A DNA stretch of 64,000 bases from Verrucomicrobiota bacterium (GTDB lineage Bacteria; Verrucomicrobiota; Lentisphaeria; Oligosphaerales; Oligosphaeraceae). Where the stretch lies: positions 1 to 64,000 of the forward strand of contig JAGVUR010000078.1 of NCBI GenBank assembly GCA_019136135.1, given 5' to 3'. The position numbers and the translations under genes are program-made. The notes beneath the pieces were generated by a model. The model was not told the DNA's origin and made no database searches. It worked only from the letters and a program-made list of their open reading frames with translations. Position 1 is the first letter of the stretch; the number at the start of each line of letters is the position of its first letter. Shown here in pieces: positions 1-64,000 of the stretch.

Positions 1-234
1 GAAGAGGCGCTCCAGCTTGCCAAGGTAGTCCCCGAACCTGGGCAAGTACTGAATTTCCACCTCCTCCCCTTTCCCAGCCTCCCCTTTCTCCGGGGGTTCC
101 GCCTGCTTCACCGGTTCTTCCGGCTTTGGCGCCATTTCCCGCTTCAGCAAGTCCCGCATCATGGCATTGAAGCGAAAGTTCAGCATCAGGACGGTTCCTG
201 ACGACTCGTCGTAGGTAAATTTCACGCAGCCCAT
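1..234 (-). CDS. Hypothetical protein, 5' part only (runs off left edge)
   Basis: An open frame of 78 codons begins at the ATG complementary to 232-234 and continues past base 1. It is preceded at about 5 nt by a strong AGGGGAGG ribosome binding site, which supports a real start. The first 35 or so residues (MGCVKFTYDESSGTVLMLNF...) look like a short folded segment. They are followed by a Pro/Glu/Lys/Gly-rich linker at about residues 36-60 and the start of a second segment (VEIQYLPRFGDYLGKLERLF). I do not recognise the family. There is no signal peptide or membrane segment in the visible part. The missing C-terminal part would be needed to say more. Confidence 0.6.
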   Translation of the reverse strand, partial: MGCVKFTYDESSGTVLMLNFRFNAMMRDLLKREMAPKPEEPVKQAEPPEKGEAGKGEEVEIQYLPRFGDYLGKLERLF

Positions 235-682
235 GGGCCCTCCCCTTCTTTTTTAGTCTCAATTCAAGCACAAACACCCTAATTCGAACGATTCCAACCC
301 ATAAAATACTGCTAGAATCAAGCAGTGCAAATTTATTTTGGCACTTTTTTCGTTTATTTTTGTCATTTTTTGTCGTTCGAAAAATATTGCAATAATATTC
401 ATTCATTCTATTATGATTTTTGCAAGCAAATGAAGAATCATGCAGAATACTGCAATGAAGCCAATTGACAGCCAAACTTTTTTGTGATCGCCATGACCGC
501 TGGCATTCCAGAAGATTATTTCAAGTACGAAAAGGATTAGCTGGGGTGCTATCAAGGAAGTCTTTGGCGCGATAAAGACATCTAGGACTGAAAGAGAAAA
601 AGGTCGAAAAACAAAAAATGAATACTAAAATATTTCACTATAATTGCAAAGAATGCATGCATGAATAAAAATCAAAGAAAGA
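235..682. other. AT-rich intergenic region without a recognisable gene
   Basis: About 450 bases, markedly more AT-rich than the flanking genes. No open frame with a ribosome binding site was found on either strand. A small inverted repeat lies at 308-326 (ACTGCT, 7-nt loop, AGCAGT). The region presumably carries the promoter of the minus-strand gene ending at 234, but no clear -35/-10 pair was found. Confidence 0.5.
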
Positions 683-1400
683 GGCACCCAAGGTGGCCTG
701 TGTAGCGCCTTCGGTTCAGGCAAGGCACCCAAGGTGGCCTGTGTAGCGCCTTCGGTTCAGGCAAGGCACCCAAGGTGGTCTCCGAAGGTATTCGGTGCGA
801 TGAAAACATGAAGTTACCACCCCGGGTGGTCTATGGGGCACTTTCGGCTTGGGAAGGCACCTAAGGCAGTCTCCGAATGTCTTTGGCGTGGTGAAACCAT
901 GAAGTCACCATCCTGGGTGGTCCGTGGAGTGCTTTCGGCGCAGGCAAGGCACCCAAGGTGGACTATGGAGCATCTCCAGTTCGGGAAGAGCACCCGGGGT
1001 GGCCACTGGGGCGCCTTCAGTTTGGGAAAAGGCATAAGGGGTGGATTATGGAGCATCTCCAGTTCGGGAAGAGCACACGGGGTGGCCACTGGGGCACCTT
1101 CAGTTTGGGAAAAGGCACAGGGGGTGGACTATGGAGCATCTCCAGTTCGGGAAGAGCACCCGGGGTGGCCACTGGGGCGCCTTCTGTTTGGGAAAAGGCA
1201 CAAGGGGTGGACTATGGAGCATCTTCAGTTCGGGAGAGCACACGGGGTGGTCTATGAAGGCTTTTGGCTTGAAAAAGGCACCCGGGGTAGCTACTGGGGC
1301 CCTTCAGTTTGGGAAAAGGCACACGAGGTGGACTATGGAGCATCTCCAGTTCGGGAAGAACACCCGGGGTGGACTGGGGAACACCTTCAGCTCAGAAAAC
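683..1400. repeat. Complex tandem repeat array (41-, 91- and 83-bp periods)
   Basis: The array is built from degenerate units of about 41 bp, each with a GGCACCCAAGGTGG-like head and a CTTCGGTTCGGGAA-like tail. Two perfect 41-bp copies start at 683 and 724. Two diverged copies of about 91 bp start at 765 and 856. From 948 a dimeric 83-bp unit takes over; the word GACTATGGAGC recurs at 961, 1044, 1127 and 1210, exactly 83 bp apart, and again at 1331. Periods of 41 and 83 are not multiples of three, so the same peptides appear in rotating frames. The long open frames here (for example 833-1417) are therefore by-products, not genes. There are no unique spacers between units, so it is not a CRISPR array. 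Its function is unknown. Confidence 0.9.
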
Positions 1401-1550
1401 GAAAAGTTAGAAAGTGAAACTTCGTTTTTGTCTCGAGGAGCAGAGAGACATGGAGCTTTCTGACAAAACCAATGCCAAGAAAACCTTTACGCACCTAAGG
1501 AGCCGTTCAAAAATTAAGTTGCCATTTCCAGTTTCTTTTGGGGAACTGAC

Positions 1551-2519
1551 CTAGTTTTTCGGACCGTATGCCTTCATTAGGGCATTGAATTCGCCCTCAT
1601 TAATTTGGACAATGCATCCGTGCCTAGCTTCTGGTGGTGTGAAATCGACTTTTTCCCAGGGACCGTTCATCGTATCCGCTTGGTAGAGTTCGTATTTGTG
1701 GGGATATTGTTCGGCATAGATTCTTGGTTTGTTGTCAGGCGAGAGGACACAGGTCGGCGCTTCTCTCCAGGCTGGAGTCACTGGAGCACCCGGGTTTTCG
1801 TATGGTCCGAGCATTCCTGCTTTTGATTTGGCGACTCGGATGGTCTTTCCGGTTGGGACAGTCTTGGGCCAGCGCTCGTCTTTGATAATCGCATACCAGG
1901 TTCCATCGATTTTTTTCAGGATCGTATCGATTGTTGCCATCGATTGTTCCGGTTCCGTGAAATTGAAGAGGTACTTGGCTTTTGTAAAGTTGACGAAATC
2001 GGTTGTCAGAATGACCATGGTCCGCATCGATTCCCAGTTTTGCTGGTTGCCAACCGTATTCTTCTTGGCGGCATGCCAGGTAATCGCATACTGTTTGGTC
2101 TCGGGGTCGTAGGCGAGCTTCGGGGCACCGAACCAGCCACCGTCATTTCTATGGTCCAGGTGGTCGACAGCCATGATCTGGTGCGGGAGATTGGTCGGGG
2201 TCCAGGCGACCAGATTGTCGGATTGCCAATGAACTGGGTATGGTTGCTTGATTCCCTGTCCGAAGACGACTCCTATCATGTGCCATTTTCCGTCTCCTCC
2301 CTTGATAAGATCAGGGTGTCCCAGATAGTCGGGGAGGACGTTTTTTCCCTCGTTTAGCGTTATCCAATCGGTTCCATTTCGTGAGATTGAGTAGTAGAGT
2401 CGTCCGTAGTTTTGCGGGTGCATGCGTGCGAAAAGGTATCCTCCTTTTTGTTGGGCGAAAGCCGTTACCGAGACACATAGGAGGAGGAATCCGGTTTTGA
2501 GTGAAAATGCGTTGGTCAT
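1551..2519 (-). CDS. Secreted GH43-like five-bladed beta-propeller glycosidase
   Basis: 322 residues with an N-terminal signal peptide (MTNAFSLKTGFLLLCVSVTAFA). The ATG at 2519 is chosen over an in-frame TTG at 2525 because AGGAA lies about 6 nt upstream of it. The mature part reads like a family 43-type five-bladed propeller: a motif pattern of short-chain sugar hydrolases (YSISRNGTDWITL, GHPDLIKGGDGKWHMIG, APKLAYDPETKQYAITWH, IDGTWYAIIKDERW, GAPVTPAWREAPTCVL). GH43 enzymes usually cleave arabinose, xylose or galactose side chains; the actual substrate cannot be told here. It is divergent from the GH106-like gene at 2695, and the two probably share a carbohydrate-related role. It ends with TAG. 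Confidence 0.7.
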   Translation of the reverse strand: MTNAFSLKTGFLLLCVSVTAFAQQKGGYLFARMHPQNYGRLYYSISRNGTDWITLNEGKNVLPDYLGHPDLIKGGDGKWHMIGVVFGQGIKQPYPVHWQSDNLVAWTPTNLPHQIMAVDHLDHRNDGGWFGAPKLAYDPETKQYAITWHAAKKNTVGNQQNWESMRTMVILTTDFVNFTKAKYLFNFTEPEQSMATIDTILKKIDGTWYAIIKDERWPKTVPTGKTIRVAKSKAGMLGPYENPGAPVTPAWREAPTCVLSPDNKPRIYAEQYPHKYELYQADTMNGPWEKVDFTPPEARHGCIVQINEGEFNALMKAYGPKN

Positions 2520-2614
2520 GGTCAATTCCTATTTGCTTGAATTACGTTTTGAAGTATGTCGTAATGTAGTCTTTGTTTGATTTTGGGCAAACGAAAGAAA
2601 ACTGCGTAAAGGTC

Positions 2615-2643
2615 TTGACAATCCTTAAAAATGAAACACATTT
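2615..2643 (+). promoter_or_regulatory. Candidate promoter for the GH106-like gene
   Basis: A perfect TTGACA (2615-2620) is followed after 17 bp by ACATTT (2638-2643), a poor -10. It lies in the 175-bp divergent region and would give a leader of about 45 nt. Only the -35 box is convincing. Confidence 0.3.
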
Positions 2644-2694
2644 CTTGAACTCACAAGAATGCATTGCCCCACCATCAAGATCCAAGGAATTGAA

Positions 2695-5052
2695 ATGAAA
2701 CGAGACATTTACCCGCCAGCCGAATGCTCACCAGCTTATTTTTGGATTATCAACGACAAAATCGACCGTGACGAGTGCCGATGGCAGCTGGATGACATGG
2801 CTGACAAAGAGCTCCGTAGCGTTTGCTTTCATCCAGAGCCTCCGGAATTCAGACCCATTCTGATGGAAACGCGCTTGGATCTCCCGTACTTGTCGAAGGA
2901 ATACTTCGATTTCGTACGCGAAATGGTCTTGCACTGCAAGAAAATCGGGATGCATTATTGGTTGTACGACGAGGGCGGCTGGCCGTCGGGCAATGCCTGT
3001 GGCCAGGTGATGGCGGTGGATCCCGATCGTTTTCGCCAGCAGGCGATCGCTCGCGGCGAGGATGGGAAGGCGTACATCAAGACGCTGCCGGAAAAATTGC
3101 CTGACGGGCGCTACGCCTACCCCAACCTGCTGACTCCGGGAGTCGCCGAGGCATTCATTGCCTTGACCCACCAGCGGCATCTTGAAGCCGTCCCCAAAGA
3201 AATCGGCAAGACCATCAAGTACGTCTTTCAAGACGAGGCATGCTTTTGCAAACATGCATGGACCTGGGACTTCGCAGAAGTCTTCAAGGAACGGAAAGGC
3301 TATGACATCATGCCATTCCTCGATGTCTTGATCACCAATCCGGCAGACGATGACCCCGAGGAGCATCGGCGAGCCAGGATTGACTACCAGGATGTCCGCT
3401 CCCAGTTGTTCGCAGAGCGTTTCGTGTATCCGATCCGCAGCTGGTGCCGCGAGCACAAGCTGATCTCAGGCGGCCACTTCGGCGGCGAGGACGATCCACG
3501 CAACAACGTACTGCATGGATATGGGCATATCATGCGGGTTTTGCGTGGGTTGGACATGCCTGGCGTCGACGTGATTTGGCGTCAATTGTTCCCTGGCGGC
3601 AGGTCGCACATCTTCCCTAAGTACGCATCGTCGATTGCCCGTCAATCGAAGCTGGACCTATCGCTGTCTGAGACCGGCGCCGTTTTCGGCAACGGCTTGA
3701 CCCAAGAGCAATTCAAGTGGCTGGTTGACTACCAGGCTGTACGCGGCATCAACACATTTGTTCTGTCTTGCTATGAGATGTCCACCCGCGACCATTTGCT
3801 GTACGTCAATCCACGTCCCCATTGCGGACCTGGCGATCCACAATGGGATTGCAGCAAGTCGCTTCACCAATACATCACTTGGCTGTGCTACTTCCTCCGC
3901 CAAGGGCGTGCGTGCGCAAAAACCATGTTCTTCTACGATGTCCGTTCGATTTGGGGAGGCGCCAGCCGTGGCGAACGAGCCGCCCAAGTCCATGAAAATG
4001 CGTCCGAGGAACTGATGCGCAGGCAAGTCGATTTCGATTTTGTCGATGACGATGCGCTGTGTGACGCCAAGTACTCGAAAAACCGAGGCGTCAAGGTCGG
4101 CTCGATGACCTACGACACGTTGATCTTGCCTCGCGAGCACGACATGGATCCCCGCGCCCTGGCAAAGGTTGAGAAATTCAAGAAAGCCGGCTTGCGCGTA
4201 CTCGATGAAACGCAATTGGATCAGATCGAGCCCTTGGTGACCCTCGATCCGCCGTGTCCCGACATCAGAGTCACCAAGCGGCAAGGCATGGATTACGACC
4301 TTTTCTTCATCGTCAACGAAACCGACACTCCGAAAAAACTGAAGATCAACTTCAAATCCAAGTACTCGAAATTGTCTGAAATCGATTTGTGTTACGGAGA
4401 TCAGTTCAATCTGGCAACCTATCGCAAGGGAGATTCCGTGGAGTACATGTTCGACAGGCATTCCTCCGCCATGTTCTTGTTGGAGAAGGACCTGTTCCCA
4501 TTCGCGACCGAAGTCCTCGAGATGCAGAATCTCGATTTTACCCTGGTAAAGACTTTGAACGAAGGGTGGACATTGCAGGCAATCCAACGCAATTGGGTAC
4601 GGGATCGCTTCCTTGAAACGGAGGACTTGAGTGAAAATTCCCCTGTCATCCCTGTTGAGCTTGGCGATTGGTCCCAGTATTTGGGCAAGGAATTCTCTGG
4701 CAAGGCGGCGTATCGTTGCGAATTCGACCTTGATGAGGAAGGAGTGTACTTGCTGGAATTTGGCGAGGTAAAGTACTCCTGCCTAATTACCATCAATGGA
4801 GAAGATTTAGCCACGAATACCTGGCCTCCCTATGGCATCGCCTGCGAACTCAAAAAGGGCAAGAACGACATCAAGATCACCGTGACCAATACCTTGGCCA
4901 ATGCCATCCTTGCCGAAGATACGCTCCCGACCTGGAAGAAGCTCTATCCCAAGCAACGGGACTACTACGATGTCATGGAACGAAAATTCGAAGCCGAAAG
5001 CCTCCCAAGCGGATTGTTCGGCCCGGTGACCTTGAAAAAAAACCCTTACTAG
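2695..5052 (+). CDS. GH106-like glycoside hydrolase (alpha-L-rhamnosidase-type)
   Basis: 785 residues, no signal peptide, so probably cytoplasmic. The ATG at 2695 is chosen because AAGGA (2684-2688) sits about 6 nt before it. An in-frame ATG at 2659 has no ribosome binding site. The N-terminal half looks like a TIM barrel of the GH106/GH2-like type: YDEGGWPSG near residue 90, QDEACFCK near 178 and GHFGGEDD near 258, with Asp/Glu residues that could be catalytic. A C-terminal jelly-roll, galactose-binding-like domain (about 655-770) ends the protein, as in GH106 enzymes. Family members release L-rhamnose from pectic or other side chains. The assignment to GH106 rather than another barrel family is from recalled motifs. 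It is convergent with the gene ending at 5097. Confidence 0.6.
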   Translation: MKRDIYPPAECSPAYFWIINDKIDRDECRWQLDDMADKELRSVCFHPEPPEFRPILMETRLDLPYLSKEYFDFVREMVLHCKKIGMHYWLYDEGGWPSGNACGQVMAVDPDRFRQQAIARGEDGKAYIKTLPEKLPDGRYAYPNLLTPGVAEAFIALTHQRHLEAVPKEIGKTIKYVFQDEACFCKHAWTWDFAEVFKERKGYDIMPFLDVLITNPADDDPEEHRRARIDYQDVRSQLFAERFVYPIRSWCREHKLISGGHFGGEDDPRNNVLHGYGHIMRVLRGLDMPGVDVIWRQLFPGGRSHIFPKYASSIARQSKLDLSLSETGAVFGNGLTQEQFKWLVDYQAVRGINTFVLSCYEMSTRDHLLYVNPRPHCGPGDPQWDCSKSLHQYITWLCYFLRQGRACAKTMFFYDVRSIWGGASRGERAAQVHENASEELMRRQVDFDFVDDDALCDAKYSKNRGVKVGSMTYDTLILPREHDMDPRALAKVEKFKKAGLRVLDETQLDQIEPLVTLDPPCPDIRVTKRQGMDYDLFFIVNETDTPKKLKINFKSKYSKLSEIDLCYGDQFNLATYRKGDSVEYMFDRHSSAMFLLEKDLFPFATEVLEMQNLDFTLVKTLNEGWTLQAIQRNWVRDRFLETEDLSENSPVIPVELGDWSQYLGKEFSGKAAYRCEFDLDEEGVYLLEFGEVKYSCLITINGEDLATNTWPPYGIACELKKGKNDIKITVTNTLANAILAEDTLPTWKKLYPKQRDYYDVMERKFEAESLPSGLFGPVTLKKNPY

Positions 5053-5096
5053 CCCCAATAAATTCGCGTCCCCGCTCAAAACAATTCCGGGATTTT

Positions 5097-8000
5097 TTAA
5101 CGACTCCTAAACAAAATCGTCGCGGCTCCCATTGGCTGGATTTGGGTTCGCACCAACACGCGATTGCCGCGACGCTCAACCTCCAGCTCACGTCCCGACC
5201 ACATGTCGCGTACAATTCCATTGTGACGTATCAGCGATGCCTTGATATCTAAGCACGTATCCAAAGCGCGAACCGTCGGGTTCACGACATACAAGACAAG
5301 ATCGCCATTGACGGCACGATACGGAATTACAGACAAGGGCACTGCGTCGCAACTGACATTCGGTTCGAACTCGCCATAACGTCTCAGCAGTGCCATAAAA
5401 TCTCGACGCAACTCTTCCGTGGCGCCCGGCATCCAGCCTGGATTGCTCCACCACTTCGTCAGAACAACCAACTTTCCCTTGCCGACGCGCTTCTCCACGA
5501 CAGGGAATGCGCCTCCATGGCGAACCAAATCCGAACCTTCGACTTCCTGCCCCTTGATGCCAATGCCGAAACGTCCGTAGAATCGATATTGATTCAGTGA
5601 ATCCGTCGCCAACGAGCCCAGGAAGACGCCTCCTTTTTCCATAAAGTCAACCAGTCGATCTCCGAACTTCTGGCTGATGCTCCTGGTCGAATCATCGATC
5701 AGAAGCTTGCTTTTGACGTTTCGGTCTTGTTCCGGGAATTCTTCGACCATGTATCGATCGGCATTGAGATTTGTTCCCCGGAGCAGGTTTGCCAAGGAGT
5801 AATGCGACCAATTTTGCGAGTGGAGCGGTTTTCCGAACAGATCCGGGAGTTGTTCGAAGGCGGCATTGAGCGAGATTGCCAGGCAGATTGGATCGGGGAT
5901 ATATTCGGCATTGAAGACCAGTTGGAAATCAGGTTTGAGTCGGGCGATATTCTGGTGCGCCGGCTTGCCTCCCCACCACTGGCAATAGAGTGCGTCCCAG
6001 CATTGGAAGGCGGTCATCCAGCAATAGGCGAATGTATTATGTTCGTACGTAGGCGGATTCTGGCATCCTTCATCTCCGTACAAATGCCCGAAGGTCCGCT
6101 TGGCCAGCATCCACTTGGCGAAGGACAGGCAATATCGGTCCGCCGTCTCATGGAAGATCGAACCTGGTCCGTACTCCGTTGCCAAGCGCAAATATTCCTC
6201 AGTAGTCAGCCCAAGCATGGTATGTTCGTTGACGTGGAACGGCGCGTTGAACGTCAAGTGGATCCCGGGATTGACCCGACGGATTCCGCGAACCACCTCG
6301 CGCTGCAGGCTCGCCAGTAGCTGGTGATTAACGCGGGACAAGCGAGGCAATAAGACACGGGTTCTGTCATTAAGGACGTGGTCAGGTTGCAACTCCGAAA
6401 AACTCCCCAAGTTCAGCGATGTCGCACGATTGAACTCCCCAAGCGTAAATTCCTGCTGGAGAGACTTGACGAACGCCTGGAAAGTCGCCGGTCCGACGGT
6501 TAGCCTTCCGGTGCCGACCCCTTGCCTTAGCCCATAGTTCGCATTGATTGAGATGATGTGATCCGGTCGTGTCGCCCCAAGCTTTGCGCTGGAGACATAA
6601 TACTCGACCAGTCTTTTTCGGAATGTTTCGTCTGCAGGATCGTAGGACTTTGCGATTTCAGGCTCCTTGTCCTTTTCGTATGTGACACGCCTGACGCATT
6701 GTTCGAGGTGCGGGAACACCTGATTTGTGATATGGTTTCTGAAAGAGATTTTCAGGCCGGCATCGGCGATTGTCTTGAATCGGTCTTCCCATCCGTTCCA
6801 ATCGATGTCCCCGTTTGCCTTCACAATCCACGGGAGGTGGAGTTTGAATGCATCGTAGCCAAGTCGTTTCAGGTGCACATAATCCTGCCTTGGATCATGC
6901 CCGCCTCCAATCATCGAAATGTAGTTGGGGCGTGGTCGCCAGTCGCGAGGATACAGCAATCCCAACTCGCTGCTGGCAATCCCGCTTGACAGTTTTAGCC
7001 GGACGGGACCGCACAGTCGCCAATCGTCAGGTATCGTCACCTCTCCTCGTGCTGAGGAATAATGCCCTTCGCGATGGAAGCCAAGTTTCCCCAATTCGAC
7101 TTGCAGATCCGGCTTGACCAGTTCCACGCTTGCCACCGAGGGTGGTCCTGGATTGGCTTTCGCGCGATATTCGTACATGGTGAAACCCAGCTTCTCCCCT
7201 GCCTCGAAGGTCGCCCGATCAGGTTCGACAAGACCAACCAGGGTGCTTTCGGGTCGCTCCAACGTGATTCCCTCGACCTTGTAATTATCGTCTTTTTTTG
7301 ACAGGATGATTCTCTTGACCGGCACGTTTGGGCGTGGATTCAGGTAGGACATCTGGTATTTTGCCGTCCAATGGTCACCCAATTCGCCCTTGGGCAGATA
7401 GACTGCCTGCCCCCAGAGTGTTGTCGCTGGCCCCCACCATGTCCCGCCGCCATCTTCAATTTGGATATTCCAGGACTTTACGGCGCAAATCGCGTCAAAT
7501 ACGCCATCTTCGTACTCGATCAACAACGTTCCTACATGGTCGTCACTAGCAGACTCGCCACGAGCCAGCGAATGCAAGACATGAAACGCGCCGACCTGTT
7601 CGCCAATCGACAGACTCGCCATGTCCAGCCCCGCATCGTGAACCTGGTACCCACGATCAAGCACAACCTCGTGACGAGATTCGCCCCAGCTAAGCGCAAT
7701 GTCCCCACCATCAACCACTTTCTTGACGCGAAGATCGTCAAAAAACCCAGAGACCTCATGGTTCATGCGGCGCCCCATCAGCCGCAAGCCCCGAAACTCG
7801 ACGATGTCCGGACACAGGGACTCAACAGTCAGGAAAATCAGGTTGTTCGCCGTAACATGCGCATGGTTTAGACGCCTTTGGTACTGGAATCTTGTCACGA
7901 AATCCGTCAAGCCGCAAGCGCGCTTGATGCTTTTTCGCTCTTGTTCGGCATTATCCCATACGATGGTTTCCGACAATTGGATGCTCTCGCGGATGCCGAT

Positions 8001-8255
8001 TTGGATCGCCTGGATTTTCAACGGCCCATCAGACTCCCACGCCAATCGCAAGTCCTTGACGCTCAACGGTCCATGAACCGCATACACTACTCGTCCGCCA
8101 GGATGGATCCGTACGCCATCCGCAATGCTCTCGGCATGCCTGACTTCAACAGCCAAGCCAAAGCACAAATCTTCCAAGTTGCCATAGGCATGTTGACTTG
8201 ACAATATCGAGGGCGACAGCAATACTCCAGCCAAAACCCATGTTAAATATCGCAT
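5097..8255 (-). CDS. Large secreted GH-A-like glycosidase (GH42-type architecture)
   Basis: 1052 residues with a signal peptide (MRYLTWVLAGVLLSPSILSS). About 440 N-terminal residues appear beta-rich. A TIM-barrel-like region follows (GYDAFKLHLPWI, TIADAGLKISFRNHI, HIISINANYG, HLYGDEGCQNPP), then a segment like a class I glutamine-amidotransferase/trimerisation fold (LVDFMEKGGVFLGSLATDSL, GKLVVLTKWWSNPG), then a short beta domain. That order resembles GH42 beta-galactosidases and relatives, but I cannot place it in a named family. The Glu in GDEG is a candidate catalytic residue. It starts 9 bp after the end of the beta-helix gene at 8265, so the two are almost certainly co-transcribed, downstream of that gene. 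Confidence 0.55.
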   Translation of the reverse strand: MRYLTWVLAGVLLSPSILSSQHAYGNLEDLCFGLAVEVRHAESIADGVRIHPGGRVVYAVHGPLSVKDLRLAWESDGPLKIQAIQIGIRESIQLSETIVWDNAEQERKSIKRACGLTDFVTRFQYQRRLNHAHVTANNLIFLTVESLCPDIVEFRGLRLMGRRMNHEVSGFFDDLRVKKVVDGGDIALSWGESRHEVVLDRGYQVHDAGLDMASLSIGEQVGAFHVLHSLARGESASDDHVGTLLIEYEDGVFDAICAVKSWNIQIEDGGGTWWGPATTLWGQAVYLPKGELGDHWTAKYQMSYLNPRPNVPVKRIILSKKDDNYKVEGITLERPESTLVGLVEPDRATFEAGEKLGFTMYEYRAKANPGPPSVASVELVKPDLQVELGKLGFHREGHYSSARGEVTIPDDWRLCGPVRLKLSSGIASSELGLLYPRDWRPRPNYISMIGGGHDPRQDYVHLKRLGYDAFKLHLPWIVKANGDIDWNGWEDRFKTIADAGLKISFRNHITNQVFPHLEQCVRRVTYEKDKEPEIAKSYDPADETFRKRLVEYYVSSAKLGATRPDHIISINANYGLRQGVGTGRLTVGPATFQAFVKSLQQEFTLGEFNRATSLNLGSFSELQPDHVLNDRTRVLLPRLSRVNHQLLASLQREVVRGIRRVNPGIHLTFNAPFHVNEHTMLGLTTEEYLRLATEYGPGSIFHETADRYCLSFAKWMLAKRTFGHLYGDEGCQNPPTYEHNTFAYCWMTAFQCWDALYCQWWGGKPAHQNIARLKPDFQLVFNAEYIPDPICLAISLNAAFEQLPDLFGKPLHSQNWSHYSLANLLRGTNLNADRYMVEEFPEQDRNVKSKLLIDDSTRSISQKFGDRLVDFMEKGGVFLGSLATDSLNQYRFYGRFGIGIKGQEVEGSDLVRHGGAFPVVEKRVGKGKLVVLTKWWSNPGWMPGATEELRRDFMALLRRYGEFEPNVSCDAVPLSVIPYRAVNGDLVLYVVNPTVRALDTCLDIKASLIRHNGIVRDMWSGRELEVERRGNRVLVRTQIQPMGAATILFRSR

Positions 8256-8264
8256 GCTACCTAC

Positions 8265-10904
8265 CTATTCCTCAAACCACCCCCGTGCCTTGAAGCGAAC
8301 ATACACGGGTACGCCGGCTTTCAGCGACACCTTTTGGACCAGGCGCCACTCATGGTTCACGCAAGCCATCGATTTGCCCGAGAAGGGTTTGACACCTGGC
8401 ACTTCAGCCACGATTCCGTACGGCGGATTCACATTGCCGAGAGGCGGTCTCTCACGGTTGTCCCTCACTGCCCAGGCACCTGTTCCCTCAAGATCCAAAT
8501 CCTTCAACTCGCAGCCTGTCACCTCCATTGCGTCAACCAGCGTTTTGTCGCCGTAGGCGCCCATCAACTCAAACAGGACCTCGCAATCCTGCTTTGCAGC
8601 AAAGCCGAATTCGTAAGAATTCCAGGCTTCCAGATCAGCATTTCCAAAGGAAGCGACGATTCTCTTTCCTCGTGCCCAATTCGGGATTGAGCAATGTTTG
8701 AAATCGCCTGCGTACTCCGTCAATCCTTCCTGCGGCTTGCTGATCAAGGTAACATCGATCCGCACTGCGGCGCGTGCATACTCTAGCCGAAGTTTCTTCG
8801 GCGGCGTGATTCCCTCGCCGAACTTCACCGCAGGTGATATCCGCAACGGATCGGGATACAGTCCCATCTCCGCAAACCGATTTTGCGCTCCGACGACCTT
8901 ATCGCCCAAGGAGCCAGCCTTGAAACGCCAATCCAAACCCGCATAATCGACAAATCCGGGCTCCTCGTTGGTCGACTCGTTGCCCTCGCAGACCAACTGG
9001 AGCTTCTTGATCGTTTCCTCGCGGAAATCCCATTTTCCGCTTGTGACGGTCAGGTTTCCCTTGAACACGTTGTACAGGGGTTCGTGTGCAAACTGACCGT
9101 CCTCCAGTTCCAGGATCGCCAGCATCTTCGGATATTTCCGCGCCCATTCGCCAGAGCTATACAGCGCCTTGTTCTTGATCAGCTTTTGCATCAAACCGCT
9201 TTCAAAGCCCTTTTCGGACGTAGGTCTGGCAAACGTGTTTATTCCTCGGCTCCCGAACAAGACTCCCCTGCCGGCATTCATCAACACGTTTCCTTCCACT
9301 AGATTGTCCTGACCGCCGCCAAGGTGGATCGCGGACGTGCAGCGGCTCAGCAGATTTCCTCGCACAATCATGCCTGACGACCAATCGTCCAGATAGACTG
9401 CGTGGGTATTGGTCGCCCGTGGGCTCTTGCCGGTCCAATGGATGAAATTGTACTCGATGACGGTTCCACGCTGGGTGAAGTCTCGGGTACAGGAATAGAT
9501 GGCTCCCGCGTCGTCGTTATGCAGGCATGTATCGTGGATCACGTTAAAAGCGATTCGGTGGTCGTTTCCCGAAAACGAGATTCCCTGATGTTCGGAGTGG
9601 TGAATCAAGTTGTGGGTTGCCTGGTTTCCCACTCCGTTCAGCGCAATGCCCGGCTTGTAATTAGGGATGAATTTCCCGTACCAGCTGATATGGTTGTTGT
9701 CGGCTATGTTATTTGCCGGTTTCAGCGTTTCGAAGTTACCTCCTTGCAGGGCGATTCCTCCTTCTCCCAGGTCATAGAGGTCGCATCCACGCACCGAGCA
9801 ATCCTGGCTGCCCGTCAGTCCGATGCCCAGCGACATTGTGTGGCGAACGACGCAGGAGTTGAAATGCACGTCAACTGAACCAGAAAACGAAATGGCATCG
9901 CGTCGGGAATGCTCGAAGACCAGCCCTTCGAACACAACGTGCTTCAGGCCTCGCCCGACCAAAAGGTTCTCGCTCAAGGCGACCGTCACGGGAGTGCGAG
10001 CTACGTCATCAGACGGCAACAAGTAAACCTTGCGACGAACGCGATCAACAGCCCATTCACCGGGTTCATCCAGTTCGCTGATTGCATTGAACGCATAGAA
10101 ATCGGCATGCTTCTTGAAGCCTCCAAATACATTTTCCGCATTGACCTCGATGGATCCGCCCTCCGCGTCAATCCGGATCACATTTGTTCTGGAGTCTGCC
10201 CATTCGTAGTACCACAATCCATGGAGCCACAGGTCAGGTTCTTCTGCCCATTTCTCCAGGCGTTTGTCAGGAAATGCGAACCACCCCTGGAGATAATGCA
10301 ATCCATCATGATTTGTCGATGTCTCCTTGCCCAGGCATTCGCCAGTCTTGACAAATCCCGTGTTGGGCCAGCGGGATATCGGCAAGCGGGTCTCGCCCTG
10401 GAACAATCCAATCGGCCATTCGCGCTTGCTTCCCCCCATCAACCCGCCGTTCTTGAACCCGGGCAACTTCCCATCTCCAGGCATGTCAGCCTCCAGGACG
10501 CGACCTCGTACCCCAGAAGGCAATAGCGCCAAGACCTTGGCATCCTCAACAACGCGCCACGACGACAGGACAACGCCGCCGCTCAATCGGGCACCGCCAC
10601 GATTCGCACTGCGAAACACGACAGGCGATCCCGCAACCCCGCTGTCCTGTTCGCCCAACTCTATTGCGGATCCTATCGGATAAACGCCATCTCCAAACGT
10701 CACGACGGCACCACCATCAGGCAAACCACCGTGCTTGGCGCGATAGTCACGCAGGATTTCGACGGCACGGCGAAAACTACGGACAGGAGAACCCGCGCTC
10801 CCATCGCCATCGTCTCGACCATCTACGGAAACATGAATGGACAAGGGAGCGCCGACCAGCACTCCACAGCCAACCAATGCAAACAATGCCAACAGCCTGA
10901 TCAT
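8265..10904 (-). CDS. Secreted right-handed beta-helix protein, GH141-like
   Basis: 879 residues with a signal peptide (MIRLLALFALVGCGVLVGAP) and AGGAG 7 nt before the ATG. The opening of the mature protein (HVSVDGRDDGDGSAGSP, then SFRRAVEILRDYRA and GAVVTFGDGVYPI) is the pattern of parallel beta-helix carbohydrate-active enzymes. Repeating helix coils fill roughly residues 300-560 (for example HVVFEGLVFEHSRRDAISF, IHHSEHQGISFSGNDHRIAF, HAVYLDDWSSGMIVRGNL). The C-terminal 170 residues look like an added beta-sandwich, possibly a carbohydrate-binding module. GH141 enzymes act on fucose or xylan linkages in pectin and similar glycans; a lyase-like activity is an alternative. It is the first gene of a two-gene unit with the glycosidase at 5097. 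Confidence 0.65.
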   Translation of the reverse strand: MIRLLALFALVGCGVLVGAPLSIHVSVDGRDDGDGSAGSPVRSFRRAVEILRDYRAKHGGLPDGGAVVTFGDGVYPIGSAIELGEQDSGVAGSPVVFRSANRGGARLSGGVVLSSWRVVEDAKVLALLPSGVRGRVLEADMPGDGKLPGFKNGGLMGGSKREWPIGLFQGETRLPISRWPNTGFVKTGECLGKETSTNHDGLHYLQGWFAFPDKRLEKWAEEPDLWLHGLWYYEWADSRTNVIRIDAEGGSIEVNAENVFGGFKKHADFYAFNAISELDEPGEWAVDRVRRKVYLLPSDDVARTPVTVALSENLLVGRGLKHVVFEGLVFEHSRRDAISFSGSVDVHFNSCVVRHTMSLGIGLTGSQDCSVRGCDLYDLGEGGIALQGGNFETLKPANNIADNNHISWYGKFIPNYKPGIALNGVGNQATHNLIHHSEHQGISFSGNDHRIAFNVIHDTCLHNDDAGAIYSCTRDFTQRGTVIEYNFIHWTGKSPRATNTHAVYLDDWSSGMIVRGNLLSRCTSAIHLGGGQDNLVEGNVLMNAGRGVLFGSRGINTFARPTSEKGFESGLMQKLIKNKALYSSGEWARKYPKMLAILELEDGQFAHEPLYNVFKGNLTVTSGKWDFREETIKKLQLVCEGNESTNEEPGFVDYAGLDWRFKAGSLGDKVVGAQNRFAEMGLYPDPLRISPAVKFGEGITPPKKLRLEYARAAVRIDVTLISKPQEGLTEYAGDFKHCSIPNWARGKRIVASFGNADLEAWNSYEFGFAAKQDCEVLFELMGAYGDKTLVDAMEVTGCELKDLDLEGTGAWAVRDNRERPPLGNVNPPYGIVAEVPGVKPFSGKSMACVNHEWRLVQKVSLKAGVPVYVRFKARGWFEE

Positions 10905-11015
10905 CGTGATACTCCTGATTTCATTAGTTATTTACAGAAGAATCGCTTGACACATCTTCCGCTCATCGGCGACCATGCACAAGCTCACGGCATCCCGCCT
11001 GCACACCATGGGATT

Positions 11016-11984
11016 TCAGTCAAGCAACGCCTTGAGCGCCACGAATACTTCCTCGAAGCTGCCCGGCCTTGATTCGGGTTCTTGTGCAATCATCGATCCG
11101 AGTATGGCGGCCAAAGGCGGGGATATCTCTTCCAATTTAGCTTCCGTGGACACTCGCAACTTGGACAAGTGGCGCTTTGCCAAGGCATCGATTTCCGATG
11201 CGTCGAAGTATGTCTTCCCCGTCAGGGCATGGTACATCACCATCCCCAGGGAATAGATTTCAGACCTTGCGTCTTCGCCCTGCCCTGTCAAACGTTCGGG
11301 GGGGAGGTAATATGCCGAACCCGACACATAATCCTCGTCAGGATTCAAGGCATGTTCCCGCGAGATGCAGAGTCCGAAATCGATCAGGATCGCATATCCC
11401 TTTTCATTGATGATGATATTTTCCGGCTTCAGGTCCCGGAACAGGAATCCATGCCGGTAGATATGCTGCTCGGCAGCCAGGACATGCAACGCTATGGCGA
11501 TCACTTCGGGTTCAGGCAGGCGAACCAGCCGTTCAATTCGCTTGTCAAGACGTTCGCCTTCAATATAATCCATCGCCGTAAAGTACTCGCCGTTGTCATA
11601 TCCGGCATCAAGGCAACCTGCCAAAAACTCACAGGCGGCGAATTTTCCCGACACTTGGGCTTCGTTTAGCAGTGCGTGGATATTGCCTGGATTTCCTTGT
11701 TCTTCTCGTGCCAGGAGCTTGACAGCCAGCAATCGATCGGGGAACCGTGGCGAAACCGCCTTGTACACAGATCCCATTCCGCCGCCACCAGCAGGCGCGA
11801 ACAGGTAAAAGTCCTTCACACGCTGAGGCGCATAGAAAATCGCCTTGCATTTCGGGCATTCGTTAAAGCGCATCAATTCCAAGGTATCCAACCCAATTTG
11901 GAACCCGCATTCGGGGCAGGCAAATTGTCCTGCCGACCAAAGCTTCTCCATTCGTTTTGCTGATGGTACCTTGTCTTTTGACAT
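11016..11984 (-). CDS. Serine/threonine protein kinase with N-terminal zinc ribbon
   Basis: 322 residues, cytoplasmic. The ATG at 11984 has AGGGA about 9 nt upstream; an upstream in-frame extension to 12185 lacks a binding site and looks non-coding. Residues 22-47 hold two CPxC pairs (Cys23/26 and Cys43/46), a likely zinc ribbon. The kinase domain follows: glycine loop GGGGMGSVYKA (67-76), Lys89 in AVKLL, Asp184-Leu-Lys-Pro-Glu-Asn189, DFG at 202-204 and PPE near 228-230. The His of the usual HRD triad is Phe182. The other catalytic residues are present, so it is probably active. There is no membrane anchor or PASTA domain. Its partner is unknown; no phosphatase or forkhead-associated protein is encoded nearby. 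Confidence 0.85.
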   Translation of the reverse strand: MSKDKVPSAKRMEKLWSAGQFACPECGFQIGLDTLELMRFNECPKCKAIFYAPQRVKDFYLFAPAGGGGMGSVYKAVSPRFPDRLLAVKLLAREEQGNPGNIHALLNEAQVSGKFAACEFLAGCLDAGYDNGEYFTAMDYIEGERLDKRIERLVRLPEPEVIAIALHVLAAEQHIYRHGFLFRDLKPENIIINEKGYAILIDFGLCISREHALNPDEDYVSGSAYYLPPERLTGQGEDARSEIYSLGMVMYHALTGKTYFDASEIDALAKRHLSKLRVSTEAKLEEISPPLAAILGSMIAQEPESRPGSFEEVFVALKALLD

Positions 11985-12288
11985 CGCATTGATCCCTGTT
12001 GATGGCCATCCGATTCTCGCTTTACAATAAATAATATATAGATACTCCCCTAAAAGCAAGTGAGGCTTCGGCGGATTTTTTTGAAGGCAATATAAGTTCA
12101 GCAGGCATTGCTTCAGCATCGCCAAAACCCAACCTGCACAGAGCATCCCACCCGTAACAACGATATGCTTGCGCGTTTGGCGCAAGTATGAGCACCGGGG
12201 TGCCTGTACTCAAAAGGCTTTGCGTCGATACCTTGCCAGCCTCCACCGTTGCTTCGGTCGAAAATAATTTTCAATCTACAGGATAGCT

Positions 12289-12405
12289 ATGAAAAAAAAA
12301 ACATTTACTATTTGCGTTTTTATTGACTTCGTTCTATATTTTGGCTTGGCTTGGAATGTCTTTATTCTGTTTAACATGGTGAAATACATTCTTTTCTATA
12401 TATAA
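12289..12405 (+). CDS. Possible small hydrophobic peptide
   Basis: A 38-codon frame in the 473-bp AT-rich gap 11985-12457. AGGA ends 6 nt before the ATG. The peptide starts MKKKTFTICVFIDFVLYFGL and is mostly hydrophobic, so it could be a small membrane protein or a leader peptide of the downstream surface-protein unit. AT-rich DNA produces such hydrophobic frames by chance, and no homologue is known to me. The rest of the gap shows no other gene. Confidence 0.25.
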   Translation: MKKKTFTICVFIDFVLYFGLAWNVFILFNMVKYILFYI

Positions 12406-12457
12406 GTTTATATTACATAACAACTTAAAGAAAAAAATCAACAGAGGAATGAGAACA

Positions 12458-14170
12458 ATGGCAAAACGGATCTTGTTTGGATACGTGTTATCGACGTTGT
12501 TGTTGCTTACCGCCATTATCCAGGCGGCCGACTTCAGTTATGGCATTTATAGCGTTGAAGGTGCCGAAGACGCGAAATACACATTAACATTCGGCTTGAC
12601 CACGGGCGTGCCTCAAATAGGTCCGATGGCTCCAGGCATGTCAAACGCCGTCAACTACATTTACATCAAGGGTGGCGGCGCCATTGACGACCCGCTAGCC
12701 GGTTGGTTTGAAGTCCTTGGTTCCGACATCAGGGAATCCACCGTTTCAGCGACTTGGGAAATCCCCGTCGAGGGCGCAACCAAGGACTGGTTTTTGAAGA
12801 AGCGCGCTGCCAGCGGCAACCTTCCGGCCGGGGCGGAACTCCAGCTTCTGGACAAGGAAGACCTGAACACCGTAATCTGCGATATCGCTCAACTGCCCGC
12901 AGAAGGTGCAAAAATCTCCCTGGAAACTGGCAAGGAATATCTGATCCGCTACAGGGAAAATGCCACAGCGCAATGGGCGCCTGCGGCGCCGATGTCCAAG
13001 GAATTCACCATGCTCAGGCAACCCAATGGAACGCTGGTCATGAATCTCACGAAACCTGATGGCTACAACATCGCATTCGGCGATTCCATCATTGGTTTTG
13101 AGTTGATAGATGGCAACGAAGTGGAATCCCCAATCGTTGGAATCTTTGGTAATGTCGATGTCAATACGCTCACCTACACACTACCAGGCAACTTCGAAGG
13201 CAAAACCCCGCTCTTCGTGCAGCTCCAGTACCAATACACGAAGGACGGCATAGAATCAAATTACGCCCTGATCAAAATCAAACTCGAAGTAGGAATCAGC
13301 GCAAACCTTACAGTCAAAAACGCCATCACCAAGGATCCTGAGGACGAAGCAAACGAAATCTCAACTCCAATTGAAACAAGGGCGGTATTCGTCGATTCCT
13401 CCGCAGACGACTACATCGCAACAGAGCTTGTCCATAGGGTAACATTCGGCGAGACACTGGAAGACACCGACTTCACCGTAACGGTCAACTTCCCCAACAA
13501 GACAAACGCGGGCATCGATCCATTCCCATACACCATTGTGGAAAATTCTTTCCAAGTCAAAATCGGCGACGAGGCCTGGGCCAACGCAGCGGTAGTACCA
13601 GGCAGACCAGCAGACAAGCCTCAGTTCACCTTCTCAAGAACATCGATCGACACTGACATCCAAATCAAATTCCGGGTCAAGCTCCTCAGCAACGACGGAG
13701 AAAGCGACTATGTCCTGACTACCATCGACGGAAATACCGAGGACACTGTCGAAACAACACTCTCAAACGTCCTGTTCTTCATACTTAGCGGCGCAACGCT
13801 GGACTTCGACAATGACGGAAATGCGGATTTGATTGACGTCCTCCTTCTCTACAACTTCATCGCCGCTGACGGTGTCCTCTATCCCGATGATGTCGATATT
13901 GACACTCTTGACTTTGGAGTCGGTTCAGCAGATCCTGAATACGCACTGGATCTCTTCAAATCCGTTCCGCAATTCCTTGATTTTGACAAGAACGGGGTGA
14001 TCGAGCTCAACGACGTATTGCTTCTGTACAATTTCATTACCGGAGATGGAATCCTCTATCCGGATGACATCGACGTTGACACGCTCAACTTTGGTGCAGG
14101 ATCAGAAAATCCTGAAGCCGCACTTGAATTCTTCCGCCAACAAGCGCCAAAATACCAACATTTTGATTAA
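12458..14170 (+). CDS. Secreted protein with two dockerin-like calcium-binding repeats
   Basis: 570 residues. The ATG at 12458 is preferred because AGAGGA (12443-12448) lies 9 nt before it, whereas the ATG at 12449 directly abuts it. The signal peptide is MAKRILFGYVLSTLLLLTAI. The bulk (about 25-440) looks like Ig-like or other beta-sandwich domains with no recognised family. The C-terminus carries two copies, about 59 residues apart, of a loop-helix reading DFDNDGNADLIDVLLLYNFI and DFDKNGVIELNDVLLLYNFI. These match the DxDxDG loop and helix of dockerin or EF-hand F-modules. The spacing is much longer than in classical type I dockerins. It is the first gene of a run of secreted proteins and may be anchored through this module to a partner not seen in the window. 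Confidence 0.7.
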   Translation: MAKRILFGYVLSTLLLLTAIIQAADFSYGIYSVEGAEDAKYTLTFGLTTGVPQIGPMAPGMSNAVNYIYIKGGGAIDDPLAGWFEVLGSDIRESTVSATWEIPVEGATKDWFLKKRAASGNLPAGAELQLLDKEDLNTVICDIAQLPAEGAKISLETGKEYLIRYRENATAQWAPAAPMSKEFTMLRQPNGTLVMNLTKPDGYNIAFGDSIIGFELIDGNEVESPIVGIFGNVDVNTLTYTLPGNFEGKTPLFVQLQYQYTKDGIESNYALIKIKLEVGISANLTVKNAITKDPEDEANEISTPIETRAVFVDSSADDYIATELVHRVTFGETLEDTDFTVTVNFPNKTNAGIDPFPYTIVENSFQVKIGDEAWANAAVVPGRPADKPQFTFSRTSIDTDIQIKFRVKLLSNDGESDYVLTTIDGNTEDTVETTLSNVLFFILSGATLDFDNDGNADLIDVLLLYNFIAADGVLYPDDVDIDTLDFGVGSADPEYALDLFKSVPQFLDFDKNGVIELNDVLLLYNFITGDGILYPDDIDVDTLNFGAGSENPEAALEFFRQQAPKYQHFD

Positions 14171-14225
14171 GTGTCAAATATCATTTTATACATAAAAATC
14201 AAAACACGAAACCAAGGAAACGACC

Positions 14226-17200
14226 ATGTTTAAGAAAAAAATCTTATTTTTGTTGTGCGCGTCGCTACTTTCAGTGACTGCTCTTGCCGACATTACATTC
14301 TCCTGGAAAGTCTCCGGTCCATTCGTCAAGGCTACGAAACTCGTCCGAAACGCCGAATTGCAAATCGAGGGTGACAACGAACGGATCAGCCAATTCAATG
14401 GAACGATTACTTTGGCAGAAGGAATCACGATTGACCCCGCCAAGGCAGTTGTGACAACCGATAACACCTTCCTCATTGCCAATACGAATAAAAACGCGGT
14501 TAGATCCCTGGAAGGCGGCAAGAAAATCAGCTTGGCATTCGCAAATGCCATGCCTATTGGCAGCTACTCAATCCTTGCTGGGCCAACAGCAAAAACCCTG
14601 GTCACATTGGAAGTTGAACTTGATGAAACAAGTGCGAATTTGGGCGTCATCTCCAATGGTTTTGGCTCTTTTACCGTAAAAGTGCATGACCCTGAAACAA
14701 ACACGACCCAAAACGGTACTTTTACTAGTTCCAACCTCGACTTCGACTATGTCGACTCATTCGCGTTCAAGACGGTTGACGCAGCCCTTGCGCAAACCAC
14801 CGAAAATGTCCAATTAACCATTTTGCCGACCGATGCGAATCTCTTCGAGGCGAAGGCCTGGAGCGATGCGGCCGGCGACATGGTCGCCACCGCCGCCGTA
14901 GGTTTCAAGAATGTCGCGATCAAGGATGGTAGTGTGAACGCTGGTGGCATCGTCGTCAATCCTGGTACTGTTGCCATTCAGGACGGCAAGATCGTCTACA
15001 CTCCGACGCAGTATTTCTTCGGCACCTTCACCATCATCTACACGGCCAAGAGCACGGATCCCAACTTGGTTGGCGAGGTTCAGAACCTGGAATTGAACGT
15101 CAAGGTCAATGGCGTCCCCTCGCCCTTGGGCATTGAAGACTTCAACGCCCCCGCTTCAACGGAAAACGACAAGCTCACTATTACTTTCACCCTCACCAAC
15201 TATGACGGCGAGGCGATCCCCACCAACAAGGACGATTACTTGCTCGAAGGTCTTGAAGGGGTCGCAATCGACACTGTCCAGGTCGTTGACAATGCAGTGA
15301 CAATCACCTCAACGGTAATTCCCTACTCGGCAGTCATCCATCCAAATTTATCTCATGTCTACACGATTACAATTAAGGTGAAAAACAAGACTTTGGATGG
15401 AACCAACTCAATGGGTGTAACCATCCATGACACTAACCGCGACTTCACTCCAGCCCAAGGACTCGATATCACGCCGGCAGTGGCTTACACCACGAGCGAC
15501 TTGACCGCCACAATCACAGCTGAACCCATTGACCCCGACCCGGAAGACGTCGTCGTAACAAGATATGTCTGGACAAGCGACACGGCTAAGGAATTTGTTG
15601 GCAAAACGCTCCCGGCAGCTCAAACCGTAAAGGGCGAAATCTGGACAGTGGCCATTTGGTCCCGCTCGTTCAATGAACCCGAAAAGAAAACGAGCGAAAA
15701 AGCCATAACCATTAATAATTCTGCACCAGTCGCCAACTACGACGAAACCAAGCGCCTCTTCATCCAAAAAGATGGAGTCGACGAATTCGCAACAATGGCC
15801 ATGACCATGCAAGACCCTGACGGCGATCTCTTCGAAGTCAAGGACCTTGTCAGCGCCCGCGGGGCAACCGTGGAAGTCGTCACCGACAACGGCACTGTCA
15901 CGGGCATCAAGTACACCGTCAGGGCAGTAGATACGAACGATCCAAATGTCGAGTACTTCGGCAATCTTGCAGATACCGTCACCTTCAAGCTCTATGACGG
16001 CACGGATTATTCCAAGGAATACTCGTTCAAGGTTGATTACCGCATGGATCCCCCACCGGTTGTTGTCACCTTCACAGCACCCGCAGCTTCCTACAACGAA
16101 GTTGACAACGCGGGCAACGCCGTGGTCGTCGAAGCATCCGTCACCGTCAAGGATGACGACACCACCACCGTCGCCCCATCCGGCGTTAGCGAAATCACCT
16201 GGGCAGTTGCCATTGACGGCCTCGATGCCGCCAACTTCACGCTGCCTGCACTGAACTTCGCCCCCATTGCCGTTGTCGAGGGCGCGGCGCAAGCCACTTC
16301 GACTGTCAAGGTCACGCTGGGCTACGATATTCTCAAGGGCAAGAATCGTCCTGTCAACCACCAGGTCAAGTTGACCGCCACCTTCAAGGATGGCGTCGGA
16401 TCCGTTGACAGCAAGGAATTCGTCTTCACGGTTGTTGACGTTGACCGCGCACCTCAGGCTCCTAAGGCAATTACCCTCACACCATCTTCGAATCCTCTAA
16501 TCACGGGTTCGACGGTTGATGCCCAAGTCGTGGAAGCCAACGCACCAGTTGACCTCGATGGCGACGACGTCCTTTATTCCTATAGGTATACCATCACTCA
16601 ACCAGATAACACCCAAGTCCAAAAGACCGAAGCAGATGTAAACGCGGCTAACAAAGTTACTTCAGACGCTCTCAAGAAGGGCGACAAGATCGTCTTCGAA
16701 GCTAAAGCAACAAGCAAAAGGGCTGTTGATGGCAATCAGATGGAAAGCAACTTCGTGGCTTCAGACATCCTGACCGCAGTAAACTCTGCGCCGACCGTCG
16801 TCACAAACAAGACCGCAGATACACCGCTCGTCATTGAAGAAGCCCAGCAGGCAAATGTACAGCATAATTTCAACATCAACGTATTTGAAGCCACCGACGT
16901 GGCAACGTACACGGACCTTGACGAGGCTGTTGGTCGCGACACGATTGTGATTACGATTGACGATGCCAATATCGCCGACTACGCCAGCGTCCAGTGGAAC
17001 GGAGTCAGTCTGATTGTCAAGCCGAAGCCCTTCATGAACACGTTTGGCTTGGCAAATGAAGACCTCCCCACATTCAAGGTTACCGTTACAGACGACAAGG
17101 GCGCGGCGGACCAGGTTGAAGTATTCGTAAAGATCAACCCCGTCAACGAAGATCCCGAAATCGCCAAGAGCGACATTTATGTCATCCCTGGGGAGATTGA

Positions 17201-18695
17201 CGGCAATGCCAAGGAATCCAAGCCGTTCAAGGTCACCATGGGCAAATCCGCTGATGAAATTGAAAACCAGACTCTGACGGCCGCTGTAATCCTCGGTGCA
17301 GTCATTGATGCTGACGGCATCCTGGATGGTGCTCCGACACCTGTGCTGACTGGTGATGCCAAGTCCTTCACCATTACGTACACCGTCAAGGCTGATGCCG
17401 TGAACAAGCTCGGCAAGTTCGCCCTCTTCACCGTCCAGGTCACTGACAGCGAAGGCGGCACCGGCACGGCAGAGATCAAGATTGTCATCGGTGCAACACC
17501 CTGGTATCCCGTCTACGACATCCAGGCGCCAGATTCAGAAGACTATTTCGTCGCTGTCGTCATTACGGATGAGGATGGCAACACCTACCAGATCGTTCCA
17601 TATAGCATGACAACAGTCACGCCTGAAGACTACTTCCGCCAGAACATCCCAGGATTCCTCAGTGGCGAAAAGCTCACCTTTGATGAATACGAATGGACAC
17701 CTGAGGAAGGCTTGGGCGAACCAATCAAAGACGGCATGGACAACCCAATCTCAACCCTGGTCCAAGTCCCGGAATATGGCACGCCGGACGAACCTACCGT
17801 CACTTATGACGACGCCAATTCTTCACTCTCAGTCAGCGCACCGCTCGGAGCAAGTGTCGTGATTGAGATCATTAACGCCAACGGTGATGTCGTAGCGACA
17901 ATCCCGCATACCTTCATCCCTGGCATGGACGGCATGATTGTTCCCGAAGCTGACATCCCCGTTGACCTCGCCCCTGGCGTCTATACCGTCAAAATCGGTT
18001 CGACCAATCCCGAAGGTGACTTCGAGGATGGCGACGGAACGCCTGGCGACGGGTTCCTCCAATTCACCGTCACCGGCGATGGCAATGTACCCGAATGGCC
18101 CACGGATGGCTTCGAACCTTCACACGGATATTACATCTTCGTGCCAGGGAACAAGTCTGACGTGACCTTCTCATGGCCCATCCATCCATCTGCAAAGTCC
18201 TATGAGATTACCATCATTGATGGAGAAGGATATATATACAAGACGCTCAGAAGCAACGCCAATACAGTGACCGCCAAGGCTCTGCCCCTTGACAACTACA
18301 CCTGGCAGGTGACAGCAGTCGGCACTGGCGAAGTCTCCGCCACAATGAGCTTCTCCATCTTCCAGAAGATGCAGGCAGGATTGGAAATCGCTCTAGTCAA
18401 CGTCAACGACGATATCGATGGTATTGGCGTCCTTGCAATCAATACACCTATCGGCTTTGCCGGTCGTTTTGACATCGTCTACTACAACGCTGAAACGCAG
18501 AAATGGTTCAACATCTTCCCCGAGGTTCAAAATCTAATCGGCTATCAAGGAACCGGAGATTATTTCATCATTCCAAGCGACCTGTTCAATGGCTACCAAT
18601 GCCAGGCTGGATACTACATCCTCATCCGTCCTTACGGTTCTACGCAGGAATACAGCGTGTACTTGATTACGGAAGCGTACGTAGTTCTTCCTTAA
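14226..18695 (+). CDS. Very large secreted multidomain Ig/cadherin-like protein
   Basis: 1489 residues with a signal peptide (MFKKKILFLLCASLLSVTAL) and AAGGAA 7 nt before the ATG. The protein is a chain of beta-sandwich domains of the Ig-like, cadherin-like and big-domain type. Linker-like phrases recur (ITINNSAPVANYDE, VNSAPTVVTNKTAD, VFVKINPVNEDPEI), as do Asp-rich motifs such as DLDGDDV and DADGIL that may bind calcium. Near the C-terminus a fibronectin-like module (VTFSWPIHPSAKSYEITIID) precedes a last domain of about 100 residues. There is no catalytic motif. A role as an adhesin or structural surface layer is inferred from architecture and from its neighbours. It starts 55 bp after the dockerin-like gene. 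Confidence 0.7.
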   Translation: MFKKKILFLLCASLLSVTALADITFSWKVSGPFVKATKLVRNAELQIEGDNERISQFNGTITLAEGITIDPAKAVVTTDNTFLIANTNKNAVRSLEGGKKISLAFANAMPIGSYSILAGPTAKTLVTLEVELDETSANLGVISNGFGSFTVKVHDPETNTTQNGTFTSSNLDFDYVDSFAFKTVDAALAQTTENVQLTILPTDANLFEAKAWSDAAGDMVATAAVGFKNVAIKDGSVNAGGIVVNPGTVAIQDGKIVYTPTQYFFGTFTIIYTAKSTDPNLVGEVQNLELNVKVNGVPSPLGIEDFNAPASTENDKLTITFTLTNYDGEAIPTNKDDYLLEGLEGVAIDTVQVVDNAVTITSTVIPYSAVIHPNLSHVYTITIKVKNKTLDGTNSMGVTIHDTNRDFTPAQGLDITPAVAYTTSDLTATITAEPIDPDPEDVVVTRYVWTSDTAKEFVGKTLPAAQTVKGEIWTVAIWSRSFNEPEKKTSEKAITINNSAPVANYDETKRLFIQKDGVDEFATMAMTMQDPDGDLFEVKDLVSARGATVEVVTDNGTVTGIKYTVRAVDTNDPNVEYFGNLADTVTFKLYDGTDYSKEYSFKVDYRMDPPPVVVTFTAPAASYNEVDNAGNAVVVEASVTVKDDDTTTVAPSGVSEITWAVAIDGLDAANFTLPALNFAPIAVVEGAAQATSTVKVTLGYDILKGKNRPVNHQVKLTATFKDGVGSVDSKEFVFTVVDVDRAPQAPKAITLTPSSNPLITGSTVDAQVVEANAPVDLDGDDVLYSYRYTITQPDNTQVQKTEADVNAANKVTSDALKKGDKIVFEAKATSKRAVDGNQMESNFVASDILTAVNSAPTVVTNKTADTPLVIEEAQQANVQHNFNINVFEATDVATYTDLDEAVGRDTIVITIDDANIADYASVQWNGVSLIVKPKPFMNTFGLANEDLPTFKVTVTDDKGAADQVEVFVKINPVNEDPEIAKSDIYVIPGEIDGNAKESKPFKVTMGKSADEIENQTLTAAVILGAVIDADGILDGAPTPVLTGDAKSFTITYTVKADAVNKLGKFALFTVQVTDSEGGTGTAEIKIVIGATPWYPVYDIQAPDSEDYFVAVVITDEDGNTYQIVPYSMTTVTPEDYFRQNIPGFLSGEKLTFDEYEWTPEEGLGEPIKDGMDNPISTLVQVPEYGTPDEPTVTYDDANSSLSVSAPLGASVVIEIINANGDVVATIPHTFIPGMDGMIVPEADIPVDLAPGVYTVKIGSTNPEGDFEDGDGTPGDGFLQFTVTGDGNVPEWPTDGFEPSHGYYIFVPGNKSDVTFSWPIHPSAKSYEITIIDGEGYIYKTLRSNANTVTAKALPLDNYTWQVTAVGTGEVSATMSFSIFQKMQAGLEIALVNVNDDIDGIGVLAINTPIGFAGRFDIVYYNAETQKWFNIFPEVQNLIGYQGTGDYFIIPSDLFNGYQCQAGYYILIRPYGSTQEYSVYLITEAYVVLP

Positions 18696-18716
18696 TGATT
18701 GATGAAATGAAAGAAT

Positions 18717-18741
18717 GCCGCCATCGATCATCGATGGCGGC
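18717..18741. other. Perfect hairpin between surface-protein genes
   Basis: Two 12-base arms (GCCGCCATCGAT and ATCGATGGCGGC) flank a single C, forming a perfect 25-base hairpin. There is no T-run after it, so it is probably not a full terminator. It could act as a partial terminator or stabilise the 3' end of the long upstream message. Confidence 0.6.
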
Positions 18742-18796
18742 AAATGAACCAAGAAACCCATAACAAGTAGAGGCTCTGAACAAGGAGACCATAACG

Positions 18797-19768
18797 ATGA
18801 ATAAGAAATTGATGACCTTCCTAGCCGTAATCGGCACGCTGATCTGCCTTTCAATCAACGCACAACAAGCAGCCCCCGCAGCAGACACCCAAGTTGGGGG
18901 CACAAGCAGCGTCGCGATTGGCGCTTGGAAACTCGGCCTCGGAGCGTCCTATCGCAACTTCCATACGGTGGAACTCAAGGGCAAATCCGTAGTCAACGAC
19001 ACCTATATGTTCTTTGCAGACGAAGGACCTTCCAAGATCCAGAAGTTTGATGAAAACATTGTCTCGGGCAATCGCTTCCCGAAATGGCTCGATCCTAATG
19101 GCAATGCATACTATCGCCCCGAGCGCGCATACATCGTCGAGGCAGGCACATACCTCTATAGCGGCAGTGGGGATTTCGGATTCCAGGAAAGCCTGGCTCC
19201 AGTCCTTTCGCTGGAATTCGACTTCTACCAGGACGAAAACCTGACCTTGGGAGCAATCTCCAACTTCCAGTTCTTCAGCTTGGACACCGCTGGCAGGACC
19301 AAAGGAAGAAGCGTGGACGAAATGACACATTGGGCACTGCTTCAGTACAATGGATCAGGTGTCCCGACCTATGTCGATGGCTATCAGCAAAACCCAGAAT
19401 ACACTTCCTACAACTCAAGCTACCTGATGGGTACCGGAAAAACCAAGTTTGATCTTGATTTGTACGTCATCGACTTCGGCATCCAATTGGGCTACACATT
19501 CTCAAACGGCTTTGACCTGACGCTTGCGGCAGGCCCCTCCATCACGCTCGCTGACATGGAATCCTCAAGCGGACGGATCCGTGACAATGACATTGACATC
19601 ACCTTTGGCGCCTATGTCGCCGGCGGCGTGAACTTCTGGTTCAACGAAAAGTTCGGCATTGGCTTTGACGTCCGCTACGACGAGGTTTTCGAGCATGTCG
19701 ATACCCATTACGCAAATCTCAACCTTGACTCCTGGAGCGCGATGCTCAAGTTCCTTATCATCTTCTAA
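18797..19768 (+). CDS. Outer-membrane beta-barrel protein
   Basis: 323 residues with a signal peptide (MNKKLMTFLAVIGTLICLSI, cut after NAQ) and AAGGAG 9 nt before the ATG. The mature chain alternates aromatic-rich beta strands (LGLGASYRNFHTVEL, LSLEFDFYQDENLTLGAIS, DLYVIDFGIQLGYTFSNGF, DITFGAYVAGGVNFWF) and ends in a strand closing with Phe (MLKFLIIF), the signature read by the BamA machinery. That fits a small outer-membrane barrel of 8-12 strands. It follows two secreted proteins on the same strand and is followed by a terminator, so it may be the membrane partner of those proteins. Confidence 0.7.
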   Translation: MNKKLMTFLAVIGTLICLSINAQQAAPAADTQVGGTSSVAIGAWKLGLGASYRNFHTVELKGKSVVNDTYMFFADEGPSKIQKFDENIVSGNRFPKWLDPNGNAYYRPERAYIVEAGTYLYSGSGDFGFQESLAPVLSLEFDFYQDENLTLGAISNFQFFSLDTAGRTKGRSVDEMTHWALLQYNGSGVPTYVDGYQQNPEYTSYNSSYLMGTGKTKFDLDLYVIDFGIQLGYTFSNGFDLTLAAGPSITLADMESSSGRIRDNDIDITFGAYVAGGVNFWFNEKFGIGFDVRYDEVFEHVDTHYANLNLDSWSAMLKFLIIF

Positions 19769-19808
19769 GATAAGCACATACATCTCAGATTCTTTATTTC
19801 TGACTATC

Positions 19809-19855
19809 AAGCCGTCAGACCAGTTTATTTGGACTGGCCTTGGCGGCTTTTCTTT
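19809..19855 (+). terminator. Rho-independent terminator after the barrel gene
   Basis: The arms AAGCCGTCAGACCAGT and ACTGGCCTTGGCGGCTT pair with a small loop and a few mismatches, followed by TTTTCTTT. It closes the unit 12458-19768 and sits just upstream of the next gene at 19879. Confidence 0.75.
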
Positions 19856-19878
19856 CAAATGAAATCATCGGACTGGAA

Positions 19879-22800
19879 ATGCTAAACAAGTCGACCACCA
19901 TCTTCACTACCCTTTTCGTTCTCGCCATTGCTTCTGCCTGCGCGAAAACATCCTTCACGCTTGCCGTATTGGAAAAAACCCTCCCTTACGGCAGTGGCGG
20001 AACCTTGCTTTCCTATACTTGGCAACCAAGGCGAGCCATTGCATTCGACGATGGGCAGATCCTCTTTTTCGCCCCACTCACAACTCAAAACGGCATCTAC
20101 GGGGCACTCTACAAAAACTCACCAGGCCAACAGAACCCAACGATCGTACACCTTGGATACATGCAATTGCCTGGTGTGTCATTCATTGAAATCGACAACT
20201 CCAACCTTTGGCTGGCACCACTTGCCGGCAATCAATTCGCAAGGGCTCAACTTGTAATAGACTCTGGAAACGCACACGTACGCCTCTTCACATCCCAATC
20301 GGGCGATATAGGTTATCTGGTCAACAACCAAAACCCGCAAAATCTGACAGCACTGCTTTGTCCCAGACTCTTTTCCACATCTTCCGGAAGCCATTTGCTA
20401 GGGGATGTCTCGACGAAGCCACTCACATTATATGCATTTGCACTCGATTCCTGGCAAAGATTCATCTTGAGAGACGAAGCCGAAAATCCCGAGCAATGGA
20501 AATACTCCTTTACCTTTGACAATTGGCGAGATGTCGCCGCCAATGCCGACGGATCTTGGTGGTATTACTTCGAACCGGCTGACGAAGGCGTCACGTTCAA
20601 CCTGAGGATCAGCAGTCAAGAATCACCCCAACAGTTGTTCGACGGCTTCACGGGACCGCTCAACGGCTCCTTTTTCGCAGATTGCTCAGCAGATGGACGA
20701 ATCGTCTACTTTACGAGATACGAAAGGAACGCTGCACAAATCTACAGGGCCGATATTTCAAGTTCAGGGCATGCAACGTTTTTTCGAATTACACAATTCC
20801 CGCTTAATGACTACAACCTCCCAGACACAAAATGGCTGATGTGCAGCGAGGACGGGAACTCGCTTGTCTTCGCGTCAAAGCGAGACCTCACAGGAACAAC
20901 TCCGGTTAATGAAGACTTGGATTTCGTACAAATCTACCACTATGACCACAAGTCACAACGATTTGCCCTGGTCAGCACCAAAAACGGCAACCACGCAAAC
21001 GCAGATTGCCACATGCCCGCAATCTCCCCGAATGGAAATACGATCACATTCTCAACCAACGCAACAAACCTCGGAGCCACTGACGGAAAACCACACCAGT
21101 ATAGAGTTGCAAAAACAACAGAACCCGATCCGAAGGTTCGCAAAACCATCAGCCTGAACGCATGGAACGAATTCGTCAACCAACCACTACCACAATTCGC
21201 TTGTGTCAACGCATCGCACGACGCAAACCAAATCAACTTCGCCACAAACTTGCAACTGGCGTTCCATGATGTCGAGCAAGTGACATTATTTGACGTGTAC
21301 AAACGTCATATCCCCAACCAAACCACTATCCTGCTCTCAACGGAAACCGATATCAGCCACCATATCTACAACACCATCTCCGGTGACGGAAACACAACTT
21401 GGCTCGATCGGGCGGCTATGACGTCAAACTACAACGGCAGCATCTGCGCCTATCTTGAAAATGGCAACCTCTACCTAGTCACCAAGGACGGAACCCAAGT
21501 CATCGCAACAGATGCCATAGCCCCAATCACGTCAACATATTCCTACAGCAAGTCAATCGCCTGTAAAACGAATTTCCACGGCAACATCGTCCTCTATACC
21601 GCAATAGACGGATTGCGGGCATGGTTCGCGGATGGGAACGAAAACGTCCTGATTGCACCAGGGATCACCGACTATGCGACCCTCTCACTTAGCGGACGCT
21701 GGGCATACTACTGCCAAAACGGCTTTCTTTACCGAGCCCAAGCAAATGCCGCCTCACCCCCAGAACAGCTAATGACCATGAACGCCATTTGCGCCATCAG
21801 CCAAAACGGAACCGCAGTCGCATTCATCGATCAAAACAACGAGATCAAAATCATCCCCCTTGATGCACCGAACGATGAAATGCAAGTCGAAAGCGGAAGC
21901 ACGATTGGTACTACAGGAGATACATTCGCCATTGCAGCCGATGCATCAAAGGTCATCTACGTCACCTCGAATCCCATTGACGAAGATGACAACAACAATG
22001 CAGCAGACCTCGTCTATGCCGACATCGACACACAAACATTCCCAACGGCGCAAGTCGCCACAAATCCACAGGCCGTTGACGAAAACGCAGACCCAGACAA
22101 CATCACGACCTATACGATTGACCTTGTCAACGACACGATTGTCGACGTCGCGATCAGATTAAGCCAAGACCAACCCGAACTCTACGGCAATGTCCAACTG
22201 CTTCATCCCAGTAGCACCAGCCAATGGTACCAATTGAACTACACGCCAACCCTGAATTACTGCGGCGACATATCCGTCGCGCTCGAACTCTGGAACGGAT
22301 CAGTCTGGACTCCCCTATCTGTCACCATAACTGTCAACAATGTCAACAGCCGACCCAAGTGGAAGAACTGGCCAGCAGGACAAACGCTCCCTGTAACGGA
22401 AGGAGTCACCTACGACCCAATTCCATTGGGGGGTTGGGCAACCGATCCTGATTTCATCTATTACCAAGGCAATCAACCCACCGAGGTCCTGACCTACTCG
22501 ACGGCAGACAATGCACCTGCGTGGGCAACTGTCAACCAGGACAACGAGCTGGTCATTGACCTGACCGAAGCCCATGATGCGGTTCCCCGTGGCGGCGGCA
22601 TCGTCAAGGTTCCGCTGGTGGTCACGGATGCCGGCGGCTTGACGGATATTTTCGAACTCCCCTTTAGCATCGAAAACACCAATCGCCCCGCCAGCATCGG
22701 CGTCGAATCCGTCTCCGCATTCGAAGGGGTAGAAATCCCCTGGGACAAATTTGCCGTTGGGGATCCCGACCAGGAGGATCAGGAAAACCTTTGGCTGTGC

Positions 22801-23475
22801 CTAGCACCATTCTGGGGCACCATCTACGACAAGACGGGAACGCCAGCGGAGAAGATTGCTTTCCAAGGCAGCACTGATACCTACTTCCGCGTCAAGAAAT
22901 CACAATTCCCCATTACCTACGCCTATACTCAACCCGAACCGGTCATCAATGCCACCAGGGATGCCTTCACCATTTGGGCGGAAGACGTGGACGAAGCCTG
23001 GGCAAACAGCGTCCTGATGACCGTCGAACTCAAAACCGTCGCCTACCAAGTGGCGGGACTGGTACGCGGCTTCGTTAACGAAGACGGAGAGCTGGTCTTC
23101 CAAGAACTCAAAAGGGGATGGAACCTACTCGCATCGCCATATGATCTCGACGATACTGCGGCATACTTCGAGTGCCTAGGCGTCGACGCCGCATGGAAGT
23201 GGAACGATGTTACCTACGTCGTGGCGGATTCCCTACAGACAAACGAAGGATTCTGGGCATACATACCGGAAGTTCCTCAGGATATCGCCGATGACGAGAT
23301 ATTCACCGCCACCAGGAGTTTCAATCCCTACATGCCGATTCCAGGCTGGAATTTGCGCGGGCAAGTTGACGCCGCCAAACACACATCCATCTTTGGCTTC
23401 AAGGACGGGGCATACCTAAAATCCCCCAATCTCCTGGACGGTGAAGGATATTTCTTCTTCAAGGACGCTAAATAA
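19879..23475 (+). CDS. Large secreted protein with TolB-like propeller and cadherin-like domains
   Basis: 1198 residues. The ATG at 19879 begins a signal peptide (MLNKSTTIFTTLFVLAIASA); upstream in-frame codons overlap the preceding terminator. Residues of about 40-720 carry repeated PD40/TolB-type blades (for example ADCSADGRIVYFTRYE, MCSEDGNSLVFASKRD, MPAISPNGNTITFSTN). Cadherin/Ig-like domains follow (AVDENADPDNITTYTIDL, VNNVNSRPKWKNWPAGQ). The C-terminus contains two related segments starting GWN (RGWNLLASPYDL and PGWNLRGQVD), a pattern seen at the ends of many secreted bacterial proteins. No enzyme motif was seen. It probably works at the cell surface or outside the cell. The stop is 7 bp before the next start, so it heads the glycosidase run 23483-32843. 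Confidence 0.65.
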   Translation: MLNKSTTIFTTLFVLAIASACAKTSFTLAVLEKTLPYGSGGTLLSYTWQPRRAIAFDDGQILFFAPLTTQNGIYGALYKNSPGQQNPTIVHLGYMQLPGVSFIEIDNSNLWLAPLAGNQFARAQLVIDSGNAHVRLFTSQSGDIGYLVNNQNPQNLTALLCPRLFSTSSGSHLLGDVSTKPLTLYAFALDSWQRFILRDEAENPEQWKYSFTFDNWRDVAANADGSWWYYFEPADEGVTFNLRISSQESPQQLFDGFTGPLNGSFFADCSADGRIVYFTRYERNAAQIYRADISSSGHATFFRITQFPLNDYNLPDTKWLMCSEDGNSLVFASKRDLTGTTPVNEDLDFVQIYHYDHKSQRFALVSTKNGNHANADCHMPAISPNGNTITFSTNATNLGATDGKPHQYRVAKTTEPDPKVRKTISLNAWNEFVNQPLPQFACVNASHDANQINFATNLQLAFHDVEQVTLFDVYKRHIPNQTTILLSTETDISHHIYNTISGDGNTTWLDRAAMTSNYNGSICAYLENGNLYLVTKDGTQVIATDAIAPITSTYSYSKSIACKTNFHGNIVLYTAIDGLRAWFADGNENVLIAPGITDYATLSLSGRWAYYCQNGFLYRAQANAASPPEQLMTMNAICAISQNGTAVAFIDQNNEIKIIPLDAPNDEMQVESGSTIGTTGDTFAIAADASKVIYVTSNPIDEDDNNNAADLVYADIDTQTFPTAQVATNPQAVDENADPDNITTYTIDLVNDTIVDVAIRLSQDQPELYGNVQLLHPSSTSQWYQLNYTPTLNYCGDISVALELWNGSVWTPLSVTITVNNVNSRPKWKNWPAGQTLPVTEGVTYDPIPLGGWATDPDFIYYQGNQPTEVLTYSTADNAPAWATVNQDNELVIDLTEAHDAVPRGGGIVKVPLVVTDAGGLTDIFELPFSIENTNRPASIGVESVSAFEGVEIPWDKFAVGDPDQEDQENLWLCLAPFWGTIYDKTGTPAEKIAFQGSTDTYFRVKKSQFPITYAYTQPEPVINATRDAFTIWAEDVDEAWANSVLMTVELKTVAYQVAGLVRGFVNEDGELVFQELKRGWNLLASPYDLDDTAAYFECLGVDAAWKWNDVTYVVADSLQTNEGFWAYIPEVPQDIADDEIFTATRSFNPYMPIPGWNLRGQVDAAKHTSIFGFKDGAYLKSPNLLDGEGYFFFKDAK

Positions 23476-23482
23476 CCTTACA

Positions 23483-26473
23483 ATGAAACGACTCGTTGCC
23501 ATCCTTTTCGCATGTTCGCTCCTGTCGTTCTCTTCAGATCAAGTCTCCCTTCTTGACCAGCATCTGAAAACAGCACAGGCCTTCATCGCTGATCTTGATT
23601 CGCCTCAACTGAAAATCAAATCCGAAACGATCGGAGGCATCAAGGCAACCCGGTTCGATTGGGATTCCACAAAGAAAGCCTGGGCGGAATTCGGTATCGC
23701 AAAGGCAACAGAAATCCCACCCTTTATCCGAGGAAAACTATTCGTCCAAGTATGGATACCCGAGAATCCAAAAGCAACGGCGCTAAATCCAAGAATCACT
23801 GATGCCGACAACGAAACAACGCAACTGATCAAACCAATCACAGACCTGAAACCTGGCTGGAATACACTCGAATACCTGATCGATACAACGAAGAAAATGC
23901 CTGGAAGCTGGGGAGATGGCAGGAAAAACCTCCTCTATGACCAGCCAATACGCGTGTCTGGCTTCTCAATCTCCTACAAGGACAGGGAAAATCCCGGAAC
24001 CATCGCCATCGGCAACATCGAATTCCAAATCCTGGAACGCCAAACAACCATCGAACTCGATACAGGGAACTCAATCCACATCCTGGAACCCAGTGACGAA
24101 AACCAGGCGACAATCATCTGGACCAGTCCTGACAAAACGCCAAAAAGACAAAAACTAAAGGCGATTGTAAAGGATACCCAAAACAACATCGTCGCCGAAT
24201 GCGCTGTCGATACTATCCTACAGCCAGATCAACCTTTCATCTGGATCATCCCAAAGCCTGAAGCCTTCGGCTTGTTCCACATCACCGCTTCAGCCACAGG
24301 AAATGGGGCGACTTACGAGCGGGAAATGCGATTCGGATACATGGAACCGCAAGGTCCGACACCTGGCAAAAGCACGGGCTTTGGCTTCGGCATCCAATCG
24401 CATGCGCCCTGGCACAGCGTCGATATCCAGCGCAAGGAAGCGTTCGCCCTTGCCTTATGCGGAGCAAAAATCGCCCGTCGCAACGTTGAATGGCGCAAGA
24501 TCCAGCCTACGAAAGATGTCTTTGATACCTCCTTGTATGACAGCCAAGTCAAGCTCTTCGAAGACCTGGGAGTTGAAATCCAACTTAATTTCGGAGGAAA
24601 TCCACCTGAATGGGCGAGGAGCGGCAAAGCGCCGTACAAGCCCGAAGTCGCCAAGCGCTCGACCTACGGCTTGCATCCAATCCCCCAAGTCTGGGGCGAT
24701 TTCGTCCATCGCTTCATGCTCAAAAACGGTCATCGGATCCGTTTTGTCGAAAGTTGGAACGAACCCGATCTCCTTGGATTTGCCAACTTCTCCTTGGACG
24801 ACTACGTTGAGCTGATGCAGGTTTTCTACAAGGCGGTCAAGTCAGCATCGCCCGACACCATCGTTCTCACTGGAGGTTTTGCGGGTCTTCAAATGCCCGA
24901 AGCCCACTCTAGCCATCCGGATTACTTCAGGGAAACGATCAAGCGCGCCAAGGGGCACTTCGATTCGATCGCATTTCATGCTCACGGAAACCTTCAATCC
25001 TACATCAACCAAATCGAAGGCATGCTGGAAACGATCAAGGCCAACGACCTGCAGGGCAAGGTCACCTGGTACTCAAACGAAACAGCCTGGCCTTCAACCC
25101 ACGGAAGAGAACATGAGCAAGCGGAAATCCTCTGGAAGAAGATCCTGTACTGCTGGTCACGGGGTGGCATCGCCTACAATTGGTACGATTTGCGCAACGA
25201 TGGCTACGACACGACCTACGTTGAACACAACTTCGGCCTGATCACAAAGGATTTCTATCCCAAGCAATCCTACCTCGCCTACAACACCCTGGCGAAAATC
25301 TTCAAGAATGGCACATATATCAGCGAGTTCGCCTTGCCCGGCCCCTTCCAGGCATTCCTCTTCAGGCATCGCAACGGCAAGGATTTGATCGTTCCATCCT
25401 GGTCGATCTCCGGCAAGGAAAGGCAAGTATTCCCGCTGACGGGAATCGAGAACAAAGCCACGATAGTCGACATCTTCGGCAACGAGACCGAACTCGAAAC
25501 GACCAATGGAATCGCCTTTGTCAACATCGGTTCTGCCCAGGCAATCCGGCTAATCGACCAAAAGCAGTCGCCCCAGTTCCTCACGTCCATGTTCCAGTTC
25601 CCAGCTTCAATTCTTACCGAAACGCGCCCAACCACCTTCGCCATCACGATCCAAAACCCAACCGCACATCCCCTCGAAAGCCAAATCGCCTGGAATCCGA
25701 TTCCGAATCTCCAGTTGAACCCGGCCAAGACAAGAGTCATCCAGCTTCAACCCAAGCAAACAAAGGATATTGAATTCTCCATCGCCGCCCAAAAATTGCT
25801 TCCCCAGGACACAACGCTCAGCGGAACGATTACCGTAGGCTCGAAGGTCAAGCAAGCGATCACCATCCCAATCAGGCAGAAAATTGTTCTCAATAACAAT
25901 CTGGACAAGCCAGATTTCATCCTGGATGAAAACTCGCCACGCAGAAGCACTATCGTCAACGCACCCCATCTCGCACATCTGGTCTGGAAGGATACGGACG
26001 ACCTCTCAGGAACCGTCGCAATCGCACACAAGGACGCCAAACTGCTTATCAGGGTCAAGGTCAAGGACGACATCCACAAGCAACCCTATTCCGGAACGGA
26101 AATCTGGAAGGCGGACAGCATTCAGTTCGCATTCCAAATCCCAAACCAAACGCTCCCCTGGGAAATGGGATGCGCACTCCACCAGGACAACTCCGTCAAA
26201 ACGCACATCTGGCGGGCACCAAAAGGATTCGACACCAGCGACACAAAGTTCCAAGTCGAGGCCACGCGCAAGGCAAGCACGACGCAATTTGACATCGCCA
26301 TCCCATTCGACGCCATCGGACTTAAGCTGGAGCACCTGAAAGACGGAATCCCCTTCAACCTGTTGCTCAACGACAACGACCAGGACGCCAGGGAAACGAT
26401 GCTCACCATCGCCCCGGGACTGGGAAGGGGCACAATCGAAACAGAAAAATACCCAATGATCGTAATCAAATAA
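23483..26473 (+). CDS. Secreted GH-A glycosidase (GH39-like) with C-terminal CBM9-like domain, copy 1
   Basis: 996 residues. The start at 23483 opens a signal peptide (MKRLVAILFACSLLSFSS). An N-terminal beta-sandwich (about 25-200) precedes a TIM barrel at about 290-600. Clan GH-A residues are visible: acid/base Glu427 in SWNEPDLL and nucleophile Glu533 in WYSNETAWPS, with HAHG between them. The last 180 or so residues form a family 9-like carbohydrate-binding domain (DFILDENSPRRS, WKADSIQFAFQIP, GCALHQDNSVKTH). The substrate is unknown; GH39 and related families include xylosidases and iduronidases. It is closely paralogous over its whole length to the gene at 29838. It starts 7 bp after the previous stop and has no obvious ribosome binding site, suggesting translational coupling. 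Confidence 0.75.
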   Translation: MKRLVAILFACSLLSFSSDQVSLLDQHLKTAQAFIADLDSPQLKIKSETIGGIKATRFDWDSTKKAWAEFGIAKATEIPPFIRGKLFVQVWIPENPKATALNPRITDADNETTQLIKPITDLKPGWNTLEYLIDTTKKMPGSWGDGRKNLLYDQPIRVSGFSISYKDRENPGTIAIGNIEFQILERQTTIELDTGNSIHILEPSDENQATIIWTSPDKTPKRQKLKAIVKDTQNNIVAECAVDTILQPDQPFIWIIPKPEAFGLFHITASATGNGATYEREMRFGYMEPQGPTPGKSTGFGFGIQSHAPWHSVDIQRKEAFALALCGAKIARRNVEWRKIQPTKDVFDTSLYDSQVKLFEDLGVEIQLNFGGNPPEWARSGKAPYKPEVAKRSTYGLHPIPQVWGDFVHRFMLKNGHRIRFVESWNEPDLLGFANFSLDDYVELMQVFYKAVKSASPDTIVLTGGFAGLQMPEAHSSHPDYFRETIKRAKGHFDSIAFHAHGNLQSYINQIEGMLETIKANDLQGKVTWYSNETAWPSTHGREHEQAEILWKKILYCWSRGGIAYNWYDLRNDGYDTTYVEHNFGLITKDFYPKQSYLAYNTLAKIFKNGTYISEFALPGPFQAFLFRHRNGKDLIVPSWSISGKERQVFPLTGIENKATIVDIFGNETELETTNGIAFVNIGSAQAIRLIDQKQSPQFLTSMFQFPASILTETRPTTFAITIQNPTAHPLESQIAWNPIPNLQLNPAKTRVIQLQPKQTKDIEFSIAAQKLLPQDTTLSGTITVGSKVKQAITIPIRQKIVLNNNLDKPDFILDENSPRRSTIVNAPHLAHLVWKDTDDLSGTVAIAHKDAKLLIRVKVKDDIHKQPYSGTEIWKADSIQFAFQIPNQTLPWEMGCALHQDNSVKTHIWRAPKGFDTSDTKFQVEATRKASTTQFDIAIPFDAIGLKLEHLKDGIPFNLLLNDNDQDARETMLTIAPGLGRGTIETEKYPMIVIK

Positions 26474-26488
26474 GAGGTCAAGAAAATC

Positions 26489-28957
26489 ATGAAAAACATC
26501 CTTGTAACTTTCGCTATCACTGCGGCTTCCATCCTCAGCGCGCAGCATATCGTCTATCAGGAGAATTTTGACAAGCCGATCGAACCCGCTCCAAAGGGCA
26601 TTCGGGAATGCATTGACGTCACCGACCATCCTGTCGTCAAGCGCGCCCTCAGGCTCAGGACTACCGAAGGTGGTCTCAAGGGCACGCCGGTCTGGACAAG
26701 CCCCAGGTTCGGCGAGCAAGTCCTGGATTACGGTCCCGAGGAAGTCACCGTCGAGTACTGGATCAACCCGATCACTTCTTCCGTCAGGTATTTCCTTTTC
26801 GTCAACGACCTTAAGTACCGGCAAATGGCTGCCGTACTCCTCGACGGGGAAATGCTAACCCCAAACGATGCCGGAAGCTGGATCAATTTCGAAAAACTAC
26901 CCTTAAACACTTGGTATCACATCAAATACGTCTTCAAGCCGCTTGACCATATCTATGACATCTTTGTCAATGACATGGACAAGCCAATGTGCAAAAACAT
27001 CCGATACAGATACGAAGATACAACGGTGCCAGCTGGATTGTGGATCGAAGGCAGCGAAACCGAACCCTCGGAAACACTGCTCGGCCCCATCACAGTATCA
27101 GTCAAGACACCGGCCGGATACGACCGGAAAAACTGGCTCGAAAACCTCAATAAATCCTACAACCAAATCATCCAAGGCTACGAAGACAGGATCAAGAACC
27201 TTGGCATTCATGCAGGAACACTTCAACAGCAGCTCGACCAACGCAAGGCCGAGACCGATCCGGAGCAACTCGAATCTCCCTACGACATCATCCTGCTATA
27301 CCGTAAAATCAAGGGATTCGATCCAATCATCAAACAAGCCGAAACAAATGTAGCATACTATGAAAAGCTTTTCGGTCGCAATGCCTCTGGGGCAGCATTC
27401 TTCCCTGTCGATTCCACTATCAAGGTCATGGACATCTACGATGCCTCACAGATTGCCACCTCGGCACTCGTCGAAGACTTGTTTCTGGCCCAGCGCGAGA
27501 CCATTTCCGTCCAGGCAGTCTTGCTGACTACCAATGACAAGGCGACCAGCGAAGTTTCCTTGAAAGTCACACCCCAAGATGAACTGGCGAAAAAGCTCGT
27601 CTTCAAGACCTTCATCCAGCAGGAAGTCACAACCCACCTGAAAGGCAAGCCTTCGATCCCCTACCCCGACATCCTCAAGCCATCCGATGGCAATGAGAAA
27701 TTTGACAAGCCCCAGACACTCGTCAGGTTCTGGATCGATATCCATGCGCCGGAAAACGTAGCCGGAAACGGAAGATTCACTGTCAGCCTCAACCAAGCGC
27801 ATCAGTTTGATATCGCCGTCACCGTATTCCCCTTTGCGTTGCCCAAGGAATTTTCCATGTCAACGGCGTTCTGCTTCGCCCCAGCCTGGGGAGAATCGTT
27901 CTACGGAAGCAAGATCACCCCCGAGATCAGAAGGAACATCTTCGATTTCATCCTTGAACACAGGCTCGATCCCATGAACCTTTGGTCGGGCAGCAGAGCC
28001 TTCCTCACCGAAGACGAGATCAAGCATTGCCTCGATAAGGGGATGAAAAACATCTACCTACCGATCATAAACGCAAAGACAAACCAGGCTAACATGACCA
28101 AAAACCTTGAGGTCATCGACAAGAACGGATGGCGAAATCGAGTCATTCTATTCGGATTTGACGAAGTCCTTTTCAACCTCAAACAACTTGAGGCAATGAA
28201 AGCCGCCTTCGCAAACACAAAAGAGCACTTCCCGGACCTGCCGAGGCTCAATACCGCAAGGATCGACGAGCGTCTCTTCGGCTACGTGGATATCTGGTGC
28301 CCTCTGTTCCAGCATTACAACCACGATGATGCGTTAAAGCGCCGCGCCCTCGGCGAGCAAGTCTGGTGGTACCCGACCGATTATCCCTTGGCACCGGCCG
28401 TAAACTTCAACCTGGATTCCCCGGGCATGGCGCCAAGAGTCATCCCATGGCTCACCAGGAAACTCGAAATCACGGGGATCCTGTACTGGGGACTCAATCG
28501 CGAATGGGCCACCAACGCCGTCGAGCACGAGCGGCTTACCCCCAAGGAACGCGAAGACTTCAGCGTTACCTGGTTGACGGACGAGGTGAAGGAGCAAATG
28601 GCCGCAGGCGCACGATGGCCCCAAGTCCCATGGGTACCGTACTTCAGAAGCATCTTCTCCAAAACAGCACCACCAAGCAATACAAACGGCGGCGGCAACC
28701 TCTTCTATCCGGGACCAAACTGGACGCCCTGGCCCTCAATCAGGCTCAAAAACCTCAGGGACGGACTGCAGGATTGCGAATATATCCAAATCCTCCAAGA
28801 ACTCCTCAAAGACAAAACGCCAAGCAAAGAGGAACTCGATGCACTCACAATCCCAGACCAACTCTGCAAAACACTCAGAGACTACGATAGATCGCCAACG
28901 ACACTCTTGAACCACAAGAGAAAAATCGCTGAGATGATTATCAAACTCAAACAATAA
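26489..28957 (+). CDS. Secreted DUF4091 glycoside hydrolase (GH123-like)
   Basis: 822 residues with a signal peptide (MKNILVTFAITAASILSA). An N-terminal concanavalin-like domain (about 20-215) is followed by a helical, partly coiled segment (about 215-300), a beta domain and a TIM barrel. Near residues 740-770 is the characteristic DUF4091 signature (GGNLFYPG, then PSIRLKNLRDGLQDCEYIQI). GH123 enzymes with this fold are N-acetylgalactosaminidases, but DUF4091 proteins are diverse, so the substrate is open. It lies 15 bp after copy 1 of the GH39-like enzyme and 2 bp before rbgA. Confidence 0.75.
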   Translation: MKNILVTFAITAASILSAQHIVYQENFDKPIEPAPKGIRECIDVTDHPVVKRALRLRTTEGGLKGTPVWTSPRFGEQVLDYGPEEVTVEYWINPITSSVRYFLFVNDLKYRQMAAVLLDGEMLTPNDAGSWINFEKLPLNTWYHIKYVFKPLDHIYDIFVNDMDKPMCKNIRYRYEDTTVPAGLWIEGSETEPSETLLGPITVSVKTPAGYDRKNWLENLNKSYNQIIQGYEDRIKNLGIHAGTLQQQLDQRKAETDPEQLESPYDIILLYRKIKGFDPIIKQAETNVAYYEKLFGRNASGAAFFPVDSTIKVMDIYDASQIATSALVEDLFLAQRETISVQAVLLTTNDKATSEVSLKVTPQDELAKKLVFKTFIQQEVTTHLKGKPSIPYPDILKPSDGNEKFDKPQTLVRFWIDIHAPENVAGNGRFTVSLNQAHQFDIAVTVFPFALPKEFSMSTAFCFAPAWGESFYGSKITPEIRRNIFDFILEHRLDPMNLWSGSRAFLTEDEIKHCLDKGMKNIYLPIINAKTNQANMTKNLEVIDKNGWRNRVILFGFDEVLFNLKQLEAMKAAFANTKEHFPDLPRLNTARIDERLFGYVDIWCPLFQHYNHDDALKRRALGEQVWWYPTDYPLAPAVNFNLDSPGMAPRVIPWLTRKLEITGILYWGLNREWATNAVEHERLTPKEREDFSVTWLTDEVKEQMAAGARWPQVPWVPYFRSIFSKTAPPSNTNGGGNLFYPGPNWTPWPSIRLKNLRDGLQDCEYIQILQELLKDKTPSKEELDALTIPDQLCKTLRDYDRSPTTLLNHKRKIAEMIIKLKQ

Positions 28958-28959
28958 CC

Positions 28960-29832
28960 ATGATTGACATTGACTTCAGCATCTACCCCTTGACAGGATG
29001 GTTTCCAGGGCACATGCTCAAAGCCGAAAAGGCGATGCAAGACGCCCTGAAGCTCGTTGACATGGTCGTCGAACTGATCGATGCCAGAGCGCCAAGCTCA
29101 TCGCAAAACCCAAGTTTCCGCGAAAAGCTCCAGAACAAGCCCTTCATCACCGTCGCCAACAAGAGCGACTTGGCGGATCCCGCCGCTTCCCAGCGTTGGG
29201 TTGATGCGTACGCCAAACAAGGCGAGCGGCTTTTCCTGCTTGATGCGCGCCGAACCGCCGCCATCAGGGGGCTCCCCAAGCTTTGGCGGCAGATCATCCT
29301 GGACGAACGCGCCCGTCGTGGCGCCACGAGACCGCTGACTCGCCCCGTCAGGATCATGATTGTCGGCATTCCAAACATCGGCAAGTCCACGTTGGTCAAC
29401 CATCTTCATGAGCGCAACAAGGCAAAAGTCGGTCCCAAGCCCGGCGTCACCCGCCAAAACCAATGGATACCCTTGCCCGACAATGTGGAGCTTTTGGACA
29501 CGCCGGGTATACTTTGGCCAAAAATCGAGACCAAGCGGCATGAATTGCTTTTGGCTTTGCTCGGCAATCTCAAGGAAGAACTGGTTGACCCCGTGCTGCT
29601 CGCCGACTACCTGGCGTGCCGATTGTCCGAACAACCCAAGGTCAAGTGGTCGGTCCTCGGTTTGGACGCGCCGCCCGAATCCCCCGACCAAGCTCTGAAA
29701 ACATTGGCAAAACGCCGTGGCCTGCTGAAGCAAGGTGGCGTCCTGGACTTGGAACGCGCCGCCAACGCCTTCATCAAAGACTACCGAGACGGAAAACTTG
29801 GACGATTCACCTTCGAAAACCCACCAGAATAA
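28960..29832 (+). CDS. rbgA: Ribosome biogenesis GTPase RbgA/YlqF
   Basis: 290 residues, the usual length of this family. The GTPase motifs are in circularly permuted order: G4 NKSD (about residue 67), then G1 GIPNIGKST (about 135), then G3 DTPG (about 180). This is the hallmark of the YlqF/RbgA group. The N-terminal WFPGHMLKAEKAM is also typical. The protein acts late in 50S subunit assembly. It is encoded 2 bp after the DUF4091 gene and 5 bp before the second GH39-like gene, so it is expressed with secreted glycosidases, an odd place for an assembly factor. Confidence 0.95.
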   Translation: MIDIDFSIYPLTGWFPGHMLKAEKAMQDALKLVDMVVELIDARAPSSSQNPSFREKLQNKPFITVANKSDLADPAASQRWVDAYAKQGERLFLLDARRTAAIRGLPKLWRQIILDERARRGATRPLTRPVRIMIVGIPNIGKSTLVNHLHERNKAKVGPKPGVTRQNQWIPLPDNVELLDTPGILWPKIETKRHELLLALLGNLKEELVDPVLLADYLACRLSEQPKVKWSVLGLDAPPESPDQALKTLAKRRGLLKQGGVLDLERAANAFIKDYRDGKLGRFTFENPPE

Positions 29833-29837
29833 ATCCT

Positions 29838-32800
29838 ATGAAAAAGACTCTCGCCTTGCTTGCCATCCCATTCCTCCTCCTGGCACAAAATAGGATTTTG
29901 CTCCACGATTGCATCACGCCGCCCGATGCGCAATTCGCCGGGACGCGACCATCTTCACAGAGCTTCGTCCCGAAAATCCTGGAGGGCAAACAAGCCTACC
30001 TCTGCCAATGGGACGCCGCCAAGGAACCCTGGTGCGAATTCCGTTACCCAAACGCACGAAAACTCGACACTTTCGCCACCGGCAAGCTGATCGTCGAAGT
30101 TTGGATTCCAAAAGACCTCAAGGCAAGCCACATGGGCGCCAGATTCACAGATGAAGACGGCGAAACAACCCAGCTCATATACCAACTGGATACCGTTAAA
30201 CCAGGTTGGAATACAATTGAATTCAACCTCGACACAGTGCAAAAAATGCCGGGAAGCTGGGGAGGCGGCAAGCTGAACCTACTCTACGACCAACCGATTC
30301 GCAACACGGGCTTCTCAATCTCATTCAAGGATAAACAGGCAAAGGGAGCAATCGGACTTGGAAAAATCTGGTTCGAATACACCTCGAAAAATGTCGTCCT
30401 TGATGTACAATTCGACAATCCGATCCACGTCCTCAGGGCAGGAAAGGAGAAAAACGGAAAGCTCGTCTGGACAAACCCAAGCCAGGACGAATCAAGTCAA
30501 AACCTTAATGTCGAAATCAAGAACCTAGATGGAAACACCATCGCAACCCTTCGCAAAACCGTCACGATCAAGCCGGGAAAATCATACACCTGGCAAATCC
30601 CCAAGCCACCTGCCTTTGGAATCTACACCATCAACGCAACCCATCAAGGCATAAAAGGAAACACGCTTAACCACGAATCCTCATTCGCCTACATGAAAAC
30701 GCAAGGACCGACCAAGGGCCGAAGCACAGGCTTCGGATTCGGTATCCAATCCCATTCCCATCGATTTACCGAAAAGGAACAACAATGGGAAGCGCAAGCA
30801 ATCGCGCTCTGCGGTGCAAAATTCATGCGCCGAAATGTGCAATGGCATTTCATACAACCTGAAAAGGGGCAATTCGACACGTCACGCTATGACAAGGAAG
30901 TCAAGCCATTCGAAGACCTGGGCATCGAAATCCAGCTCACCCTCGGCTCATACGTACCCAAATGGGCAAAATCCCCTAACGAGCCATTCAGCCAGGACTA
31001 TGCCCAAGCGAACCGATTCAACGCCTATCCCGACCTGGATGCCTGGGGCGACTTCGTCTTCCAATTCATGAAGAGGAACAAGCATCGAATCAAGTACATC
31101 GAAAGCTGGAACGAACCCGACCTGCTCAGTTTCGCAAACTTCACCGTTGACGAATACGTCGAACTCCAGCGGGTCTTCTACGAATCCGCCAAAAAAGCCG
31201 CCCCGGACACGGTTGTACTCACCGGCGGTTTCGCAGGACTCAAGATGAGTCCCAAAAGCACCGCCCATCCAGACTACTTCCGCGAAGCCGTGCACCGAGG
31301 AAAAGGATACTTCGACTCCATCGCTTTCCACGCACATGGGAAAATGGACTCCTATATCTACCAGGTCAATGGAATGCTTGACGCCATGAGGGACTTCGGA
31401 CTCGAAGGAGCAACCTGGTACTCAAACGAAACCTCATGGCCTTCCATTGACAACAGACAACGCGAACAGGCGGAACTCGTCTGGAAAAAAATGCTCTACG
31501 CCTGGGCCAAAGGAGCCATCGCGTACAATTGGTATGATATCAGAAACGATGGTTACGACAAATCATACACCGAACATAATTTCGGACTGATCGACAGGGA
31601 CTACTACCCAAAACAGGCATACGTCGCCTACAACGCCGTCGTCCAAACACTCAAAAACGGAACTTTCGTTGACGAATACGACATGCCGCACGGGTACCAG
31701 GCATTCCTTTTCAAAAATCAAGCAGGGGAATTCATCCTGCCCTCATGGAGCATCGAGCACAATGCACCGCCGAAATTTATCGCAATCACAGGAATCAAGA
31801 AAGCCGCAACCGTCATCGATATCTTCGGAAACGAACAAGCGCTCCCAGTCGCAAATGAAATAGCATTCCTCGAAGTCGATGCACCAAAAGCAATCCGGTT
31901 CAAAAAGCAATCGCAACGCCCCATAATCATCACAAACCTACTGGAAACACCCAACTCAATCTCGTTGGCGCCAGATGCGGCAACGACATTCAAGCTCCTG
32001 ATCAACAACCCGACCAAGCAAAAACTCGACTTCACGCTGGGAACAAACAAGCACGACGAAATCGACATCAAGCCCGACAAGCCGCAAACAGTCGCCGTCG
32101 AACCAAACTCAACGGCGGCAATCCCATTCACGGCAATTCTCAAAAAGAAAGACAGCTCGTCCTTCAACCAGACCATCACGGGAGAAATCGCAATCACCGG
32201 AACCAATCCGCAAAACTGGACAATCCCCGTAGCAAGAAAAATCCCAGTCGGGCAAAACTACCGGGAAGGCAAACACGATTTTGTCATCGACGACAAGTCG
32301 CCCCGAAAAAACCTGGTCGTCAGCGCACCGCACTTGGCGCATCTTATCTGGTCAGGAAACGATGACCTCAGCGGAACGGTCGCCTTCGCAAAGGAAAACA
32401 AGGCATTCAAGATCCGAGTCGTCGTCCAAGACGACATCTTCAGGCAAAAGCAAGACAACCAAAACATCTGGCAAGCCGACAGCGTCCAGGTTGCATTCAA
32501 ACTCCCCAACCAAAACATACCTTGGGAAATTGGATTCGCACTCAACGAAAACGGATCAACCCAAAAGCACATCTGGTATGCGCCAAGTGGCTTCAACATC
32601 GGCAAGGCAACCAAGGCAATCGACGTCATCGCAAAGCGCATAGGTTCCAAGACAGAATACAACGTCACGCTTCCATTTGACGACTTCGGTTTCACCGACG
32701 ATATCCTTGCAAACGGGTTCCCCATCAACGTCCTGCTCAACGACAGTGACGAAGACCAACGAGATACGATGATGGCAATCGCACCAGGACTCGGATGGGG

Positions 32801-32843
32801 ACCAAAGGAACCGCATAAATATCCCGTAATCTACGTGAAATAA
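29838..32843 (+). CDS. Secreted GH-A glycosidase (GH39-like) with C-terminal CBM9-like domain, copy 2
   Basis: 1001 residues. The start at 29838 opens a signal peptide (MKKTLALLAIPFLLLA); the longer in-frame stretch upstream overlaps rbgA and is not coding. The architecture matches the gene at 23483: N-terminal beta-sandwich, GH-A barrel with acid/base Glu426 in SWNEPDLL and nucleophile Glu531 in WYSNETSWPS, and a CBM9-like C-terminal domain (DFVIDDKSPRKN, WQADSVQVAFKLP). The two proteins share long identical stretches in the barrel (GFGFGIQSH, AYNWYD, NDGYD, TEHNFGLI or VEHNFGLI) but diverge in the linker regions, suggesting an old duplication and possible specialisation. It is the last gene of the run. 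Confidence 0.75.
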   Translation: MKKTLALLAIPFLLLAQNRILLHDCITPPDAQFAGTRPSSQSFVPKILEGKQAYLCQWDAAKEPWCEFRYPNARKLDTFATGKLIVEVWIPKDLKASHMGARFTDEDGETTQLIYQLDTVKPGWNTIEFNLDTVQKMPGSWGGGKLNLLYDQPIRNTGFSISFKDKQAKGAIGLGKIWFEYTSKNVVLDVQFDNPIHVLRAGKEKNGKLVWTNPSQDESSQNLNVEIKNLDGNTIATLRKTVTIKPGKSYTWQIPKPPAFGIYTINATHQGIKGNTLNHESSFAYMKTQGPTKGRSTGFGFGIQSHSHRFTEKEQQWEAQAIALCGAKFMRRNVQWHFIQPEKGQFDTSRYDKEVKPFEDLGIEIQLTLGSYVPKWAKSPNEPFSQDYAQANRFNAYPDLDAWGDFVFQFMKRNKHRIKYIESWNEPDLLSFANFTVDEYVELQRVFYESAKKAAPDTVVLTGGFAGLKMSPKSTAHPDYFREAVHRGKGYFDSIAFHAHGKMDSYIYQVNGMLDAMRDFGLEGATWYSNETSWPSIDNRQREQAELVWKKMLYAWAKGAIAYNWYDIRNDGYDKSYTEHNFGLIDRDYYPKQAYVAYNAVVQTLKNGTFVDEYDMPHGYQAFLFKNQAGEFILPSWSIEHNAPPKFIAITGIKKAATVIDIFGNEQALPVANEIAFLEVDAPKAIRFKKQSQRPIIITNLLETPNSISLAPDAATTFKLLINNPTKQKLDFTLGTNKHDEIDIKPDKPQTVAVEPNSTAAIPFTAILKKKDSSSFNQTITGEIAITGTNPQNWTIPVARKIPVGQNYREGKHDFVIDDKSPRKNLVVSAPHLAHLIWSGNDDLSGTVAFAKENKAFKIRVVVQDDIFRQKQDNQNIWQADSVQVAFKLPNQNIPWEIGFALNENGSTQKHIWYAPSGFNIGKATKAIDVIAKRIGSKTEYNVTLPFDDFGFTDDILANGFPINVLLNDSDEDQRDTMMAIAPGLGWGPKEPHKYPVIYVK

Positions 32844-33011
32844 TACCCGCAACAATTCTTTCTTCGCCTTCCTTCGTTCCTCGCGAAAAGAAAAAACTCG
32901 GGAAGAATTTGCATTTCCGTCAATCATGCATAAGTTTAGTAATTTACGTCATTCTCGCCTTATAGGCTAAATGTGTCTATTTACATAACCAAATTTACAG
33001 GAGACGTTTCA

Positions 33012-33236
33012 ATGAATGAGGTCAATCTGGCAAGGGCTCGCGAGAAAGTCGACGATGTCCGGTTGTTCATCAATGGAGTCTCGAAACGCGCCAACCAGCT
33101 TGCCAAGGGAGCCCGTCCGCTGGTGCCGGTCAGCATCAACGACGAGCGTTCCAACTTGGACATCGCCCTGCTCGAGGTCGCCGAGGGCAAAGTCGTCATC
33201 ACGCAAGGCGACTCTGATGATAGCGCGAACAACTAA
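33012..33236 (+). CDS. rpoZ: RNA polymerase omega subunit (RpoZ-like)
   Basis: 74 residues. AGGAGA about 7 nt before the ATG at 33012 fixes the start; an in-frame ATG at 32973 has no binding site. The pattern VDDVRLFINGVSKRANQLAKGA is that of the omega helix (compare the family motif RFELVLLAAKRARQL), followed by SNLDIALLEVAEGKV. Omega helps to assemble the beta' subunit into core polymerase. The similarity is short and diverged. It heads a unit that continues with adk, map and infA. Confidence 0.75.
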   Translation: MNEVNLARAREKVDDVRLFINGVSKRANQLAKGARPLVPVSINDERSNLDIALLEVAEGKVVITQGDSDDSANN

Positions 33237-33267
33237 CCATCCACTTTTTGCATAGGAAGATCACGCA

Positions 33268-33930
33268 ATGGCTGACATCTATGTTTTCATCGGGCCTCCG
33301 GGAGTGGGCAAGGGAACTCTCGGGGAAATGTTCTGCGAAGAGACGAAAGCCGTCCATGTTTCCACGGGAGACCTCCTGCGTCAGGAAATGGCCGCCGGTA
33401 CAGAACTGGGCAATAAGGTCAAGGGAATCATCGCCGAAGGCGGACTCGTCAGCGACGACATCGTCGCCGAGATGGTCGAAGGCAGATTGCAGAAGGACGA
33501 CATTGTCGCCAAAGGTTGCTTGCTGGATGGCTTCCCCAGGACCGTTCCCCAAGCCGAAGCGCTCAGGGACATCCTGAAGCGCACAGGCCACAAGATGGCC
33601 GCGGTCGTCAGCATCGAAGCGGACCAACAGATGCTTATCACCAGGCTCACCGCACGGCGCATGTGCACCAACAAGGAATGCGGAGCCATATTCAACGTCG
33701 TCGCAATGCCGCCAAAAACCGAAGGCATCTGCGACAAGTGCGGCGCGAAGCTCTACCAGAGAAGCGACGATACCAAGGAAGCGGCACTCCACAGGCTTGA
33801 CGTCTACGCCAAGCAAACAGCGCCGTTGATCGATTTCTACAAAAAGGAAGGCAAGCTGATCAGGTCAACCTCAAGAGACTTGCCTGCAGAAGCCAATTAT
33901 GCAAACCTGAAGGCCGCTCTCAAGGCATAA
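33268..33930 (+). CDS. adk: Adenylate kinase
   Basis: 220 residues, long form. P-loop GPPGVGKGT at 9-17, STGDLLR (about 32-38), LLDGFPRT (about 86-93), and a LID domain with two Cys pairs (CTNKEC and CDKC) that should bind zinc, as in many Gram-positive and some Gram-negative enzymes. It catalyses AMP + ATP to 2 ADP. Its place before map and infA is the conserved order of the spc/alpha ribosomal region, where secY usually precedes it; here rpoZ does. Confidence 0.97.
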   Translation: MADIYVFIGPPGVGKGTLGEMFCEETKAVHVSTGDLLRQEMAAGTELGNKVKGIIAEGGLVSDDIVAEMVEGRLQKDDIVAKGCLLDGFPRTVPQAEALRDILKRTGHKMAAVVSIEADQQMLITRLTARRMCTNKECGAIFNVVAMPPKTEGICDKCGAKLYQRSDDTKEAALHRLDVYAKQTAPLIDFYKKEGKLIRSTSRDLPAEANYANLKAALKA

Positions 33931-33957
33931 CCAACCATCGGCCTCTCGTTCGTGGGA

Positions 33958-34725
33958 ATGAATATCAATATCTATAAAGGCGAAGAATTGGAAGGCGTAA
34001 GGCGGGCAGCACAGAAATCCGCGTACGTCCTTGCAAAACTGTGCGAAACTGTCGTCCCGGGAATGTCAACCTTGGACGTGGACAGGATCGCCGCCGAATA
34101 TATCCGAGAAACAGGCGGCAAAAGCGCCTTCCTGAACTACCACGGATATCCAGGACATATCTGCTGCTCCGTCAACGACGTCGTCGTGCATGGAATCGGA
34201 AGATCCGATGTCATCATACAACCGGGTGACATCGTCTCCCTCGACGTCGGAGTCACGGTGGACGGCTACACCGGCGACAACGCCAGGTCAATCGTCGCAG
34301 GCGGCGTGTACACGGATCTCTCAAAACGCCTTCTGGATACAACCAGGGACGCCTTGATGAAGGGAATCGATGCGGCCAGGGCCGGAAACCGGGTTTCCGA
34401 CATCGGGGCGGCGATCGAAAGCCACGTGGTCGCAAACGGGTTCTCCGTCGTCAGGGACATGGTTGGACACGGTTGTGGCAAGAACATGCATGAGGATCCT
34501 CAAGTCCCCAACTTCAAGACCCTGGGTTCGTCACCGATGCTCAGGGAAGGCATGATCCTTGCCATCGAGCCAATGGTCAACGCGGGAACCTGGAAAATAG
34601 AGATAGACAGGAAGGACAAGTGGACCGTCCGCACAAAAGACGGCTCGCTCTCGGCACATTTTGAACATCAAGTATTGATAACTACCCACGAAGCAGAGGT
34701 ACTCACATGGCCAAAGATTGCATAA
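33958..34725 (+). CDS. map: Methionine aminopeptidase type I
   Basis: 255 residues from the ATG at 33958; a GTG two codons earlier (33952) is an alternative. The type I pattern is complete: [20 protein letters not shown], the metal-binding Asp pair in [16 protein letters not shown], the [16 protein letters not shown] His motif, AIEPMV and the last Glu in FEHQVLI. It removes the initiator Met from nascent proteins in the cytosol. Its last 19 bases overlap infA, indicating translational coupling. Confidence 0.96.
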
Positions 34726-34922
34726 AAGTCGATGGAGTCGTCAAGGAACTCCTCCCAAACACTCAATTTATCGTCACCCTGGAAAACGGTCACGAGGTGC
34801 TTGCGCATATCTCGGGAAAAATGAGAATGCATTTCATCAGGATCCTCCCTGGCGACCAGGTCACCGTCGAGATGTCGCCATACGACTTGTCAAAAGGCAG
34901 GATTTCCTATAGAAAGCGCTGA
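34707..34922 (+). CDS. infA: Translation initiation factor IF-1
   Basis: 71 residues, the usual length. It is an S1-like OB fold with the family pattern [20 protein letters not shown], then [20 protein letters not shown] and the terminal KGRISYRKR. It binds the 30S A site during initiation. It overlaps map by 19 nt and is followed by a hairpin-rich gap before rpmJ. Confidence 0.97.
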
Positions 34923-34931
34923 TTTGTTTTC

Positions 34932-35039
34932 AGGGAAACCATCCTTTCCCTTGGATGCGGAAGGGGATTTTCACCGTCATTGGAAAAATTCTTTCATGCG
35001 ATTGTTGGATTTTTCCAAATGGCGGCTTATATTTATAGT
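34932..35039 (+). promoter_or_regulatory. Leader with hairpins and candidate promoter upstream of rpmJ-rplQ
   Basis: The 209-bp gap after infA holds two inverted repeats: AGGGAAA/TTTCCCT at 34932-34951, and TGGAAAAAT/ATTTTTCCA at 34981-35017. A promoter-like stretch follows: TTGGAT (35005-35010), then TATATT (35028-35033) 17 bp later, running into TATAGTTCG. The block ATTTATAGTTCG with a following CAT..TAACCA is nearly repeated before rplM at 41580. This suggests a separate start for the rpmJ-rpsM-rpsK-rpoA-rplQ unit. Confidence 0.45.
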
Positions 35040-35131
35040 TCGCATTTTATCATAACCATTACCATAGGTACGCATTCCCCGCACCAACTATCCCCATCAT
35101 TGTGGGAGCCAAACAGTAGAAGGAAAAAGCA

Positions 35132-35245
35132 ATGAAAGTCAGGGCCTCCGTCAAGCGAATGTGCAACTCTTGCCGCATCATCAGGCGCGCAGGCGTCGTC
35201 CGGGTCATCTGCAGCAATCCAAAGCACAAGCAGAGACAGGGATAA
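35132..35245 (+). CDS. rpmJ: 50S ribosomal protein L36
   Basis: 37 residues, starting [14 protein letters not shown] and ending NPKHKQRQG. It is the zinc-binding form: Cys11, Cys14, Cys27 and His32 are the expected ligands. AAGGA lies 6-7 nt before the ATG. It is the first gene of the alpha-operon-like unit. Confidence 0.95.
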
Positions 35246-35297
35246 GCGCAGCAACCACTTGTAACAAGAACATTATCTCTAAAAATAGGACACGGAC

Positions 35298-35696
35298 ATG
35301 CCACGTATTCTCGGTATTGACATTCCCAACAACAAACGCATCAATATTTCGCTCCGCTACATCTACGGTATCGGTCCCCGCATTGCGGATGAGATCTGCA
35401 AGAAAGCAGAGATCGATCCCGCGACCAAGGCCGGCGATTTGACTGAAGCCAACATCACAGCGATCCTCCAGATCCTCCAGGAACAGTACACCGTCGAAGG
35501 TGACTTGCGCCGCCAGGTCGCACAGAACATCAGGCGTCTTATTGCCATCAACTCCTACAGGGGAATCAGGCACCGCAGAAACCTGCCCGTCCGCGGACAG
35601 CGCACCAAGACAAACGCCCGTACCAGGAAGGGCGGGAAGAAGACCGTCGGAGCAATCCGCGACAGGTCCGAAAGAAAGCAAGCGGCAAAAAAATAA
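35298..35696 (+). CDS. rpsM: 30S ribosomal protein S13
   Basis: 132 residues, slightly longer than the usual 118-125. It opens MPRILGIDIPNNKRI and carries the helix-two-turn-helix region (SLRYIYGIGPRIADEIC) and the conserved tail NLPVRGQRTKTNARTRKG. It sits at the head of the 30S subunit and contacts the P-site tRNA. It lies between rpmJ and rpsK in the usual order. Confidence 0.97.
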   Translation: MPRILGIDIPNNKRINISLRYIYGIGPRIADEICKKAEIDPATKAGDLTEANITAILQILQEQYTVEGDLRRQVAQNIRRLIAINSYRGIRHRRNLPVRGQRTKTNARTRKGGKKTVGAIRDRSERKQAAKK

Positions 35697-35723
35697 ATCA
35701 TATAACCCAAGCAGGAAATCACC

Positions 35724-36164
35724 ATGGCAGAAGAAAACAGCCAAGTCATTGCGCCGGAAGCGGAGGCAACTCCAGCCGTCGCAGAAGTCAAGCGCAAGGC
35801 CAAGGGTGGACGCCAGGTCCTCTCCGGCATCGTTCACGTGGATTCTTCCTTCAACAATACTCGCGTTGCCATTTCGGATATGCAAGGCAATATCCTCTCA
35901 TGGTCAACCGGTGGGAAGCTCGGCTACAAGGGCTCCAGGAAATCCACGGCTTATGTCGCGCAGCTGATTGCGACGGACGCCGCCAAGAAGGCGATGACGA
36001 CCTACGGCCTGAAAGAAGTCGAAGTCCAAGTCAAGGGACCCGGCGCCGGTCGCGAATCCGCCGTCCGCGGCATTGCAGCCGCCGGTTTGGAAATCACCGT
36101 CCTTCGCGACGTCACCCCGTTGCCGCACAACGGTTGCCGTCCGCCGAAACGTCGTCGCGTCTGA
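35724..36164 (+). CDS. rpsK: 30S ribosomal protein S11
   Basis: 146 residues. The conserved core begins near residue 33 ([18 protein letters not shown]) and ends with [11 protein letters not shown]. The first 25 or so residues are an acidic, Ala/Glu/Pro-rich extension not found in most S11 proteins. It is part of the 30S platform. The rpsD gene that normally follows is absent; a 134-bp gap leads to rpoA. Confidence 0.97.
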
Positions 36165-36298
36165 TCCACGATCATCACGACTCACGAGAGTTTTACTTTT
36201 CCGCCGCCGTCCTCAATTCAAGTTTGCATCGACATGCCATTTCATAGTGGCGTCAACGTGGACGGCAATGTACACCGATTTACACGAAGGAGAACATC

Positions 36299-37387
36299 AT
36301 GCCAGGCATTGAAGGATTCGAGCTTCCCAAGAATCTGGTGGTGGAGGTTGACAGCGTCGAAGAAGGCCAAACACCGCGCAAGGCCAAATTCATTGCGGCC
36401 CCCTTGGCGCACGGATTTGGGAACACCATCGGAAACGCCCTGAGACGAGTCCTCCTGTCTTCGATGGAAGGTGTCGCCGTCGCAAGCATCAAGCTTGCCT
36501 ACAAGGACGACGATGGCATCCTCAAGGACATCTACCACGAATTCAGCTCCATTCCGAATGTGATGGAAGATGTCACGGACATCATCCTGAACATCAAAAA
36601 ACTTAAGTTCACCTGCGACGGCGAGCTTCCCTGCACCTTGGAGCTAATCGCCAACCAGGCTGGACCTGTCACGGGACATGACATCCACGAAAATGGATTC
36701 ACGCGTGTCCTCAACAAAGAGCAATTGATTTGCAATCTTGACACCGACCGCGAGATCAGGATTGAGATGACCCTGGACAAGGGCATGGGATACCGCCCGT
36801 CCGAGGCGAACAAGAAGGACGAGCAGCCAATCGGAACCATCCCGATTGATTGCCTTTTCTCGCCGATCGAACGTGTTTCCTACGATGTCCAGGCCCAACG
36901 AGTTGGCTCGGATACCGATTTCGACCGTCTCGAACTCACCGTTTGGGCGGACGGACGTCTCGACCCACGCGAAGCAGTCCAGCGCGCAGCCAAGATCCTG
37001 ACCACCCACTTGGCGGTCTTCATCGGCGATACAAAGGATCTCGCAAGCGGCAACGGATCGGATGCTAACACTCCTGATTTCGATGACGAAACCCTCGACA
37101 TGATCGACAGGCTCTGCTATCCGGTCAACAAGCTGGAACTCTCAGTGCGGGCGGTCAATGTACTCGATGCGCTGCAGATCAGGCACTTGGCAGAATTGGT
37201 CGAAATGACCGAGCAGGAGCTGCTCAAGCACAGAAACTGCGGCAAGAAAACAGTCCAGGAAATCAAAACGAAATTGGCCGAGAAGAACCTTATCCTTGGG
37301 GCAAGTTTGACAGAAGACGTGAAGAATGAAGTGGTTCGTCGCCTGGCGGCGGAGCAGATTCAGAATAAAGAGGAAGAAACCAGATGA
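36299..37387 (+). CDS. rpoA: RNA polymerase alpha subunit
   Basis: 362 residues, with AAGGAG about 6 nt before the ATG. The N-terminal dimerisation domain (about 20-250) has the typical GFGNTIGNALRRVLLSSMEG and FSPIERVSYDVQ. The C-terminal domain (about 290-350) has LELSVRAVNVLDALQI and RNCGKKTVQEIKTKL, the helices that touch UP elements and activators. Its stop overlaps the rplQ start by 4 bp (ATGA). Confidence 0.97.
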   Translation: MPGIEGFELPKNLVVEVDSVEEGQTPRKAKFIAAPLAHGFGNTIGNALRRVLLSSMEGVAVASIKLAYKDDDGILKDIYHEFSSIPNVMEDVTDIILNIKKLKFTCDGELPCTLELIANQAGPVTGHDIHENGFTRVLNKEQLICNLDTDREIRIEMTLDKGMGYRPSEANKKDEQPIGTIPIDCLFSPIERVSYDVQAQRVGSDTDFDRLELTVWADGRLDPREAVQRAAKILTTHLAVFIGDTKDLASGNGSDANTPDFDDETLDMIDRLCYPVNKLELSVRAVNVLDALQIRHLAELVEMTEQELLKHRNCGKKTVQEIKTKLAEKNLILGASLTEDVKNEVVRRLAAEQIQNKEEETR

Positions 37388-37851
37388 GACATCGTAAGCA
37401 CACCTTTAAAATCGGCCGCACGTCAGCGCACCGCAAGTCACTCCTTGCCAACGCGGTATGCAGCCTTATCGAGCACGGTCGCATCACGACCACGCTTGTG
37501 AAAGCCAAGGAAATCCGCAGAGTCGCCGAAAAGATGGTGACTTACGGCAAAATCGGAACCCTGCACACCCGCAAGCTGGCTATCGCCACATTGCATCAGG
37601 TTGACAAGGTTCGCACCCTGTTTGACGTCATTGCTCCTGGATTCAAGGATCGCCCCGGTGGATATACCCGCATCATGAAGCTGGGTCCCCGTATCGGTGA
37701 CGCAGCCGAAATGGCCATCATCGAATTCGTCGAAAACGACGCCACCGTCGCAGCCCGCAGGAAAGAGGCTCCAGTGGCGGCGGAAGAAGCTCCTGTAGCC
37801 GAGGCTCCTGCCGCTGAAGCGCCTGCCGCCGAAGCCGAAGAAGCCAAATAA
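37384..37851 (+). CDS. rplQ: 50S ribosomal protein L17
   Basis: 155 residues. The conserved part (MRHRKHTFKIGRTSAHRKSL, then the helices with EHGRITTTLVKAKEIR and RPGGYTRIMKLGPRIGD) covers about 1-118. It is followed by an Ala/Glu/Pro-rich acidic tail of about 35 residues built from EAPVA/EAPAA repeats, which typical L17 lacks. It is translationally coupled to rpoA and is the last gene before a terminator. Confidence 0.96.
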   Translation: MRHRKHTFKIGRTSAHRKSLLANAVCSLIEHGRITTTLVKAKEIRRVAEKMVTYGKIGTLHTRKLAIATLHQVDKVRTLFDVIAPGFKDRPGGYTRIMKLGPRIGDAAEMAIIEFVENDATVAARRKEAPVAAEEAPVAEAPAAEAPAAEAEEAK

Positions 37852-37881
37852 TCACAGGCTCTCAAGCCCATTCCCCATATC

Positions 37882-37919
37882 AAGCCGGCAACGCACCATG
37901 GCGCTGTCGGCTTGTTTTG
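37882..37919 (+). terminator. Terminator after rplQ
   Basis: The stem AAGCCGGCAACGC pairs with GCGCTGTCGGCTT around a short loop, with one mismatch and one G-T pair, followed by GTTTTG. The T-run is short, so strength is uncertain. Confidence 0.65.
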
Positions 37920-37946
37920 TAATTGGATCCAAATCCCCTACGTCTG

Positions 37947-40832
37947 ATGTTCTCAATACTCGACACAAAATCGATTCCGCACCTGGACATGACCGCAACC
38001 TTGCTCCAGCATGATTGCGGTCTTCAGGTCATGGCGTTGGATTGTCCCGACAACGAGAACCTCTGCGCAACCGCATTCCTCACGATCCCAAGCAACAGTA
38101 CCGGAGTACAGCATATCATCGAGCATTGCGTCTGCGAAGGATCGCTCAACTATCCCGTCAAATCGCCGTTTTCAGAACTTGACAGGACCAGCATGGCGAC
38201 ATTGCTCAATGCCTTCACCTACAACGACCACACCGTCTATCCCTTCGCCTCGACAAACCAAGCCGATTTCTTCAACCTTTGGAACGTCTACTGGGATTGT
38301 GTCTTCCACCCTACCTTCAAACCGGAAACCTTCCATCAGGAAGGATGGCACCTGGAATGGAGCAACCCAAAAAACTTCAACTCGAAACTGCTTGAAAACG
38401 GCATCGTGCTCAATGAAATGAAGGCCGCAATGGCTGAACTTGACGCCATCATCGAAAACGAAATCCTGAAACTCCTGATCCCTAAATCTGCACTCGCGCA
38501 CAACTCTGGTGGAACGCCGGAGCAAATCGTCAAGCTCGACTACAAAAACCTCCTCAAATACTACAAAGACAACTACTCGCCTGCAAAAGCAAGAGTATTG
38601 CTCTACGGAAATATCCCACTCCAACAAAAACTCGATTTCATCGAAAAACAGCTGGAGTCGATGGACATCGACACGCCTGCCATACAAAAGCCCAAACCCA
38701 TAGCAACAGAACTGAAGGCATTCACGAAACCAAGACGAAAAACCGTCAAAATCGTACCGGAATTCAATGACCGGAATTCGGATGCCTGGGCCATCGCATG
38801 GCTAGCCGTACCACGTGCGGACCAAGTCCAAAAACTCATCGCCGAATTGATTGACTCAATCCTCTTTGACAACGATGGCGCACCGCTTAAAATGGCAATC
38901 CTCGAATCCGAACTCGCTGACGACCTGTCCGCAATATCCGGGTTCAATTCCGATGCGCCCGAACTCGTATTCACTGTCGCAACAACGGGGACAAATTCAA
39001 AAAACACACGCAAACTCAAAAAAATCGTACTCGATACACTGGAACAATTCGTCAAGACCGGACCGACGCAACAGCAGCTCGAAGCAGCCCTTAGGCAACT
39101 GCAAGTCGAAAAACTCGAAATAAACAACCAGATCCTATACACGCTGATCGACAATGTGTTTGATGCATGGCTCCGAGACGAAAACCCAATCGACGCACTC
39201 GACTCGCTGAAACAACTCGAACAACTGCAGAACATCCTCGAAAACAACCCTGAAATCCTACAGCAGTTCGTCAAGGAACGCATCTTGGACAATCAACATT
39301 GCGCCGAAATCACATTCATCGCAGATAAAACCTTGGCACGGCAACGTGCCGAAGAAGAAGCCATCCGCCTGCACAACCTCAAGACTGCCCTTTCCACTGA
39401 CCAAAAGAGAACGATCGCGCAAAACCAAGCCAAGCTCCAGGAGCTCCAAGCCAAACAGGATTCACAAGAAGCTCTCGATACCCTGCCTAAACTCAAGCGA
39501 TCCGATATCTCGCCCTACCCAATCCCAGTCAATCCAATCAATATCGCACCACAAGGACAAGTACCAATCCTGTCAGAAGCGATACCGACAAATAAGATCA
39601 ACTACCTGAAAATCGCTTTCGACATCAGCAATTTCGAGCCGGAAGACCTGGAGGCCATCTCCTTCTTCGTCACGATGCTCAACCACCTCGGGACAAAAGA
39701 ACTCGACTATGCCCAATTTGACGAACGGCTCGCAGCATGCGGCGCAGCAATCGAAGCGGATTATGCCTTCAGCTTCCCCGCAATACCACAACTGAAACCC
39801 ACGGCAATCCTGACGTTCAAACTCTATTCGCTAGACCAAACATGGCAACGAACAATGGACTGCCTCGACGACAGACTGCACAATACCGTCTTCACAGAAC
39901 ACAAGAGAATCCTAGACCTCTTGCGACAACGATGGGCAAAAGCACGGCAAAACCTGCTCACGGACGCTCACGCATACGCAAAAACAAGAGCCGCAGCAGG
40001 GCTGACAAAACAGACGACCGCCAACGAAACCTGGACCGGATTGACACATATCGCCAAGACTAAATCACTTGCAAATCCAAGCAAACGAGAACTTGACAGC
40101 CTCATCGGCAAGTTCGAGCGCCTCTTCCGAACGCTTTCGAATGCGACTCCGCTCCTCGTGTCCCATGTGGGACCGGAGAGTGCGCGAGACCAGCTCCTGG
40201 AACACTTTTCAGGCATCTCCTCCAAACCAAAAGAATTTCCTGGCTTGTGCGAGACGAATCCTTTTCTGAAACGACAAACCGAATCCTTTGCGATCAGCGG
40301 CCAAGTCGGCTCGATTGCCCTTGCCTTCAAGGCACCTGACTTCTTCTCGCCACACACTGCCGCCCTTGCTACCCTGGCTGAACTCCTGGACACTGGTCCT
40401 GTATGGGAAAATATAAGAATCCAAGGTGGAGCCTACGGAGCATCCTGCCAGTATCTCCCGTATAGCGGACTGATGATCTTCAGCTCTGCACGGGATCCAA
40501 ATCCAAGCCGGTCGCTGGAAGCAGTTCATTCCATACTCAAACAAAACCACAACTGGACACAACGAGACCTGGACGGAGCGATCATCTCCCAGCTGAAGGA
40601 CGCTCCAATGAGACCAGCGGCAAGACGCGACTTCATCCTACACGCAAACCTGGCTGGACTCTCCTACGAAATCAGAACCCAATATCGGCAAAACCTACTC
40701 AATCTCACACTCGATGACCTGAAGGCCGCCGAACAGGCAATCGATCCATCGGACGCAAACGCATGCATCATCGGCACAAAACGCCAAATCCAGAACCTCG
40801 ACGCGTCAACACTACAACTCAAACATCTCTGA
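37947..40832 (+). CDS. M16C zinc metallopeptidase (presequence protease-like)
   Basis: 961 residues from the ATG at 37947; an in-frame TTG at 37923 is less likely. The inverted zinc motif His56-x-x-Glu59-His60 (GVQHIIEHCVCEG) and the third ligand Glu157 in NEMKAAM are present. The family pattern KSPFSELDRTSMATLLNAFT, with TYPFA replaced by VYPFAS, also fits. Two M16 halves joined in one chain of this length match the PreP/Cym1 group, which degrades small unstructured peptides inside a closed chamber. There is no signal peptide, so it should be cytosolic. The next gene starts 7 bp after its stop. Confidence 0.88.
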   Translation: MFSILDTKSIPHLDMTATLLQHDCGLQVMALDCPDNENLCATAFLTIPSNSTGVQHIIEHCVCEGSLNYPVKSPFSELDRTSMATLLNAFTYNDHTVYPFASTNQADFFNLWNVYWDCVFHPTFKPETFHQEGWHLEWSNPKNFNSKLLENGIVLNEMKAAMAELDAIIENEILKLLIPKSALAHNSGGTPEQIVKLDYKNLLKYYKDNYSPAKARVLLYGNIPLQQKLDFIEKQLESMDIDTPAIQKPKPIATELKAFTKPRRKTVKIVPEFNDRNSDAWAIAWLAVPRADQVQKLIAELIDSILFDNDGAPLKMAILESELADDLSAISGFNSDAPELVFTVATTGTNSKNTRKLKKIVLDTLEQFVKTGPTQQQLEAALRQLQVEKLEINNQILYTLIDNVFDAWLRDENPIDALDSLKQLEQLQNILENNPEILQQFVKERILDNQHCAEITFIADKTLARQRAEEEAIRLHNLKTALSTDQKRTIAQNQAKLQELQAKQDSQEALDTLPKLKRSDISPYPIPVNPINIAPQGQVPILSEAIPTNKINYLKIAFDISNFEPEDLEAISFFVTMLNHLGTKELDYAQFDERLAACGAAIEADYAFSFPAIPQLKPTAILTFKLYSLDQTWQRTMDCLDDRLHNTVFTEHKRILDLLRQRWAKARQNLLTDAHAYAKTRAAAGLTKQTTANETWTGLTHIAKTKSLANPSKRELDSLIGKFERLFRTLSNATPLLVSHVGPESARDQLLEHFSGISSKPKEFPGLCETNPFLKRQTESFAISGQVGSIALAFKAPDFFSPHTAALATLAELLDTGPVWENIRIQGGAYGASCQYLPYSGLMIFSSARDPNPSRSLEAVHSILKQNHNWTQRDLDGAIISQLKDAPMRPAARRDFILHANLAGLSYEIRTQYRQNLLNLTLDDLKAAEQAIDPSDANACIIGTKRQIQNLDASTLQLKHL

Positions 40833-40839
40833 TCCAAGC

Positions 40840-41487
40840 ATGAAAACCATCCTGGACATCGTCGATTCTTGCCCCAATCCCATCCCGGAAAACGCAATCC
40901 CAAGGATTGGACAAACAGCCTTCGACAGGGCAGTCCCCCAACTTTTCAGGCTCAAGCAACCCTTTGCAATCGCCCAGGATTGCATTTTGGATCCCGACCA
41001 AATCAAACGACTCGCAGATACCTCGGCAAGACGCAAAACCCCTGTCGCGCTACTCGGCTCGCTCAGGACACTGCCGGCATTCGCGAGACTCAAGGAAATC
41101 ATCAACTCGAACCGCCTGGGCGAGATCGCGAGAATCATCGTGCATATTCCAAACGACAACCAAGCAATCCACATCGTCGATGCCGCCGCATGGCTAGATC
41201 CAAACGCCAATGTCATTCTCCATTCGCAACAACAGGCAACAATCGAGATACAAGGCTCAGTCGCTAACGCAAACCTGCAACTCAACAACAACCTCAATGG
41301 CGCAACGATCGAAATAAAATCACGTCAATTCTCAAAAACGATCGATGTCAACTACGCAAACCCGCATGACGCCGAAATACACATCCTTACACGCACAACA
41401 CCCAATAAATCACGTTGGATAATACTCAAAAACCCGCAAGACCACCTCGACGCAATCAACCTGCTCCATGCCGCTACCGCAAAGTGA
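40840..41487 (+). CDS. Gfo/Idh/MocA-like fragment without a nucleotide-binding half
   Basis: 215 residues, much shorter than the 330-450 typical of this oxidoreductase family. The match is weak but follows the family order: a degenerate EKP region (FAIAQDCILDPDQIKRLAD), the LKEIINSNRLGEIARIIVHI segment, IHIVDAAAWLDPNANV and a beta-rich C-terminal part. The N-terminal Rossmann fold with GxGxxG is absent, and no such motif lies upstream in any frame because the M16C gene occupies that space. It may be a non-catalytic or decayed relative, or an unrelated protein. It starts 7 bp after the peptidase gene. Confidence 0.4.
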   Translation: MKTILDIVDSCPNPIPENAIPRIGQTAFDRAVPQLFRLKQPFAIAQDCILDPDQIKRLADTSARRKTPVALLGSLRTLPAFARLKEIINSNRLGEIARIIVHIPNDNQAIHIVDAAAWLDPNANVILHSQQQATIEIQGSVANANLQLNNNLNGATIEIKSRQFSKTIDVNYANPHDAEIHILTRTTPNKSRWIILKNPQDHLDAINLLHAATAK

Positions 41488-41553
41488 TTCTATCATGGCC
41501 TGCCTTGTTTTTACGGACAACCCATTGCTCAGGGAAAAATTCCCTGGCTTGAT

Positions 41554-41587
41554 TTGAAAATCTCGAATATGGATATACATTTATAGT
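41554..41587 (+). promoter_or_regulatory. Candidate promoter of rplM-rpsI, sharing an element with the rpmJ unit
   Basis: TTGAAA (41554-41559) precedes a TATACA/TATAGT region; the block ATTTATAGTTCGTCAT with a downstream TAACCA matches the one before rpmJ at about 35031. A small hairpin (CAGGGA/TCCCTG, 41530-41546) lies just upstream, as before rpmJ. Which hexamer is the true -10 is not clear. Confidence 0.45.
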
Positions 41588-41634
41588 TCGTCATATTTTC
41601 TAACCAATCCATCTTAGATAGAAGAGAATTAGCC

Positions 41635-42078
41635 ATGGAACAGAAGACCTACCTTCCGAAAGTCAACGAAATCGAGCGCAACTGGCATGTGATTGATGCC
41701 GACGGGCTCGTTCTCGGCCGCCTTGCCGTACAGATCGCAAACATCCTTCGCGGCAAAAACAAAGCCATCTTCACCCCGCACTTGGATTGCGGCGACTTCG
41801 TCGTCGTCATCAACGCAGAAAAGGTTGTTTTGACTGGTCGCAAGAGCACGGACAAGATCTACCAGGACTATTCCGGCTACATCGGCGGTTTGAAGGAGCA
41901 GACTGCTGACGTTGTTCGGGCCAAGAATCCCGAACGCATGATCCTGGATGCCGTTTGGGGCATGATGCCGAAGGGCAGGCTTGGTCGCGCCCAATTCAAG
42001 AAGCTGAGAGTTTACGCTGGTCCGGATCATCCGCACGCGGCTCAGAAGGCTCAGCCTCTTGCCATCACTCTGTCATAA
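41635..42078 (+). CDS. rplM: 50S ribosomal protein L13
   Basis: 147 residues. Family signatures are [38 protein letters not shown] and [20 protein letters not shown]13 is an early-assembly protein of the 50S subunit. It forms the usual pair with rpsI, 43 bp downstream. Confidence 0.97.
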
Positions 42079-42121
42079 TCAATATCATTAACATAGTCAA
42101 GTCCTAGGAGTCCAAGAAAAA

Positions 42122-42517
42122 ATGTCCGAAGTTACAGAGTACATCGCCATTGGCAGGCGCAAGTCCGCCAGCGCCCGTGTCAGGTTGCGTCCCGGCACCG
42201 GCAAGATTATCGTCAACAAGCGTGAGTTTGAAGACTACTTCCCAACCGAATCCATGCGCGGATTCGCAGTTCAGCCGTTGGTCCTCACCGGCAAGCAAGC
42301 AGACTTTGACGTGGTCGCCAACATTTCCGGCGGTGGAAACATAGGTCAGGCAGGTGCCCTCAGGCACGGAATCACCCGTGCCCTCATGGAGTACAACGCA
42401 GAATTGAGGCCGATTCTCAAGGCAGCTGGCATGGTCACCCGCGACTCCAAGGAAAAGGAAAGAAAGAAGCCCGGTCGCCCAGGCGCACGCAAACGCTTCC
42501 AGTTCTCCAAGCGTTAA
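42122..42517 (+). CDS. rpsI: 30S ribosomal protein S9
   Basis: 131 residues. It starts AIGRRKSASARVRLRPG after a short lead, has ISGGGNIGQAGALRHGITRA in the middle and ends GARKRFQFSKR, the basic tail that reaches the P-site tRNA. AGGAG lies about 11 nt before the ATG. It is followed by a terminator. Confidence 0.97.
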   Translation: MSEVTEYIAIGRRKSASARVRLRPGTGKIIVNKREFEDYFPTESMRGFAVQPLVLTGKQADFDVVANISGGGNIGQAGALRHGITRALMEYNAELRPILKAAGMVTRDSKEKERKKPGRPGARKRFQFSKR

Positions 42518-42559
42518 TCATCTTCTCGCCGCTTAGAAGACGATTTCATGTTCCCATTG

Positions 42560-42598
42560 ACGGGCGTCGATTCCTATATCGTCGCCCGTTTTCTTTTT
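42560..42598 (+). terminator. Rho-independent terminator after rpsI
   Basis: Arms ACGGGCGTCGAT and ATCGTCGCCCGT (one mismatch) with a 6-nt loop are followed by TTTTCTTTTT. Confidence 0.85.
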
Positions 42599-42629
42599 CC
42601 AATAGCATTTACAAAAGGACAAGGATCCA

Positions 42630-43652
42630 ATGAATACGAAAGTCGCAATCGTCGGGGCATCAGGCTACGCAGGAGAAGAATTGCTTCGGATCCTGCTCAA
42701 ACACCCAAACGTTACCATTACTTGCATCACATCAAGGCAAAACGCAGGGCGGCAAATCGGGGAATTCTTCCCGAGATTCGTCGAGGCGGACCTGGCATTC
42801 TCAACACCCGACGCCGATGACATCGCCGCCAAGGCGGACATCGCATTCCTCGCACTCCCACATGGACTCGCGGCGGAATACGCAGAGCCGCTCGTCAACA
42901 AGGGAATCAAGGTCATCGATATCTCCGCCGACTTCAGGCTCAGAGACACGAACGTCTACAAGCAATACTACAAAAACGACCATCCGGCGCCAGCCCTCCT
43001 CCACAAGGCCGTCTATGGATTGCCCGAACTCTATCGCGACCAGTTGAAATCAGCCCAGCTAGTCGCTTGCGCAGGTTGCTATGTGACCTCGGTCCTGCTC
43101 CCGATGACCGCCATGCTCAAGGCGGGAATCATCGAAACCAATGGCATCGAAGCGATTTCGCTGTCCGGAATAACGGGTGCCGGACGCAAGGTCGACCTCC
43201 CCTACATCTACCCCGAATGCAACGAAAGCATGAGGCCCTACACCGTTACCGGGCATCGCCACCTCCCCGAAATGGAGCAGGAGCTGGCAGTCGCTGCAGG
43301 AGTCGACGAGGTGAAAATCAACTTCATTCCGCACCTGATCCCAGTCAATCGCGGCATCCATTCAACGATCCTCGCCTACGCAAAACCAGGCGTTGACGAC
43401 CAGGCAGCACTCGATTGCCTAAACCAAGCATACAAAAACGAACCCTTCATACGCATCCTCAAAAAAGGACAGCTCGCAGATACAAAACACGTCACGATGA
43501 CCAATTTCTGCGAAATCGGCTGCGCCTACGACAAGAGAACAAACAGAATCATCGTTTCATCGGTCATCGACAACCTGACCAAGGGCGCTTCAGGACAGGC
43601 AGTCCAAATCATGAATATCATCTGCGGCTACGATGAAACGACGGGCCTCTAA
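42630..43652 (+). CDS. argC: N-acetyl-gamma-glutamyl-phosphate reductase
   Basis: 340 residues, the usual length. NADP-binding loop GASGYAGEELLRIL (9-22), ISADFRLRD (98-106), catalytic Cys150 in ACAGCYVTS and a His motif in GHRHLPEME. It reduces N-acetylglutamyl phosphate in the third step of arginine biosynthesis. No other arg gene is in the window. It sits after the rpsI terminator and before bamA and is probably transcribed on its own. Confidence 0.96.
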   Translation: MNTKVAIVGASGYAGEELLRILLKHPNVTITCITSRQNAGRQIGEFFPRFVEADLAFSTPDADDIAAKADIAFLALPHGLAAEYAEPLVNKGIKVIDISADFRLRDTNVYKQYYKNDHPAPALLHKAVYGLPELYRDQLKSAQLVACAGCYVTSVLLPMTAMLKAGIIETNGIEAISLSGITGAGRKVDLPYIYPECNESMRPYTVTGHRHLPEMEQELAVAAGVDEVKINFIPHLIPVNRGIHSTILAYAKPGVDDQAALDCLNQAYKNEPFIRILKKGQLADTKHVTMTNFCEIGCAYDKRTNRIIVSSVIDNLTKGASGQAVQIMNIICGYDETTGL

Positions 43653-43768
43653 TAACATCGCTTTCAACGCATTCTGACGCTTTGCATATTTCGAACTTGC
43701 AATTAACTTATTGAATTGCATTTTTACCATCCTTTCGAACTTAATCCATTTCCTTAACGGAGAGCAAA

Positions 43769-46180
43769 ATGAGCCACCTCTCGCTCGCTTCATCAAAACG
43801 AAAATTCCTCGCTTCCGTAGCACTTTTCCTTATCTGCGCTCTGGGGGCAAATGCGGCAACCATCGAGAAAATCGCCGTCATTGCGGACGCCAAAAATGCG
43901 GGATTCATCCAGGAAGCACTGGCGGACAGGGTCTACCACCTGATACGTACCCAGGCAGGACAGGAACTCTCGGATAATATCCTGGCGGACGATATCAAGG
44001 TCCTGATGAAATCAGGCGCATTTGACGACGTCAAAGTCGAACGCGTCGACCTCGGCAACAACAAGGTCGGCCTCAACTTCATCGTCAAGCCCAAGCCAAT
44101 CGTCGTCGACTACACGATCAAGGGAAACGAAAAGTACAAAACCAAAAAGCTTAACAAGCTCATCGTCCTGGAAAAAGGGAAGCCCTTGGACGAACGCAAG
44201 CTCGCCACATCGCGCAAGGCGATCCTGGAAAAGTACAGGAACGCAGGATATTACGGCACTGAAGTCACAACCTCGCAGGACAAGGTGGAAGAGACGGAAG
44301 GCGTCAAGGTCACATTCCTCATCAACGAAAAACCGCGTTGCAAGCTCAAAGGAGTCGGCTTCACCGGCAATACGGCTTTCACTGTAAGTGAACTCAAGGA
44401 CATCGTCGTCACAAAAAGACAGCTCTGGAGATATATCTTCAGATTTGGCAACTACTACAACGAATACCAACACGACCTTGACAAGGAAGCTCTCAGAAAA
44501 GCCTACCACGCCAAAGGATACCTGGATTTCGAAGTCATTGAAATCGAAGAACAAAAACTCGAAGACGGGAAATGGGTCTTCCTCAATTTCAAACTCCAGG
44601 AAGGCAAGCCCTACAAGGTCTCCGCTATCGATATCACAGGAAACACTGCATTCACAAAAGAAGAACTCCTTGCAAAAACAAAACTCGAAGTCGGCGGAAC
44701 CTATGATGCAGACCAGGAAGCCAGAGACGTCGACCTGATGAAGGCATACTACGAAGTACTCGGATACCTCGATCTCAGATTCTATCCCAGGCATGAGAAA
44801 AACTCCGAAAAAAACGAGGTCGCTATCGAATACAGGGTCTCAGAAGGCAACATTTGCAAGATCAGGGACATCATCATCACAGGAAATGAACAGACACAAG
44901 ACAAGGTCATACGCCGAGAATTGGCCATCCACTCAGACGACCTCGGAAACAACGCGCGCATCAGACTCTCGAAAAACAGATTGATGAACCTGGGGTATTT
45001 CGACAAGGTCGACATCATGCCCGCAATCACTGATACACCCGACCTCAGAGACCTCAGAATCGAACTTGAGGAAAAACCAACGGGACAAATCTCGCTTGGC
45101 GCGGGATTCTCAACGGATGACTCCGCAATCGGCTTCGTCGAATTCAACGAAACCAACTTCGACCTCTCAAAAATCTTCCTCGGCGACTGGCCGCCAAAGG
45201 GAGCCGGACAAAAATTCCGCGCACGCCTTCAGGTTGGCTCCGAAGTCTCAAACGCATCGATCTCCTTCACCGAGCCTTGGTTCCTTGACAGGAGACTTAA
45301 ATTCGAAAACGAAATCTTCTACAACAACCGATTCGAAAACGAATATGACCAGAGAAACATCGGACTCGGCTCCATGATCTCATGGCCGGTCGAATTCATA
45401 ATCCCAGGAACAGAACACAAGGAATCATGGGAAATGGGCGTCGGAATCAGAATCGAATTCATCGACATCACCGACGTCGACAACACAAGGGACGACTTGG
45501 ACAACCTTGACCCCGACTGGCTCGATCGCTGGTACCAAAACTCCGGCGTTGTCCGCGATCGTATCATCTTCGATGACGAAGACTCCTACGTCGTCAACAG
45601 GCTTATCTGGCGCGTCGCCCGCGATACCAGAAACTCATTCCGGTTCCCCAGCCGCGGCTCTCTGATCTCACTCCAAGCTGAATACGTCACCACAGCGCTT
45701 GGAAGCTATGAAAACTACGGGAAAATCGAACTCGCAGCCGCTAAATACATCCCGGTCTTCAGGGACGTCGTCATGAAAACAGGCGCCAACTTCGGATCCG
45801 GAACAGGCGAAAAAGCCGCTATTTTCGACAGATACTTCGCAGGCGGCATCGGCACCATGCGTGGATTCAAGAGAAGAGACGTCGCACCTGTTGACGCATT
45901 TGACGATCCTCTCGGCGGCAATACCATCTTGACGGGTACAGTTGAATTCCTCAAGCCCGTCAAGGACTTCATGTACTTCTGCACCTTCGTCGACGTCGGC
46001 AACGTCTGGTGGGATGCCTTTGAAGTCGATCCTTCGGATCTAAACGTATCCGCCGGCATTGGTGTCCAGTTCAAGGCACTTCCGATCAACCTCTACTACG
46101 GCTACCCAATCCGCACCGGATACGACCACTTGGACGGCAAATCCGGGCGCTTCCACTTCAACATCGGCTACACGTTCTAA
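43769..46180 (+). CDS. bamA: Outer-membrane protein assembly factor BamA
   Basis: 803 residues with a signal peptide (LASVALFLICALGANA near 14-29) and GGAG 7 nt before the ATG. Five POTRA domains span about 30-430; their starts are visible as repeats of the type TIKGNEKYKTKKLNKLI, GVGFTGNTAFTVSELKDI, AIDITGNTAFTKEELLAKT and DIIITGNEQTQDKVIRREL. The Omp85 barrel follows, with the loop 6 motif MRGF (in GGIGTMRGFKRRD) and a terminal strand ending GYTF. It inserts beta-barrel proteins into the outer membrane, such as the product of the gene at 18797. It is the clearest evidence of a diderm cell here. Confidence 0.95.
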   Translation: MSHLSLASSKRKFLASVALFLICALGANAATIEKIAVIADAKNAGFIQEALADRVYHLIRTQAGQELSDNILADDIKVLMKSGAFDDVKVERVDLGNNKVGLNFIVKPKPIVVDYTIKGNEKYKTKKLNKLIVLEKGKPLDERKLATSRKAILEKYRNAGYYGTEVTTSQDKVEETEGVKVTFLINEKPRCKLKGVGFTGNTAFTVSELKDIVVTKRQLWRYIFRFGNYYNEYQHDLDKEALRKAYHAKGYLDFEVIEIEEQKLEDGKWVFLNFKLQEGKPYKVSAIDITGNTAFTKEELLAKTKLEVGGTYDADQEARDVDLMKAYYEVLGYLDLRFYPRHEKNSEKNEVAIEYRVSEGNICKIRDIIITGNEQTQDKVIRRELAIHSDDLGNNARIRLSKNRLMNLGYFDKVDIMPAITDTPDLRDLRIELEEKPTGQISLGAGFSTDDSAIGFVEFNETNFDLSKIFLGDWPPKGAGQKFRARLQVGSEVSNASISFTEPWFLDRRLKFENEIFYNNRFENEYDQRNIGLGSMISWPVEFIIPGTEHKESWEMGVGIRIEFIDITDVDNTRDDLDNLDPDWLDRWYQNSGVVRDRIIFDDEDSYVVNRLIWRVARDTRNSFRFPSRGSLISLQAEYVTTALGSYENYGKIELAAAKYIPVFRDVVMKTGANFGSGTGEKAAIFDRYFAGGIGTMRGFKRRDVAPVDAFDDPLGGNTILTGTVEFLKPVKDFMYFCTFVDVGNVWWDAFEVDPSDLNVSAGIGVQFKALPINLYYGYPIRTGYDHLDGKSGRFHFNIGYTF

Positions 46181-46190
46181 GCTTTCTTGA

Positions 46191-46223
46191 ACCGTGGCGG
46201 GATTCGGAACTTTTCGCCACGGT
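46191..46223. terminator. Hairpin between bamA and the permease gene
   Basis: Perfect 9-bp arms ACCGTGGCG and CGCCACGGT with a 15-nt loop and no T-run after them. It may attenuate transcription into the next gene rather than stop it. Confidence 0.5.
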
Positions 46224-46235
46224 CATGCCCCATGA

Positions 46236-47333
46236 ATGAAGACACTCACCCTGTATTTGACCAGAAACATTCTCGTCAGCACCGCCATCGCCTTGGCGGT
46301 GTTGACATTTGTCATGCTTTCAGGTCACTTCTTCAGGGCTTTTGACCTTCTCGCACGCGGCGTTTCCCCAGCTTTCATCGGCGAGTTCCTCCTGCTGATG
46401 GTTCCTGACATGCTCCGCTTCACGCTCCCGCTTTCGATTCTGGTCGCAACGGTCCTGATCTTTGGCAGAATGTCATCGGACAACGAAATCGTCGCCCTGA
46501 AGGCAAGCGGAATCAGCCTCTGGCAAATCATCGCTCCGGGCTTGGCGATCGCGACCGCATTCTCAATCATTTGCCTCTTGATCTCCCTGGTGATCTCGCC
46601 AAATTGCCGATACAAGGCTGAGCAACTCAGGTGGTCTGCACTGGCGAATGCGCCGATCTCACTCATCGAACCAGGCGTCTTCACCAAACTCTCGCCCAAA
46701 TGCCACATCCGAGTCGGAAGCAGGGTTGGAGACGAATTGGAAGACATCCACATCATCCTCCATAATTCGGACAACGCCATCCAGGACATCGTTGCCAAAC
46801 GCGGCAGACTCCATATCGATACCGAAGCGCGGCAATTTGAACTCGAGCTCAACGAAGCCCAAATCTCGGATTTCGCCTTTGGAACGCAATACGCACTTCC
46901 CAAGCGGCATCTCGCCGCAACCGCAATCAAACTCCCGATCGACCTCGCATCATCGCAATCCAAGAAAAGCCTTGTCAGAAAACCCAAGTTCATGACCGTC
47001 AAAATGCTCTTTGGAAGAATCAAATTGCTTCAGGAAGAGGGGCAGGACGTCACGGGGTTGATGACCGACCTTCACAACAGACTTTCACTTTCGCTTTCGC
47101 CAATCTCATTCCTGCTTCTGGGAATCCCTTTCGGGATCCGCGGGAAGCGCTCCGAACTCTCCGTCGGACTACTGATTTGCGTCGTCTTGGCACTGGGGTT
47201 CTACGTCTTCCTTCTGTTGGCAGGAATGCTTGAAAAGCAGCCACAGCTCCACCCTGAGCTAATCGTCTGGCTACCTAACATACTCTATCAAACAGGCGGG
47301 TTGCTCGCCTTGCGCAAAATCGGAAAACACTAA
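46236..47333 (+). CDS. LptF/LptG family lipopolysaccharide export permease
   Basis: 365 residues of the YjgP/YjgQ type. Three hydrophobic segments lie in the first 130 residues (about 10-35, 50-75 and 100-125), then a periplasmic jelly-roll region of about 130 residues (beginning KAEQLRWSALANAPISLIEPGVF), then three more segments near the end. DNEIVALKASGISLWQI is typical of the family. With LptB it forms the inner-membrane transporter that extracts lipopolysaccharide. Only one of the LptF/LptG pair is in the window, and which of the two it is cannot be settled. Its stop overlaps the lepA start (TAATG). Confidence 0.88.
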   Translation: MKTLTLYLTRNILVSTAIALAVLTFVMLSGHFFRAFDLLARGVSPAFIGEFLLLMVPDMLRFTLPLSILVATVLIFGRMSSDNEIVALKASGISLWQIIAPGLAIATAFSIICLLISLVISPNCRYKAEQLRWSALANAPISLIEPGVFTKLSPKCHIRVGSRVGDELEDIHIILHNSDNAIQDIVAKRGRLHIDTEARQFELELNEAQISDFAFGTQYALPKRHLAATAIKLPIDLASSQSKKSLVRKPKFMTVKMLFGRIKLLQEEGQDVTGLMTDLHNRLSLSLSPISFLLLGIPFGIRGKRSELSVGLLICVVLALGFYVFLLLAGMLEKQPQLHPELIVWLPNILYQTGGLLALRKIGKH

Positions 47334-49135
47334 TGGCTGAACTAGATAAAATCAGAAACTTCTGCATTGTCGCACACGTTGACCACGGAAAATCCACGCT
47401 GGCCGATCGATTCCTCCTGCACACCAAAACCATCGAGGAACGCGTGTTCCGCGATCAAGTCCTCGATGCAATGGATCTGGAACAAGAACGCGGAATCACC
47501 ATCAAGTCACATCCCGTCAGAATGCAATACGATGCTGACGACGGTCAAACGTACCAGTTCAACCTGATCGATACCCCTGGGCACGTGGACTTCAGCTACG
47601 AAGTCTCGCGATCACTCGCCGCTTGCGAAGGGGCAATCCTCCTCGTTGACGCGGCCCAGGGAGTCCAAGCGCAGACAATGGCAAACGTCAATCTCGCCAT
47701 CAACCAAGGACTCGAAATCATTCCTGTGATCAATAAGGTCGACCTGCCAGCCGCAAACGTGCCGCTATGCCTCGAACAATTCGAGGAAATCCTAGCAATC
47801 CCGGCAGAAGAGGTCCTCAAGGTCTCTGCAAAAACAGGAGACGGCGTCAAGGAACTGCTCGAAGCGGTCATCCATAGGATCCCGGCGCCCAAACCACAAT
47901 CCGAAGTCCTCCAGGCACTCGTGTTCGATTCGATCTACGATGTCTACAGGGGAGTCGTAACCTATGTCAGAGTCGTCAATGGATCCATCAAGGCAGGCGA
48001 CCAAATCAGGCTCTTCAACACAGAACTCGACACCGACGTCAAGGAAGTCGGATTCTTCTCGCCAACGATGAAACCAGTCGAGCAACTCAACGCAGGAGAA
48101 GTCGGATACGTCATTACAGCGATCAAGACACCCTCTGACATCGATGTCGGCGATACGATCACACATTCGCAAAATCCATGCCAGGAAGCTCTTCCGGGAT
48201 TCCAGAAGATCAGCCCAATGGTCTTCTCGGGCGTCTATCCGATCGACACCGCCGACTACGAGGCGCTCAAGGCCAACATCGCCAAGCTCAGGCTCAACGA
48301 CTCCGCATTCGTCGCGCAACCAGAAAGTTCCATCGCGCTCGGCGCAGGATTCCGCTGTGGCTTCCTCGGCCTGCTCCACATGGACATCGTACAAGAACGA
48401 CTCTCCAGAGAGTACAACATGGATCTTATCCTGACGTACCCTTCAGTCATTTACCATGTCTACATGAAAAATGGAACGATGAAGGAAATCGACAATCCGC
48501 TCTATATGCCGGATCCGAGCACGATCGACCATATAGAAGAACCGATGATCAAAGCCCAAATCATCTCGCCATCGACCTATATGGGCAATATCATGAACCT
48601 CGTCCTCGAAAAACGAGGAATATGCCTTAAAACAGAAAATGTCGACAAGCAGCACGTCCTGATCACGGCGCGAATGCCCCTCCATGAAATCGTCATCGAC
48701 TTCTATGACAAGCTCAAAACCTGTACTCGCGGATACGGATCGATGGACTATGAACCCGATGGATACGAAACGGCTCCAACGGTCAAACTTGAAATCCTTG
48801 TCAACGGCGAACCCGTAGATGCATTCGCGTCAATCTGCCACGCAGACAGGGCAGTCGCAAGAGCCAGAATGATCTGCGAAAGACTCAAGGACGCAATCCC
48901 CCCGCAAATGTTCAAAGTCGCCATCCAAGGTGCCATCGGCGGGCGAATCATCGCACGCGAAGACGTCAGGCAACTACGCAAAAACGTCCTTGCAAAATGC
49001 TATGGCGGCGACATTTCACGTAAACGAAAACTCCTTGACAAGCAGCGCGAAGGCAAGAAGCGCATGAAGGAAGTCGGAAACGTCCACATCCCGCAGGAAG
49101 CCTTTGTCGCAGTGCTCCGTTCAAACGAAGAATAA
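47333..49135 (+). CDS. lepA: Elongation factor 4 (LepA)
   Basis: 600 residues, the standard length. GTPase motifs: AHVDHGKSTLADRF (P-loop), RGITIKS (switch I), DTPGHVDFSYEV (G3) and NKVDLP (G4). The LepA-specific C-terminal domain is present (KRKLLDKQREGKKRMKEVG near the end). It binds stalled ribosomes and affects translocation and initiation. It overlaps the permease gene by one base and is followed after 24 bp by lepB, the classic lepA-lepB pairing. Confidence 0.98.
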   Translation: MAELDKIRNFCIVAHVDHGKSTLADRFLLHTKTIEERVFRDQVLDAMDLEQERGITIKSHPVRMQYDADDGQTYQFNLIDTPGHVDFSYEVSRSLAACEGAILLVDAAQGVQAQTMANVNLAINQGLEIIPVINKVDLPAANVPLCLEQFEEILAIPAEEVLKVSAKTGDGVKELLEAVIHRIPAPKPQSEVLQALVFDSIYDVYRGVVTYVRVVNGSIKAGDQIRLFNTELDTDVKEVGFFSPTMKPVEQLNAGEVGYVITAIKTPSDIDVGDTITHSQNPCQEALPGFQKISPMVFSGVYPIDTADYEALKANIAKLRLNDSAFVAQPESSIALGAGFRCGFLGLLHMDIVQERLSREYNMDLILTYPSVIYHVYMKNGTMKEIDNPLYMPDPSTIDHIEEPMIKAQIISPSTYMGNIMNLVLEKRGICLKTENVDKQHVLITARMPLHEIVIDFYDKLKTCTRGYGSMDYEPDGYETAPTVKLEILVNGEPVDAFASICHADRAVARARMICERLKDAIPPQMFKVAIQGAIGGRIIAREDVRQLRKNVLAKCYGGDISRKRKLLDKQREGKKRMKEVGNVHIPQEAFVAVLRSNEE

Positions 49136-49159
49136 TAAGATCCAACAAGCTCCAATAAG

Positions 49160-50692
49160 ATGCCACTATACGTCCTGATCATCGTAGATGTCGCAGTTTT
49201 CTGGTTCTTCTTCGGAAACTACGTCCAGAAGCATTGCCGTACGCCAAACGGAAAACGTAAATTCAGATTGGCGGAAATCGAAAAATTCCTGCGCAACTTG
49301 CTGCTCAGGGACAAGGACATCCTCCCTGACAAGGAAATCGAGTCAATGAAAAGCGTCATCGAGGAAATCCGTACGACCAGAGCCGAAAACCAACCACAGG
49401 CTATCGCGGAATTGCTCGGGAAGCTTGACGGATCAACCTCACTAGGTCTTCCAAAACCCAAAAAACACGCCTGGGTCAGGGACCATCTGGAAATCCTGGT
49501 CGTCGCACTCGGACTTGCTTTCGGAATCAGATCGCTCTTCATTCAACCCTTTAAAATCCCAACGGGCAGCATGCAGCCTACGCTCTACGGAATCCACTTC
49601 ACGGAATCCGGCAAGGTGCCCTCAAACAAGCTTGCCATCTTCTTCAACTACCTCAACTTCTCAAGGCAGAACTACAACGTCGTTGCCAGGGCGCCGGGGC
49701 GATTCGACTGGACATCGATCAGACCCGGGAGAAACTACCTCCCGCTTTTCCCCTCGACGCTCTTCAATATCGGCACGGAAACCTATCGCGTCCCAGGAAC
49801 ACCCGCAGAAGTCCAGCAGATTATCTACGAATATTTCCAGAAAAAAGCGCGAAAAGGACCCCTTAACTTCAGACAATCCGATCCGCTCTTCGCCTCAAGC
49901 CAAGACTCCTTCCCAACCTATGTCAAAACCGCTGGAACACTCGATTGGAACTCGCTTAAACAACTCGATACCGACAACCCCAACCAGCCCGTAACGCAAC
50001 TAAAAATCGGTGACGACACCTACGAACTCCCAGGACTGCTGGAAGACGTCAAGCGGACTATCGTCAGAATATACATCAATCCGCTAACCTCCAGATACTT
50101 CGACCTCCAAGAAGGAGATGTCTTCATCAGGGGATTCCGTGAAACGGGAGACCACCTGTTCGTCAATCGACTCTCACTCTTCTTCAGCGAACCTAAACGA
50201 GGTGACGTGATGGTCTTCACGACGGACAATCTCGTCGATCCCGACGGAACTGGATTCGGAGGACGATTCTATATCAAACGATTGGTCGGACTCCCAGGCG
50301 ATACGCTCAAGATCAAGGACAGAATGCTATTCGTCAAGCCAAAAGGCGAAAGCGACTTCCGTTGCCTGGACGAAAAAGACGCAGCGGGATTCAAGAGGAT
50401 CTACAGCGAAACCGGAGACTTCCATGGATATTCACACATGGACGGAAACGCACCATACCTCAATAACAACAACGCTGAATTCACAATCCCAGACAACAAC
50501 TACTTCATGCTGGGCGACAACTCGGAAAACAGCAAGGACAGCAGATACTGGGGAACAGTCCCGAGAAAAAACATCATCGGAAAACCAGGCGTCGTCTGGT
50601 GGCCGCTATCAAGAAGATGGGGACTCGTTGACAGAATAGAGCCTGATCCTACAATCGGACCAACACCAGCAAACTATCCAATACGGAAATAA
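49160..50692 (+). CDS. lepB: Signal peptidase I with a large duplicated insertion
   Basis: 510 residues, against about 324 in Escherichia coli. An N-terminal membrane segment (about 3-20) and a cytoplasmic stretch lead to a second hydrophobic segment (110-128) and the catalytic Ser137 in IPTGSMQPTLYG. The general base Lys373 lies in RFYIKRLVGLPGD, and FMLGDNSENSKDSRYWG is the last family box. Ser and Lys are 236 residues apart instead of about 55. The extra sequence contains two copies of a unit of about 47 residues: 181-227 (RFDWTSI to IIYEYF) and 260-306 (TLDWNSL to IVRIYI). The enzyme removes signal peptides on the outer face of the inner membrane. Confidence 0.92.
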   Translation: MPLYVLIIVDVAVFWFFFGNYVQKHCRTPNGKRKFRLAEIEKFLRNLLLRDKDILPDKEIESMKSVIEEIRTTRAENQPQAIAELLGKLDGSTSLGLPKPKKHAWVRDHLEILVVALGLAFGIRSLFIQPFKIPTGSMQPTLYGIHFTESGKVPSNKLAIFFNYLNFSRQNYNVVARAPGRFDWTSIRPGRNYLPLFPSTLFNIGTETYRVPGTPAEVQQIIYEYFQKKARKGPLNFRQSDPLFASSQDSFPTYVKTAGTLDWNSLKQLDTDNPNQPVTQLKIGDDTYELPGLLEDVKRTIVRIYINPLTSRYFDLQEGDVFIRGFRETGDHLFVNRLSLFFSEPKRGDVMVFTTDNLVDPDGTGFGGRFYIKRLVGLPGDTLKIKDRMLFVKPKGESDFRCLDEKDAAGFKRIYSETGDFHGYSHMDGNAPYLNNNNAEFTIPDNNYFMLGDNSENSKDSRYWGTVPRKNIIGKPGVVWWPLSRRWGLVDRIEPDPTIGPTPANYPIRK

Positions 50693-50703
50693 CGAAACTC
50701 ACC

Positions 50704-52740
50704 ATGACCACAAGAGCAGTCATCCTTGGATTCCTAGGCGCCGCCTTCATCTGTGGAGTAAGCTACTTCAACGACTTCATCCTCCAGCAGACGTACCTGG
50801 TCGGCAACAACATGCCCGTCAGCGTCTATGGAGTCCTGATCATATTCTGCCTGGTCGTCAACCCCCTCCTTGGCAAACGCGCCTTCAAAGGCAAAGAACT
50901 CGCGCTAGTCGTCGCAATGACACTCGCAGCCTGCTGCATACCTGGTTCGGGACTGATGAGGACATTCACCACCTCACTGATATTGCCCCATCACTTCGTC
51001 AAGACAACTCCAGGATGGAAAGCAAACAATATCCTTGCTGAAATCCCGCCAAACATGCTCGCCGACGTCTCAAAGGACGAAGATACGGCGTTGATTGGAT
51101 TCGTCCAAGGACTCGGAGGACCAGACAAGCCGTTCACCTTGGCGGACGTCCCATGGAGTGCCTGGAAACAACCGCTCCTCCTCTGGATACCCATGCTGCT
51201 GACAGTCTGGATCGCCCTCATCGCCATTGCACCAATGCTGCATCGACAATGGGCGCACCACGAACACCTGCCATACCCAGTCGCAGAATTCACAAACGCA
51301 CTCCTCCCTGATCGAACGGGGAAACTGCCCGCAATCCTAAAAAACAGGCTTTTCTGGATCGCGACAATCTGTGTCTTCACCATCCATTTCAACAATTTCC
51401 TCTACACATGGTTCCCGGAAAGCCTGATCTACTTCAACAAACACATCAATCTCATTCCCCTCGCACGGCTTAGCACAACCTTCCAGCGAGGCGGAGGAGC
51501 AGGACTGCTCGCGCCAACACTCTACTTCTCGGTCATCGGACTCGCATTCTTCCTTGCCTCCGACGTGGTCCTCTCATGCGGCATCGGACCTTTCTTCTGG
51601 TGCTACGTATGCGGATGCTTCGCCACATACGGAATCTCGCTTAGATCCAATATCGATGGAGTATGGTACCTGGGTATCTCACCGCTCTCAATGCTCAATT
51701 TCGGCTCCTATCTCGGAATGGCAATACTCGTACTCTACCTGGGAAGACGATACTACCTAAGCACGCTCAAACAAGCGCTCTTCATCAAGTCGGGCGATCC
51801 CGTCGAAAAGCATGTCGTCATCGGAATGCGGATTTTCCTGCTTCTGATTCCCCTGCTTTTCATACAGCTAGTCAGGACCGGCTTGGAATGGCCCTTTGCG
51901 ATCATCTACATTGCTGGCTTGTTTATGTTTTTCATCATGATCAGCAGGGTGATGGCGGAAACCGGGATCTTCTACATTCAGCCATTCTTCATGCCTTCGG
52001 GCATTGTCTGGGCGCTTTTCGGCGCCAGCGCCATCGGAACCAGGCAACTGATGATACTCTTGATGCTTTGCCTGACATTTGTCATCGACCCACGGGAAAC
52101 CCTCCTCCCGTTCATATCGGGATCGCTGAAGGTAAACGACGACCAATCGCTCAAGCTCGGAAAAGCCACCACGGCCTGCGCTTTGGCTATGATCCTCGGA
52201 CTTGTCGTTGCAGTACCAACAACACTCTTCCTCCAATACAAGTATGGCGTGCCATGGGTTGACTCATGGTCGGCGCAAGCCGTTCCCAAAATGCCCTGCG
52301 ACAACGTCAATGTCGTCGCACAACGACTAATCCAGCAAGACCAACTGGAAAAGGCGGCCAACTACACCATCTGGGAAAGATTCATCAATGCCCGGCCTGA
52401 ACCCAAGGCCATGATTGCCGCTGCCGCAGGCATCGCCTTGGTCACCATATTTGCATTCGCTCGACTTCGCATCACATGGTGGCCTTTGCATCCTGTGCTT
52501 TTCCTTGTTTGGTCAACAGAGCCGCAGCGACGGATGGCAGGCGCTTTCCTCGTGGGATGGCTGTTCAAGACATTGGTCTCGAAGTATGGCGGAGCAAAAT
52601 TCTACCAAAAGCTCAAGCCAATGGCCTTCGGGCTAGTCGCCGGTGAAATCCTAGGTTCGATCATCCCCTGCTTGATCTGCGCAATCTACTACGCAATCAC
52701 CAAGGAGATCCCACCACGATTCATGGTGCTCCCAGGCTGA
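50704..52740 (+). CDS. Polytopic membrane protein, DUF6785/DUF6784-like
   Basis: 678 residues with about a dozen hydrophobic segments spread over the whole length (for example VILGFLGAAFICGVSYFNDF, LLLWIPMLLTVWIALIAIAP, LIPLLFIQLVRTGLEWPFAI, MIAAAAGIALVTIFAFARL). It resembles large uncharacterised membrane proteins common in Planctomycetes, Lentisphaerae and Verrucomicrobia that carry paired DUF6785/DUF6784 domains and look distantly like oligopeptide-transporter-type carriers. It starts 11 bp after lepB, so it is probably co-transcribed with it. The substrate is unknown and no catalytic motif was seen. Confidence 0.6.
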   Translation: MTTRAVILGFLGAAFICGVSYFNDFILQQTYLVGNNMPVSVYGVLIIFCLVVNPLLGKRAFKGKELALVVAMTLAACCIPGSGLMRTFTTSLILPHHFVKTTPGWKANNILAEIPPNMLADVSKDEDTALIGFVQGLGGPDKPFTLADVPWSAWKQPLLLWIPMLLTVWIALIAIAPMLHRQWAHHEHLPYPVAEFTNALLPDRTGKLPAILKNRLFWIATICVFTIHFNNFLYTWFPESLIYFNKHINLIPLARLSTTFQRGGGAGLLAPTLYFSVIGLAFFLASDVVLSCGIGPFFWCYVCGCFATYGISLRSNIDGVWYLGISPLSMLNFGSYLGMAILVLYLGRRYYLSTLKQALFIKSGDPVEKHVVIGMRIFLLLIPLLFIQLVRTGLEWPFAIIYIAGLFMFFIMISRVMAETGIFYIQPFFMPSGIVWALFGASAIGTRQLMILLMLCLTFVIDPRETLLPFISGSLKVNDDQSLKLGKATTACALAMILGLVVAVPTTLFLQYKYGVPWVDSWSAQAVPKMPCDNVNVVAQRLIQQDQLEKAANYTIWERFINARPEPKAMIAAAAGIALVTIFAFARLRITWWPLHPVLFLVWSTEPQRRMAGAFLVGWLFKTLVSKYGGAKFYQKLKPMAFGLVAGEILGSIIPCLICAIYYAITKEIPPRFMVLPG

Positions 52741-52775
52741 TCTTGTGGGAAACAAGGTTGTACTGGCTTGGAGTT

Positions 52776-53717
52776 CTATTCGTCGCTGGATTCTTGTACC
52801 AGGTAAATCGGCCTGCCTTTGACTTCCATGTAGATCTTCGAGATATAGAGCCCCAACACCCCAATCAGCAAGAATTGCAGGCCGCTAAAGAATGTCAGGC
52901 AAGCAAGGATTGTCGTGTATCCCTGGACCGCTTCCCCGAAGAACAACGTTTTCACCAGCGTCTTGATGCAAATAATCGCCGCAAAAAGACACGCCAAGAA
53001 GCCCAGCACAAAGGACAGGTACAGGGGAGACGTCGAAAATCCAATCATCCCTTCCAGCGCGTACTTGCACAAGCCTATAAACGACCATTTGCTCTCACCG
53101 GACAGCCGTTCCTTGTTCTCGTACGGCAACCACTTCACCTTGAATCCAACCCATCCAAACAATCCCTTCGAAAACCGATTGTACTCGCGCATCGAAAGAA
53201 GGGCATTGACGTATTTCCGGGTCATCAGACGAAAATCACGGGCGCCAGGCTCCAAATTCACACGGGTCAACCACCCCATCAAACCATAAAACATACGCGC
53301 AAAAAAACTGCGTATCACGGGTTCGCCGCGACGATCCACGCGCCGAGTCGCAACGCATTCCCATTCGCCGGACAAAATGTACGGAATCATCTCGAGGAGC
53401 ATTGACGGCGGATCCTGCATATCGGCGTCCATTACGGCAACCAAGTCGCCGCGAGCAGCTTCCATCCCGCATAGCAACGCAGACTCCTTGCCGAAATTCC
53501 TGGAAAAAGACTGGTAGTGGACCCGAGGGTCACCCGCGCGAAGCTCCTTCAAGACCGACAATGTCCCGTCGGTGGAACCGTCGTCAACAAACCTGAACTC
53601 GACTTCCAGCCCTTCAGGCAACGAAGGAAGTATCTGGCAAATGCTCGCGTATAACGCCCGAAGACAAGACTCTTCGTTATAGCACGGAACAACGAGTGAC
53701 AGCAGGCGGAATGACAT
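52776..53717 (-). CDS. Family 2 glycosyltransferase, polyprenyl-phosphate type
   Basis: 313 residues. The GT-A domain starts LLSLVVPCYNEESCL and has FVDDGSTDGT, SFSRNFGKESALLCGMEAA and the DxD-containing AVMDADMQDPP. Two C-terminal membrane segments (about 232-258 and 268-292) end with GLYISKIYMEVKGRP. This is the layout of the GtrB/ArnC/DPM1-like enzymes that load a sugar onto a polyprenyl phosphate on the cytoplasmic side. The sugar is unknown. It ends with TAG and is convergent with the DUF6785-like gene, 35 bp away. Confidence 0.9.
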   Translation of the reverse strand: MSFRLLSLVVPCYNEESCLRALYASICQILPSLPEGLEVEFRFVDDGSTDGTLSVLKELRAGDPRVHYQSFSRNFGKESALLCGMEAARGDLVAVMDADMQDPPSMLLEMIPYILSGEWECVATRRVDRRGEPVIRSFFARMFYGLMGWLTRVNLEPGARDFRLMTRKYVNALLSMREYNRFSKGLFGWVGFKVKWLPYENKERLSGESKWSFIGLCKYALEGMIGFSTSPLYLSFVLGFLACLFAAIICIKTLVKTLFFGEAVQGYTTILACLTFFSGLQFLLIGVLGLYISKIYMEVKGRPIYLVQESSDE

Positions 53718-53810
53718 GGATTTGACTCCTGGAGATCGACACCAAAAAACCTCATCGCCTAAACATAATGCGACCTTCGGGCTTTTGCAATATCCGATCT
53801 CGCAAGCAAT

Positions 53811-56800
53811 CTACTTCTTCAGCGACGCCTTGACAGCCTTCAATTCGCGCAAGCCACCACGGTGCAGCACCATGTACACGATGGGGATGAAAATCAACGT
53901 CACCAATGTAGATGAACTCAAGCCACCAATGACAGCACGAGCCAAGGGAGCCATCGATTCACCACCTTCGCCAAGGGCAAGAGCCATCGGAACAAGACCC
54001 AGGATAGTCGTCAATGATGTCATCAAAATCGGGCGCAAACGACGCCGGGCCGACTCAAAAATCGCATCGTAGATCCCGACTCCAACGGCGCGCAGCTCAT
54101 TGATCTGGTCAACTAGGATAATCGCGTTGTTCACAACGATTCCAGCCAGCATGATACAGCCGATCGCCGATTGCATATTCAACGTCGTATTCGTGATAAA
54201 CAGGATCACCAACACACCGATCGCCGCAAGCGGAACCGAGAACATGACTACCAGGGGATCCAGCAGCGACTCGTATTGGCAAGCCATGACCATGTACACC
54301 AAGACAACCGCCAAGGCGAACATCGCCAGCAATTCCTGGAAGGTCTCCACCTGGTCATCCCAGTTGCCGGAAGGAGTAATCGAGAAGCCGGCGGGACGCA
54401 AGATGCTGTCCAGTTTCGGCTGCGCCTCCTTGATGACGGTTCCGATATCGACGCCAGCAATGTTGCAATACAGGGTCACGACACGCTCCTGCTCCTTTCG
54501 GTCGATGCGTACCGCGCCTTTATGGGACTTCGTGCTCGTAACATTGCGGAGGTTGATTGCCTCGCCGAACTCGTTCGTCACCAGCAAATCGTGAATCTCG
54601 TGCAACTGACGACGGTCGGAATCCTTCATCTTGACCAGAATCCTGTACTCGTCACCGCCTTCGCGGTAGTTTGTCGACGACACGCCAGCCACAGAAGTCT
54701 CTAGGAAGTTCGCAATCGTATTTACATCCAGCCCCAGAGTCGAAGCCTTGACCCGGTCGATTTGGAACAGTTCCTCAGGCGTCCCGGTTTCCCGCGAGAT
54801 TCGCACGTCGGTGACCCCGTTGACGGTTTCCATCAGCTCGGCCGCTTGCCTGGCAAGTTCGTCCCCCGTCTCCATGTCATAACCTCGAATGTCAATCTCC
54901 AGACGGGAATCGGCGCCGCCACCCATCATTCGGCTGAAGAAACTCACCGAAGCAAAGCACCGAACCTTTGCACCAGGATAACGGTTCCGCAACTTGTTCT
55001 GCAAATCCAAAGCAACCTGCTCGCTGCTTCGAGTCCGGAGATGAGGCTTGACCAAATAAACGGACATGCTAGCAGAATGAGCGGCAGAACCACGCCATAC
55101 GGAACCGCCAATGTTCGATTGCATCTTCAGGTACTCGGGAACATTCTCAATGATGTAGCGCTCGACATCCTCGGCAATCTCAGACGTGATTCCAACTCGC
55201 GTACCGACATCTAGCTCGATACGGACATTCACCTGGCTCTCGTCCGTCTCAGGCATGATCTCGGTGCCAATAAATTGCCACAAGCCGAAACAGCCAACAA
55301 CGGCCAATGCCACCACTATGGTTACCGAAACCCAATGGAACATGCAAAACCGAAGGAATATCTGGTATGCCATCGTCAACTCATCAATGAAATTCCCGAT
55401 CCAGCGGGACAGGGGATGTTCCTTCCCCCCTGCAAGTCCTTTGCCCGCGAAACGCTTCTCGGCCAAGGCACCAATCCGCGCGGTCATCATCGGAACAACC
55501 GTCACGGCAGTCACGTAACTGCAAAGCAACGAAAAGCAAATCACGACCGCCAGCTCGGAAAACATAATCCCGACCATCCCTTCAACGAAAAACATCGGCA
55601 GGAAAATCACAAGAGTCGTCAGTGTAGAAGCAAGAATCGGAGTTATGACCTCCATCGTCCCCTTCTCCGATGCCGTCACGACATCCAACTTTTCCTCATC
55701 GCGCAAACGACTAATGTTCTCCAACACCACAATCGAGTTGTCAACCAACATGCCGACACCAAGCGCCAAGCCACCCAAAGTCATGATGTTCAACGTATAG
55801 CCAGTAAAGTAAATCAGCGCGAACGTCGCAAAAATCGAAAAAGGAATCGATGTGGCAATCACAAGCGTCGATGTCCAATTCCTCAGGAAAAACAAAATCA
55901 CAAGAACGGCCAGCAAACCGCCTTGCCACGCCGAAGACCCAACGCTGTCAATCGAATTCTTGATGAAGTCAGCGCTCGAGTGCATGATCTGCATCTGAAC
56001 CTGGGGGAACTCCTCGTTAATTCGCTTCAACTCCTTCTCAACGCCAGCAACAACCGATACCGTGTTTCGATCCGATTGCTTGAATACCAGCATGCGAATG
56101 CCGTTGCGCCCGTTGATGTGGACAGCTGTCGTCTCCTTCTCCCATGCATCAACGACCTCGGCAATGTCCTTGATCCGAATCGTCGCACCGTCGCGCACCG
56201 CAACGATCGTCTCGCGGATCTCGTCCAGGCTCTTGTACTGGCCAGGAGTACGCAACAAGACCTCGTAGTTGCCAGAATCAATCGTTCCAGCAGGCAAAGT
56301 CAAATTCTGACGGTTCAAGACATCCAAGATCGCCTTGGTTGACAGGCGCATCGCCTTGATCTTCTCGGGATACAAGTTCACATGGATCTCACGCTTGCGA
56401 CCACCTAGGATATTCAGAGACCCAACCCCGTCAACACGCTCCAAGCGAGGCTCGATCTGATCCTCGATGAACTGACGCAACATGACAGGATCCAAGTCGG
56501 CGGCACAACCCAAAACCGCAACCGGCGCCGACGCCGCGTCGAACTTCCGCAAGGTCGGACGATCGACGTCTTCCGGCAACGCATTGATGATGCGGTCAAT
56601 CCTGTCCCGCACATCGTTGGCCGCCGCATCGATGTCAATCCCCCACTCGAACGAAACACGCACAATAGAGCGACCTTCAGACGAACTGGAACGCAATTCC
56701 TTCACGCCGGGAACCGCGCCGACGCCTTCCTCAATCGGGCGAGTGACCAGCTCCTCGACTTCCTCGGGACTGGCATCCCTATACTCCGCAATGACCGTCA

Positions 56801-56933
56801 CCGCAGGAAAGGTCACGTCAGGCATCATATCCACAGGCAATTTCACCAAGGCAACTGCCCCCAGGATAATCACGATCAGCGATACCATCGTCACAAAGAT
56901 TGGCCGCTTAATGGAAAAACTCACTATTGACAT
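53811..56933 (-). CDS. RND efflux transporter, HAE1 (AcrB-like) family
   Basis: 1040 residues, the normal length. The N-terminal SFSIKRPIFVTMVSLIVIIL, the periplasmic PDVTFPAVTVIAEYRDASPE and the TM4 segment GGLALGVGMLVDNSIVVLEN with its proton-relay Asp are those of the hydrophobe/amphiphile efflux group. The second half repeats the plan (LVVMFSVPLAAIGVLVILFI, IGCIMLAGIVVNNAIILVDQ). It is an inner-membrane, proton-driven exporter of small molecules. It lies 60 bp downstream of the extended end of its membrane fusion protein gene; no outer-membrane factor is seen in the window. Confidence 0.93.
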   Translation of the reverse strand: MSIVSFSIKRPIFVTMVSLIVIILGAVALVKLPVDMMPDVTFPAVTVIAEYRDASPEEVEELVTRPIEEGVGAVPGVKELRSSSSEGRSIVRVSFEWGIDIDAAANDVRDRIDRIINALPEDVDRPTLRKFDAASAPVAVLGCAADLDPVMLRQFIEDQIEPRLERVDGVGSLNILGGRKREIHVNLYPEKIKAMRLSTKAILDVLNRQNLTLPAGTIDSGNYEVLLRTPGQYKSLDEIRETIVAVRDGATIRIKDIAEVVDAWEKETTAVHINGRNGIRMLVFKQSDRNTVSVVAGVEKELKRINEEFPQVQMQIMHSSADFIKNSIDSVGSSAWQGGLLAVLVILFFLRNWTSTLVIATSIPFSIFATFALIYFTGYTLNIMTLGGLALGVGMLVDNSIVVLENISRLRDEEKLDVVTASEKGTMEVITPILASTLTTLVIFLPMFFVEGMVGIMFSELAVVICFSLLCSYVTAVTVVPMMTARIGALAEKRFAGKGLAGGKEHPLSRWIGNFIDELTMAYQIFLRFCMFHWVSVTIVVALAVVGCFGLWQFIGTEIMPETDESQVNVRIELDVGTRVGITSEIAEDVERYIIENVPEYLKMQSNIGGSVWRGSAAHSASMSVYLVKPHLRTRSSEQVALDLQNKLRNRYPGAKVRCFASVSFFSRMMGGGADSRLEIDIRGYDMETGDELARQAAELMETVNGVTDVRISRETGTPEELFQIDRVKASTLGLDVNTIANFLETSVAGVSSTNYREGGDEYRILVKMKDSDRRQLHEIHDLLVTNEFGEAINLRNVTSTKSHKGAVRIDRKEQERVVTLYCNIAGVDIGTVIKEAQPKLDSILRPAGFSITPSGNWDDQVETFQELLAMFALAVVLVYMVMACQYESLLDPLVVMFSVPLAAIGVLVILFITNTTLNMQSAIGCIMLAGIVVNNAIILVDQINELRAVGVGIYDAIFESARRRLRPILMTSLTTILGLVPMALALGEGGESMAPLARAVIGGLSSSTLVTLIFIPIVYMVLHRGGLRELKAVKASLKK

Positions 56934-56993
56934 ATCGTCAACCTCAATTCGGTTTCACTCGATCAAACAATTCCCCGCCAAATATTGACGCCT

Positions 56994-57113
56994 CTACCTG
57001 CGAACGGGCAGGCGTATCGACGAACCCTGACGCAACAGGTGATTCCCCATCGTCACGATGCGACCACTGAAAAAACTCTCCTGCTCAGGCTTCGCTGGAC
57101 GAACCTCGACAAT
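56994..57113 (-). other. In-frame continuation of the fusion protein beyond the TAG
   Basis: Directly after the TAG at 57114-57116, the same frame stays open for 39 codons to a second TAG at 56994-56996. It reads IVEVRPAKPEQESFFSGRIV and then TMGNHLLRQGSSIRLPVRR. Together with the preceding ETGIRYG this restores the normal family ending (short pattern: G, polar residue, VEV, then IVTxGxxxLxxGxxIRL). The simplest reading is a nonsense mutation or base error at one codon. Confidence 0.75.
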
Positions 57114-58370
57114 CTAGCCATATCTAATACCTGTCTCGATTGGCACAAACTCAACCGTCATTTCCGGCTCGTCGCCAACAGCAAAAAACATCCCCATGAT
57201 GTCGTCGCGACGCACGATCGCCTCAGACGGAACCAAGTAGCAATCCTTGTGACGTTCAAACTCAATCTCAATCCTGGTAAACATACCCGGCTTCAAATAA
57301 CCAGATGGATTGTCGATCTCAATCTCAACCCGCCCCTGCCGGGCCACCTCGCTGATAACTGGAGCAATGCGCACGATCTTCCCAGAAAAATACGGCTCCT
57401 TCGAGCCAGGAGCACCCTGAGGATACGCATCGACAAATACCCTCGCCGCCTGACCCAACTTCAAACGAGCATAGTCCTTCTCAACCGTCGAGACAATCGC
57501 ACGCATCTTCGAAATGTCAACCACGCAGATAATCGGAGCATTGACGGACAACATCGCACCAGGATCAACAAAACGCTGAGCGACCAAACGCTTGTCTGAA
57601 CCGCCTTCCCATGCCGCCGTAATCCGCGTGTAGCCCAAACGCGCCTTCGCCGCCTCCAATGCAGCCTTCTGCTTCACAACCTGCGACTCGGCTATGGCGA
57701 CCTGGGTCTCGGCAATCGCCAGCTTCGTCTTCGCAATCGCAACACCCGTCGTCGCAATCTCGACTTTCGAACGAGCAATGTCAACCTCGCTCAGCTGGAC
57801 TTCATAGGTCGCCTTCGCCGAATCCAACTCGGCTTGGGTATTCAAGTCCTCCTTGCGCAATTGCGTATGCCGTTCCAGTTCGCGCTTCGCCAACACTTGC
57901 TGGGCTTCAGCCGACTTCACGCCGGATTCCGCGGCTTTCACTTCCGTCTCGGCACTCAAGATCCCTGCCTTTGCGTTCATCACGTTAGCCTCGGCGGCCT
58001 TCACCTCCGCCTCGCAGACAACCAAGGCAGCCGACTGTTCGTTGACCGCCTGCTGCTGTTCATCATCATCCAACACCGCAACAAGGTCGTTCAAGCTTAC
58101 GACGTCGCCAATGTTGTAGTTCAGGGTCTTCAAACGACCAGCCGTCTTCGGTGAAATGTTGAACAAGCTGTCCGCTTCCAGTGAACCCGTGAAATTCCCG
58201 ATGTCGGCAAGATCGCCACGCTTGACCTCAGTCAACAAGACCGTTACCGCTGCCGCAGAACTCGGCTTCTTATCCTCTACAGGACGGGTCTTCTCAACCA
58301 AACGAAATACAATCAAACCACCCAACCCCAACAAAAGCAATATCCCGATCAATGCAAATATCTTTTTCAT
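57114..58370 (-). CDS. RND membrane fusion protein, ending at a premature-looking TAG
   Basis: 418 residues. An N-terminal membrane anchor (MKKIFALIGILLLLGLGGLI), a lipoyl half (KTLNYNIGDVVSLNDLVAVL) and a long Ala/Glu-rich coiled-coil hairpin (about 105-260) lead back to the second lipoyl half (LGYTRITAAWEGG). Then comes the beta-barrel part (PYFSGKIVRIAPVISE). The chain stops at VEFVPIETGIRYG, in the middle of the membrane-proximal domain. The following bases, in the same frame, read like the missing end (see the next entry). It is the adaptor for the RND pump at 53811. AGGGA lies about 9 nt before the ATG. Confidence 0.9.
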   Translation of the reverse strand: MKKIFALIGILLLLGLGGLIVFRLVEKTRPVEDKKPSSAAAVTVLLTEVKRGDLADIGNFTGSLEADSLFNISPKTAGRLKTLNYNIGDVVSLNDLVAVLDDDEQQQAVNEQSAALVVCEAEVKAAEANVMNAKAGILSAETEVKAAESGVKSAEAQQVLAKRELERHTQLRKEDLNTQAELDSAKATYEVQLSEVDIARSKVEIATTGVAIAKTKLAIAETQVAIAESQVVKQKAALEAAKARLGYTRITAAWEGGSDKRLVAQRFVDPGAMLSVNAPIICVVDISKMRAIVSTVEKDYARLKLGQAARVFVDAYPQGAPGSKEPYFSGKIVRIAPVISEVARQGRVEIEIDNPSGYLKPGMFTRIEIEFERHKDCYLVPSEAIVRRDDIMGMFFAVGDEPEMTVEFVPIETGIRYG

Positions 58371-58426
58371 AACTGAAAATCCCTATGGTGAACATGAAGT
58401 AAAACAACCAGAAAAAACAAAAACAT

Positions 58427-58478
58427 ATAATATCTAAAACAATTGTTTAAATTCAAGCCAAAAGCCAAACAATTGTTT
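58427..58478 (-). promoter_or_regulatory. Promoter with twin AAACAATTGTTT operators for the efflux unit
   Basis: On the minus strand, TTGAAT (58451-58456) and TATTAT (58427-58432) are 18 bp apart. The perfect 12-bp palindrome AAACAATTGTTT occurs at 58437-58448, inside that spacer, and again at 58467-58478, just upstream of the -35. The centres are 30 bp apart, about three helical turns. This is the arrangement expected for a dimeric repressor of the TetR or MarR kind. No regulator gene is nearby. Confidence 0.6.
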
Positions 58479-58577
58479 TATTATTTTATGAATTCCATGT
58501 CTTGACGACTTTTCGTCCCATTGCAGCATAAAATCACGCTACCTTCAAGGTCTCCTCCAAGTCAGCCAAAGGCGCAC

Positions 58578-58619
58578 AAAAAAGCCCCCGCAACAAAGCA
58601 TATGCTCTATTGCGGGGGC
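58578..58619 (-). terminator. Rho-independent terminator of the dnaK-groES-groEL unit
   Basis: On the minus strand, the arms GCCCCCGCAA (58584-58593) and TTGCGGGGGC (58610-58619) pair perfectly over 10 bp. They are followed by six T (A at 58578-58583). It lies 48 bp after the groEL stop. Confidence 0.93.
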
Positions 58620-58666
58620 CAAGGCTCAGATAAGAGTCAAACTATGGTTTCAATACCCTTGTTGAC

Positions 58667-60304
58667 TTACATCATGCCGCCCATGCCGTCCATGCCACCT
58701 GCGGGCATTGCGGGTTCTTTCTTCTCTTCGGGAAGATCGCAGATCATGCATTCGGTGGTCAGCAGCAAGCCAGCCACTGAGGAAGAGTTCTGCAAGGCAC
58801 AGCGCTCGACCTTCGTCGGGTCGATGATACCGGCTTCCAGCATGTCGACATAGGCGTCCTTAACGGCATCGTAGCCCATGTTGCCTTTCATTTCCTTGAC
58901 CTTCATCACAACGATGGAACCTTCAACACCGGCGTTCAAGGCAATCTGCTTGAGGGGTTCTTCGACGGCGCGCAGCACAATGCTGGCACCAACGGCTTCT
59001 TCGCCTTCCAGCTTCAGATTCGCCAATGCCTTCTCAGCAGCGCGGATGATGGAAACGCCACCACCGGGAACAATCCCTTCTTCAACGGCGGCGCGGGTCG
59101 CATGCAAGGCATCCTCGACACGAGCCTTCTTTTCCTTCATCTCCGATTCCGTTGCAGCGCCAACGTGGATGACAGCAACGCCGCCAGCCAACTTCGCAAG
59201 ACGCTCCTGCAACTTCTCACGGTCGTAATCGGAAGTCGTCTCTTCGATCTGACGACGGATCTGGTTGACGCGACCGGCAATCTTCGAGGAATCGCCGCCA
59301 CCTTCAACGATCGTCGTGTTGTCCTTGTCAATCGTGATGCGCTTGGCGGAACCCAGATGCTCCAGCTTCACGTTCTCCAACTTGATGCCCAAGTCTTCGG
59401 TAATGCACAAGCCGTTCGTCAAGATCGCAATGTCTTCCAACATCGCCTTGCGACGATCGCCAAAGCCAGGAGCCTTGACCGCACAGACATTCAACGTGCC
59501 GCGCAACTTGTTCACAACCAACGTGGTCAATGCTTCACCGTCTACATCCTCGGCGATGATCAGCAAGGGCTTGCCCTGCTTCGCAACCATCTGCAACATC
59601 GGAAGCATGTCCTGAAGCGAGGACAACTTCTTCTCGTGAATCAGGATCAATGCGTCATCCAAAACGCATTCCATCTCTTCAGCGTTCGTCACGAAGTACG
59701 GTGAGAGATACCCCTTGTCAAACTGCATGCCTTCGACAACGTCCAGGGTCGTGTCAATCGTCTTCGCCTCTTCAACGGTGATCGTGCCGTCTTTGCCGAC
59801 CTTGTCCATCGCGTCGGCAATGATGTCGCCAATCACATGGTCCGAGTTCGCAGAAATCGTCGCAACCTGGGCAATCTGCGAGCGGCTGTCAACTTCAACG
59901 CTCATCTTCGCAAGTTCCTCGACGATTGCGGCAACGGCCTTGTCAATGCCGCGCTTCAGCGACATCGGATTCGCACCTGCGGTCACGTTCTTCAAGCCTT
60001 CGCGGAACATCGCTTCGGCGAGAAGCGTCGCGGTGGTGGTGCCGTCACCGGCATTGTCGCTGGTCTTGGAAGCGACTTCCTTGACCATCTGGGCGCCCAT
60101 GTTCTCAAACGGATTCGGCAGTTCGACTTCCTTCGCAACCGTCACACCGTCCTTCGTAACCGTCGGCGAACCGAACTTCTTATCAATAATCACATTGCGG
60201 CCCTTGGGTCCCAATGTGGTCTTCACTGCCTTCGACAAGGCGGAAACACCAGCCAACAATGCCTGACGTCCCTTCGTATCATACTGAATCTGCTTAGCAG
60301 CCAT
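58667..60304 (-). CDS. groEL: Chaperonin GroEL
   Basis: 545 residues, standard length, with AGGAG before the ATG. Nucleotide-binding motifs are TLGPKGRNV (about 30), [13 protein letters not shown] (about 87) and [11 protein letters not shown] (about 415). The C-terminal tail ends [10 protein letters not shown], the flexible Gly-Met tail inside the folding cavity. It forms the tetradecameric folding chamber with GroES. It is the last gene of dnaK-groES-groEL. Confidence 0.98.
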
Positions 60305-60328
60305 TTCTAAATCTCCTGTGTTTTTCTA

Positions 60329-60619
60329 TTATTTTTCAACAATTGCCAAAATGTCCGATGAATTCAAGATCTTGTATTCCTTGTCGTCGATCTTGATTTC
60401 AGTACCGCCGTACTTGGAGGTCAGGATCGTGTCGCCAACCTTCACATCCATCGGAATCAGCTTGCCGTTGTCGTCCTTTTTGCCGGGGCCAACTGCCACG
60501 ACCTTTGCTTCCTGGGGCTTCTCCTTTGCTGAGTCAGGAATGAAGATTCCACCCTTGACGGTTTCTTTCGCCTCAATCGCCTCGACCAATACGCGATCAC
60601 CTAATGGTTTGATTTTCAT
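60329..60619 (-). CDS. groES: Co-chaperonin GroES
   Basis: 96 residues from the ATG at 60619, which has AAGGA about 7 nt upstream; longer in-frame starts lack one. [20 protein letters not shown] and the mobile loop [17 protein letters not shown] are typical, as is the end [14 protein letters not shown]. It caps the GroEL ring. It lies 24 bp before groEL and 69 bp after dnaK. Confidence 0.97.
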
Positions 60620-60688
60620 TGTTTTTCCTTTTGTTTCTTTGTTTGCTATATGCGACATCTCACAACCGCGTGAAATACCTTAACTCAC

Positions 60689-62623
60689 TTACTTGTTGTC
60701 AGTCGTGTCTGTGAAATCGGCGTCGATCACATCGTCGTCATGCTTTGCTTTTCCGCCACCATCGAATCCAGGGGGAGGTGCCTGTCCACCCGCCGCGCCG
60801 CCGGCTTGCTGTTGCTGTTGGGCCTGGGCATTCTTATAGATTTCCTGACCCATCGCCTGCATGTTGGTTTCCATTTCCTTCATGACCTTGTTCATGCGCT
60901 CCGTGTCGTTTGCCTCAATCGCGGACTTCAGCTTCGCAATATCATCCTGGATCGGCCCCGTGATGTTGTCAGGAAGCTTGTCCTTGTGTTCCTCCAACTG
61001 CTTCTCCAGCTGGAAGACCATCGATTCGGCGCGATTCTTCGTATCGACTGCATCCTTGCGCTTCTTGTCGTCTTCAGCGTGCGCCTGGGCGTCATTGATC
61101 ATGCTCTTGATCTCGTCTTCGGACAAACCCGAATTCGCCGTGATGGTGATCTTCTGCTCCTTGCCGGTACCCAGATCCTTGGCGGAGACATTCAAGATGC
61201 CGTTGGCGTCAATGTCAAACGTCACTTCGATCTGGGGTACTCCGCGTGGCGCAGGAGGAATCGAATCCAGATGGAACTTGCCAATGGTCTTGTTGTCGCC
61301 GGCCATCGGACGCTCGCCCTGCAAGACATGAATCTCAACCGAAGGCTGATTGTCGGAAGCCGTGGAGAAGATTTCGCTCTTCTTGCTGGGAATCGTCGTG
61401 TTGCGCTCGATCAACTTGGTGAAGACGCCGCCGAGGGTCTCGATGCCCAAGGACAACGGGGTCACATCCAGCAGCAATACGTCGCTCAGGTCGCCCTTCA
61501 GGACGCCACCTTGGATCGCCGCGCCAACCGCAACGACTTCGTCAGGATTGACACCCTTGTTCGGAGCCTTGCCGAAAATCTCCTCGGCAACCTTCTGGGT
61601 CAATGGCATGCGGGTCATGCCGCCAACCAGGATCACTTCGTCAATTTCGCTTTGGGACAGCGAAGCGTCGCGGAGGCAGTTGCGGCACGGGGCAACCGAA
61701 CGCTGGACCAAGTCGCCAGTCAATTGCTCAAGCATCGCACGGCTCAACGTCTTCGTCAAGTGCTTCGGACCGGTCTGGTCAGCCGTGATGAACGGAAGGT
61801 TGAACTCGGTGCTCGTCGATGTCGACAGCTCGCACTTCGCCTTTTCAGCGGCTTCCTTCAAACGCTGCAACGCCATCTGATCCTGGCGAAGGTCAATCCC
61901 GTTCTCCTTCTTGAAATCCTCGACCAGCCAGACGATGATAGCCTCGTCAAAGTCGTCGCCGCCAAGGTGGGTGTCGCCATTTGTCGCCTTGACTTCGAAC
62001 ACGCCTTCGCCCAATTCAAGGATCGAAATGTCAAACGTGCCGCCGCCCAAGTCGTAAACAGCGATCTTTTCGTTCTTCTTCTTGTCCATGCCGTAGGCCA
62101 AGGACGCCGCCGTCGGCTCGTTGATGATACGCTTGACATCCAAGCCAGCAATGCGCCCGGCGTCCTTCGTCGCCTGACGCTGACTGTCATTGAAATAAGC
62201 GGGAACCGTGATCACGGCCTCGGTTACCTTCTCGCCAAGATAAGCCTCGGCGTCAGCCTTGAGCTTCTGCAGGATCATCGCGGAAATTTCCGGCGGGGAA
62301 TAAAGCTTGTCGCCAATCTTCACGTGGGCGTCGCCATTCTTCGCCTCGACAATCTCGTAGGGAACCAAGCCGGTCTCATCGCGGCATTCGCTGTATTTGC
62401 GCCCCATCAGGCGCTTGATCGAAAACACGGTCTGGGTCGGATTCGTCACTGCTTGACGCTTCGCCAATGTGCCGACCAAGCGCTCGCCGGTCTTCGTAAA
62501 CGCAACCACGGACGGCGTGGTACGGGAACCCTCGGCATTTGGAATGACCACAGGCTCACCATTCTCCATAACCGCCATACAACTGTTCGTTGTACCTAAG
62601 TCTATACCTAATACTTTGCTCAT
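60689..62623 (-). CDS. dnaK: Chaperone DnaK (Hsp70)
   Basis: 644 residues. ATPase motifs are [19 protein letters not shown] (5-23), [18 protein letters not shown] (about 190-210) and [11 protein letters not shown] (about 330). The substrate domain carries [20 protein letters not shown], and the tail ends [12 protein letters not shown], the usual acidic EEVD-like end of bacterial Hsp70. AAGGAG lies 8 nt before the ATG. It is the first gene of a dnaK-groES-groEL unit; grpE and dnaJ are not in the window. The long opposite-strand open frame over this gene is a shadow. Confidence 0.98.
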
Positions 62624-62679
62624 TCTTAACTCCTTTTCTTGATATTGTTAATGATTAATAAAATGCAAAATTGTGACAT

Positions 62680-62708
62680 ATGATATAAACAAGCATTTTA
62701 CATGCCAA
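62680..62708 (-). promoter_or_regulatory. Candidate vegetative promoter of dnaK
   Basis: On the minus strand, TTGGCA (62703-62708) and TATCAT (62680-62685) are separated by 17 bp, giving a leader of about 50 nt. No CIRCE element (TTAGCACTC-N9-GAGTGCTAA) was found, and no clear heat-shock sigma promoter. Confidence 0.5.
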
Positions 62709-62797
62709 AAAGTTAAACCAGAAGAATTTCTTGTATTTAGCCACGAAAATCCCGTACAATACTGTGCGCAACACTGTGGCACACCTTGAGATTTTAG

Positions 62798-62887
62798 TGT
62801 CACACCGTGACAACGTGAGACACTTTGTCACAGTAGAACAACTGGATTTTCTTGAAAACACACGTTGCTAAAACTCCTTTGCAACGT
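62798..62887. promoter_or_regulatory. Inverted repeats upstream of dnaK
   Basis: TGTCAC and GTGACA face each other around 3 bp at 62798-62812, with further TGTCA/CTGTG words nearby (for example 62762, 62774 and 62826). A second inverted repeat, ACGTTGC and GCAACGT with a 12-bp loop, is at 62862-62887. They lie 90-210 bp upstream of the dnaK promoter candidate and may be regulator sites. Function is not shown. Confidence 0.3.
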
Positions 62888-62923
62888 AAATTAAGTATTT
62901 AAGGAATTTCGACAACCTTATGA

Positions 62924-63196
62924 TTGTAGTGCCTTTACAAGGCACTGTACTTGGGTGGGTTCGCCATCCCCAGGCTAAAGCCTGGGGTTAAGCTTCGTTA
63001 AGCGCTTACAGCGCAATGCATTATGAAAACCCTTCGGATTCGTTCGAACTATCGTCCGTGTCCCGCCCGCATGGATTGCGAACGGGCAGTCCGTGCCAAA
63101 GACTTTGCGCCGTAGGCGCCCGACCATGCTTAACCCCGGGCTTCAGCCCGGGGACAGGATGCCCCCATGCCGGGGCGCCTTGTAAAGGCGCTACAG
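62924..63196. mobile_element. MITE-like element of about 270 bp with terminal inverted repeats
   Basis: The left end at 62924-62945 (TTGTAGTGCCTTTACAAGGC) and the right end at 63174-63196, read on the opposite strand (CTGTAGCGCCTTTACAAGGC), differ at only two of these 20 positions. Inside, a second inverted pair carries strong hairpins: CCCCAGGCTAAAGCCTGGGG near 62968-62988, and CCCCGGGCTTCAGCCCGGGG near 63133-63153, each next to TTAAGC facing inward. The element has no transposase gene; the 62-codon frames inside it are fortuitous. No target-site duplication could be identified. It lies between the dnaK promoter region and the lipoprotein gene. Confidence 0.75.
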
Positions 63197-63334
63197 AAGA
63201 CTGACGCACTTCAATTCACCAACATGGCTAACGGAATAAAGTTTATAACCACTTTATAATCAACCAATTAAGAATAAAATAAGGTTTCAGCTACTTTTTT
63301 TAGGATTAATCAATAGTACAGAATCGGAGCAACT

Positions 63335-64000
63335 ATGAGACATTCATGCCTTGTCACGGCAACAGCCCTACTCCTCGCCGCACTTCTCACCTCTTGCGCA
63401 ACCACGACGACAAAAAAAGCCGAAGAAGGCAAGCGCGACCCGCACATCGACCTGTGCTACAGGGCACCAGGTCCCATCACGATTGACGGCGTCATGGAAG
63501 ACGCATGGAAGAAAGCGCCCCTCATCACCCACTTCACAGTCCCGCCAAAAGGACAAAGACCATACATGAAAACAGAGGCGAGGATCCTTTGGGACGACGA
63601 AGCGCTCTACGTCTTCATGAAAGCCTATGACAAGGACATTACCGCATATCGTACCGAACGAGATTCCGATACATGCAACGATGACGTGCTCGAATTGTTC
63701 CTCGTACCAGACGACCCTGCAACCGCTGTCTCTTACCTCAACTTCGAAATCAACGCTTTGGGGACTGTCCACGACGCATACGTCTACAACAGAAACCTTA
63801 TCGCAGGCAGGCGCTGGCAATTCTGGAACGCCGCCAAACTGGAGCATGCAGTCAAAATCCACGGGACGCTCAATAACTTCAGGGACGAAGACGAAGCCTG
63901 GTGCCTAGAACTCAAACTCCCGTTCTCAGACATGCCATGGATGGAAAACAGACCGCTGCCAATCAACGGAGAACAGTGGGCTTTCCACCTCGCCAGATAC
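63335..64000 (+). CDS. Lipoprotein with CBM9-like domain (runs off right edge)
   Basis: 222 codons are visible, with CGGAG 5 nt before the ATG. The lipoprotein signal ends LLAALLTSC, with Cys21 as the lipidation site. A Thr/Lys-rich linker then leads to a carbohydrate-binding family 9-like domain (ITIDGVMEDAWKKAPLITHF, ARILWDDEALYVFMKAYDKD, DDVLELFLVPDD, WCLELKLPFSDM). It resembles the C-terminal domains of the glycosidases at 23483 and 29838. It would sit on a membrane facing the periplasm or outside and help to bind glycans; a catalytic domain beyond the edge is possible. Confidence 0.85.
   Translation, partial: MRHSCLVTATALLLAALLTSCATTTTKKAEEGKRDPHIDLCYRAPGPITIDGVMEDAWKKAPLITHFTVPPKGQRPYMKTEARILWDDEALYVFMKAYDKDITAYRTERDSDTCNDDVLELFLVPDDPATAVSYLNFEINALGTVHDAYVYNRNLIAGRRWQFWNAAKLEHAVKIHGTLNNFRDEDEAWCLELKLPFSDMPWMENRPLPINGEQWAFHLARY

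Follow-up and report, generated by a model that had tools for sequence, protein, structure and literature searches.

We found that a single in-frame TAG codon splits an RND efflux pump gene, that of the periplasmic adaptor (membrane fusion protein); past the TAG, the same frame continues for 39 codons that align with the conserved C-terminus of the adaptor family, the last tenth of the protein. The best reading of this locus, to which we assign a probability of roughly 70%, is a recent nonsense mutation in the adaptor gene. The locus lies in the window, as we call the whole 64,000-nucleotide stretch of DNA analyzed, which belongs to contig C140 of the draft genome of a Lentisphaeria bacterium (4.74 Mb, 217 contigs, 88% complete). 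Our search of the literature found no report on this adaptor locus. Positions of the features are given in Table 1.

Table 1. Features of the adaptor-RND transporter locus, in window positions
Feature	Position	Strand	Basis or remark
Truncated periplasmic adaptor (membrane fusion protein, HlyD_D23/HlyD_3), 418 aa plus TAG	57114..58370	-	ORF, Pfam, profile search
Premature in-frame TAG of the adaptor gene	57114..57116	-	CAG in UBA1407, GAC in three other genomes of the genus
Conserved 39-codon tail, untranslated unless the TAG is read through; predicted last strands of the membrane-proximal domain	56997..57113	-	
Presumed original adaptor stop, TAG	56994..56996	-	TAG in UBA1407 too
Intact RND transporter (ACR_tran, 1040 aa), directly downstream of the adaptor	53811..56933	-	GAGG precedes the ATG

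Identity of the interrupted gene and of the sequence behind the stop

The 418-residue open reading frame ends in VEFVPIETGIRYG-TAG, its last residues being ETGIRYG, and the frame past the TAG reads IVEVRPAKPEQESFFSGRIVTMGNHLLRQGSSIRLPVRR up to the presumed original stop, just as a first-pass annotation of this DNA had described a membrane fusion protein split by one codon. Since 39 open codons are expected by chance in about 17% of cases at 52% GC, the length of this tail is unremarkable by itself. What goes beyond chance is that the tail aligns with the C-terminus of every one of the 17 relatives in A1, an alignment of 18 adaptors (17 homologues and the adaptor studied) drawn from the genus, family, order, and class. 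The tail, including a G-x-H-x-L motif, is present in all 18 of these adaptors, and four of the 16 invariant columns of A1 (E422, G442, H444, and L446) fall after the stop. With its counterpart in UBA1407 (Lentisphaeria bacterium), the nearest relative, the tail agrees at 34 of 39 residues. A search of the organism's own genome with the A1 profile crosses the premature codon and reports "1 TAG" inside the match, and the same profile matches the AcrA, MexA, BesA, and MexJ structures into the tail region. The Pfam scan was blind to the tail, as the HlyD_D23 and HlyD_3 matches both finish upstream of it, and a phmmer search with the C-terminal part alone did not reach it. The alignment, the agreement with UBA1407, and the A1 profile search together bear out the earlier proposal that these 39 codons are the conserved end of the family.

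At the position of the TAG, the frame is open in four of four other genomes of the genus, so that a premature stop stands opposite a sense codon (CAG or GAC) in the orthologues, the pattern of a pseudogene. The first-pass annotation had called for this codon to be compared in close relatives, and it had named two observations that would speak against its reading: relatives whose protein ends at the same position and dissimilarity of the 39 codons to membrane fusion protein C-termini in a profile search. We looked for both; no adaptor ending at the TAG position was found among the four genus genomes and the 17 A1 homologues, and the tail does match the C-termini of the family.

The truncated form alone matches HlyD/CusB-type domains above curated cut-offs (HlyD_D23, 53.4 bits, cut-off of 30; HlyD_3, 28.7 bits, cut-off of 22.2), and it has an AcrB-type transporter as its neighbor (ACR_tran, 845.9 bits, beginning 180 nt past the TAG). 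With known RND adaptors (AcrA/MexA, MexC-like, and ZneB; Pfam HlyD_D23 and HlyD_3), it shares profile matches to AcrA, MexA, ZneB, and MacA, a predicted fold of the read-through protein that matches the AcrA and MacA structures, and a gene position directly upstream of an RND transporter, but it differs from them in a frame that stops 39 residues short of the usual family C-terminus. The C-terminal membrane-proximal domain is not complete in the translated product, its remainder being encoded behind the TAG. The protein is an adaptor by descent and, as translated, an incomplete one.

A shallow AlphaFold model of the read-through adaptor (mean pLDDT of 77 and pTM of 0.46) places strands at residues 420-425, 437-439, and 451-453. 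The nearest solved structures to this model were AcrA and MacA, at low global TM-scores (0.3-0.5) that may be what is expected for flexible multidomain proteins. The model supports membership in the adaptor family, but not fine detail.

Selection on the tail and the age of the lesion

Compared with UBA1407, both the adaptor before the TAG (dS of 0.43 and dN/dS of 0.065) and the RND gene (dN/dS of 0.07) are under purifying selection. The tail (dS of 0.45 and dN/dS of 0.20) contains no additional stop or indel, and it appears to be without extra decay, since its dN/dS lies inside the range for pairs of intact genes (0.05, 0.185, and 0.22); such equality is expected of a very recent lesion or of an error. 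We also asked whether the tail evolves faster, as a decaying sequence would. Relative to UBA1407, nonsynonymous changes are enriched in the tail (P of ~0.02), but they are likewise enriched in intact pairs (P of 0.04 and 0.002), so the enrichment is a property of the C-terminus and we rejected it as evidence of decay. With decay seen neither in the tail nor elsewhere in the operon, the lesion is either a recent event when set against the divergence from UBA1407 or not real. The locus resembles a pseudogene made by a single nonsense codon in having one premature stop, a frame otherwise intact, and a sense codon in all relatives, but it differs in lacking further decay, which would make it very recent or an artifact.

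The second likeliest explanation, which we regard as unlikely but deserving of serious weight, is that the TAG is absent from the organism and represents a one-base consensus error or the base of a minority strain in the draft assembly. Such an error would leave the tail just as conserved, which counts against a nonsense mutation, and the surroundings of the codon look functional and undecayed. The assembly is fragmented and incomplete, and related drafts contain assembly faults; the UBA1407 adaptor gene, for instance, appears split at a scaffold join (NN) whose flank of ~24 bases is duplicated (L010:2228-2229), and we rejected this apparent split as a biological frameshift. Against an error, the 22 genes common with the UBA1407 contig, which give 9,467 aligned codons, show no other convincing in-frame stop, so such errors are locally rare, and genuine transitions at CAG codons are common. 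Many tblastn hits had apparent internal stops that were mostly due to antisense or spurious ORFs, and after filtering only the TAG at 57116 was convincing. From this one draft genome, we infer that the TAG is present in living cells. Among the causes offered by the first-pass annotation, a nonsense mutation and a consensus error thus both survive, whereas the data below contradict a general rule of readthrough or recoding.

Along contig C140, from the window interval 49986-64000 on to contig position 85140, synonymous divergence from UBA1407 ranges from ~0.43 (the adaptor) down to 0.005 (contig positions 73004-75547). This variation suggests that, over part of the contig, the two lineages have exchanged genes recently. 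Positions 82123-85064 of the contig contain several close-set, similar short genes with prepilin-like starts (MKKVL.FTLIELLVV) and cross-matching UBA1407 copies.

Predicted consequences for the pump

Under the preferred reading of a recent nonsense mutation, the gene would have acquired one nonsense codon, by a C-to-T transition if its ancestor had the UBA1407 codon CAG, and ribosomes would halt after 418 residues without adding the last 39. The residues lost would provide the closing strands of the membrane-proximal domain, and it is this part that has been linked to the docking of RND adaptors on the transporter. Most of this domain is built from the C-terminal part of the adaptor, and it is implicated in recognizing the transporter; one substitution within it, G363C in AcrA, is enough to impair efflux strongly (PMC4446572, review). 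With this domain left incomplete, the truncated adaptor probably works poorly and the pump is probably weakened or nonfunctional. The RND gene, which has its own ribosome-binding-like site, would still be translatable. Loss of function is not certain, since some adaptors, such as EmrA, an adaptor for MFS pumps, are without a membrane-proximal domain (PMC4446572); RND pumps are as a rule accompanied by adaptors with such domains.

The genome encodes three other full-length RND transporters and several further adaptors, so the cell would still have pumps of this type. Genes for outer-membrane factors are also numerous. This redundancy is in line with an improbable alternative in which the stop is real and tolerated, either because 418 residues suffice or because the pump is redundant and the change neutral or selected. 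Loss of a quarter of the invariant family columns (4 of 16) and the lack of any relative that ends at this position both argue against tolerance.

In annotation, this pump gene deserves a flag as possibly broken and should be left out of any tally of working pumps; there is little import beyond this. The case is otherwise ordinary, and it illustrates cleanly how relatives can be used to tell a nonsense mutation from recoding.

Termination at TAG in this genome

TAG ends nine of 56 long nonoverlapping ORFs on the contig (by a mechanical list that includes the adaptor gene). Three genes that the first-pass annotation had listed as ending in TAG (1551, 5050, and 52776) do so, and TAG also terminates the RND gene (53811) and others; in two of these, the RND gene and the one at 52776, UBA1407 has it at the same place. 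Release factor 1 (prfA) is intact in the organism's own genome. In this genome, 88% complete, ARAGORN, run on every one of the 51 tRNA-match loci, found no CUA anticodon, and a tRNA-like pattern search for a CUA anticodon returned only known tRNAs with other anticodons or matches unreported by the tRNA model. PylS gave a single weak match below the cut-off. Searches of the genome with RND, prfA, adaptor, OEP, ABC, sulfatase, and PylS models revealed exactly one internal stop, the adaptor TAG. On these grounds we rejected recoding, as the first-pass annotation had anticipated.

Readthrough of the TAG at a low or regulated level, yielding a mix of 418- and 458-residue adaptors, is very improbable. 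Conservation of the tail behind the stop is the one point in its favor. The TAG is shared by no relative, unlike a programmed readthrough stop with a conserved extension, and RNA structure around or after it does not exceed shuffled controls (z of -0.6 to 0.8). Neither a suppressor tRNA nor a PylS match over the cut-off was found, although absence from an 88% complete genome is no proof; release factor 1 is present, and no second example appeared in the families searched. We likewise consider it highly doubtful that the TAG is a real, maintained switch at which partial readthrough gives a minority of full-length adaptor and termination efficiency sets pump assembly; if readthrough were shown, the locus would provide a rare instance of an efflux pump under translational control. 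Reassignment of TAG to an amino acid in this genome, for which we found no supporting point, can practically be dismissed, given the intact release factor 1, a search that found no suppressor tRNA, other genes ending in TAG with the same codon at the same place in UBA1407, and, in the families searched, one TAG-interrupted gene rather than many.

One other stretch on the minus strand of the window (5097-10904) resembles a gene split by TAG. Four codons past the terminal TAG of a large secreted-protein gene (8265-10904), the next secreted-protein gene (5097-8255) begins in the same frame. We rejected this pair as a second TAG-split gene; the latter has its own ATG and a signal-peptide-like start, and the two look like ordinary genes.
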